Positions 1 to 64,000 of a DNA stretch of 64,000 nucleotides are shown one piece after another; position 1 is the stretch's first letter; every line of letters starts with the position of its first letter. The translations under genes were made by a program, and so were the position numbers. The notes below the pieces were generated by a model. It ran no database searches and was not told where the DNA came from. It saw only the letters and a list, made by a program, of their open reading frames with translations. The stretch covers positions 10,194,001 to 10,258,000 of the forward strand of contig OZ038466.1 of NCBI GenBank assembly GCA_964036295.1, in the 5' to 3' direction. The DNA comes from Plumapathes pennacea. Taxonomy: Eukaryota; Cnidaria; Anthozoa; Antipatharia; Myriopathidae.

Positions 1-474
1 ATCATATTTAATTACAAAATTTATCTTTAAATTTTCTTTAATAGTTAAATATATGGGTAACCATGGGTAACCCTTAAAATGTTAGTAAAACCACGGTTAA
101 CTGTGCTGATATTAACACAGAGTGGCTGTTGATTAGACTTTACTATCCGCGCAGTAAACAAACGTCACATCACGTCATGGTGACGCCATATAATAGAAGC
201 ATTTAATTACACAATTTCTGTTAATTTTTTTAATAATTTAATACATGGTTAGTCATGGGTAGCCCTTACAATGTTAGTAAAACCACGGTTAACTGTGCTG
301 ATCTTAACACAGAGTGGCTAATGATTCAAACATTATTATCAGTACAGTAAACAACATCACGCCGTGGTCACGCCTCATAATAGAGGCATGTAATTACACA
401 ATTTTGTTAAACTGCTTTCATTTTCCGTGTCAATGATCTTTGCTTTTAACTTAGTCTACCTTATCACACTGCAG

Positions 475-1661
475 CTTCCGCGACATTCACAAGAAATCCA
501 AGTAAAGATGTTAAGGTGCATTGGATAGTCTTCGTTGGCGCCTTTCTCGGTGGAACTCTTGTCTTTGTCCTTGTCCTTTTGGTGGTTACCTATTATTACA
601 AGCACAAAAAAGACACAAAAAAGGAACGAAGAAGGAAAAGTAAGAGTAATTGTTTTATCTTTCTAGTTTGTGTAAAAGATCGATGATTTCTATATAATGG
701 TGTTTGGGGTCGGGTAGGTACAGGTAAAGACTCAAAGTTCAGACAACCAGTTTAATATTCTGTTAGTCGAAGCAGTTCGGCAGAGAATATTGCTCAACGG
801 AGAGAAAGTTAAATTGCATTAGAAGGAGGAAGTATCCTAAGCATGTGAGAGTAAAATCAGACAGTAAAGAATTACAGAAAAAGGGGACGGGTTAGTTAAT
901 TAGTATGGCCGGAGAGATATATATGATAAGAGGCATGTTACGAGAAAGCACGCCAATCCTTGTGATACGAGGAAATTTTTTCTAATTCTCAAATACATCT
1001 ATAAACATTCAAGATTGCCATCAATGATAGACGCCAATTATATCAATGTTTCCTTGTTTTTCTTTCCTGTCTTCGTTTAGGTGGGGATGCCTTCATGTGA
1101 GTAATAAACATATTGTTAACGGTACAATACTGTACCAGATCTTTTCTCCCGTTATATTGTTTATTCTGAGGCCTATTAACTTATAGCTGGAATATTTGGA
1201 GTAAGAAAAAGAGGGGAAGGGGTCTAGATAATTTACAGGTGGAGCCCTCCATATTTTACAACTTCTAGAAGATTTCGCTTGACAAAGTATTGTAAAATGA
1301 TGTACAAATAAAACAAACAGCGAGCGAGTTACTTGGTCTTGAAAAGCATTTGTTAAATTTTGATGATATCAAGAGGCTGGGGGTTAGTTCTGTTTGAGTT
1401 AAATATGTCAATTGTTCGTCACGTGACCTGTTACTTACTAATAGCCTTTCCTTCCCTTGCTGCAGTGGTAACTGGGTTGACCTCCCTCTGGACAGGCCAC
1501 GTGCAGCCAACATTATTGGCAGCTACCAAAACCCAGGAATGCCAGATGTGGAGCACACAGTGATTACAAGGTACAAGGAGACTTCACTCAACACATCTGG
1601 AAAAGGAAAAAAGATTATGGTCGACACGTTTCCTCAAACTATGCCACCAAATTTCTTGTAA
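475..1661 (+). CDS. Gene A: 3' end of a long Ig/FN3 receptor (TM and cytoplasmic exons)
   Basis: Only the last three coding exons lie in the window: 475-639, 1081-1096 and 1466-1661, with stop TAA at 1659-1661. The first encodes a stalk (ASATFTRNPSKDVK), a membrane span starting WIVFVGAFLGG and a basic stop-transfer stretch (KKDTKKERRRK). The 16-nt mini-exon and last exon give a tail of about 70 residues with GSYQNPG and ITRYKET. All junctions are GT-AG, and the phases (1, 1, 2) match genes D and E exactly. The upstream Ig and FN3 exons lie before position 1. The tail is open and full length, so this copy is probably functional. A YxN motif would fit a Grb2-type SH2 docking site; that is family knowledge, not shown here. 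Confidence 0.85.
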
Positions 1662-3158
1662 AGTTAACTTCATAATCAGCGATAGTGTGTAATAGCACAA
1701 AAGAACCCTTGAGATTAGGATTAGGTTTAGGGTTGGGGTCAGGACATTTTGTGTTACTACACAAAGTCGTTGCCGGCCAAAATACCCACTTGCCCAGATG
1801 CCCTGGAAATTCTAACCCAGGTTAAAATGCACCTTATGTTCTAAAATGCCCCCTCTGCTCTAATATCTCCCCTCTACAAATGCATTATTTTCAAGAAAGA
1901 CGTGTAAACTGTGTCTAAACGGAATAAGTATTGAGTTTTTTCTGGGATAGCCCAATTCAGAAAATAAATTTAAAGGCATCAAGACACCTGGGCCCGGTTG
2001 CAAAAAAACCTTAAAAGCATAAAACGCTGGCGGCTGGGACTGGGCGCTTTTTGGTTGTTGTAAGATAACAATGGAAATTCAATTATTCCTATTTTATTTT
2101 AGACGCGTCACATAAGATACCCAATAAGACAAAAGCGGAAGAATTGCTAACACCACTTGAGAAGCAAAACCTGGACTAATACGCGCTGCACTTAACCAGA
2201 AATAAATTCAACCTTTGGGTTTGTGACAGTTCATGTGACAGAAATAACGTCTACTGTATAATTTACTAATGACAGAGGGACAGACGTTCCCTGTTGTGCA
2301 ATATCTGCCTTCTCAACAGCACCTCTTTAAACGAACTTTCTGTTAAAATTTCGTGTTTGTGCATGAGTATCCTGGCTTGGTCAGAGCTATATTTGACCGC
2401 ATAAATATCACTTTCTTAAACGTCGGGCATTTAGACCACTTTGTAATGTCCGGCCGGGCATTCTGCGGCCAAGGCTAAAATGCCCGTGGGGGAGAAATAA
2501 AAACAAAAACAAAATAATATGCGAGTCCATGTGTGTTCAGCCTTTTAACAACGTTATGTTGTTGTTATGTTATGTTATGTTTGTGAAACGTTCTTTCCCT
2601 GACAAACCTAGATGAAAGAAATGAGCTCAAAATTTCAGCAATCCAATAAGCGTTTTGATAGAAATCGGAAGTGAGATTTGGATTTGGTGATATGACTCTA
2701 AATCCTGTTGGCTTTCGAATAAAGGCCAATATCACAAACACAACTACGCAGACGAAACATTTGTGTATGGCTTGGCCGTTTAACGCTATTTTGGTCGTAT
2801 GGCTCTGAAAATTGGTCCACTTGTTATACCTGAGTTTTCTCTTTCCACGGTTGTGTACAGTTTATTTACCACAGTACTTAGAAATGTACAAGAAATTTTC
2901 GTTGTATTTCGCTCCAAAGCGTGACATGCTGGCGTCAGCATCGTCTGGACTCTTAAGATTACCACGGTAAATCATCCAATCAGAGAGCGAGAAACTAATG
3001 AGTTGTGGTAAAACCTATATTTGTTGCGGAAGTCGAAAGTCACCTGATAGGGTTTTCCCCTATCCGACTGACTTTCTGGGTAAGCCACGGGAGATAAAAG
3101 ACCGAGAAATCCCCACCACAGAATCAAATGCGCGTGATCGACTGGATAACAGAGCGTA
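1662..3158 (+). other. Gene A 3' flank and gene B upstream region
   Basis: No further coding exon is visible. The block is repeated almost base for base at 39297-40818 and in part at 41598-42774. It holds the gene A 3' UTR, with AATAAA-like strings near 1963 and 2203, and the upstream region of gene B. The last roughly 60 bases before the gene B start are conserved ahead of the other signal exons. Confidence 0.5.
3136..3158 (+). promoter_or_regulatory. Conserved leader before gene B start
   Basis: ATCGACTGGATAACAGAGCG followed by TAATG. Close versions precede the starts at 7381, 29277, 40819, 42775, 48686 and 56507 (core TCGACTGGAT ... GCGTAATGAATTCA). It is probably shared 5' UTR or start context; function is not shown. 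Confidence 0.45.
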
Positions 3159-6100
3159 ATGAATTCACTCCGTAAGCCTTGGATTTGCGTCGGTGTAGCG
3201 TACTTCGTATTCATTGGACATCTGCTACAACTGACAGGTAAAACTTCACTATTTGTCCGTTTTGTTTAATGGGTGAAATACGGTTTACTTCCTACTGACT
3301 GTACTGGTGCGTATCACTGACTTTTGTAATACGCTTTGCGGAAGAATATTAGTGTTAGGCAAAAGATATCAGCGTCGCCGTTGAAAGCTCTAAAAGCTAG
3401 ACTATACTGGCTCAGTAGGTCAACAGTACGACCGGGAGCCATTATATGTTTTGCCAGAGAAACCGTTAAAGTTTGATGCAGTTACCTTTTTCGGTTCCGT
3501 TTGCTTCATTGTTTTTGACTAAGACTATATGCCGCCGCCCACAGCCGTGGATTTATTTTATACATGGTTCATTACAACGGGACAAATACATAAGTTTTAT
3601 GTTAATGAGGACTAAGGGGTTTTAGCTATAGTAAATATATTTCGATTTATATATATATATATACATCATTACGTCATGTTGTATAGCTATTTGTGCAAAT
3701 TCAGCACATTGCGTACATTCGTCGGGCGTCAATGCCAAATCGGTATCGGAAGGATAAGAATGTGATGCCGTCAGCCACTCTGCAAAGTATATTCGTCTCT
3801 ATTAGCTTGTGAATGGCGACAACAAACGATGTGATGAAAACAAAAAAACATTTTTGACTGCTTTCCTTGATGTAAATGGGAAATCCTCCCCTGATAGGTA
3901 CTTTTGAGTAAAATATTCACTTTTCCTCTTTTAATTTGAAAAATCTAGTCCTTGTATGGTATGGCATGTGATCAGTCGTGCCATTACGCACGTTACAGGG
4001 AATATTCAGTAGTCAGACGTTAAAGAGATAAACGAAACGCGGCCTTTAAATAATTCATTACTATGAGTATTAGTCAAGGCTAAGAATTCCTTGTTGCTCG
4101 ACGCGTGAGGCCGGAAGTGATATTGGAGGGGTAGTCTAACTTCCCTTCACTGGGTATTTGCTTATCCATCGTTTTTAGGGGATGCCTTCAATAATACGAG
4201 CCTCAAAAATTCTTGTCTGTTCTTCGCTTATTAATCGCTTACAAACCACACGGAGCACGGATACTTTGATTAGAAACTCGTTCATTGACACATTGGAGTC
4301 GGTGCCTGTGGCACGACGTCACCAGCCAATTTCCGCTTATTCTCCGAATCGTCGGAAATGACACCTCCTGCATCCACGATGATCATGAAGGCTCGGTCTT
4401 AGAGAGATAATCCTTTCATTCAGACGTCAAAAAGCCCACCCAGAGTTTGTGAAAGCAATGTGAAGGAAGCAAAACTGGAAACAGGAAGCCAATCCCTTTT
4501 AAAACTCTATGTCGTTAATACTGCAACTTCGAATATGTCATTTATTTTGCTGTAACTCCTATAGTTTCTTCTTTGGATAAACACGCACTCGTAACGCGAC
4601 TAGATATTTAATATCTACAGGGGAAATGACCGCTACTCTGTGAATTAGTATTTATTTTCTATGTAAACCATATTTGAGTGAAGTAGGTTTTTCTTTCCGT
4701 ATTTTACGAACTGGTCTGGATGATAGATAACATACAATTTATAATGGTTAGTCTACGGATGCTTTTGTAATTAGACAAGAACAAACAACAAAACCTTAAC
4801 ACAATATTTTTCACCTTTCTGCTTTCATGACAGAGAGCGTCACCTGGAAGCATCTTCCATCGGATCCAACTAAAGCGATCACAGGATCTACCGCCTCCTT
4901 AGATTTCGGCTATGAATTGGAAAAGAATGAGGACTTTACCTACGGCGAGTTCAGTAGAATCACAGGCGGCACCAGCATTGATATTGGTGATATTAATGCA
5001 GATGGTGTGACCACCTTAAGGACTAGGATAGCTAAGAAAATGAGCCTGACAGCGACAAACAACTCAGCAGTACTCAGCATTCATGAAATCAAGATACCAG
5101 ACCAAGCAAAGTATTGCTACAAAATAGTCACATCACAGAAAAGGGAAGAAAAGTGCATCCACTTAAAAGTTCTTGGTAAGATAAATTCTATAATTTGTTG
5201 TTAGGATCATATGTAAATATTTAAAAAGTGACACAAACGTGTATGTGTGTGCATCATTATGCCGGTCTCACATAAACCTGTTCAATTATTTTGTTTCTGT
5301 TTTATAAATGAATTTAGTACCACCAAAACTAGATGTATCCCCTTTGGACAAGACAGTCAACGAGGCAGAAAGTCTAGACCTCTTCTGTAATGCAACTGGG
5401 ATTCCTGCTCCAAACATCAGCTGGACCAAAGTAGGGAATGACAAGCAGCTCAGCCAGAAAGAGCATTTGGTGATTGATTCAGCACGCAAGGACGATTCTG
5501 GGATTTATGTGTGCAGAGCGTCTAGTGAAGCGGGCAACGTCACAGCCAAGGCTTTGGTGGAAGTCCAGTGTAAGTAACAGGAAACAATGTTATGCACAAA
5601 ATGAACCGAATGTGGTAATCACAATTTAACAATTTCAGTCAAACACTGACTTCTCCTCGCTCATCCAGTAGTACTAACCAACTTTTATTTGCCATATCAC
5701 TGGAGCAAATTTCCAACACAATTTAATATTGGATCACAGTTCGTCAGCCGGCTCTGCACATGTTGCTCATTTTCGACAAAGACGCGAACCCAAAACTTTG
5801 GACCAACATTTAACAGCATTACAATTAGTCTAATCAACTAATCTAAGCAGGTCAATCACTAAAAAGTAATGTTCCCTTTTAGGTTTTTAGAATTTAATAA
5901 GGTATAGTGTATACGTATAACTCGAATCGACCAAGGGTCGATATGTGAAACCTAGACGCCGTGAAAGAATTAGAAGCTGATAGAGCCGTTTTCGGATGAC
6001 TGTCGAAAACCAAAACAAAAGTAATCACACAGGCCAATCACAGAGACTGAGAGAAAACAGTTCAGCCAATTGGAAGCCAAAGTAATTTGCGTTTGTTCTT

Positions 6101-6454
6101 GCGTTTGGTTTTACTTTCCAATCAGAAGTGCGAGTACACGCCATCGCTTGCGTGAGAAGTGTTTGCTTTTGGTTTTGTTCCTGATTGGCTGAGCATGCTG
6201 ACAAACTCGTGTGGACCAATCCGAAAGCGAAGCAAACGCAAAACCAAAGCAATCACACAATTACTTTCGACAGTCATCCGAAAACCGCTCTATAATGCCA
6301 TATATGAGTGCGTTCATCGTAGTGTCCACCTTATTACATTGCAGCTCCGACGACATCCAAAGGAAGTTCAGGGAGAAAGATCTCAAACTGGCTAATTACT
6401 GCTGGCCCCATTCTTGGTGGGATTGTTTTCCTTCTGATTGTTGGAGACTTTTGA
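3159..6454 (+). CDS. Gene B: short two-Ig surface protein with GPI-like tail
   Basis: Four exons (3159-3237, 4834-5175, 5318-5569, 6345-6454) join in frame to 260 residues plus TGA at 6452-6454. Residues 1-26 (start MNSLRKPW) are a signal peptide. Residues 27-140 form an unusual V-like Ig domain with PDQAKYC on its F strand and no B-strand Cys. Residues 141-224 are a canonical I-set domain with LFCNATG, SWTKVG and DDSGIYVC. The last exon starts SPTTSKGSSGRK, continues into a roughly 20-residue hydrophobic run and stops at GDF, with no basic cytoplasmic anchor. This pattern (small omega-site residues, spacer, terminal hydrophobic tail) suggests a GPI signal. The paralogous exon in gene G instead continues into a basic tail with an ITIM-like end. 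A 312-bp MITE sits in the last intron. A truncated TM protein is the alternative reading. Confidence 0.82.
5981..6292. mobile_element. MITE copy 1 (312 bp, TA-flanked terminal inverted repeats)
   Basis: The ends are inverted repeats of about 27 bp, GAGCCGTTTTCGGATGACTG on the left and its complement CAGTCATCCGAAAACCGCTC on the right, flanked by TA. The element is non-coding. The interior carries TTTTGG-type repeats. It lies in the last intron of gene B. Further copies are at 31373-31696 (gene E) and 45437-46444 (gene F, interrupted). Confidence 0.8.
6345..6454 (+). CDS. Gene B terminal exon (GPI-signal-like or truncated TM)
   Basis: The acceptor is TTGCAG at 6339-6344. The exon is homologous to gene G exon 52651-52820 through the hydrophobic segment (LGGIV/LGGIA, LLIVG). 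After GLIVG-type residues it reads GAC TTT TGA, where G reads GCT ATT GCC and goes on. The protein therefore ends inside or at the edge of the membrane segment. Gene F has the identical ending, so the change predates the B/F duplication. Confidence 0.75.
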
Positions 6455-7380
6455 TAGTTGGATTTGATAGCTCGGCAGAGATCAAGTACTTTAGTTAACT
6501 TGAGAACAAATGTAAATCGAGCTTTGTAATTTTATTTGGATGTGACAATTCCTTTTCGGGATTAACATTTCTTGTGCACGATCGTGGCTTTACTAACTTT
6601 CTGTCATTTTTAGCAACTGTGAAAGTACGAGATCTTTTATGTTTTACATTAAAGTTTTTACATAAAGAAACACAACAGAGTTCACTTTCGTGCATGCTCT
6701 GCACCCCACATCGTTTTTCGTGTTACAAACTGTGACGTCAATTTCGGAAATACACAAGAATAACGCAAAAATTAGTCCGGTGACCTCCCCTGACTTTTGG
6801 TTATAGGTCTCTACATGTAAGATCTGCAATTTGTGAAAAAAAGAAAAAAAATCCGTGGAGCAGTTCGTTCGGAATTTTGGGTAAAGCTGGTGCGCTTATA
6901 TGCAAATTGTTCTATTCGGGCAGAAAGCACATGATATTCCGGCCACAATAGCAACTAAACGAAGTCGGTGACCCCCATTTGTTTTTATAAATCCCCCCCC
7001 CCCCCCCCCCAAAAAAAATATGTTTTTGAATGATTTGCGCTTCACGCTACTTTGGTCGTTTAATTCTGAAAAATTGGCCCGCTTTCTCGTTTCGGTTGGC
7101 TCTTTCCACTGGTGGGTCTTATTAGTTCTGTTTGGCCAAGTTTTAGAAAATCTGTTTGATATCCGTGATGCTGGTCGTGATGCTAGCCAAAGTCTTGAAA
7201 ACGTCACCCAATATAAGGGTCTTGTGTTTACTTAATAATCGCGTGAGCCCAAAGTCGTAAGTCCAAAGTCCAAAACAGAAAATAAAATCCCATCACAGAA
7301 TCGAATGCATCAAAATCGCAAAAGAAGCAAGTGCGGCAGACACACTTGACGTTTGATAATCGACTGGATACAGCAGTGTA
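6455..7380 (+). other. Intergenic region between B and C
   Basis: No exon was found. The region is homologous to 46607-48685 minus the LINE there, and contains the matching empty LINE site at about 6733-6747. A poly-C run of about 18 bases sits near 6993-7010. The last roughly 100 bases before 7381 are conserved ahead of gene G's start. Confidence 0.5.
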
Positions 7381-7456
7381 ATGAATTCACCTCGTAATCT
7401 TTGGATCTGTGTCTATGTGGCGTGCTTCTTGTTTAGTGGATATCTGCAGTTGGCAG
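7381..7456 (+). CDS. Gene C: orphan signal-peptide exon (MNSPRNLW...)
   Basis: A 76-nt exon encodes 25 codons plus one base, ending TTGGCAG|GTAAAC (phase 1). It is identical in design to the signal exon of gene G at 48686-48761. Homology to G's first intron continues downstream to 10543 and then stops abruptly, about 45 bp short of where G's V exon would lie, so the rest of gene C is missing here. No other signal exon (ATGAATTCA start) occurs before gene D, whose V exon begins at 15892. C may supply the first exon of D across an 8.4-kb intron, or it may be a dead remnant. Confidence 0.7.
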
Positions 7457-8162
7457 GTAAACTTCAAAACATCTTTGTCCGCATTGTTTAATGGGTGAAA
7501 TACGTTGTGTAGGTGTACACTAGAATATTAGTGTTAAACGAAAAATCATCACTAACTATTAACGTAACCGTTGAAAGCTTGCGCCCCTCAGGTATAATTT
7601 ATACAGTCCCACCAGTGTAAAACGCACCAACCAAAGCATGAAAGTTACCATTGTCATTCGTCTTCAAGCCGAAATATTTTTTTACACCGAATTTTTCAGA
7701 AAGAAAGAAGTCTTGGCATGATTATTTCTATACCTGTTCTGTTTAGCAAAGAGAGCTGGTTGATGTCATGCTGACGTGGCGCTCACATGGGAGTTGCGGT
7801 TTAAAGATCATACTTTATTACATTCATTAAAGATTTAAGATACTTCATTAAAGATAATACATTTTCCCTTCAGTCACTGTACTTTTACTAGATCGATATA
7901 TTTTCGGCCTCGTATATGTTTATCCGATTCGAGCATGTAAGTTTGGTTAAGGTCCAAACTTTGATCTTTGAGCTTGTGCAATCAGCACTACGTTCGTATA
8001 CCGCACACGTCCTTCAATCGGATATTGAATACTGCAAAAACTATTTGTCTTTCGTGGCGACAACAAGCAAACAACACACTGAGATACAGTGGGTATTTAT
8101 ACAATTCGATCAGAACTTGATAGCTTGCATTTCAGTTGGTCTTTGAACAAAAGCTTGTTGGC

Positions 8163-8201
8163 AGCTCTTGGAGTTAATGTAAAGTTCCAAATATTGTTTA
8201 A

Positions 8202-8246
<45 letters not shown>
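8163..8246 (+). mobile_element. Minimal LINE 3' tail with poly-A and TSD
   Basis: About 40 bp match the 3' terminus of the LINE at 46885-48165 (ATATTGTTTAAATAAA shared) and run into a long poly-A. They are flanked by the 14-bp direct repeat AAAAGCTTGTTGGC at 8149-8162 and 8247-8260. This is an extremely 5'-truncated retrotransposon insertion. The paralog is at 49475-49559. Confidence 0.7.
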
Positions 8247-8253
<7 letters not shown>

Positions 8254-8821
8254 TGTTGGCGAAGAGGATCAAGGTAAGACCTTTGTTAATCTTGGATTAT
8301 CTTTATCTGTAGCCCATCCAGAGCTGAGGAGAAAGTCAAAGCAATGTGCTATGTACCTTATTATAAGAAATTAACGCTCCATAAAAATTGACGAAATTTT
8401 TTGTGAGGGTTAACTAATTAAGTGGAGCGTTATTTTCCGCGACCTCAAATTTCCCAACATCTGAATCCTGTCCAGACATATTTGACACCTAAGGAAACAA
8501 TAGCTTTCTCTTTTGTGTACACTGTATTTCGATCTTTTACTTCGTTTACAGAAGAACAGTTCTCAACGTGTCAATCCCGTTAATTTCCTTCATTTTGACA
8601 TTTAACCTCCATTTTCATGTTAACTTCTTTTATTCAGAAGTAATTTTCCCACCAATTCGGTAATTTTCTATAATGCAGTATATCTGAAGAGAGATAGGAC
8701 TTAATAAAAGACACTCAGATGCAAAACATTAGAAATGTGTCGTTTTATCAACCACACCGTGAGCACAATTTAAATAATTTTTTAGCACGAGTTGATTTAT
8801 CAAGTGTCCCAACTTTTTATG

Positions 8822-9725
8822 CTGGGCCTAAGGGCCCAGCATATAATTGTTTTCACCCAAAAACCACAGCGTAGGTATCACGACAATTGGTCAAAGAGTC
8901 CCCCCTCTAGGATTTTGAATTTTGATTGACGTGTAAGCAAAAATACTATATTTTGATTGGATAATGTTCACGTGCAAGCGGCGTGGAAGCCTTTCTTTTC
9001 TTGGCTGAGTTTCAAAGTATGTAACGTGAGATTTTTGTTGACGTATACTTGCGCTCTTGCGGTTTTTGTTCATTATATTCAATTTCGCATTTTTCTTCGT
9101 CCAGCTGGTTAAAACTAAGCGAAGGAAAGCAAACATAATCAAACGATACCATTTCGACAAGCTGAAGTGGCTCCCGACTGGGTTTTTCAGCTTTAACATA
9201 AGCTTATCAAACAACCGTGAATTCATCAAAACCGCGGTGATAATAGCTCAGAATGAAACAGGCCGACTGGAAATTTAGAAAGCTTCGTAGAAGAAAGGCA
9301 ATTTAGAAGACGAAAAACAGGTATGTAATGAAGCGCAGGCTAGATTAATCGTGGCCTGCGATTAGAAACAAATGTTCGAAGTCAAACTGTCAAAACAATT
9401 ATGCATGAAAATGAGATATGTCACGCAATTACTCCCAAACTCAAAATGTAGATTCTCTCATCCTTTTGAAGCAAATGTACGAGTGTTCTAATTATAACTT
9501 ATAGTTTAATCAGGTTCATTTGTGTAAATCAAAAGCCAAGTTCCCCATACTGTATAATATTTTTTTCGGGTGAGAAATTGAAAGAGAAAATTGAAGTTGA
9601 TCACTCTTGGGAGTCTCGCTCTAGTCCAAAGATTGCTTATTCAACAATTCATATGGTGCGTGCGGACACTTGCCACACCAAACTTGAATCCCAGCATCTG
9701 TCGCGTTTTCACGCGACAAAACTTG
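8822..9725. mobile_element. About 900-bp insertion with hairpins at both ends
   Basis: The duplicate at 50128-50131 reads straight from AACTTTTTT into ATGATCACAATC, whereas here about 900 bp intervene between two TTTATG-like strings. The left end carries a perfect 11-bp-stem hairpin (TATGCTGGGCC, loop TAAG) at 8819-8844. The right end carries TGTCGCG-TTTTCA-CGCGACA at 9699-9718. No credible gene lies inside. It is either an unclassified element inserted here or a block deleted from the other copy. Confidence 0.5.
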
Positions 9726-9764
9726 TTTATGATCACAATCACTTCAAACTTTCGCAAGCCATTG

Positions 9765-9807
<43 letters not shown>

Positions 9808-9828
9808 ATAATAATAATAATAATAAAC
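9765..9828. repeat. Poly-A / (TAA)n tract
   Basis: About 41 A are followed by seven or so TAA units. The paralogous site at 50168-50202 is much shorter, so the tract is length-variable. Confidence 0.9.
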
Positions 9829-12351
9829 TGCAGGAACAAATCTATCGACCCCCAAAGAAACCAAAACACTTTTTTGACAATAATTTTATCCCAAACATAC
9901 TACGTACGTCATATAATCTGAAATTTCCCGAAATAATCACAATGTGACGAGTATCACAGGAAACAAAAATTTTATTTGTAATGTTTTGTTTTCTGGCGAT
10001 GCCATATTGATGGGTTTTTTTTTTATAATAGAGTAACCGCTACAGCAATCCCACAGGCGACCCAAGCTTTGAGGAAATCATACGTGTATAGACGATCGTG
10101 AATGATCAAAGGGTAACCTCCCTTGCACTGCGAGCCCCTGAAATCGGAGGCCCCAAAGTACTGTATCGGACAAGCGCAGTAATCATCAATGAAAAGCATA
10201 TGATTCCGAACAGTAAGAAATCGAAGCACACATCGAAACTCCGCTTTCAAGATTTCGCTTTAAGTCCTTCAAGACCACATCAGTCAGAATTTAAATCAGA
10301 CAGTTTCTCAAATTGGCTGATTTTCCTAAACGTCGCTGTTTCGCCACGCGCGAAACATTTGTTGCGAATACAAAATTTGTGTCCGCAATGAGTGCGACAA
10401 CGTTGCAGCACGTTTTGCCACGCAGGAAACATCGAAGGACACAATGTTGCCGCCATAATGTGTATTCGTTTTGCCCGGTCATAAGTGATAGTTCATAATA
10501 GATAAATGATATATAATGATGTAAGAATTTACTCAGGTTCTTGAGCATCAGCGAACTACGCATGAAGAAAGGAAGAGATGGGAAGACGTTTTCTGGAGTT
10601 ATTTTGATTGTTATCATTGTATTCCTGAATTGCGAGTAGATCTGTTGCACTTCAGAACCATTATCACAGAGGTTTTGGTAAATTCTCGGTTGTTTGACAA
10701 GCGTAAGTCAAAGTTGAAAGACCCGTGACCACCGACAGCCCTGATCGCGATCGAGCGACTTCAGCTTGTCGAAACATTTCTATCGTTTGATTATATTTGC
10801 TTTGCTTCGCATAGTTTTCGCCAGCAATGAAAAATGCTGTAGAGAACTGAGAGAAGAAGAATGCAAAAAGTATAGAAACCTAGAAAATTGACCATTTTAA
10901 ACTACCAACTTCTCGGTAAAGTGTTAAAAAATATTAATAGTGCGACCACTCAAATCAAGGCTGTCGGTTGCATTTAACAGCTGTGCTCGCGTTAAAGAGG
11001 GAATGAGCTACCAATACACAGGGTTCGTGTTTAGTTCCAAACCACCGACATGCGTTTCCTGGAAACTGTGATGTGCGACATTTTGCTGTTATCAAACAAT
11101 CCTATTTCTACGAAATTTGTAGCGTGGTGTCTGACTCGATTTACAAAAGTTACTTCAGATAGCCTGTACTTTATTATTGCGTTAGGTGAATTATTTATCT
11201 GAGAAATATATAACGCGTTTCCATGTAATATAGTCTCATCTAAACGCGAAGGAATTTGGGAGCACACGAGAGTAGCGTAGGGAAACCACGGGGCCGCGGA
11301 ATGGTTTCTCTAGGTACTCGAATGTTCTTCCATCTTTCCAAGTGTTTAGATGGGGCTATATTACATGGGAACACCTTATATATTTCTTTTATTAAAAAAA
11401 AGTCAATAACATGCATCACGTATTACGTCAGCGTGTATACTCTCATCTAAAATGGTTATTTATTCAATTAGGACGCGCGTAGTATCATAGTCATTATATA
11501 AATATAACAAGACAGGGACGTGGCCAGTGCGCTTGTGACGTCATTAGTACAATGAATAGAGACAAGCGTGGTACCGGGAGAGGAACTTTTGTCGTGCGTT
11601 TATATGCAAAAGATATTATAGTCGAGTCAGTTTTTGCACATGACGGATCCAAGAGCTCCCTTTATTTTTCTTGTCCTCTTTTCTTCTAATTTCGGTCAAA
11701 CAGATATTCACGAAAAAGTGTATTATAATAATTAAGAGAAAACAATTATCGAAGACCCCGTAGGAATATTCTTCGTTTGCAACAACCCAGTTTTCATAGC
11801 TCCCGACTCATGCCGGGTATGATGTTTCATACGGAATAATATTTCAATGAGTGATTTGCTTTTGCCTTGAGTGATCGTTTTTGCCGGGAGCATTTTGAAC
11901 TTGCTTTCCGATGCACGTGACAGTACTTGTGTGACGCTTGCTATACAACCGGCAACCTTGTTGAGTGAATTTTTAAGCTGACATGTTTTGTGGAGGAACT
12001 GTGTTGTCATTTTGTAATGGGATTGACTGGGGAATACCCGACATCTTAAGTAGCTGTAAGACAGCGTAATAGCCTTATCTCATCTTCCCAGCGTGTGCAT
12101 CATGTTCAAGTAGCTGTAATTGAAAGCTTTTAGACTTATCTCTATAGCACATTAAAACATGACACTTCCCATGATGAAATTACTTCGTATGAAAAAGCCA
12201 TCTCAGACGTTACGCATCCTACATGTACAAGTCTTATCACTAATATGTTCAAGACTGCTATGCATTAAGCTTTAACGCAAAATTCTGGGTCGATACGAAA
12301 TTAATCTCTATCGGAAGCTGCAGACGTTTGAATACCGTGACAGCAAAGGCA

Positions 12352-12756
12352 TCACGGGCTTGTGGAGCGAACATTACGGCTCGGATAGTCGGATATCAAC
12401 CTTGAGCCTTTGAAGACTTCGAGGTATTCAGTGGCAAATATTCTCGATGTAATCGCCTGCCGGTCTTTCCTGCTTTTGTTAAAGCGGCGTGAGTGAAAGC
12501 TAAGTAGCTGATGATTTGGGATTCCCCGTTCTATGATATTATGCTCGTGACATTTCATTGACAGATCTTGTATCTTAATCTCGCGTGACATTTGCCTCAA
12601 ACCTATTAGTAATTCAGTATCCTCAGACAATAAACAAAGAACCTTTACTGCACGCAAAACGAAGTTAAACGCCGACTGTTCGTATACGCCGCGCATTACA
12701 CAAAGCCGCAGAGTTTCCGACAAAGGGAGACGCTCTGCCCGCAGGGAAAAGTTCAA
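12352..12756 (-). CDS. Hypothetical ORF, 134 aa
   Basis: The ORF is open, with a Met start. No family was recognised. Its C-terminal part contains SRRFNKSRKDRQAI and resembles the LSRILNKSRKSRRLIQ part of the ORF at 13245-13781, suggesting two diverged copies of one sequence. It may be an exon or remnant of an unrelated gene or repeat on the opposite strand. Confidence 0.25.
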   Translation of the reverse strand: MNFSLRAERLPLSETLRLCVMRGVYEQSAFNFVLRAVKVLCLLSEDTELLIGLRQMSREIKIQDLSMKCHEHNIIERGIPNHQLLSFHSRRFNKSRKDRQAITSRIFATEYLEVFKGSRLISDYPSRNVRSTSP

Positions 12757-13244
12757 GTTCTATCAAGTTTCGACACGTCTTCTACTACTTATTCGATGTT
12801 CTTTCACACAAATATTGCTCAGAACATAGATACATTGGTTGAAGCGGTATCTATAATCGAGCATTTGCAAAACACAACCCTTCGTACTTTACGGGGGTCC
12901 CGCTGGTAACACATCAAGCATTTGTGTACGGCTATTTTCAAGTCTTCCGACGCTTAAAAACAATGCAAGCCAAAATCGCTCTTAAAGTATGGCTTCCGTG
13001 CATCCAGAAAGCCAACCGATGATCGTTTTGTTTGGATCAACAACTGAAGGACCGGAATTTTTTTCTGTATCCCTTGACAGAGAAAACCCATTGTACTTGG
13101 TTCTGTGATTTTGATCTCTGAATACGTCTGATCTTGCAATGCCTGTGTTTTAACACATTTTAAAATACAAACGTATCTTAGCACCTCGGTTACTTTAGGC
13201 AATCTTCTTTTTGAGCATCAAGCTTTCTCGCAGCGATGGTTTAT

Positions 13245-13781
13245 TCATCCTAATTTTCTCTTTCCATTTCCATTACACAACGCATTAGCATTGTGAAGTA
13301 CGTAAGCTCGGGTATAATCATGAACTTTTGACGACTTTGGGACATTCTTTGAAATGTATTCTTGTATTAGTCGCCTGCTTTTTCTACTCTTGTTCAAAAT
13401 GCGTGAAAGGTAATTCAATGGTACGTGGCTTGGCTCACGACTTCGTCTTGGAGGACTTCGGTTTTCTTTCACATAAACATTTGTGGGAATACAATAAAAC
13501 TGAGCGAAGCGAGATCTACCAACGGTCACTTTTTCCTCAGCCATTTCCCAATTTTCAAATAATAACGTCATCTGTTCCACTGATTGTTTGACCGTCATGG
13601 CACCGAGCCAAAATGTCGCAACAACAACATAAATGCACAGCAGAGTGAAATTTTGATCCCAAACAAAAGTCAGATTTTCTGACGCTTTACTTGTATCAGC
13701 AAGAATAATACAAAGTAAAAGAATACAAATTACCTTCAAGTTCACCCTCATACTAAACAGTTCCATATAATCCGCTATCAA
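13245..13781 (-). CDS. Hypothetical ORF, 178 aa, with two hydrophobic segments
   Basis: This is the longest minus-strand ORF outside the LINE. A hydrophobic stretch near residues 15-30 (VICILLLCIILA) could be a signal or anchor, and a second near 46-62 (LLCIYVVVATFWLGA) could be a membrane span. A basic C-terminal half contains NKSRKSRRLIQ, shared with the ORF at 12352-12756. I recognise no family. It could be a gene exon, a remnant or chance. Confidence 0.3.
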   Translation of the reverse strand: MIADYMELFSMRVNLKVICILLLCIILADTSKASENLTFVWDQNFTLLCIYVVVATFWLGAMTVKQSVEQMTLLFENWEMAEEKVTVGRSRFAQFYCIPTNVYVKENRSPPRRSREPSHVPLNYLSRILNKSRKSRRLIQEYISKNVPKSSKVHDYTRAYVLHNANALCNGNGKRKLG

Positions 13782-15891
13782 GCGCTTGTCAAGAATCGCC
13801 GTCTTTACACAGGTTCTCGTCTTTGTATCTCGAGCGCCTTCGTTCAGCTTGTTCCTTCAAGTTCTCAAGGTTCTGGATATCAGATTCTTCGTACATTTCT
13901 GTACAGTTGTGCATAGTTATGCAGTTCATTGATAAGTTCATTGCATTTGCTTTCATGGCTTTCAATATGGCTTTTGAGGCTGAACGGACCGACCCAAGCC
14001 AAAACCGCTCAATGAAATTTAGTATGGGTCTACCGCAGCCGGCGTATGCGTTTGTAAGTAAGATGAGCGGTCCATAAAATAATCCACAGAGCCAACTAAG
14101 GCAAGCAACTTGCTGTCTTCAAAATGGCGAAACTGCTCGCCCGCCAAGTCACTTGATCACAACGTCATCACAAATCACATGATAATATGAACCAATCACC
14201 GCATGCAGATTTGTAACCCAGAAAAATAAAAAAAAAGAAAATCGTTCCATTTTAAAGCTTGTGTCGTCACAAGCAATAACTGTTTAACATTAGTCACTGG
14301 TACAGTTGGTGGTCGGTGTACGACTGAGAGATGTTTCGACGTAAAATCAGTCAACTGCGCCAGAGGATCATTACTCGGGTATACCAGTGTGGACAGAAGA
14401 TTTGATTGTTTTTTTGTTTTTGTTTTTGTTTTTTTTTCTTTAAAAGTAGATGTCGAAAACAGGTTGCCTCTACTTTAAAAGCATTAAAACAACCGAAAGC
14501 TGGTCAGGGAACCGGTTCATTCAAAAATAATCATACAAAAGTCGTAGGTAAGAGCACAGCACATGATAGGGATATCACACAAAACGAAAATTGTCTGTTT
14601 GATCCAAACCGCACCGTTGAAAGACGGACGTATTCATTTGGTTATCATATATTTCCTTATGCTAGAGCGACGGAACTTTTGAAGTGGAAATTTGGAGGAG
14701 TTGCATTTTAATGAATAGTTATACATGGATCAAATTTACGCGTAATAAATGTCATGTACAAGCTAATTAATAATTTCAACTACTCACGAATATAGTAACT
14801 GCTTGCATCTTTATCATCTGGATAAAGGTCCGGAGGCCGTATTACTCGCATTATTGTGCCTGAAAAGAACTATTCACCCCCAATTTGATCAATAAACTGA
14901 TCTAAAACGCACTGGCACACCACATATAGTGGTTAACCCTGGGGTTCACTCCCGAGTGATGTCAACTTTGAATTACTTCTTCACTCTCTCACCAGAGATG
15001 TATGACACATTATGGAGAATTTGCCACTTGATAATTTGCTCAGATGAAAGCTGATTGCACTATCGATTATCCCTATATCACTCACACATTTCCTTCTTGA
15101 ACATTTTTTTATGTGAAGAGCTCAGGAGTTAGTTCATGGTTTAAGGGTTCGTTCCTTTGAGACTTTGTCAGAATATAAATGCCGAAGTGGTCTCATAAGA
15201 GTTGTTTATTCTGGTATTCACCAAGGCACTGTAAACAATTCCCGATTCCCGATCAGCCGTAAAACAAAAGTTCTTGAACAGCCCCGCCATTCCAATCCCG
15301 GTGGAATAGACGCAAAGAAACTATTTATATCATCCGTGTAGGTTGATGGTGCAATGAGCAAGGTTGACGTAACGTTTTGTTTTTAACATGAGTGGTGATA
15401 TTCCAATTCCGAACAACTGATAAGCTCCGATATTCTTCCCTCAAAATTTAATTGCATAGTAATTTCAGGGTGCTATTCTTTAGTTGAAACAATCATCAAA
15501 TCAGTCATTAAAGTTGAAAGTCGATTGTACGGTCTGTAACTTTTCATTGCCATTTCTTTTTGGACAAGATCAGTTCTAATCCTCTATCTCACTAATGATA
15601 ACAGCAATCACTGCCTTGGATGATGGTTCACTGACAGGTATATCTTTGTCCGGACTAGGTAGTGAAAATCTGTCTTGGAAAGGGCCAAGGTTTGAGGGCA
15701 TCAGTTGGTACTAGAGTTGAGGACATCAGCGGGAATAAAAGTACATGTGACGCAAGATAAATTAAGTCTGTTTTGTTTTCATATTTTCACTGAAACCCAT
15801 TTTTCTTTTTTTCTTTTTCTTTTTTTTTTTTTCATTTGTTTTCATTTGTTTTGTTTTTTTTGTTTTTTTTGCTATTCCATTTCATTTAAAG

Positions 15892-26597
<10,706 letters not shown>

Positions 26598-29276
26598 ACT
26601 ATGCCACCATATTTCTAGTAAAGTTAACTTTACTAGGAATACTTCTAATCAGCGATAGTACTTGGTCTACAGTACAAATGAACCCTTGGGATTAGAATTA
26701 GGTTTAGGGTTGGGGTCAGGACATTTTGTGCTACTACACAAATTCGTAACCGGCCAAAATGCCCACTTGCCCAGATGCCTGCCCTGGGAATTCTAACCCA
26801 GGCTAAAATGCACCCTATGCTCTAAAATGTCCTTTCATATCTCTCCCCCATTGATTTCTCAGCTGTAATGCAACTGAATTCATATCAACAAAGACGTGTT
26901 AATTGTGTCTGAACGGAATAAGTTTTGAGTTTTTTCTGGAATAGCACAATTCAGAAAATGTATTTAGAGGCATCAAGACACCTGGGCCCGGTGGACTGGG
27001 CGTTTTTGGTTGTTGTTAAAATAACAACGGAAATTCAGTTATTCCTATTATCTTTTAGACGCGTCACATTTAATATGACCCAAATGGAATTTAAAAGATA
27101 CCCAATAAGACAAAAGCGGAAGAATTGCTAACACCATGTGCAAAGCAAATCCTGGGAATACGCGCTGCACAAAACCAGAAATGCATTCAACCTTTGAGTT
27201 TCGTGACAGTTTATATGACGGAAATAACGTTTATTGTATAATTTACTTATGACAGAGGGACAGACATTCCCTGTTGTACAATATCTGCCTTCTCAACAGC
27301 ACCTTTTTAAACGAACTTTCTGTTAAAATTTCTGTGTTTGTATGAGAATCCTAGTTTGGTCAGAGCTACATTTGACCGTATAAAAATCACCTTAAACGTC
27401 TGGCATTCAGACCACTTTGGAATATCCAGCAGGGCATTCTGGCCAAGGGCGAAGTTTCTGGGAGGAAGAAATAAAAACAAAAACAAAATAATATGCGACT
27501 CCATGTGTGTTCAGCTTTTTAACGATGTTATGATGTTGACAAACCCTAATAAAAGAAACGAGCTTAAAATTTCGGCTATCCGATAGAAATCGTAAATGAA
27601 ACTTGGAAAGGCAATATGACTTGAATGAAGGCCAATGTCACGAGTATAAAACTATTTAGACCGAACACCAATTATTTGTGTTTGGCTTGGCCGTTTTAAC
27701 GATACTTTGATCGTACGGCTGTGAAAACTAGACTGGGGTTGCCAGTCAGTTCGTTGGGTAGGGTCGAGACCAGAAGAAACTAAGGCCTGTTTCAAACGTC
27801 GAACTTCACATGCGTCGAATACAGTGCAAATAAGCAAAAGCTATTGTTTCAGCTAATTTACATTCGACGCATGTGGAGTTTGACGTTTAAAACAGGCCTT
27901 AAATGAAAAGTAGGGACAAGAGCGAGACTCCCAAATAAGACTTTCAGTTTCTCACAAGAGAAATATCATACAGTATAGAGAACTTAAACTATAAATTACA
28001 ATTACAACACTCAAACATTTGCTTCTTGAAGGTTGAGGGAATTGCATTTTGAGTTTAGGGGTGAAAGGGTCAGCCAGCAAGAAAAGAGTAATGCGTGACT
28101 TATCTTTTCACGCACAGTCGCACTTATTTCTAATCAGAGGCCACCATTAATCCATCCTGCGCTTCAAACCTTTGTTGCTGTTTTTTACTGAATGCGTTTC
28201 TTCTATCGAGTATTCGCGCTCTGTAATAAATTCAGAATTGAAAGCGAAGAGTGTAACACGAGACTTGTTTACAGTGTTGTTGCGGTTTTCTTCACAGCTT
28301 GTTCAGTCCATTTGTGACTAACAAACTCAAGACTATGTCGGTGTATTTTTCATTTCTAGTATACCGTCATTGTTACAGTCGGGAAAAAAAAAATTGGATA
28401 GTAGTGGGGACACGGCGGGTCCCGCGTGAGGAATTTTTTGTCGCGCAGGGAGTATATGTGGCAATAATAGCCGAGTCAGTTTTTGAACATGGCGGATCCA
28501 AATTTCCCTTGCTCTCTTTTCTTCCACTTTCGTTTAAAAACTGAAAAAATATTTGTTGAGAGAAAAAAATTGAATGGCTCTGTGGGAATTGAACTTAGAC
28601 TAATTTGCATATGAATTTGTAAACACTCACAGGGAATGGATTTGTTTTCGCTTCTTTTAATCGAGGTGCAATATTTATTAGGCTTAGTATCCCCCAAGCC
28701 GTATTTAAGATCGCCACAGAAGCTTTGGTTGCAACTGATTCAACGGCTTCTGAGCTATTTGTGATATAGCTTCGTAGCGGTTACCTGAATGTGTAAACGT
28801 GACATGCGTAAGGCATACCTCATTATTGCTCACGCATTGTTTTACGGCTTTTCATTGCTTTCGTGGCCAACAAGCTCTCGTTTTCTGACTTCACGTTATG
28901 TTTTCGGCCTATTATCTTCCAAGAGGTATTTCGCGTCGCCATACAAAATTTAGTCGACACCAATTTAGCGGCGAGAGAGTTTCTTTGCGACACTGTTCTG
29001 TAGCGGTATCTATCAAAATATATTCAAAACCGATCAAAGCGTAATATGAATTTGTCTTGCGGGCCGGGAATGGATTTTTTTCGTTTCTTTCGTGACAGAA
29101 TTCGATAATATGTTGGCACAAGACTTTATCAGACAGCTGCGGTAATGAGACAATACGGCCGAAACAAAGCGTCATCTTTAGCTCGTACGCATGTTCCACG
29201 AGCAAAAATGAGAAAAGTTTACAAGCGGAAGTTTACCATAATTCTGCGTAGCAAGTCGACTGGATGAAGCAGCGTA
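26598..29276 (+). other. Intergenic region D to E
   Basis: The first part is the D 3' flank, homologous to 1662-2840 and 39297-40480. From about 28160 to 28520 it resembles 59815-59990 and 11555-11700. A poly-A/G run lies at 26215-26238. No convincing exon was found; the minus ORF at 28912-29205 looks like part of a repeat also present near 60180-60250. Confidence 0.45.
27781..27901. mobile_element. Short palindromic MITE-like element
   Basis: The left arm TAAGGCCTGTTTCAAACGTC and right arm GACGTTTAAAACAGGCCTTA form roughly 40-bp inverted ends around a 40-bp loop. It is non-coding. Confidence 0.7.
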
Positions 29277-29352
29277 ATGAATTCATTTTGTAAGCATTGG
29301 ATCTGTGTCTGTGTGGCGTGTTTCTTGTTTAGTGGACATCTGCAGTTGGCAG
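29277..29352 (+). CDS. Gene E signal-peptide exon
   Basis: MNSFCKHWIC starts the exon, with a hydrophobic core VCVACFLFSG and a split Gly/Glu codon at the donor (GGCAG|GTAACC). The ATG context GCGTAATGAATTC is the same in all seven signal exons of the window. Confidence 0.88.
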
Positions 29353-32300
29353 GTAACCTCTACATTTCATCTTTTTGTTTTGTTTCCTTGTCGCCATATC
29401 ACACAGTACAAACTTAACATATGATGCATCCCTTTTTATGAGGCGCTTTGAAGACTGTTAAGCTAATGTTAGCCGACGAACACAAAAACGATTATACTAT
29501 CACTTGAGCTATACAGGTACTACTTCAACCAGCACGTAAAGTTCCGTGTCTGCAGACAGGCCATAGTTCTTTTTCTCTAAAATCAAACTTGTTTTGAGCA
29601 AACGCTTTTTGCCTGTGTTCTTCCAACACGACGCACACTGGCATTCTCTTTGCGTAATAAGATTACAAGAATTACGATCGGATAATTAGGCATTAAACAG
29701 ATAAACAAAACTTACTTTAGCTAGGAATATGCATTTTACTTATAGCAACATAACAGTTGGCATTAGTCAACAGGATTGAACTAGAGTTTGGGTCGGTGCG
29801 CGACTGAGAGTAGTCTCAACTAGATAAAACGATTCAACTCTGCCACAGAATTACTAATCGGGTACAGTGGTGGACAGAAGATTTGGGCGTTGTAAAAAAA
29901 ACTTTGACGTGGACAAGAGGTTGCCTCTACTTTAAGAACATTAAAACAAATTCAAGAGCTGGTCAGAGTAATGGTTCAGTCCGTAACAATCATATAACAA
30001 CACAAGACTTGATAAAGATATCACACAAAACGAAAGTTGTCTGTTTGATCAAAACCGCCACGTAGAAAGACGGAAGTATTTAATTGGTTGTCATATCTTT
30101 CCGCGTGCTAGAACGACGGAGCTTTTGATGTGTTAATTTGGAGGAGGTGCACTTAGATAGATAGCAATCAATACCTGATCCAATTTACGTGCAATATTTG
30201 TCTTATACAAAGAAACCAAAACTCCTAACTAGTCGCAAATAGTAACTACTTGCTCTTTTATAATCTAGATAAAGGTTCGGATTCATCATTACTACATTAT
30301 TTCTAAACCATTTGACCACCAATTTGATCACTGCATGTAAAACGCATTGGCACGCACAGTGAATAACCCCTTAACTACTGAGTAATGTCAACTTCAATAC
30401 AGTCTTACACCAGATGAAAGCTGATTGCACTACCAATCCTCACTATATCACTCATACATTTCCCTCTTGAATATATAGTTGGGAAAACTTGTATTATTTG
30501 ACAGCTCATGGAGTGAGCTTTGAGTTTTTTCTGGAATAGGAATACTCAAGTGGTCTCACAAGAGTTGTTTATTTTGGCCAGTTCATTCCTGAATGTTTTG
30601 AATGCGTCATTCCCCCTTCCTGATCAGCCATCAAACGAAATAAGCCACTTTCACAATCATGCACACTTGGAAATATATCTTTTTACTCCCCATGTAAACG
30701 TGTCCGCCAAGCAAATCTCTCTGCTAAGCTTGGTTTTGTGCCTATACAATGGCATTTTAAAGAATTCTCAGAATAAGAAAATTCTCAGAACTCAGAATAA
30801 GTTATACACTCTGCCCGCCAGAAAATCTGCGCTTAGCGAACTGCGGATGATTTTGAAAGTGGTTTAGTCCTATTCCTAGTCCGGTCAATCTCGTTTCCAG
30901 GGCTTTTTCCCTTCCAAACTTCGCTGGGGTAACTATGGTGAGACGCTGCTTTGATTTACTACTGAGTTCTATTTTATTCACAGGAAGCTTCACCTGGACG
31001 GAACTTCCATCGAATCCCACCAAAGCGATTACAGCATCTACCGCCTCCTTAACATGGAGCTATGAAAAGGAGGAATACGAGACCTTGACTTTTATTGAGT
31101 TTAGGAGGGTAAAAGATGGCAGCAGCACAGATATTGGATACATAGGCTCAAATGGTGCGATCACCGTGCTTCTTGGAAACATGAACCTAACAGCAAGAAA
31201 TAATTCCGCAGTACTCAACATACACGGAACCAAGAGAGAAGACCAAGCAACGTACTGCTGCAAAATGAAGACATCAAAAGGAAAAGAAGAGAAGTGCAGC
31301 TACTTAACAGTTCTTGGTAAGATCAACGCACTTAAACTTGATGGTCTCTAAAAACAAAACTTATTATAGCAATAGAGCCGTTTTCGGATGACTGTCGAAA
31401 ACCAAAACCAAAGTAATCACACAGGCCAATCACAGATACTGAGAGAAAACAGTTCAGCCAATTGGAAGCCAAAGTAATTTGCGTTTGGTCTTGCGTTTGG
31501 TTTTACTTTCCAATCAGCAGTGCAAGTACACGCTATCGCTTGCGTGAGAAGTGTTTGGTTTTGGTTTTGGTTTTGGTTTTGTTCCTGATTGGCTGAGCAT
31601 GCTGACAAACTCGTGTGGACCAATCCGAAAGCGAAGCAAACGCAAAACCAAAGCAATCACACAATTACTTTCGACAGTCATCCGAAAACCGCTCTATACT
31701 ATGCCCCCTTCCTGAATCTGTCATACACCATTGGTTTCTTAAATCGTTTGTTTTTTCGTTCATTACAGTGCGACCAAAACTGAATGTCTTCCCCATGGAT
31801 CAGACAGTCAATGAGACAGAAAGTCTAGATCTCTTCTGCAATGCTACTGGGATTCCCGCTCCGAACATCAGCTGGACCAAAGTGGGGATTAACAAGCAGC
31901 TCAGTCAGAAACAATATTTGGTCATTGATCCAGTACGCAAGGAGGATTCTGGGATTTATATGTGCAAAGCGTCCAGCGAAGCAGGCAACGTCACAGCCAA
32001 AGTTTTTGTGAATGTTCAATGTAAGAGAAATGTATATACAACAGGAACAAGTTTTCCTAATATACCACTCAAACTAGCCGGCTTTAGTGGTCTGATTCCT
32101 CCTCTCGTTCATCCGTTCCTCATTCTGTTTATCCGTATCAGTTCATTGCTTCTTAACACGAAATAAACATATTACGCGGCGACTTGTTGTCCATTAAGGA
32201 GATTGGTATACACTTCTATTTAAAAGTAATGTTGCTTCTGTTTTAAACAAGCAGATAAACCAAGGAACACCAATTTGCTTAGCAGTGCTGTTATGGACAC

Positions 32301-35300
32301 TGTTACAGTCAACGACTCCGTAACATTCAGCTGCAACACAGATGCCAAGCCACCTGCACACGAGTTCAGCCTTTACCATGAAGGATCGATAATTGCACAA
32401 AATGCATCATTTACGATTAAAAGAGGAGCGTGGTTTGACCAAGGAAAATACACATGTGTACCTGCTAATTTACTTGGCAAAGGACAGAATGCGTCCATTC
32501 ATCTCACTGTTTTCGGTAGGTTATTTGGGAGGACACTGCACAATAAATTAGACATGTCCCACTGACAAAATGTCCGCTATACAGAGCCCGACCTTTCTTA
32601 TGCGAAACAACACAGCTTTAAAAAATTATTAAAAAATTATTTCTTACAAGCTGTAGAAACGTTTAGGTGGCGAAGACAGTTCTACTTCGCTTGATGTCGT
32701 AAGTGTGACACTGGGGTTATAGATTGAAAAGTTACATTTTAGGCACAACCCATGATTGATCAAAGGATTAAATATTTACATAATTTACAAGTTTTAATAT
32801 AACAAACAGAACACAATAGTTTCCATTTACCTCTTTCTTTATAGTTCCTCCTAAAGTAGACGTCAGTCCTGGAAGTCAGATCGTGAATGAAAGTAACACG
32901 CTGCTAGTCTTCTGCAACGCTTCAGGAAATCCCGCTCCCAACATCACGTGGACAAAAGTGGGGATGACTGGTCCGCCCATTGCAACTGGAAACAGAATGA
33001 TGATCGCCAACGTTGGTCACGAAAAACATGCTGGGATTTATGAGTGCAGTGCAAGCAACGGAATAGGAAAGAGCGTTACTGTCCGTTTCAAAGTCACTGT
33101 AAACTGTAAGTGTGAGAGGTAACACACACTCTCTTGACTGCAATGTGTACGTTAAAGCGTATCCAGGTAAAAGATAAAATGTCGTCAGAAGATTATTATA
33201 GTAGAGTTTCACAAGCAGAGTAAGAAAATGAGTTTTTTTAAACCCTTTCACTACCATGAGTGATCAACTTCAATTTTCTTCTTTAAATTTTTATCAGAGA
33301 TATATCACACAGTATAAAGAGCTTGGGTTTTGATAACTTGCTCAGAAAATAGCCGACTGAACTATCAGTTCTTGCCATATCACTCAAACCGGCAATATAT
33401 TTGTAAAAGGTTGAGGAGAAACTATAGTTTGATCTTGAGAGTTAAAGGGTTATGGTAGAGAATAATACAATAGATTAAGTTAATAAAATAGGTTAGACTT
33501 TAATTAGAATTTACAAGCATGGCAGAGACTGAATTTGCTTCGTTGTAAATGTGGAAGTGGGAAATTTGTATGTAGAGCAATGTACACTTTCGTCGCGTAA
33601 TGATTTTCGATGCCAAATACACCATAAAACGTAAAGGGTTGTCTAAATGCTTAGATAACTAAATAACTTCTTCAATAAAACTCTTTTTTTCTACTACAGA
33701 CAAAGCAGTGATGACTTGTCTGCAAAGCAACTTGACAAACAACGAGCTCTTAAGAGGTAGTGCATTGATGCTGAACTGCACGGCAGACGCGGTACCCTCT
33801 CCAGATTTCTACAGATTCTCCCAAAATGGCAATGTCTTACGGAACACAAGTGGTGTCCTTACGATAGACAAAGCGAACATTTTACATGAAGGAGTCTACG
33901 AGTGCACTCCACACAACATCCTCGGCGCGGGACAGACTGCGAAGTTGAACATTTCTGTTCTTGGTAAGATAAACTTTGCACTTTAAATTACCTTTCCCAT
34001 CAATTCATGTTATGGTAGAACATCTCAGAAACATAATTCAACCTGACGGCTTAACACTTGCTTTTCTCGTTTCAGTCCCTCCTCAGATTGTCACAAAGCC
34101 ACAAAACACAACCATCAATGAAACTGATGTTCTATCGCTCTTTTGTAACGCCACTGGCCGTCCACCTCCGTCAATATCTTGGCACAAGGACGGTTTATCC
34201 GTAGGCGTATCTTCCGACAAACAGACGCTGAAGATACAAAATACAACGAAACAGGATGCAGGGGTCTACACGTGCTCAGCTACAAGCAGAGGGACCCCGA
34301 CGGATACAGCCAAAGCTGTTGTGTCGGTTAACTGTGAGTACGTTTATAGTTAGAGGAGATGTTCAAAATGATGATGAAAATACACCTACAAAAATACAAA
34401 GTGGGTGATGTAAAGGGGATGATGCCGAGAACGTGCTGGTTAAAACAAAAACACGAGGAAAAAAACTAAAAAAGAAAACATGAGCGTTTTGCAAGTGGGG
34501 TGCAAAGACCACGCACAAAAATGTGCTCACAGCCTAACCCATGATTGTCATAAAATAAAAATACCCTTCAAATTGCGTGTTTTAAATGGTAAGAGTGCGT
34601 CCTTCCATGCCCAAAACGCTTCGGACGGTTGTGGAGTTTTGGCGCAGATCCATTTGACGCATATAGAAACCGATTTTATTCGAGCAATCTCCTTCTAATG
34701 TTGAAGTATCTCAGTAGAATTTTCTGATCACATTATCGAACACAACAGCAAGACAAAGAGACCAGTTTCTTACAGTATGTAGTACAACCGTATGTACAGG
34801 GTGTCTCAGACTTGGAATAGTGCTTACGTGTAAAAGAAAACTGCAATTACAAGAACATTATGAGACAAACGAAGGAGATATAATACCTTTATGATTTAAC
34901 AGATCGTCCCACCATAACACTCTGGTCCCAGACTGTTGATTCGTGGATTAATCAAACAACAGAACTTTCCTGTCTGGTGGGGGGGATTCCGACCCCTGAC
35001 ATCTTGTGGTCGAAATCCGGAGCAAAGAGCCTGGAAACCATCAATGACACACATGTGATCAGCAAGTTCACCATTATTCCACAAAAACCACGTGACTTTG
35101 GAGTGTACGCGTGCGAGGCCATCAACAATCTTGGAACGCAGAAAGTGAGCATGAACCTCGTGCAACTCAGTAAGTTTACTGATCACCCGCTTATCCGCTG
35201 TATGGGTCTATTTCAAAATATTGATATAAAAAAAAAATCCGAGGGAGAAATTCGCAAATGGAGGCTTCCGTTAAAATCCCTGTGTCAAATGTAACTCAAA

Positions 35301-38300
35301 ATTTAAAGAGTATAGAGACACTTGACAGTGGTTTAGGTCAGTCTGGCACGTTTCGCAGTAAACTAAGAAATGTCACAATAATTATTAGTATTAGTCTATT
35401 ATTCACTGGTGTGTGCTTACCTATTATCAAGTTAAAATGAATAGACAAGCCACTTGGTGTGACAAGAGAGATATACATAATGAGTAGCATTTCGTGGTGT
35501 TATATACCTTTTGGTGTTACTTAACAGCACCCCCTGGTAAGCCCGTAATCGGCGTCGAGTCGGAAATGAACGACATTCAAGTTCATTGGACACCTCCTGC
35601 TGACGGAGGACGACCAATAACGAGCTACACAGTGCAGGTCAAGAAGATAGAAGGCGGCGAGTGGAGGGACTGTAAGGACATTAAACAGAAGAACAATAAA
35701 CTGTCGTGTTCTTTTACGGATGTCGAAAGTGGCACTAAATATGTTGTACGAGTGATTGCTGTGAATGAGATCGGTCACAGTGAACCCGCTACGAAAGAAA
35801 TTACGACTGATGGTATGATAAATGGTGGAAGTACTTTGGTTTGTATGTGTGGCCTGTGCAATATGTGTACGTGCGTATGCACGTATGTACGTAATATGTA
35901 TGACTAATGCATGGAATAGTATGTTTGCAAATATATATTTTTCATGTGTGATTATAATTATCATATTTAATTACAAAATTTATGTCCAAATTTTCTTTAA
36001 TAGTTAAATACATGGGTACGGTTAACTGTGCTAATATTAACACAGAGTGGCTGTTGATTAGACTTTACTATCCGCGCAGTAAACAAACGTCACATCACGT
36101 CATGGTGACGCCATATAATAGAAGCATTTAATTACACAATTTCTGTTAATTTTTTTAATCCCCGAACGAAGTGAGGGAAATACTCACGACGCTAATGCAG
36201 TAGTATTATCACCTTATCGGAGACTCCAAGCGTGTCGCCATCTCGAAATCTAATGTTCGTGTGTTTGTGTGTTTGTGTGTGGCATACGACCTCGTCCCAA
36301 GGCCTTACGCGTCGAGCGACCACAGCAGACGAGGTTACATCGGCAGCTTAACTGTAAACCGCCATTTTCTTAGTGACATGCGGTAGAGTACGAACTGAAG
36401 TGATTTTGTACAACAAGATGCAGATACAAGGCCAAGCAGTTCGACGGACGGCTGTAAATTGCCCGGATATTTTGCCAGTGCATGAGAGGCAAGCTTTACT
36501 AGACGTAAAACGGATTCTTTAAGGCCCAACTGGTCGACCTGAACACAATCCCAGACGCCAGTATTGTGTTAAAACGCAGACACTTCTTCAGAAAGGAATA
36601 GCAAAATACAGTCGGTGGAAATCGAACAATCACTGTGGCAAATTTCACCTTTCGCAATAACAGGAATGCAGTTTTCAGAATCCAAGTTTGACAAGATGAC
36701 AACACAATACAATGGAAAGTGGAATTTTCGTACTGTATGAGGACTGCTCTATACAGTGTATTTTGAAATCATTGAAGACGTAAACAATAGTGTTTTGGGT
36801 TTTGTTTCCTTTGCTGGAAAAGAGCTAAAGCTATGGCTTTCAGGAACCGGTGAGTTTTGAAAATTTACATCAATTAACCTTAAATACACTTTTGTTAAAC
36901 GACGGTCGTGTTATCATTGGTATTTCAACAATTGCCGTATATTTTGTCGTTTGATGCCCCGGGAACTGTGATGAAGGCCAAGTAGGATTATACTGTGATC
37001 TTTTCGCTGGTTTTCAAAGCTATTTCAGAGTCCCTTCGTGCAAGATTGTGTCATCCGATTCCTGACATATTTGCATAATTTCATTGACAGTCTGACATAT
37101 GCTGTGAAGTTTTGTCGCCGCGTTTGTTGGCACACTGTATTCAAGGATAAAATGTAACCGGGTTAAAATGCTTTTGCTTTTTGAAGGCTATTAAAGTAGA
37201 AAATATCCGGCCACTGCTTTCCAAATTAAACAATATGTCTACTAGCGGGACCCCCGTAAGATACTCGCTCAACACAATCGGACTTTGTATTATTTAGTGA
37301 CCGGGTTTGCTCGCTCTTGATTTCTTTATTGTGTCAAAGATTTTAAAATCGTCAAACGCAGTTTGAAAAGTTGTTGTGTTCAAAATTGAATCCCTGCCAA
37401 AATTCACACGATTCCGAGACTTCGAAAGCGTGTAAACAAGCGACTCGCTTTGACGGTTCTAAATTTGGCACACACAAAAAAACAAACATACACGTATGTG
37501 GTTAGGATAAAGCATTGGCTGGAGAAATCGCGGCTTTTCTTAAAATTCATAAAAACTTCGGTGTCCAAGATCGACTTTGCTTGACTTTCAAGCCTCGGGA
37601 GTATTCTGTAGTTGCGTGTAAATGTTTTCTCAGCAAATTTTGAAGTTCAGCTAGTGTCTACGAAAATTGCAGACTGTGCACGTTCACGTTGTCTGAACTA
37701 AACCAGACTGCCGTGTGACAAAGATTTTTTTTAGCGGCCGACTGGTGACGTCGCTACACAGCCGTGGTTTGCAAAAAAAAAAAAAAATTAAATAAAAAAA
37801 AAAAAAAAAAAAATTAAATAATCTCCGAACGGAAAATAAACAAGAATCCCGCTTTCCGAAAACCCACTACTGAGCGAGGGGATATTTGCGATTATCGTAT
37901 TTCTAGTAGTTTAATACATGGTTAATCATGGGTAGCCCTTACAATGTTAGTAAAACCACGGTTAACTGTGCTGATCTTAACACAGAGTGGCTATTGATTC
38001 AAACATTATTATCAGTACAGTAAACAACATCACGCCGTGGTCACGCCTCATAATAGAGGCATGTAATTACACAACTTTGTTAAACTGCTTTCATTTTCCG
38101 TGTCACTGATCTTTGCTTTTAACTTAGTCTACCTTATCACACTGCAGCTTCCGCGACATTCACAAGAAATCCAAGTAAAGATGTTAAGGTGCATTGGATA
38201 GTCTTCGTTGGCGCCTTTCTCGGTGGAACTCTTGTCCTTGTCCTTGTCCTTTTGGTGGTTACTTGTTATTGCAAGAACAAAAAAGCCACGAAGAAGGAAC

Positions 38301-39296
38301 GAAGAAGGAAAAGAAGGGGTAATTGTTTTATCTTCCTAGTTTGTGTAAAAGATCGATGATTTCTATATGATGGTGTTTGGGGTCGAGTAGGTACAGGTAA
38401 AGACTCAGTTCAGACAACCAGTTTAATATTCTGTTAGTCGAAGCAGTTCGGCAGAGAATATTGCTCAACGGAGAGAAAGTTAAATTGCATTAGAAGGAGG
38501 AAGTATCCTAAGCATGTGAGAGTAAAATTAGACAGTAAAGAATTAAAGAAAAAGGGGACGGGTTAGTTAATTAGTATGGCCGGAGATATATATATATATA
38601 TTTTTTTTCTAATTCTCAAATACATCTATAACATTCAAGATTGCCATCAATGATAGACGCCAATTATATAAATGTTTCCTTGTTTTTCTTTCCTGTCTTC
38701 GTTTAGGTGGGGATGGCTTCATGTGAGTAATAAACATTTTGTTAACGGTACAATACTCTACGATTCTGTACAGATCTTTTCTCCCGTTATATTGTTTATT
38801 CTGAGGCCTATTAACTTATAGCCGGAATATTTGGAGTATGAAAAAGAGGGGAAGGGGTCTAGATAATTTACAGGTGGAGCCCTCCATATTTTACAACTTC
38901 TAGAAGATTTCCCTTGACGAAGTATTGTAAAATGATGTACAAATAAAACAAACAGCGCGCGAGTTACTTGGTCTTGAAAAGCATTTGTTAAATTTTGATG
39001 ATATCAAGAGGCCGGGGGTTAGTTCTGTTTGAGTTAAATATATTAATTGTTCATAACGTGACCTGTTACTTACTAATAGCCTTTCCTACTCTTGCTGCAG
39101 TGGTAACTGGGTTGACCTCCCTCTGGACAGGCCACGTGTAGCCAACATTATTGGCAGCTACCAAAACCCAGGAATGCCAGATGTGGAGCACACAGTGATT
39201 ACAAGGTACCAGGAGACTTCACTCAACACATCTGGAAAAGGAAAAAAGATTATGGTCGACACGTTTCCTCAAGCTATGCCACCAAATTTCTTGTAA
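29277..39296 (+). CDS. Gene E: intact 879-aa receptor, 7 Ig + FN3 + TM + tyrosine tail
   Basis: Twelve exons join to exactly 2640 nt (879 codons plus TAA at 39294-39296): signal 29277-29352, V 30984-31316, I-set 31769-32020, C2-like 32255-32515, Ig4 32845-33105, Ig5 33700-33963, Ig6 34076-34333, Ig7 34903-35169, FN3 35528-35812, TM 38148-38318, mini 38707-38722, tail 39101-39296. Residues: signal 1-25, seven Ig domains 26-657, FN3 658-752, TM about 769-793, tail to 879. Introns are phase 1 throughout the ectodomain. It is a type I plasma-membrane protein, probably adhesive or recognitive. Y835 (YQN) and Y851 are candidate phosphosites. Introns carry a MITE (31373-31696) and a Helitron (36159-37906). 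The domain order resembles Dscam/sidekick-like or vertebrate LAR-like ectodomains in miniature, but I assign no orthologue. Confidence 0.9.
30984..31316 (+). CDS. Gene E Ig1 (V-like, non-canonical cysteines)
   Basis: Residues 26-136 begin SFTWTELPSNPT. The F strand reads EDQATYCC, but the B strand (TASLTWSY) has no cysteine. A third Cys follows at EEKCSYL, so the disulfide may link F and G strands. NLT and NNS sequons are present. The first exon base completes a Gly codon where D and H have Glu. Confidence 0.88.
31373..31696. mobile_element. MITE copy 2
   Basis: It has the same TA-flanked ends and interior as 5981-6292, with a longer TTTTGG run. It lies in gene E's V/I-set intron, a different place from copy 1. 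Confidence 0.8.
31769..32020 (+). CDS. Gene E Ig2 (I-set)
   Basis: Residues 137-220 are a canonical I-set domain: LDLFCNATG (B), ISWTKVG (C), KEDSGIYMC (F). Near-identical exons occur at 5318, 16344, 44948, 51478 and 61869, making this the most conserved domain of the family. Confidence 0.92.
32255..32515 (+). CDS. Gene E Ig3 (C2-like)
   Basis: Residues 221-307 carry SVTFSCNTDA and DQGKYTC. The C-strand Trp is replaced (HEFSLYHEG). The donor is GTAGGT. Homologous exons are at 16855, 45857, 52001 and 62342. Confidence 0.9.
32845..33105 (+). CDS. Gene E Ig4 (I-set)
   Basis: Residues 308-394 carry LLVFCNASG, ITWTKVG and KHAGIYEC, with NES, NAS and NIT sequons. Homologues are at 17443 and 62954. 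Confidence 0.9.
33700..33963 (+). CDS. Gene E Ig5 (C2-like)
   Basis: Residues 395-482 carry ALMLNCTADA, FYRFSQNG and HEGVYEC. It is close in design to Ig3, so the Ig2/Ig3 pair appears to have duplicated to Ig4/Ig5 and possibly Ig6. Confidence 0.9.
34076..34333 (+). CDS. Gene E Ig6 (I-set)
   Basis: Residues 483-568 carry LSLFCNATG, ISWHKDG and DAGVYTC. The gene D counterpart 18582-18839 is open and nearly identical. Confidence 0.9.
34903..35169 (+). CDS. Gene E Ig7
   Basis: Residues 569-657 carry TELSCLVGG, ILWSKSG and DFGVYACEA. This is the intact version of the exon that is frameshifted in gene D. Confidence 0.88.
35528..35812 (+). CDS. Gene E fibronectin type III domain
   Basis: Residues 658-752 start TPPGKPVIGV and show the FN3 pattern: QVHWTPPADGG, a conserved YTVQ strand and YVVRVIAVNEIG with SEP. 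It is the juxtamembrane domain. The gene D version (20041-20325) differs at only a few residues. Confidence 0.93.
36159..37906 (+). mobile_element. Non-autonomous Helitron-like element, 1748 bp
   Basis: It starts TCCCCGAACG after ...TTTTTTTAA and ends ...GTATTTCTAG before TAGTTTAATAC. The paralogous unoccupied site is TTTTTTTAA|TAATTTAATAC at 233/234. This fits Helitron rules: TC...CTAG ends, A|T target and no TSD. A short imperfect palindrome (CGATTATCG) lies just before the 3' end. No Rep/helicase ORF was found. It is the single-copy form of the element that is inverted-duplicated in gene D. Confidence 0.8.
38148..38318 (+). CDS. Gene E transmembrane exon
   Basis: Residues 753-809 comprise a short stalk, the span from W769 (WIVFVGAFLGG) and the basic KKERRRKRR. 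The donor used in A and D (AAAA|GTAAGA) is mutated to GAAGG here. The next GT, six bases on (GTAATT), keeps phase 1 and adds two Arg. Confidence 0.82.
38707..38722 (+). CDS. Gene E 16-nt micro-exon
   Basis: GTGGGGATGGCTTCAT lies between TTTAG and GTGAGT. It changes phase from 1 to 2 and adds G-D-G-F. Matching micro-exons are at 1081-1096 and 26095-26110; without it the tail frame is lost. Confidence 0.8.
39101..39296 (+). CDS. Gene E cytoplasmic tail exon
   Basis: The tail begins IGNWVDLPLDRP and carries IIGSYQNPGMP (Y835) and ITRYQET (Y851), ending MPPNFL. YxN fits Grb2-type SH2 ligands. No ITIM or ITAM was found. Confidence 0.85.
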
Positions 39297-40818
39297 AGTT
39301 AACTTCATAATCAGCGATAGTGCTTAGTGTAATAGCACAAAAGAACCCTTGAGATTAGGATTAGGTTTAGGGTTGGGGTCAGGACATTTTGTGCTACTAT
39401 ACAAAGTCGTTGTCGGCCAAAATGCCCACTTGCCCAGATGCCTGCCCTGGGAATTCTAACCCAGGCTAAAATGCACCCTATGTTCTAAAATGCCCCCTCT
39501 GCTCTAATATCTCCCTTCTACAAATGCATTGTTTTCTCAGCTGTAAAGCAACTGAATTCATATTAAGAAAGACGTGTAAACTGTGTCTAAACTGAATAAG
39601 TATTGAGTTTTTTCTGGGATAGCCCAATTCAGAAAATAAATTTAAAGGCATCAAGACACCTGGGCCCGGTTGCAAAAAAACCTTAAAAGCATAAAACGCT
39701 GGCGGCTGGGACTGGGCGTTTTTTGGTTGTTGTTAAGATAACAATGGAAATTCAATTATTCCTATTTTATTTTAGACGCGTCACATAAGATACCCAATAA
39801 GACAAAAGCGGAAGAATTGCTAACACCACTTGAGAAGCAAAACCTGGACTAATACGCGCTGCACTTAACCAGAAATAAATTCAACCTTTGGGTTTGTGAC
39901 AGTACATGTGACAGAAATAACGTCTACTGTATAATTTACTAATGACAGAGGGACAGACGTTCCCTGTTGTGCAATATCTTCCTTCTCAATAGCACCTCTT
40001 TAAACGAACTTTCTGTTAAAATTTCGTGTTTGTGCATGAGTATCCTGGCTTGGTCAGAGCTATATTTGACCGTATAAATATCACTTTCTTAAACGTCGGG
40101 CATTTAGACCACTTTGTAATGTCCGGCCGGGCATTCTGCGGCCAAGGCTAAAATGCCCGTGGGGGAGAAATAAAAACAAAAACAAAATAATAAGCGAGTC
40201 CATGTGTGTTCAGCCTTTTAACAACGTTATGTTGTTATGTTTGTGAAACGTTCTTTCCCTGACAAACCTAGATGAAAGAAATGAGCTCAAAATTTCAGCA
40301 ATCCAATAAGCGTTTTCATAGAAATCGGAAGTGAGATTTGGATTTGGTGATATGACTCTAAATCTTGTTGGCTTTCGAATGAAGGCCAATATCACAAACA
40401 CAACTACGCAGACGAAACATTTGTGTATGGCTTGACCGTTTAACGCTACTTTGGTCGTATGGCTCTGAAAATTGGCCCACTTTTTATACCTGAGTTTTCT
40501 CTTTCCACGGTTGTGTACAGTTTATTTACCACAGTACTTAGAAATGTACAAGAAATTTTCGTTGTATTTCGCTGCAAAGCGTGACATGCTGGCGTCAGCA
40601 TCGTCTGGACTCTTAAGATCACCACGGTAAATCTTCCAATCAGAGAGCGAGAAACTAATGAGTTGTGGTAAAAACTATATTTGTTGCGGAAGTCGAAAGT
40701 CACCTGATAGGGTTTTCCCCTATTCGACTGACTTTCTCGGTAAGCCACGGGAGATAAAAGACCGACAAATCCCCACCACAGAATCAAATGCGGGTGGTCG
40801 ACTAGATAACAGAGCGTA
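39297..40818 (+). other. Gene E 3' flank / first F upstream region
   Basis: Homologous to 1662-3158, with no coding exon. From 39709 it is part of a roughly 1.9-kb tandem duplication. Confidence 0.5.
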
Positions 40819-40900
40819 ATGAATTCACTCCGTAAGCCTTGGATTTGCGTGATCGGTGTAGCGTGCTTCGTATTCAGTGGACATCTGCTACAACTGGCAG
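40819..40900 (+). CDS. Gene F alternative upstream signal exon
   Basis: An 82-nt exon (MNSLRKPWICVIG...) is the same as the exon at 42775-42856 and has the same donor GCAG|GTAAAAC. It may act as an alternative first exon with its own duplicated upstream region, or be unused. Confidence 0.6.
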
Positions 40901-42616
40901 GTAAAACTTCACTATTTATACGTTTTGTTTAATGGGTGAAATACGGTTTACTTCCTACTGACTGTACTGATGCGTATCACTGACTTTTGTAATGCGCTTT
41001 GCGGAAGAATATTAGTGTTAAGCAAAAGATATCAGCGTCGCCGTTGAAAGCTCTAAAAGCTAGACTATACTGGCTCAGTAGGTCAACAGTACGACCGGGA
41101 GCCATTATATGTTTTGCCAGAGAAACCGTTAAAGTTTGATGCAGTTACCTTTTTCGGTTCCGTTTGCTACATCGACATGTTTTTGACTAAGACTATATGC
41201 TGCCGCCCACAGCCGTGGATTTATTTTATACATGGTTCATTACAACAGGACAAATACATAAGTTTTATGTTAATGAGGACTGAGGGGCTTTTAGCTATAG
41301 TAAATATATTTCGATTTATATATATATACATCATTACGTCATGTTGGGGAAGGGTAGTCTAACTTCCCTTCACTGGGTATTTACTTATCCATCGTTTTTA
41401 GGGGATGTCTTCAATAATACGAGCCTCGAAAATTCTTGTCTGTTCTTCGCTAGGAGATTATTAATCGCTTACAAACCACACGGAGCACGGATACTTTGAT
41501 TAGAAACTCGTTCATTGACACATTGGAGTCGGTGCCTGTGGCACGACGTCACCAGCCAATTTCCGCTTATTCTCCGAATCGTCGGAAATGACACCTCCGG
41601 CTGGGACTGGGCGTTTTTTGGTTGTTGTTAAGATAACAATGGAAATTCAACTATTCCTATTTTATTTTAGACGCGTCACATAAGATATCCAATAAGACAA
41701 AAGCGGAAGAATTGCTAACACCACTTGAGAAGCAAAACCTGGACTAATACGCGCTGCACTTAACCAGAAATAAATTCAACCTTTGGGTTTGTGACAGTTC
41801 ATGTGACAGAAATAACGTCTACTGTATAATTTACTAATGACAGAGGGACAGACGTTCCCTGTTGTGCAATATCTGCCTTCTCAACAGCACCTCTTTAAAC
41901 GAACTTTCTGTTAAAATTTCGTGTTTGTGCATGAGTATCCTGGCTTGGTCAGAGCTATATTCGACCGTATAAATATCACTTTCTTAAACGTCGGGCATTT
42001 AGACCACTTTGTAATGTCCGGCCGGGCATTCTGCGGCCAAGGCTAAAATGCCCGTGGGGGAGAAATAAAACAAAAACAAAATAATATGCGAGTCCATGTG
42101 TGTTCAGCCTTTTAACAACGTTATGTTGTTATGTTTGTGAAACGTTCTTCCCCTGACAAACCTAGATGAAAGAAATGAGCTCAAAATTTCAGCAATCCAA
42201 TAAGCGTTTTCATAGAAATCGGAAGTGAGATTTGGATTTGGTGATATGACTCTAAATCTTGTTGGCTTTCGAATGAAGGCCAATATCACAAACACAACTA
42301 CGTAGACGAAACATTTGTGTATGGCTTGACCGTTTAACGCTACTTTGGTCGTATGGCTCTGAAAATTGGCCCACTTTTTATACCTGAGTTTTCTCTTTCC
42401 ACGGTTGTTTACAGTTTATTTACCACAGTACTTAGAAATGTACAAGAAATTTTCGTTGTATTTCGCTGCAAAGCGTGACATGCTGGCGTCAGCATCGTCT
42501 GGACTCTTAAGATCACCACGGTAAATCTTCCAATCAGAGAGCGAGAAACTAATAAGTTGTGGTAAAAATTATATTTGTTGCGGAAGTCGAAAGTCACCTG
42601 ATACCGACTGTTGCGG

Positions 42617-42696
42617 AAGTCTTTCTGGGTCTTTTTCTGGGTCTCTTTCTGGGTCTTTCTGGGAAGTCTTTCTGAAGTCTGTCAGAACTTTCTGGG
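42617..42696. repeat. TTTCTGGGTC-type minisatellite
   Basis: Irregular copies of CTTTCTGGGTC and GAAGTCTTTCTG lie about 80 bp upstream of gene F's second start. The block is absent from the first unit and from gene B's upstream region. Confidence 0.8.
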
Positions 42697-42774
42697 TAAG
42701 CCACGGGAGATAAAAGACCGACAAATCCCCACCACAGAATCAAATGCGGGTGGTCGACTAGATAACAGAGCGTA

Positions 42775-45700
42775 ATGAATTCACTCCGTAAGCCTTGGAT
42801 TTGCGTGATCGGTGTAGCGTGCTTCGTATTCAGTGGACATCTGCTACAACTGGCAGGTAAAACTTCACTATTTATACGTTTTGTTTAATGGGTGAAATAC
42901 GGTTTACTTCCTACTGACTGTACTGATGCGTATCACTGACTTTTGTAATGCGCTTTGCGGAAGAATATTAGTGTTAAGCAAAAGATATCAGCGTCGCCGT
43001 TGAAAGCTCTAAAAGCTAGACTATACTGGCTCAGTAGGTCAACAGTACGACCGGGAGCCATTATATGTTTTGCCAGAGAAACCGTTAAAGTTTGATGCAG
43101 TTACCTTTTTCGGTTCCGTTTGCTACATCGACATGTTTTTGACTAAGACTATATGCCGCCGCCCACAGCCGTGGATTTATTTTATACATGGTTCATTACA
43201 ACAGGACAAATACATAAGTTTTATGTTAATGAGGACTGAGGGGCTTTTAGCTATAGTAAATATATTTCGATTTATATATATATATACATCATTACGTCAT
43301 GTTGTATAGCTATTTGTGAAAATTCAGCACATTGCGTACATTCGTCGGGCGTCAATGCCAACTCGGTATCGGAAGGATAAGAATGTGATGCAGTCAGCCA
43401 CTCTGCAAAGTATATTCGTCTCTACTAGCTTGTGAGTGGCGACAACGAACGATGTGATGGAAAAAAAAAAACATTTTTGACTGCTTTCCTTGATGTAAAT
43501 GGGAAATTCTCCCCTGATAGGTACTTTTGAGTAAAATATTCACTTTTCCTCTTTTAATTTGAAAAATCTAGTCCTTGTATGGTATGGCATGTGATCAGTC
43601 GTGCCATTACGCACGTTACAGGGAATATTCAGTAGTCAGACGTTAAAGAGATAAACGAAATAATTCATTACTATGAGTATTAGTCAAGGCTAAGAATTCC
43701 TTGTTGCTCGACGCGTGAAGCCGGAAGTGATATTCAAAACCGTAGGGGGAGGGGTAGTCTAACTTCCCTTCACTGGGTATTTGCTTATCCATCGTTTTTA
43801 GGGGATGTCTTCAATAATACGAACCTCAAAAATTCTTGTCTGTTCTTCGCTAGGAGATTATTAATCGCTTACAAACCACACGGAGCACGGATACTTTGAT
43901 TAGAAACTCGTTCATTGACACATTGGAGTCGGTGCCTGTGGCGCGACGTCACCAGCCAATTTCCGCTTATTCTCCGAACTGTCGGAAATGACACCTCCTG
44001 CATCCACGATGATCATGAAGGCTCGGTCTTAGACAGATAATCCTTTCATTCAGACGTCAAAAAGCCCACCCAGAGTTTGTGAAAGCAATGTGAAGGAAGC
44101 AAAACTGGAAACAGGAAGCCAATCCCTTTTAAAACTCCATGTCGTTAATACTGCAACTTCGAATATGTCATTTATTTTGCTGTAACTCCTATAGTTTCTT
44201 CCTTGGATAAACACGCACTCGTAACGCGACTAGATATTTGATATCTACAGGGGAAATGACCGCTACTCTGTGAATCAGTATTTATTTTCTATTTAAACCA
44301 TATTTGAGTGAAGTAGGTTTTTCTTTCCGTATTTTACGAACTGGTCTGGATGATAGATAACATACAATTTATAATGGTTAGTTTACGGATGCTTTTGTAA
44401 TTAGACAAGAACAAACAACAAAACCTCAATACAAAATTTTTCACCTTTTTGCTTTCATGGCAGAGAGCGTCACCTGGAAGCATCTTCCATCGGATCCAAC
44501 TAAAGCGATCACAGGATCTACCGCCTCCTTAGCTTTCGGCTATGAATTGGAAAAGAATGAGGACTTTACCTACGGCGAGTTCAGGAGAATCACAGGCGGC
44601 ACCAGCAGTGATATTGGTGATATTAATGCAGATGGTGTGATCACCGTAGTGACTAGGATAGCTAAAAAAATGAGCCTGACAGCGACAAACAACTCGGCAC
44701 TACTCAGCATTCGTGGAATCGAGATACCAGACCAAGCAGAGTATTGCTGCAAAATAGTCACATCACAGGAAAGGGAAGAAAAGTGCATCCACTTAAAAGT
44801 TCTTGGTAAGATAAATTCTATAATTTGTTGTTAAGATCATATTTAAATATTTAAAAAGTGACACAAACGTGTATGTGTGTGCATCATTATGCTGGTCTCA
44901 CATACACCTGTTCAATTATTTTGTTTCTGTTTTATAAATGAATTTAGTACCACCAAAACTAGATGTATCCCCTTTGGACAAGACAGTCAACGAGACAGAA
45001 AGTCTAGATCTCTTCTGCAACGCTACTGGGATTCCCGCTCCGGACATCAGCTGGACCAAAGTGGGGAGTGACAAGCAGCTCAGTCAGAAAGAGCATTTGG
45101 TGATTAATTCAGCACGCAAGGAGGATTCTGGGATTTATGTGTGCAGAGCGTCCAGTGAAGCGGGCAACGTCACGGCCAAGGCTTTGGTGAAAGTCCAGTG
45201 TAAGTAACAGGAAACAATGTCATGCACAAAATGAACCGAATGTGGTGATCACAATTTAACAATTTCAGTCAAACACTGACTTCTCCTCGCTCATCCAGTA
45301 GTACTAACCAACTTTTATTTGCCATATCACTGGAGCAAATTTCCAACACAATTTAATATTGGATCACAGTTCGTCAGCCGGCTCTGCACATGTTGCTCAT
45401 GTGAAACCTAGACGCCGTAAAGAAATTAGAAGCTGATAGAGCCGTTTTCGGATGACTGTCGAAAACCAAAACCAAAGTAATCACACAGGCCAATCACAGA
45501 GACTGAGAGAAAACAGTTCAGCCAATTGGAGAGCGTCCACTGAAGCGGGCAACGTCACAACCAAAGTTTTTGTGAATGTCCAGTGTAAGTCATAATAATG
45601 TATAACAGCTGGGACAGATTGTTTTCAATGTGCACTTTCAACAATGATACCCAAGCTAAACTGGCTGTGGTGGTCTGATTTGCGCTATTTTTCGTTCATT

Positions 45701-46606
45701 TGCTCATTCTTTCTGAATTGCTTAGAAAAGAAAACATTTAGAGAATTGTTTCCGAAGTCCAAATTTCTTACTTAATAGTGACTGCAACCGGTCTTTACTT
45801 GGCAAAATCAAATCAAGTTTTCTTACGCCTTTCTGTGTTTTACCTTAAACGAGCAGATAAACCAAGGAACACCACCTTGCGCAGCAATGCTGTCATGAAT
45901 ACCGTCACTACAGATGGATCCGTAACATTCAACTGCAGCACAGATGCCAAACCACCTGCACACGTGTTCAGCCTTTACCATGAAGGATCGATAATTGCGC
46001 GAAATGCGTCATTCACGATTGAAAGAGTAGCGTGGTCTGATCAAGGAAAGTACACCTGTGTTCCTTCTAACATTCTTGGTGCAGGAAAAAATGCTTCCAT
46101 CGCTCTCACTCTTTCGGGTAAGGTTTTGTAAAATGCATTCGAAGTAAATACTGAAAATAAACGTAATAGAGCTGGAGCTAAATTTTCCTTTTTATCTTAA
46201 GTTCAGCCAATTGGAAGCCAAAGTAATTTGCGTTTGTTCTTGCGTTTGGTTTTACTTTCCAATTAGCAGTGCGAGTACACGCCATCGCTTGCATGAGAAG
46301 TGTTTGGTTTTGGTTTTGGTTTTGTCCCTGATTGGCTGAGCATGCTGACAAACTCGACCCGTGTGGACCATTCCGAAAGCGAAGCAAACGCAAAACCAAA
46401 GCAATCACACAATTACTTTCGACAGTCATCCGAAAACCGCTCTATAATGCCATATATGAGTGCGTTCATCGTAGTGTCCACCTTATTACATTGCAGCTCC
46501 GACGACATCCAAAGGAAGTTCAGGGAGAAAGATCTCAAACTGGCTAATTACTGCTGGCCCCATTCTTGGTGGGATTGTTTTCCTTCTGATTGTTGGAGAC
46601 TTTTGA
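42775..46606 (+). CDS. Gene F: B-like protein with a gained third Ig domain
   Basis: Exons are signal 42775-42856 (or 40819-40900), V 44464-44805, I-set 44948-45199, C2-like 45857-46117 and GPI-like/TM 46497-46606. They join to 1047 nt (348 aa plus TGA 46604-46606). Without the C2 exon it is 261 aa, matching gene B. The C2 exon lies inside a 670-bp insertion within the MITE of the last intron. It is in sense orientation with proper splice sites and phase 1, so it can be read in frame. The V exon has the CC F-strand motif (AEYCCKI) that B lost. The C-terminus (SKGSSGRK spacer, hydrophobic, GDF stop) suggests a GPI anchor. Whether the extra exon is spliced in is unknown. Confidence 0.78.
45531..46200 (+). 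repeat. Inserted genomic fragment copied from a G-like gene
   Basis: It matches 51676-52344 of gene G almost base for base: the last 54 bp of an I-set exon, the whole intron, the whole C2-like exon and 83 bp of the next intron. It is flanked by the 15-bp direct repeat GTTCAGCCAATTGGA (45516-45530 and 46201-46215), which is single in MITE copy 1. Confidence 0.9.
45857..46117 (+). CDS. Gene F acquired C2-like Ig exon
   Basis: It encodes YKPRNTTLRS..., SVTFNCSTDA and DQGKYTC, with acceptor GAGCAG and donor GTAAGG. It differs from gene G's exon 52001-52261 by only a few residues (RSNAVMN for SSAVMD, AKPP for ANPP). It is open and phase-1 symmetric. Confidence 0.8.
46497..46606 (+). CDS. Gene F terminal exon (GPI-signal-like)
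   Basis: Same as gene B 6345-6454: PTTSKGSSGRK, about 20 hydrophobic residues, then stop. No cytoplasmic residues follow the hydrophobic run. Confidence 0.75.
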
Positions 46607-46884
46607 TTGTTGGATTTGATAGCTCGGCAGAGATCAAGTACTTTAGTTAACAAATGTAAATGGAGCTTTGTATTTATATTTGGATGTGACAAATCCTTTT
46701 CGGGATTAACATTTCTTGTGCACGATCGTGGTTTTACTAACTTTCTGTCATTTTAAGCAACTGTGAAAGTACGAGATCTTTTCTGTTTTTCATTAAAGTT
46801 TTTACATAAAGAAACACAACAGAGTTCGCTTTCGTGCATGCTCTGCACCCCACATCGTTTTTCGTGTTACAAACTATGACGTCA

Positions 46885-48165
46885 GTGACCCTAAATGCCT
46901 CCAAAACAAAAACTATGACATTTTCTTCCAAACGTATAAAACCCGTACATCCTTCTTTGTATCTTGCACTCCGTCCTATCGAAGAGGTTATTTCCCATGA
47001 CCACCTTGGCGTTACTTTGTCATGTGATCTGTCTTGGCGTCCACACATTTTAAAAATACATCAAAAGGCCTCTAAAAGGTTAAACGGACTGAAGTTTAAG
47101 CTGAATAGATTTGCGTCGGAAGTTTTGTATAAAAGCATTGTCCGTTCTACATGGAATATGCTGATGTTGTCTGGGGCGGTTGCTTGACTAGAGAGAGCGA
47201 CTTGCTTGAGGGAGTACAATTTGAGGCTGCTAGGCTTGTCACTGGAGCAATGAAAGGAATTCATAGGGCGAATTTACTTGAAGATATGTCATGGCATACA
47301 TTGGAAAATAGTCGATCTGTTCACAAAATAGTTATGATGAACAAAATTTTTAACAAGTTAGTTCCACCATACTTGCAGTCTATTTGTCCGAAACAAGTCA
47401 GTGAACGCACGTCATACTGTCTCCGCTCGAGTGACAATCTTAGTTTGCCTCAGTCTCGTACTGAAAGGTTTAAAAAGTCTTTCATTTATTCTACAATCAA
47501 ATTATGGAACAACCTGTTAGACAAAACACGTCAATGCTTATCACTAGCTTCTTTCAAAAAACAACTACTTAATGACAGCTTTCGTATATCACCGAGAAAT
47601 TATTTATTCTATGTTGGTGACCGATATCCTTCAATTCTCCATACTAGACTAAGATTAGGTAATAGTGCTCTCAACGCTTATTTATTCTTAAGGGGTTGCA
47701 TTCCTTCGCCTTTATGTATCTGCGGAAAATCAAACGAAACTGTTGAGCACTTTCTTTTGTTCTGTCCCCGATTTGCTGCTCTGCGTGATACGTTGTTTAT
47801 CTTTGCTGCTCAGAATCTTGGCGGTAACTGGCTGCATTCAACTAAGGCTCAAAAGATTCATTGGTTTTTATATGGTTCTCCTCATATCGACTTTCAGACC
47901 AACGTAAAATTGTTCAAAGCAGTTCAGTCTTATATCATGCAGTCTGCACGATTTACATCTTAGCATTTAATGGTAACTTGCTTTATTATTATTTTATTTA
48001 TTTATTTTTTGTTATTTTATTTATTTATTTATTTTTTGTCCGAAAACTCTGTTTCTATTTTGTGTCTGATATACCGTTGCATGTATGAAATTTACATAAG
48101 CTCCCTCGATGAGCTTTAGCTCCTGGAGCAAATGTAACGCTCAAATATTGTTTAAATAAAAAAAA
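46885..48165 (+). mobile_element. 5'-truncated LINE (RT C-terminus) with TSD
   Basis: The coding part starts VTLNASKTKTMTFS in the C-terminal part of a reverse transcriptase. It shifts frame near 47155 (MEYADVVWGG in the new frame) and runs to a stop after QSARFTS (47961-47963). It includes CICGKSNETVEHFLLFCPRF, a C-terminal cysteine/histidine motif typical of such LINEs. It ends in AATAAA plus short poly-A. The target duplication AAACTATGACGTCA lies at 46871-46884 and 48166-48179. The empty site is at 6733-6746. It is inactive. Confidence 0.88.
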
Positions 48166-48179
48166 AAACTATGACGTCA

Positions 48180-48685
48180 ATTTCGGAAATACACAAGAAT
48201 AACGCAAAAATTAGTCCGGTGACCTCCCCTGACTTTTGGTTATAGGTCTCTACATGTAAGATCTGCAATTTGTGAAAAAAAAGAAAAAAAATCCGTGGAG
48301 CAGTTCTTTCGGAATTTTGGGTAAAGCTGGTGCCCCCCCCCCCCCCCGCTTCACGCTACTTTGGTCCTTTAATTCTGAAAATTGGCCCGCTTTCTCGTTT
48401 CGGTTGGCTCTTTCCACTGGTGGGTCTTATTGTTCTGTTTGGCCAAGTTTTAGAAAATCTGTTTGATATCCGTGATGCTGGTCGTGATGCTAGCCAAAGT
48501 CTTGAAAACGTCACCCAATATAAGGGTCTTGTTTACTTAATAATCGCGTGAGCCCAAAGTCGTAAGTCCAAAGTCCAAAACAGAAAATAAAATCCCATCA
48601 CAGAATCGAATGCGTCAAAATCGCAAAAGAAGCAAGTGCGGCAGACACACTTGACGTTTGATAATCGACTGGATACAGCAGTGTA
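48180..48685 (+). other. Gene G upstream region
   Basis: Homologous to 6747-7380. A poly-C run lies near 48333-48347. The block before the start (GATAATCGACTGGATACAGC) is conserved with gene C. Confidence 0.5.
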
Positions 48686-49510
48686 ATGAATTCACCTCGT
48701 AATCTTTGGATCTGTGTCTATGTGGCGTGCTTCTTGTTTAGTGGATATCTGCAGTTGGCAGGTAAACTTCAAAACATCTTTGTCCGCATTGTTTAATGGG
48801 TGAAATACGTTGTGTAGGTGTACACTAGAATATTAGTGTTAAACGAAAAATCATCACTAACTATTAACGTAACCGTTGAAAGCTCGCGCCACTCAGGTAT
48901 AATTTATACAGTCCCTCCCACCAGTATAAATCGCAACAACCAAAGCATGAAAGCTACCGTTGTCATTCGTCTTCAAGCCGAAATATTTTTTACACCAAAT
49001 TTTTCAGAAAGAAAGAAGTCTTGGCATGATTATTTCTATACCTGTTCTGTTTAGCAAAGAGAGCTGGTTGATGTCATGCTGACGTGGCGCTCACATGGGA
49101 GTTGCGGTTTAAAGATCATACTTCATTACATTCATTAAAGATTTAAGATACTTCATTAAAGATCATACATTTTCCCTTCAGTCACTGTACTTTTACTAGA
49201 TCGATATATTTTCGGCCTCGTATATGTTTATCCGATTCGAGCATGTAAGTTTGGTTAAGGTCCAAACTTTGATCTTTGAGCTTGTGCAATCAGCACTACG
49301 TTCGTATACCGCACACGTCCTTCAATCGGATATTGAATACTGCAAAAACTATTTGTCTTTCGTGGCGACAACAAACAAACAAACAACACACTGAGATACA
49401 GTGGGTATTTATACAATTCGATCAGAACTTGATAGCTTGCATTTCAGTTGGTCTTTGAACAAAAGCTTGTTGGCAGCTCTTGGAGTTAATGTAAAGTTCC
49501 AAATATTGTT

Positions 49511-49566
<56 letters not shown>

Positions 49567-52500
49567 TGTTGGCGAGGAGGATCAAGGTAAGACCTTTGTT
49601 AATCTTGGATTATCTTTATCTGTAGCCCATCCAGAGCTGAGGAGAAAGTCAAAGCAATGTGCTATGTACCTTATTATAAGAAATTAACGCTCCATAAAAA
49701 TTGACGAAATTTTTTGTGAGGGTTAACTAATTAAGTGGAGCGTTATTTTCCGCGACCTCAAATTTCCCAACATCTGAATCCTGTCCAGACATATTTGACA
49801 CCTAAGGAAACAATAGCTTTCTCTTTTGTGTACACTGTATTTCGATCTTTTGCATCGTTTACAGAAGAACAGTTCTCAACGTGTCAATCCCGTTAATTTC
49901 CTTCATTTTGACATTTAACCTCCATTTTCATGTTAACTTCTTTTATTCAGAAGTAATTTTCCCACCAATTCGGTAATTTTCTATAATGCAGTATATCTGA
50001 AGAGAGACAGGACTTAATAAAAGACACTCAGATGCAAAGCATTAGAAATGTGTCGTTTTATCAACCACACCGTGAGCACAATTTCCATAATTTTTTAGCA
50101 CGAGTTGATTTATCAAGTGTCCCAACTTTTTTATGATCACAATCACTTCAAACTTTCGCAAGCCATTGAAAAAAAATAAATAAATAATAATAATAATAAT
50201 AAACTGCAGGAACAAATCTGATCGACCCCCAAAGAAACCAAAACACTTTTTTGACAATAATTTTATCCCAAACATACTCCGTACGTCATATAATCTGAAA
50301 TTTCCCGAAATAATCACAACGTGACGAGTATCACAGGAAACAGAAATTGTATTTGTAATGTTTGGTTTTCTGGCGATGCCATATTGATAGTTTTTTTTTT
50401 ATATAATAGAGTAACCGCTACAGCAATCCCACAGGCGACCCAAGCTTTGAGGAAATCATACGTGTATAGACGATCGTGAATGATCAAGGGGTAACCTCCC
50501 TTGCACTGCGAGCCGCTGAAATCGGAGGCCCCAAAGTACTGTATCGGACAAGCGCAGTAATCATCAATGAAAAGCATATGATTCCGAACAGTAAGAAATC
50601 GAAGCACACATCGAAACTCCGCTTCCGAGATTTCGCTTTAAGTCCTTCAAGACCACATCAGTCAGATTTTAAATCCGACAGTTTCTCAAATTGCCTGATT
50701 TTCCTAAACGTCGCTGTTTCGCCACGGTCGAAACATTTGTTGTGAATACAAAATTTGTGTCCGCAATGAGTGCGACAACGTTGCAGCACGTTTTGCCACG
50801 CAGGAAACATCGAAGGACACAATGTTGCCGCCACAATGTGTATTCGTTTTGCCCGGTCATAAGTGATAGTTCATAATAGATAAATGATATGTAATGATGT
50901 AAGAATTTACTCAGGTTCTTGTATCTTAGAATGAAAATATTTTTTACCTTTTCCTTTCCATCACAGAGAGCTTCACCTGGACGCATCTTCCATCGGATCC
51001 TACCAAAGTGATCACAGGATCTACCGCCTCCTTAATGTGGGTCTATAAATTGGACAAAAATGAGAAATTTACTTACATCGAATTTAGGAGAAAAGTGGGG
51101 TCCACCCCGACAGACATTGCAATCATAAACGCGAACGGAGTGCCCACCGTAACCGCTAACAACATGAACCTGACAGCGACAAACAACTCGGCAATACTCA
51201 GCATTCATGGAATCAAGAGCTCAGACCAGGCAAGATATTGCGGGGAAATGGTCACATCACAGGATAGGGAAGAAAAGTGCATCTACTTGAAAGTTCTTGG
51301 TAAGATTCTATTGAGTGCACAAAAGTATGTATATTTCTGTGCATTATGTACTGTAAGTATAAATACATGTAATGTGCATGTATGTATGCATGTACTCTGT
51401 GTATGTCTGTGTGCATCCTCTCCTTACATGAATCTGTTCAATTGTTTTGTTTCCCTTTGTATTATGGATAAATTAAGTGCCACCAATACTAGACGTCTAC
51501 AGCACGAACAAGACAGTCAACGAGACAGAAAGTACAGATCTCTTCTGCAATGCTACTGGGATTCCTGCTCCGAACATCAGCTGGACCAAAGTGGGGAGTG
51601 ACAAGCAGTTCAGTCAGAAAGAGCATTTGGTCGTTCATTCAGTACACAAGGAGGATTCTGGGATTTACATGTGCAGAGCGTCCAGTGAAGCGGGCAACGT
51701 CACAACCAAAGTTTTTGTGAATGTCCAGTGTAAGTCATAATAATGTATAACAGCTGGGACAGATTGTTTTCAATGTGCACTTTCAACAATGATACCCAAG
51801 CTAAACTGGCTGTAGTGGTCTGATTTGCGCTATTTTTCGTTCATTTGCTCATTCTTTCTGAATTGCTTAGAAAAGAAAACAGTTAGAGAATTGTTTCCGA
51901 AGTCCAAATTTCTTACTCAATAGTGACTGCAACCGGTCTTTACTTGGCAAAATCAAATCAACTTTTCTTACGCCTTTCTGTGTTTACCTTAAACGAGCAG
52001 ATAAACCAAGGAACACCACCTTGCTCAGCAGTGCTGTCATGGATACCGTCACTACAGATGGATCCGTAACATTCAACTGCAGCACAGATGCCAACCCACC
52101 TGCACACGTGTTCAGCCTTTACCATGAAGGATCGATAATTGCGCGAAATGCGTCATTCACGATTGAAAGAGTAGCGTGGTCTGATCAAGGAAAGTACACC
52201 TGTGTTCCTTCTAATATTCTTGGTGCAGGAAAAAATGCTTCCATCGCTCTCACTCTTTCGGGTAAGGTTTTGTAAAATGCATTCGAAGTAAACACTGAAA
52301 ATAAACGTAATAGAGCTGGAGCTAAATTTTCCTTTTTATCTTAAACGCTCTCTAATGCTTTACTTTGTCGGAAAAGGTTGGAGTGGCCCAGTGAACAATT
52401 ACACCACTAATCACATTATGCAGATCATTAGCGAACGGTTTACTTATGTTGATCCACGCTTCATCACAATTTCATTTGTTTTACTCTAAAGCTCTCAGTC

Positions 52501-52820
52501 GAAACTCTTCTTTCATGCATACATTTATATATCACCTCTTCGAGCAATCACGTGACTGCATTTTTCTTTATCTTCTTATCAGTTATAAAGTGTTCAAATT
52601 TTATCTCACTGGTTCTCATTGTGGTTCAATTCCCTTTAATCCCATTTCAGCTCCGACAACACCCACAGGAGTTCCAGAGAAAAAGACCTCCAAGAAGTGG
52701 CTAATCGTTGCTTGCTCCCTCGGTGGAATTGCTATCCTTCTGATTGTTGGAGCTATTGCCCGTTGTATTTGGCTAAAACGACGACGCAGGAAGTATACCA
52801 GTAATTATACGGAAGTTTAA
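48686..52820 (+). CDS. Gene G: three-Ig receptor with ITIM-like C-terminus
   Basis: Five exons (48686-48761, 50967-51299, 51478-51729, 52001-52261, 52651-52820) join to 1092 nt, giving 363 aa plus TAA at 52818-52820. Residues 1-25 are the signal peptide. Residues 26-136 are a V-like domain with YCGEM and EEKC (one F-strand Cys instead of two). Residues 137-220 are I-set and 221-307 C2-like. The span is W324 to about W348. The tail is LKRRRRKYTSNYTEV. SNYTEV fits the ITIM consensus (S/I/V/L)xYxx(I/V/L), and the final TEV fits a class I PDZ ligand. This suggests an inhibitory short receptor; phosphatase recruitment is inference. It is the closest source for the fragment inserted in gene F. Confidence 0.87.
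49475..49559 (+). mobile_element. Minimal LINE tail, paralogous copy
   Basis: Same insertion as 8163-8246 with the same 14-bp TSD (49461-49474 and 49560-49573). It was therefore present before the segmental duplication. Confidence 0.7.
52651..52820 (+). CDS. Gene G TM and ITIM/PDZ-like tail exon
   Basis: Stalk APTTPTGVPEKKTSKK, hydrophobic WLIVACSLGGIAILLIVGAI, then RCIWLKRRRRK and the end YTSNYTEV. Two tyrosines (Y356, Y360) lie in an eight-residue terminus. Unlike A, D and E, there is no micro-exon or separate tail exon. Confidence 0.85.
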
Positions 52821-53673
52821 CAGTTAGATTGGTTTCTTCTTTCTTTCTTACAATCCTGGTCAAAAATGTTGGGACACAAGGACAAAGTCCTCTAATTTTT
52901 TAGTTTTTCGCACAACCCCCTCCCCCACTTCAATGTTGAATTGCGCATCTTCCAGCCCTGAACCAACACTATTGATCGGGGGGAGGGGAGAGCGGGTGCC
53001 TTTTTGACTAACTAGGCCAGCCAAAGTGGGTGATATCAAGAAAATAGCACTATGATCAGTGTGTCCCAAAGACTTTTGTCCCGGATTGTAGGTGAAGTGC
53101 CCATGCCAGGTACAAATTGTACTTCTCTCTTAAAAACACCGGGTAACTTTGGAAAACAATTTGGGCATCATTGGTAGACCTCTAGTAAAACTCATATAGT
53201 ACAATCTCTTAAGCATAAAAAAAATGAAGGAATAACTAATGAGTATCATCACGTTTCAACAAAAAGTGGTACCAATGTTTGTTTTTTTGTTTTTTTTTTT
53301 TTTTACTCCCTAAATCGCATTCAGGTGAAACGCCTGCATCATCTGGTCGACGTGACGTGGTAAGGCCTAAATTTTTCTGTAATTCAACCTTGTCATATTT
53401 TCTTGATGCATGCATTTACCTTTTCCCACTTTCGACTATTTTCGAGTGTTCTACACGTTGTTCATATTCTCAACAAGTACCCTTCTGCCTAGTGTGTTCA
53501 GCCTATTGCCGAATTTGTTAGGTTAGTTTAGTGTGAACGTGGCATCTTGAAGATCAAGGTGTAAATGGACCGTCGGTCATGACGGTCGTCTGTAAAAACT
53601 ACGTTTTACTTTATGGTCCTATACTGAATAGTGGTTAGGCTTGTTTTAGTGCAAGGCAAACGTTTGTCGCTCA

Positions 53674-53906
53674 GGGCCCGGTTTTCAAAGCACGATTTGA
53701 CTAATCCTGGATTAGATCTAAACTTTCTTGTCATTTATAAGCCTCAAAATGTGAAGGTTTCGTCCTGCAACGACCTCCTTGATACGTCTTCAGCTGGAAC
53801 AAGCTTTTTAATCCACCTTCAAACAATACCTTGCTGTTTATTGGCAGAGAGGTCAAGAATTTCGTTAATCCTGGATTAGCTAATCGGCTTTCAAACAACC
53901 AGGCCC
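53674..53906. mobile_element. MITE-like element with GGGCC(C/T)GG ends
   Basis: Inverted ends GGGCCCGGTTTTCAAAGC and GGCTTTCAAACAACCAGGCCC, with the palindrome TAATCCTGGATTAG near each end. 233 bp, non-coding. Confidence 0.65.
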
Positions 53907-54959
53907 AGAATAAAAATGGAGAGGCCCAGCCTCAAGGACAGATCAGTTATGTAATAAAAATGTGAAATTGTGCTGTGCTGTGCCGTACAACAAAGATCAT
54001 TAAGGGCTCATTCATTTGATAGGTCTTTTGCAGAGTATAAATAACTCAAATAGCCTGGACATGTGTTTGTTGAAGGGCTTATAATAGTTTAATACGTTCA
54101 CCAAAATAATGTAAACAGTCCCTTGTCTTGATCAATAACCAAGATGACCCTAAACCGCACAATTCTACTCTCAATTCTGCAATTCCTCTTCCCCTAAAAA
54201 TCAACGCTCGGCGTTACGCAATAAACTTTAATCTGTGCTGTCTCTTTTCCTCTCCAGAATGAAATGCAACCAATCATGAGCGAGCAAAACTCTGGATCAG
54301 CGAAACATCTTAAATTAGCTGACGTTTAGTTAGCTCAGTCCTTTCGCTATTATGGCGAAAACCAGCTTTAGGCAATATAATTTGATTGCATGATACATAC
54401 TAAACTTCCAAACCTGCCATTTGAGAATGATAGCATATTTGCAAGTGTTCATTGAGTGTTTGGTAGATCAATATTTTTTAAATGGGCATGCTTGGAACAT
54501 ATAAAACATAATATCATGACGGAAAAATCCACTCCAAAGAGGTTTGAAACAAGTTTTGGTCGTTGACTTTTTTTCCAATTCTAATATTATTGTCACCTAT
54601 TTTACTTGTGACCTTTACCAACAAAACTAAGGATTGCGCACATTATGGCTCAGCTATCGAATAAGTGTAATATTTTGTTGCCAGCACATATTTCTATATA
54701 TTCTTATTTAATTTTCATTGGTACTTTGCAATTACATGTGCAGGGAAAAAAGGAAAATTTAGTAGGGCGATGCTCATCTTCTATATTTTGGGTAAAATAA
54801 ATTGGCTTTTCACTGATAAGTGCGATGAGTTTAATTTTTAAGTTCTTTATATTGGGTTCAAAGAAAACGTTTTGTTTGGTATATTAATGTAATATTGCTT
54901 CTCCTGATTGAACGTGTAGTCCACACTCGTGTTCCACCGTAAATCAATAACTATTTATA

Positions 54960-54960
<1 letters not shown>

Positions 54961-54990
<30 letters not shown>
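54961..54990. repeat. Poly-A tract
   Basis: Thirty A with no recognisable retroelement body upstream. Confidence 0.9.
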
Positions 54991-54993
<3 letters not shown>

Positions 54994-55308
54994 GGATCAA
55001 AACCGTGGTGGAATCGTGAGTACTGTTTATTTTGTAGTTGTCCAAAAACAAGATATCAATATTTCTAATACCATAATTAACTGTTGACTTTGCACGACCC
55101 CACAAGCTGTAGCTGATTGATTGACTGATTATAACTAATACAACAGCTGTCATTTTCGAGTGCTCAAGTAAGACCCCTAGAGCTATCTAACTCTGCTTAA
55201 CCTGATAACGTCAAGCTCCAGTTTTAAATACTGAGAAATCTCGTGCATACATACAACTTCAAGCCAAGACAATATAGGTGTAACTGTTGAGAACCAGATC
55301 AAGAACAT

Positions 55309-56023
55309 TAGCTGTGGTTACACACACCGTGGTATTAGCAAATCCCGAGGGTAATTTGACCACGGGAATTTTACCTTGGGATTTCCGGTGCCAGAGATGT
55401 TGCCGGTCACACTGTAACGACAATTCCCACGGCAAAATCCGAACCGCAACGAGTCGAGAAACGACGACTGCTTCAACACCGGTGTTTCTTTCTCTGTTAA
55501 AAAAGAACCCGTTGTACAGAGCTTCACCGGGATCGGGGATTGAGCTCCTTGAGAAAGCTAGCACGATTTTAGCATTCGCGAGGGAAAATTCCAGCCAAAC
55601 GGTCAATGAGATCTATGAAATGATATTCACAGCGATGCGCGGAATCCAGCCGTAAGTTCGGATAAGTTGTAGAGTTAAATTCGTGGCAAACTGAGGCATG
55701 TCTCTCTGGCGTGAAGTTGTTTAGGGTTTACCGATTTCCTGAACTGTCACGCGCTGCTCGCGGATTGGTCTATTTGCCGTGGGAATCAGAAATCCTTGGG
55801 TAACTTGCTCGGGAACTGTCACGGGCTTTCCTTTTGTTCTTTCTGATGTATCCATGGAGAATGCCCTCGGGAAATTTAGCTCGGGAAATCGCGGTTACAC
55901 ACCGAAAAAATGTTTCCCGTGGTACAAAACCCACGGGAAAAGGGCCGTGTGTAACCACGGCTAATGTTTCCCGTGGTAAAGTGTCAAAACCCACGGGAAA
56001 AGGGCCGTGTGTAACCACGGCTA
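55309..56023. mobile_element. Inverted-repeat element with an internal tandem duplication
   Basis: The left end TAGCTGTGGTTACACACACC and right end GTGTGTAACCACGGCTA are inverted. The right end is doubled: a block of about 55 bp (GTTTCCCGTGGTA... to CCACGGCTA) occurs at about 55911-55963 and again at 55967-56023. Fragments CCCGTGGT and CCACGGGAA recur through the interior. Non-coding. Confidence 0.6.
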
Positions 56024-56174
56024 TTACTTCCTCCGGTTGGATCATTTACTCAATTATAGGTAGGAAAAGCACGTGAAAAAGCACCCAACTCGCCTAAGTT
56101 GCATGAATTGAGCGTAAAACCCGTGCAAACGAACTCAGGATGTTGGCACAACATCGCCCAACAGTGTTACCACA

Positions 56175-56196
56175 CCCCCCCCCCCCCCCCCCCCCC
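56175..56196. repeat. Poly-C tract
   Basis: About 22 C followed by TCCTTCC; a likely variable-length tract. Confidence 0.9.
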
Positions 56197-56506
56197 TCCT
56201 TCCAACCGAGCAGAAACCAGAAACACGCAATTGTACCCGCACCAGCAGGCAGTACAGTAAGCATCACTGTTCATCTGTTTTTTAGTCGACCGCAATACAA
56301 ATGCATGAAACTTCATCATAAAATGCGTTGCCGGTATTAAATAAATTGAGTGTTTACAAGCGGACGTTTTTGTAGCGAAGCTTTTTTTAAAAATACGGTT
56401 TAAATTTCCTATAAAAGGTTTTGCATCGAATACTGCGTATCACGTTTCAAATCCTAATTCTGCGTATCAAGCGGTGTATAGCAAGTCGAGTGGATGAAGC
56501 AGCGTA

Positions 56507-59500
56507 ATGAATTCACCTTCTCATAATCCTTGCATCTGCGTTTGTGTGTTGTGCTTCTTGTTTGGTGGACATCTGCATCTGACAGGTAACTTCTAAGATT
56601 ATTACTTTAACTTAGGTTTTGTTTCCTTATCGCCATATCACACAACGAAGCTAGCATATGCTGCTATAAGCTGATATTTCTTTTATGAGGAGCTTTGAAG
56701 AATTTAAGTGTTAGTCGATAAACATTAAAAATGATATTCATTCAGTTCTGTACAGTGGGCACTTGCACCACTTCAACCAGCACTTTCTCTCGTTCGGTGC
56801 TTCCGCCTGTATATAATCTGACTGGTTGGTCACTGCAAGTGTGATAACATTCGATGCATTCTATCTTTCTGCTTTCTTTTTGCCCAGTTACCCAAAGGAA
56901 TAATTTTCCATGTCCTCAAGCAACCATTTTTCTTATTCGGCCTAAAAGTTGCCAGTTTACGTGAAGTTGTGTGATTTCCAAGGTACATGGAGAAGACCGC
57001 AACTGAGAAGTTTGTGGAATCAACTTTAAAACCTAAATTCTCCAAAGACGACGTGCACATTTGCGTAAGATTACGATAATTAACGAAAGCATAAAATAGA
57101 TAAACGCACTATAGTTAGAAACATTCACCTTTAGTTATTTATAGCAGCATAACGTATTGCGAGTTGGTGGTTGGTCTGTGGCTACTTAAGGAGATGCTTC
57201 GCCGTGTATTGATTCAATTGCCCTCAGAAATTTAGTGCGGAATGATATTTAAAATATAGAAATATTACATTATCATCACTTTAAAAAGGTTGACATCGAC
57301 GAGAGGTTGCAACTCAGGAAGGCCGCTACTTTATGAGCATTAAAACAACAGAAAACTAGAGTAATGGAAACAATATGCTATGTATATCTAAGTTGAAAAA
57401 ACACGAACACAAACCATGATAGATATTTCACAAAACATCGCTAGTGGGGAAGACAATCATCAATTTAGATTGTCATATCACTTCCACATCCTGGAGCGAC
57501 GGAGCTTTGATGTTGGAAACCGCTCGAAATTTTTGGAAGAGCTGTGCGTTGGCCAGACACCTATGACCGGGATTATGTGTATAATATTTCCTTGTTGCAA
57601 CTACTCAATAGACCAAAGCCTTAGTAAACTGCTTGCTTCTTCATGGTCTAGATGACACACGTATAACAATCTCTTTCCACTTCAGTACAGACAGACCATG
57701 GAACCTCGGTTGGTCGCCAAGTGCGACGTCTTCAATGGGACGGTTTTAATAGGTGTATTTATTACTAGCTCTTTACTTGGAATTATTTAATGTAATTGAA
57801 TTTCAACCCATGTCCAGATAAGGAATACTGATTGAAGTGGCCAGAAGAGTTGTTTTTTCTGAAATCAAGTTTCATTTCGGATTGTTTTCAATGCCTCCGC
57901 AAAGACACTGTAAACAACTCAAATATTCCCAATCAAGAGGTCGTGTCAATTCGAAAACGAAAGATGCTTTTAATTAGTCCCTGACCGAACTAAGGACAAA
58001 GAAAAATGCGCCCAAAACTGTTTACAGCAGTCACAGTATACCTACAGCCGTGCATATTGCATTGAGCGAGGATGATCTAACGCTCAGGTCGGTTTTTCAA
58101 TTTTAGTGTTGTTCCCATAAAATGTAAGTGCATTATCATTTTAGGGTGACGTTAGGTCTCAGGCTAAAATTTAGTATAAGTAAATAATCGTTGAGATTCA
58201 AAACTCTGATAACCTCTCAATGAAGTCAGGCACCAGTTCTACCTCTCAATGAACACTGGGAATAATCATTGTTGGCAACAACAAAATAATTCAAACTAAA
58301 AGGGTTCATAAAAAAAACACTCAAGTTTTTGCACCGCGACAGAAAAAAACTGAACGACAACTGGCGCCTTTACTGGTAATGCCTCTAGTTGCCTTAGTCT
58401 TTCTTTGCATGGCTGAACTGAATCACACGTCAAACGACTAATATTCTATGGTATCCATAACATATTACAGTATTATCTATTCGTCAGAAATATCAGTAAC
58501 CTTTCCACTATCCGTTTTTATGTTTCGTGTCCCCATCAACTCGAAAGTTAATAGGATCTCGTGGTCGACCGTATCGAACGCCTTTTTTAGATCTAGGAAC
58601 ACAACAGCATTGACTTTGCCATGGTCAATGTTGTATGCCCAACTATCCGTAGTGTCAAGGAGAGCCGTGACGGTCGAATGAATGGTACGGAATCCCGATT
58701 GGTACTTATAGATGATATTATGCTCTGTTAAGTAAGCATATAATTGGTCGTAAACCATTCTTTCGAACACTTTGGCCACAACTGAGATTACGGAAATTGG
58801 GCGGTAGTTATTCAAGTCACTACGTTCACCTTGTTTAAATAGCGGAGAGACTCTGGCGCATTTCCAGTCATCTGGGAATATGCCAAGACTTAATGACTGG
58901 TTAAAGATATCGCATATTGGGATGCAAATAATATCAGCGCATTCTCGGATAAGCCTGGCAGATATCTTGTCAAGGCCGGTTGCTTTTGATTTGATTAGTT
59001 TATTTAAGAGTGAAAGAACTTGACTTGTGTTCGTCGGGCGGAACTGAAACCTTTTGTCTGTGCTAGTAAGGTAATGTAGATGACTATTGTTATCTGACAA
59101 CGGAATCTCCCCTGCAAGTTTGGGTCCGATGGTGGAAAAGTGATTGTTAAATTCACCCGATATTTCGGTTGGATTGGTTATTGATAATCTATTTACTTTA
59201 AGCTCTTTCACGAATGTTTTTCCAGACTTTCGAGAGGTAAGCTCATTGATAGTTTGCCAGGTTTTTCGGGAATCGCCTTTATGTTCATTGAAATTATTTT
59301 GATAATAGGCCTGTTTGGTTAATCTGATCTCCTTATTGACTATATTACGTTGCCTTTTAAATTGCACCCAGTCATTAGGATCGTTAGATTTAATTGCTTT
59401 AAGCTTCAGAATGTTTCGATCATGCATTTGTTTCTTCAGCTCTGATGTAATCCATGGTGAGCTACGCGCGCGAACACGCGTTGTTCTTAATGGAGCATGC

Positions 59501-60466
59501 ATGTCAACAATAGCTAAAAATGAGTTTTTCCATTCAGACCACATATCATTAGGATTATAAAATTTTTTTACACGTTCCCAATCTTGGGAGGCAATATCGT
59601 TTCGGAAGCTATCTCGGTTAAACTTTCGGAAATTTCTGTATGTTACAGTGTTATGTCCTTTAGACTGTCCATTTGTAGATAATTTTCTATAGGCATAAAT
59701 TAGGCTATGATCGCTGATGCCGACATGACATACCCAAGCGCACACAATCTTATCTGGACAGTTGGTATAGATTAAATCGATTAGAGTTGAGGTGGTTTCG
59801 GTTATCCTAGTTGGTTCAGTTTCTTTCGAGTATTCGTGTTCTGTAACAAATATAAAATTGAAAGCGAGGAATGTAACACGACACTTGTTTACAATATTAT
59901 TGCGGTTTTGTTCACAGTGTGTTCAGTCATTTGTGACTGCAAACTCAATGCTCAGGACTATTTCGGTGTATTTTTCATATCTGGTATACAATGAGCATTG
60001 CGAAACAAAGGCTACATGATCGAATGAAAGAAACATTTCAACAGGCAATGTACGATAAGCAGAAGAATGTTATGAGGCTACAGATGTCATGTACAGAGTA
60101 AAGCATAAATCGCCATTGTTTTGCGGCTAAAGCTCATCGTAGCTTTGGTTTCCGTTTTCGGCCTGTTATCTTCCCAGAAGTATTTCGTGCCGCCACAGAA
60201 AGTTTCGTCGGGACTAAATATTTAGCGGCGACAGAGAAATTTGCAATCCCCCAGCGGTATCCATCAAACATTTGTTTACGGCTATTCTCAAAGCTTCCGC
60301 GGTGAACTTAAGAACACAAGCCAAAATCGTTCCCTAAAATCCAGTTTATCCGTACATGTTCCACAGAGCCCAATGGTGTTGAGTTGGGATGGGATGCAGT
60401 TGACTTTTACACACAAGTAACGAGCAATATTCACTGGCCACATCTCGAGTTGTTTAGCGAAGTCAA

Positions 60467-60502
<36 letters not shown>

Positions 60503-63214
60503 TTTTTACATACATATTTTTATTGATGCTCCCCTCAAGGGGCTTTTCAGCAACAATTTGGCTTCGCCATATTACTATGGAGTACAGGCACTGAGGGTGG
60601 TCACTGCCAGAGATTTGTTTACGTCCTCAGTGGTTCTTTTTCGTCCCCCCTGTAATCAAGTATAGAAGTATAGGGAGACGGGACCGCCATTTTACGTAGT
60701 CATCAGAGCCACGTGAAGATCTTACCATTTGCTGATAGAAACAAAGGCAGTATCTTCTCCTTACTTATTTTAAGACCCCGAGTGCTGTTCCGGCCGGGGT
60801 TCGAACCCGCGACCTCCCGCACGAAAGACCGGCACTCAGCCAACTGAGCCAACCGGGCAGCGGTTTACGTCATCGCATATCACGTGATAATATGAACCAA
60901 TCACCGTGTGCTGATTCTCGACCCAGAAAAAGGAAAACAAAAAAAACTCCATTTTTAAGCTCGCCGCAGCTGCACAACCGCGAGCAAAAAATCGTTGAGA
61001 TTTAAAAATCTGATAGTCAGGCACCAGTTCTACCTCTCAATGAACACTGGGAATAATCATTGTTGGCAACAACAAAATAATTCAAACTAAAAGGGTTCAT
61101 AAGAAAAACACTCAAGTTTTTGCACCGCGACAGAAAAAAACTGAACGACAACTGGCGCCTTTACTGGTAATGCCTCTAGTTGTCTTAGTCTTTCTTTGCA
61201 TGGCTGAACTGAGTCACACGTCAAACGACTAATATTCTATGGTATCCATAACTATATTACAGTATTATCTATTCGTCAGAAATATCAGTAACCTTTCCAC
61301 TATCCGTTTTTATGTTTCGTGTCCCCATCAACTCGAAAGTTATAATATTATGAATTCCTGGAACTTTTTTTTAACAATTCTGTTTCATTCACAGAAAGCT
61401 TCACCTGGACGCAGCTTCCATCAAGTACCACCAAAGCGATCAAAGGATGTACCGCCCGCTTAGCGTGGAGCTATGATAGAGGCCAAAATGAGACATTGAC
61501 TTACATTGAGTTTAGGAGAATAAAAGATGGCAACAGTTTTGACATTGGACACATCAGTTCGACAAGTGTAATCACTCTACTCGCTAAAAACATGAGCCTG
61601 ACAGCAAAAGATAAATCCGTAGTACTCGACATACGTGGAACCAAGAGAACAGACCAAGCAGAGTACTGCTGCAAAATAAAAACATCAAAAGGATCGGAAG
61701 AGAAGTGCATCCACTTAAGAGTTCTTGGTAAGACCAATGCAATTACACGTGATGTACAGTACATGAAGATTTGTATGAGAGTGCCTTGTGGCATAGGATT
61801 GTCCAAGGAGGCAATTAGTATTCACTACTGACGCCCTCTCCCTCCTTTTGTTCTTCGGTTCAATTTAGTGCCACCAAAACTGGATGTCTCCCCTTCGAAC
61901 AAGACAGTCAACGAGACAGAAAGTCTAGATCTCCTCTGCAAAGCTACTGGAATTCCCACTCCGAACATCAGCTGGACCAAAGTGGGGAGTGACAAGCAGT
62001 TCAGTCAGAAAGAAAATTTGGTCATTAATCCAGTACTCAAGGATGATTCTGGGATTTATCTGTGCACAGCATCCAGTGAAGCGGGCAACGTAACAGCCAA
62101 AACTTTTGTGGATGTCCAGTGTAAGAGAAATGTAACAGGAACATATTTTAAAAATATACCACTAAAAATTAGCCGGCTGTTGTAGTGCTATGATTCGTAA
62201 GTTCTTCCATCAGCTATTTCATCGTCTGTTCATCAGGTGCTCCTTTCTTCTCTCAAAATAAAATAAGACACTTGTTGCATTTTTGTAAGTTTAACTTGAA
62301 TGAGGAAGACTGATGAAGTTGCCTTTGTTTTGAACGAGCAGATAAACCATGCAACACCAACTTGTACAGCAGTGCTGTCATGGATACCGTCACAGCCAAT
62401 GAGTCCGTAACATTCAGCTGCAGCACAGATGCCAACCCACCTGCACACGTGTTCAGCCTTTATCACGAAGGATCGTTAATTGCACAAAACACATCATTCA
62501 CAATTGAGAGAGTTAAATGGTTGGATCAAGGAAAGTACACATGTGTTCCTTCCAATATTCTTGGTGAAGGACAAAGTGCCTCCATTAATCTCAGTATTTT
62601 CGGTAAGTTTCTTTGATGGATGCTGCACGTAATGCATTATTTTTACAAAATGTACGCTATTCAGAGCCCTGCCTTAAGCAGTACAGCATAAAATCCTTAC
62701 ATAAAAACCAAAGTTACTTTGCAATTGTATAACAAACTGTACACAGAAGATTCACTAAGTTTCAGACAGAGGACTCCATTTTTAGCTAACGGATATGCTA
62801 CGCACATATGGGAATTATACAAATCGTTGATCTCTCACTAATGTGTAAAGTTTAGGCGCCGTCTCCAAGCCACAAAGAAGACCCATGTTGGGTCATAGGT
62901 TTAAATAATTATTTAGACACTTTAGAAGTTTCCATTTACCTCTTTCTTTATAGTTCCTCCCCAATTGGTGATCATCCCTGGAGATCAGACCGTGAATGAA
63001 AGCGACACGCTGTTAGTCTTCTGCAACGTTTCAGGAAATCCCGCTCCCAACATCACGTGGACAAAAGTGGGGGTGACTGGTCTGCCCATTGCAACTGGAA
63101 ACACAATGAAGATCGCCAACGTTAGTCGCGAAAAGCATGCTGGGATTTATGAGTGCAGAGCAAGCAATGGAATAGGACAGAGCGTAACTGTCTTCTTTAA
63201 AGTCACTGTAAACT
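56507..63214 (+). CDS. Gene H: Ig receptor, 5' part (signal + four Ig), runs off the window
   Basis: Exons are signal 56507-56585, V 61395-61727, I-set 61869-62120, C2-like 62342-62602 and Ig4 62954-63214, all phase 1 with GT-AG. Residues 1-26 are the signal peptide (MNSPSHNPCIC...). Residues 27-137 are V-like with EYCCKI and EEKC, plus an extra Cys at 45 (KGCTAR) that other copies lack. Residues 138-221 are I-set, 222-308 C2-like and 309-395 Ig4 (LLVFCNVSG, KHAGIYEC). The presence of Ig4 places H in the long D/E class, so FN3, TM and a tyrosine tail are expected beyond 64000. Its 4.8-kb first intron holds a LINE fragment, a SINE-like sequence and a direct repeat. Confidence 0.85.
58188..58551 (+). 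repeat. Direct repeat, left copy
   Basis: Repeated at 60989-61343 (ATCGTTGAGATT ... CTCGAAAGTTA) with a few differences. The two copies bracket the LINE fragment and SINE in gene H's first intron. Confidence 0.85.
58552..59817 (-). mobile_element. LINE fragment: endonuclease C-terminus and RT N-terminal half
   Basis: Read on the minus strand it starts inside an AP-endonuclease domain (STLIDLIYTN, ISDHSLIY) and runs without stop into a reverse transcriptase: LLNKLIKSKATGLDKISARL, FKQGERSDLNNYRPIS, YQSGFRTIHSTV and LDLKKAFDTVDHEILL. It then ends abruptly at the junction with the flanking repeat near 58551, before the catalytic YxDD region. Both ends are truncated and it has no poly-A. It is CR1/L2-like by motif style. 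Confidence 0.88.
60468..60500. repeat. (ACAT)n microsatellite
   Basis: About eight ACAT units, followed by a degenerate stretch to 60520. Confidence 0.9.
60786..60858 (-). repeat. tRNA-like sequence (SINE head or tRNA relic)
   Basis: On the minus strand TGGCTCAGTTGG fits a pol III A box and GGTTCGAACCC a B box. A seven-base loop CTTTCGT would give anticodon TTC (Glu). The acceptor ends do not pair well, so this is more likely a tRNA-derived SINE than a working tRNA. Confidence 0.5.
60989..61343 (+). repeat. Direct repeat, right copy
   Basis: Counterpart of 58188-58551. It ends about 50 bp before gene H's V exon and so forms part of that intron's 3' region. Confidence 0.85.
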
Positions 63215-63414
63215 GTAAGTATTATGGGAAAAACGTACGAAGTCTTTACTGTAATAATATGTGCACGTTAGAGCTTATCCAGACGAGACACAGAATGTCA
63301 TAGTATGATGGAGTTCAGTAGTGCGCACAGACAGAAAAATAGGTTTTTGCTGAGCGCAAGATGTATTTGGAGAGAATAGGTTAACATTAGAAATTTACTA
63401 GAAATACGATATTT

Positions 63415-63529
63415 AACAATTATTCTACGAGGGCGCGCCGAACATGGAATGATAAATAACCAACGAGGCGCCGCGCCGAATTGGTTATTTGTCATTCCAT
63501 ATTCGGCAAGCCCGAGTAGAATAATTGTT
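63415..63529. mobile_element. 115-bp imperfect palindrome
   Basis: Two 48-nt arms (AACAATTATTCTACGAGGGC and its near complement at 63482-63529) differ at about five positions around a GC-rich 19-nt loop. It is a MITE or foldback element in gene H's Ig4-Ig5 intron. Confidence 0.75.
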
Positions 63530-64000
63530 TTATTAAAAACTGAATCACAAATTACTCTACCCTGAATTTAATTGATGTAAAAAAGACCGGAAGACGACTT
63601 TAATTTTCGCTCCAAAAATACAATGATCACATGATTACTGCAACTGTGACGTCTTTGAGAACGGGCTGACAGCTGAATGAATGAAAATCGAGTGAAGAAT
63701 ACATTTTCATGGAAATTACGCGGCACAAATACTCTCGGAAGGAGTTTACAAGAATATCTTAAGGTGATGTACCAAAATTATCGAAAACTTGGACGTTGGT
63801 ACAGTTGCAAACATCGCATTACGGAGGGAATCACTTTCTTTGCTCGCCATGTGCGACGTTTGATGCTGCTTGAAACTGACAACTGGCCGTGCCAAACGAG
63901 AACTGAAGCTGGAGATGCTCGAACATCAACAAGGAACATTGACGAAGAAAACTTTATTTGCTTCTGTGAGGGAAGAGTCGGTGGTGATGGAAAGCTGTTC
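63530..64000 (+). other. Gene H intron to window end
   Basis: No Ig5 exon appears before the end. In gene E the Ig4-Ig5 gap is about 595 bp, so by 64000 the intron is already longer. No feature was recognised. Confidence 0.4.

What the first reader, a model, noticed from the sequence alone, without database searches (positions are those of the whole stretch)
45531..46200. Exon gain caught in the act: 670-bp gene fragment inserted with a 15-bp target duplication
A piece of a G-like gene (end of one Ig exon, intron, complete C2-like exon, start of the next intron; source 51676-52344) sits inside a MITE in gene F's last intron. It is flanked by GTTCAGCCAATTGGA on both sides, and the uninterrupted site survives in gene B at 6060-6074. 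It is in sense orientation and in phase, so F could express a third Ig domain that B lacks. The intron is retained, so this is not a copied spliced mRNA, and it has no poly-A.
Basis: seen in the sequence. Interest (0 to 1): 0.88.

Follow-up and report, generated by a model that had tools for sequence, protein, structure and literature searches.

The report
Neighbour's exon pasted into an intron
A 669-base piece of one immunoglobulin-type gene, carrying a whole spare exon, was recently copied into an intron of a neighbouring gene, most likely as a patch over a broken chromosome; it is a clean, datable example of how animal genes can pick up a domain, but nothing yet shows that the spare exon is used.

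Summary
G is the best match in the 290-Mb genome (98.2%; next 86%). Gene B and two B-type copies outside the window carry the same MITE at the same place, uninterrupted, so F gained the piece. F-G divergence (11/669) is below B-F divergence (50/1401; p = 0.017): the event is younger than the gene duplication. The exon is complete, phase 1-1, open, with G's splice sites. It restores an Ig domain that D, E, G and H have and B and its two relatives lack; it is not a new domain type. Eight changes fall on F's side; the four in the exon are all replacements (a fifth, silent, is ambiguous), while the family shows dN/dS 0.20-0.45. Chance alone leaves such an exon intact 86% of the time. So the exon is usable, but constraint is not shown. 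Kept intron, no A-tail, donor 6 kb away and no copy found outside the cluster favour DNA-level patching of a staggered break (my estimate 0.6) over retrotransposition (0.2). A known kind of event, unusually clean. No RNA, population or organism data were available.

The parts
45531..46199 (+). captured fragment of gene G (45531-46200 if the ambiguous A is given to the insert)
   Evidence: 98.2% identical to 51676-52344 end to end
45515..45530 (+). left copy of the 16-bp direct repeat AGTTCAGCCAATTGGA
   Evidence: 1-nt junction ambiguity
46200..46215 (+). right copy of the 16-bp direct repeat
45531..45584 (+). 3' part of G's first C2 exon, with an intact donor but no acceptor (decoy)
   Evidence: donor score 7.01; no AG at 45440-45585 has more than 8 of 17 pyrimidines before it
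45857..46117 (+). complete C2' Ig exon, 261 bp, phase 1-1, open
   Evidence: Pfam Ig_2 on the joined protein at residues 204-281
45436..46446 (+). MITE (315 bp in B) interrupted by the insert; 29-bp terminal inverted repeats
   Evidence: 8 of 9 copies shown have TA at both ends, L004 is cut at its right end
42775..42856 (+). gene F exon 1, signal-peptide-like
   Evidence: open through the splice
44464..44805 (+). gene F V-type exon
44948..45199 (+). gene F first C2 exon
46497..46606 (+). gene F last exon, hydrophobic tail and stop
51676..52344 (+). donor segment in gene G
   Evidence: best match in the genome
52001..52261 (+). donor C2' exon in G
6060..6074 (+). empty (uninterrupted) target site in gene B
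5980..6294 (+). uninterrupted MITE in the last intron of B
31372..31698 (+). independent uninterrupted MITE copy in gene E, different intron

Best explanation
Shown: after F had separated from B, a 669-bp piece of neighbouring gene G was copied into a MITE in F's last intron, doubling 15-16 bp of the MITE. Inferred: a chromosome break or two offset nicks with 15-16-nt overhangs arose inside the MITE; one end was extended by copying G, 6 kb away, or a G-derived piece was joined in; the overhangs were filled, which doubled the target bases, and the ends were joined with 0-1 nt of homology. The result is a splice-competent C2' exon in sense that could turn F from a two-Ig into a three-Ig protein, the layout of G. 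Its early changes look near neutral, so it is at present a usable but unproven exon.
For: Insertion and direction. Younger than the F/B split: 11/669 against 50/1401, p = 0.017. DNA-level source: intron kept and contiguous with both exon parts, no A-run at the 3' junction. Locality: donor 6 kb away in the same orientation; 0 of 39 matches to the insert lie outside the cluster; a 1951-bp G query finds outside it only a 51-60-bp dispersed repeat at its end (40 of 142 first-look candidates scored). A random landing within 6.2 kb of the donor has p of about 4e-5 (biased, because donor and target had to share the window to be noticed). Not a normal property of the MITE. Near-blunt junctions with 1 nt shared at each end.
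Against: Human break-patch insertions (class 2) lack target duplications, while those with them (class 1) are read as LINE-made (PMC5110952, abstract and passages). Daphnia staggered-break repeats are 4-12 bp (PMC4202315, passages), shorter than 15-16. An AATAAA ends 38 nt before the insert end, which a retrotransposition reading could use. No other paralogue gap shows such a duplication: of 12 pairs compared, only this event has an ambiguity above 5; in the five close pairs with gaps of 20 bp or more it makes 2 of 30 rows. The one other interruption seen at this bond is a LINE insertion.
Confidence: 0.6

Rival explanations
1. LINE-type retrotransposition: unspliced, possibly prematurely ended G RNA was reverse-transcribed at a nick in the MITE by LINE enzymes; the 15-16-bp repeat is an ordinary LINE target duplication.
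For: Duplication length lies in the range recalled for LINEs; an AATAAA ends 38 nt before the insert's end; the genome has a young LINE with a microsatellite (ATTC) tail rather than poly-A (the top 22 of 40 listed matches to its tail end are 98-100% identical; endonuclease-reverse transcriptase domain), and one copy sits at the very same bond of another MITE copy.
Against: Intron kept, no A-tail and no microsatellite tail at the right junction. Donor 6 kb away and no G copies found elsewhere, whereas RNA-mediated copies are expected to land anywhere. That LINE copy made no target duplication and lies in the other orientation. Only one exact junction of this LINE tail with the site exists in the genome.
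Confidence: 0.2
2. Replication fork template switching (FoSTeS/MMBIR): the polymerase jumped from the MITE to G, copied 669 bp and jumped back 15-16 bp upstream of where it had left.
For: Same orientation, donor 6 kb away, 1-nt homology at both joints; the array has other local duplications such as 39703-41346 against 41598-43304.
Against: A clean short back-jump with nothing else rearranged is not typical of it (recalled). It leaves the same scar as break patching, so sequence alone cannot separate them.
Confidence: 0.15
3. The fragment is ancestral and was lost from B by exact recombination between the repeats.
For: Direct repeats can mediate exact loss.
Against: Three of three F-type paralogues found other than F (B, L046, L047) have a single site, as do unrelated MITE copies; F-G divergence is below B-F divergence, p = 0.017.
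Confidence: 0.02
4. Assembly artefact.
For: Tandem arrays are hard to assemble; no raw reads were available.
Against: F and G copies differ at 12 positions, eight of them on F's side against outgroups, and the joint carries a clean duplicated site.
Confidence: 0.03
5. On the separate question of use: the exon is spliced in and the third domain is under selection (exon gain in the full sense).
For: Open frame, symmetric phase, donor score 9.29 and acceptor tract as in G; it re-creates the V-C2-C2' layout of G. If the ambiguous silent site 46071 is put on F's side the count is 4 replacement to 1 silent, with likelihood 0.10-0.26 at dN/dS 0.3-0.5 against 0.37-0.40 under neutrality.
Against: By the nearest outgroups, four of four exon changes on F's side are replacements, against family dN/dS 0.20-0.45; likelihood 0.27-0.32 under neutrality and 0.035-0.05 at dN/dS 0.3. 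Eight random changes leave the exon intact 86% of the time, so intactness proves nothing.
Confidence: 0.3

Closest known systems
Templated sequence insertion polymorphisms, classes 1 and 2 (human; PMC5110952, abstract and passages seen)
   Same: A sequence templated from elsewhere in the genome is inserted; class 2 is read as a break patch; class 1 has a target duplication of at least 5 bp.
   Different: This event has the duplication of class 1 without A-tail or TTTT/A site, and the tail-less junction of class 2 with a duplication; it fits neither class. Donor is 6 kb away, not distant.
Staggered-break intron gains in Daphnia (PMC4202315, passages seen)
   Same: Insertion flanked by direct repeats, explained by repair of a staggered break.
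   Different: Those repeats are 4-12 bp and the inserts become introns; here the repeat is 15-16 bp and the insert carries an exon of known donor.
Patch-mediated break repair with tandem duplications in rice (Vaughn and Bennetzen 2014; only its reference entry seen; not held)
   Same: Insertion explained as a patch with duplicated target bases (title; details recalled).
   Different: Plant, mostly short tandem duplications (recalled); no exon capture that I know of.
Filler DNA gene movement at transposon-linked breaks in grasses (PMC3445842, passages seen)
   Same: Gene-bearing fragment used as filler during break repair linked to a transposon.
   Different: There the break accompanies transposon insertion; here the MITE was already in place, as it is shared by F, B, L046 and L047.
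Domain gain by insertion of exons into introns (PMC2926785, abstract and passages seen)
   Same: Middle exon of symmetric phase gained in an ancestral intron.
   Different: That survey attributes less than 10% of high-confidence gains to this route; here donor, empty site and joints are still readable.

Membership tests
Break-patch templated insertion (staggered ends) | Copy of genomic DNA with intron, donor intact | tested here: met
Break-patch templated insertion (staggered ends) | Direct repeat of target bases at both ends, single in the empty site | tested here: met
Break-patch templated insertion (staggered ends) | Joints with 0 to a few nt of homology, no tail | tested here: met
   1 nt at each joint
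Break-patch templated insertion (staggered ends) | A physical staggered break in the germ line | not testable with these tools
   inference only
Class 1 TSIP / LINE-mediated insertion | Target duplication of at least 5 bp | tested here: met
   16 bp; criterion from PMC5110952
Class 1 TSIP / LINE-mediated insertion | Untemplated A-tail 10-30 nt after a polyadenylation signal | tested here: not met
   AATAAA ends 38 nt before the insert end, no A-run
Class 1 TSIP / LINE-mediated insertion | TTTT/A first-strand site | tested here: not met
   bottom strand at the left edge reads GAACT/GTTTTC (from the sequence); this is the human L1 site, and other LINEs differ
Class 2 TSIP | No target duplication | tested here: not met
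Transposon-captured fragment (Pack-MITE style) | Same MITE with the fragment found at several places | tested here: not met
   fragment matched only in the Ig cluster; among the loci compared only F's copy lies inside a MITE
Processed retrocopy | Intron removed | tested here: not met
   intron 45585-45856 retained
Exon gain by exon shuffling | Exon symmetric, in sense, splice-competent | tested here: met
   (splice signals by sequence only)
Exon gain by exon shuffling | Exon present in mature RNA | not testable with these tools
   no transcripts held
Exon gain by exon shuffling | Purifying selection on the new exon | tested here: inconclusive
   4 replacement, 0 silent changes (or 1, if 46071 is F's); leans neutral

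The most novel reading that the evidence does not exclude
Young MITEs in introns of a tandem immune-type gene array act as landing pads: their hairpin breaks at a preferred bond (TTGGA|A, hit in F and, independently, by a LINE insertion in another MITE copy), and the gaps are patched from the next gene, so that whole Ig exons are exchanged between neighbours as DNA, with introns, without recombination between the genes.
Probability: 0.08. Interest if true: 0.85.

Novelty: new member of a known kind. Interest (0 to 1): 0.5.

Why it matters
Exon shuffling is usually inferred from ancient genes whose joints have decayed. Here donor, empty site, joints and the polarity of most later mutations are still readable, so the molecular route (DNA patch rather than RNA) and the early selective fate (near neutral) can both be estimated. 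It gives a concrete test case for whether intronic exon capture comes from break repair, and a ready presence/absence marker for how long a captured exon waits before being used or lost. It also shows that a domain missing from one gene type in a tandem Ig array can be restored from a neighbour.

Tried and rejected
Rejected: MITE carries the fragment (no second MITE-borne copy among the loci fetched). Repeat is native to the MITE. Loss in B. Processed retrocopy. Cut-and-paste transposon (15-16 bp exceeds the duplications I recall for such transposons; one search lists no inverted repeat of 15 bp or more at the insert ends).

Led nowhere: protein search for the three-domain F product gave 2 hits of 2352 candidates, neither of them that product, and no transcript evidence. 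Fold of the MITE strand is strongly hairpin-like (z = -5.83) but the duplicated bases do not sit at a clear stem edge. Structure model of the inserted domain on five exons was poor (mean pLDDT 62.2, pTM 0.50), with several strands; no fold search was made. Other paralogue gaps gave no second case (the diverged pairs D-H, E-H and G against L011 and L012 align poorly and their gaps mean little; a 1.96-kb local duplication in F scores an ambiguity of 1 only because its copies are not identical). Organism not identified.

Dropped or partial: of 658 sites the list shows 100, of which I analysed the 88 on C1. For the 14 of these without AGCCAAAG after the site I read the DNA: L005 is interrupted at the bond by a LINE, L057 has an extra stretch within about 40 bp, L062 is a diverged or rearranged copy, and the other 11 continue as MITE, with small changes. 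In one search I gave 17 of the 21 C2'-bearing loci L011-L031 (L027, L029, L030, L031 left out); only L011 and L012 cover intron and exon. Sites 45838 and 46071 were assigned to G from these two; all 15 more distant copies share G's base at 46071, so that silent change may be F's. 46149 rests on L011 alone. dN/dS used 8 copies against G. The K at 45951 also occurs in gene E. In one search the L049 strand was reversed by my script; corrected. In one search my exon ends for the C2' exons of D, E and H, and the C2 starts of D and E, were a few bases off, so those splice scores were ignored.

Full report
What is there. The window lies in a 290-Mb, 24-contig genome (C5:10194001-10258000), animal by its intron-bearing Ig-type genes, whose organism I could not identify. 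It holds part of a tandem array of such genes; matches to the insert span C5:10.10-10.38 Mb. Gene F (42775-46606) has a signal-peptide-like exon, a V-type exon, one C2 exon and a last exon with a hydrophobic tail. Its last intron holds a MITE with 29-bp terminal inverted repeats, 315 bp long in B; 8 of 9 copies shown have TA at both ends. The MITE is interrupted after its 95th base by a 669-bp piece identical in layout to 51676-52344 of gene G: the end of the first C2 exon, the whole next intron, the whole C2' exon and the first 82-83 bases of the following intron. Sixteen bases, AGTTCAGCCAATTGGA, stand on both sides. One base at each joint is shared by donor and target, so the duplication is 15 or 16 bp.

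Is it an insertion, and when. B and two more F-type copies (L046, L047) have the same MITE in the same intron with a single site. The MITE is common: its 15-mer occurs 658 times in the genome, 632 of them preceded by AACA and 552 followed by AGCCAAAG. None of the 88 listed sites on C1 has a same-strand neighbour within 10 kb. F therefore gained the piece. F's copy and G differ by 11 substitutions and one 1-bp indel. Against outgroup copies L011 and L012, and 15 more distant copies that cover little more than the exon, eight changes fall on F's side and four on G's. One of the four, the silent exon site 46071, is uncertain: L011 and L012 share F's base, the 15 others share G's. F-G divergence of 11/669 is lower than B-F divergence of 50/1401 in the V-C2 block (Fisher p = 0.017), so the event followed the separation of F and B. 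Later gene conversion could also lower the first figure; I have no test for that.

How it probably happened. The retained intron and missing A-tail rule out a spliced retrocopy. Human templated insertions come as class 1, with target duplication, A-tail and a TTTT/A site, read as made by LINE enzymes, and class 2, without these, read as break patches (PMC5110952, abstract and passages). This event has the duplication without the tail, so it fits neither. Direct repeats at Daphnia neointrons are explained by staggered breaks, with repeats of 4-12 bp (PMC4202315, passages). Filling of 3' overhangs before end joining makes small tandem duplications at induced breaks (PMC8355091, abstract and passages). 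The donor is 6 kb away in the same orientation; 0 of 39 matches to the insert lie outside the cluster, and a 1951-bp G query finds outside it only a 51-60-bp dispersed repeat at its end (40 of 142 first-look candidates were scored). A random landing within 6.2 kb of the donor has p of about 4e-5, with the caveat that the finding was noticed only because both lie in one window. I therefore favour copying of neighbouring DNA into a staggered break (0.6), then LINE action on unspliced RNA (0.2) or replication template switching (0.15); the last leaves the same scar.

A result that pulls the other way. In MITE copy L005 (C1:2843656) a young LINE with an ATTC tail sits, in the opposite orientation, at the same bond, TTGGA|A, within one base and without a target duplication. 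The element carries an endonuclease-reverse transcriptase domain (Pfam Exo_endo_phos_2, E 8e-10) and a GDSL-type lipase domain; the latter recalls CR1-like LINEs (recalled, not tested). Its tail-end 385 bases match 40 scored places of 87 candidates, the top 22 at 98-100%. So LINE enzymes have cut here at least once. Only one exact junction of this tail with the site exists in the genome, and I saw L005 only because it keeps the 15-mer, so I read this as a hint, not as evidence.

Does it make a third Ig domain. The C2' exon is 261 bp, phase 1-1, open in the frame that joins the C2 exon and the tail. The partial exon upstream has a donor but no good acceptor. Pfam's Ig_2 matches the joined protein over this part. 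D, E, G and H have this exon after the first C2, while B, L046 and L047 match a G query over V-C2 and the tail exon but not in between, and the intron of L046 and L047 is collinear with B's over its whole 771 bp: F has regained the family layout rather than invented one. Use is not shown. The four clear exon changes on F's side are all replacements; in eight comparisons of G with family members dN/dS is 0.20-0.45; four of four replacements has likelihood 0.27-0.32 under neutrality and 0.035-0.05 at dN/dS 0.3, and eight random changes would leave the exon intact 86% of the time. If 46071 is F's, the count is four to one and the contrast shrinks to 0.37-0.40 against 0.10-0.13. One of the replacements, K at 45951, also occurs in gene E, so it is tolerated.

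Literature. Of seven searches run, the six on break filling, templated insertion, intron gain, patch-mediated duplication, exon shuffling and exon gain listed no paper whose title or shown abstract start describes a recent exon capture with a target duplication of this kind; that is a statement about those listings only, in an open-licence library. The seventh, on cnidarian Ig clusters, was a guess at the organism and named nothing usable. A survey of animal domain gains puts insertion of exons into introns at less than 10% of high-confidence gains (PMC2926785, abstract and passages).

Verdict. A real, recent, well-polarised capture of a neighbour's exon; a new member of a known kind of event, valuable because it is young and complete. 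'Exon gain' should read 'exon candidate' until RNA is seen.

Noticed in passing
39703-41346 and 41598-43304: The 5' end of F, with its signal-peptide-like exon (40819-40899 and 42775-42855, identical), is locally duplicated in two blocks at 98.7 and 99.4%; F may have two alternative first exons.
   Followed up: partly
5769-5942 in B; F near 45399-45400: A 174-bp stretch present in B and L046 (and, by its flank matches, in L047) is missing from F with 2 bp of ambiguity, so F carries a private deletion about 115 bp from its private insertion.
   Followed up: partly
7038-10543 and 48347-50921: The region downstream of B is 97-98% like the region upstream of G in two blocks, including a signal-peptide-like exon at 7381, but no V exon follows before 15894: B may once have had a G-like neighbour, now truncated.
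   Followed up: no
L005:1501-1560, C1:2843656: Young ATTC-tailed LINE inserted in another MITE copy at the same bond as the F insert, without target duplication; it has an endonuclease-reverse transcriptase domain and a GDSL-type lipase domain.
   Followed up: partly
20389-22143 and 23133-24885: Inverted pair, 1755 bp, 99.7% identical.
   Followed up: no
52849-52900: 51-bp dispersed repeat just after gene G, found at 93-100% on several other contigs.
   Followed up: no
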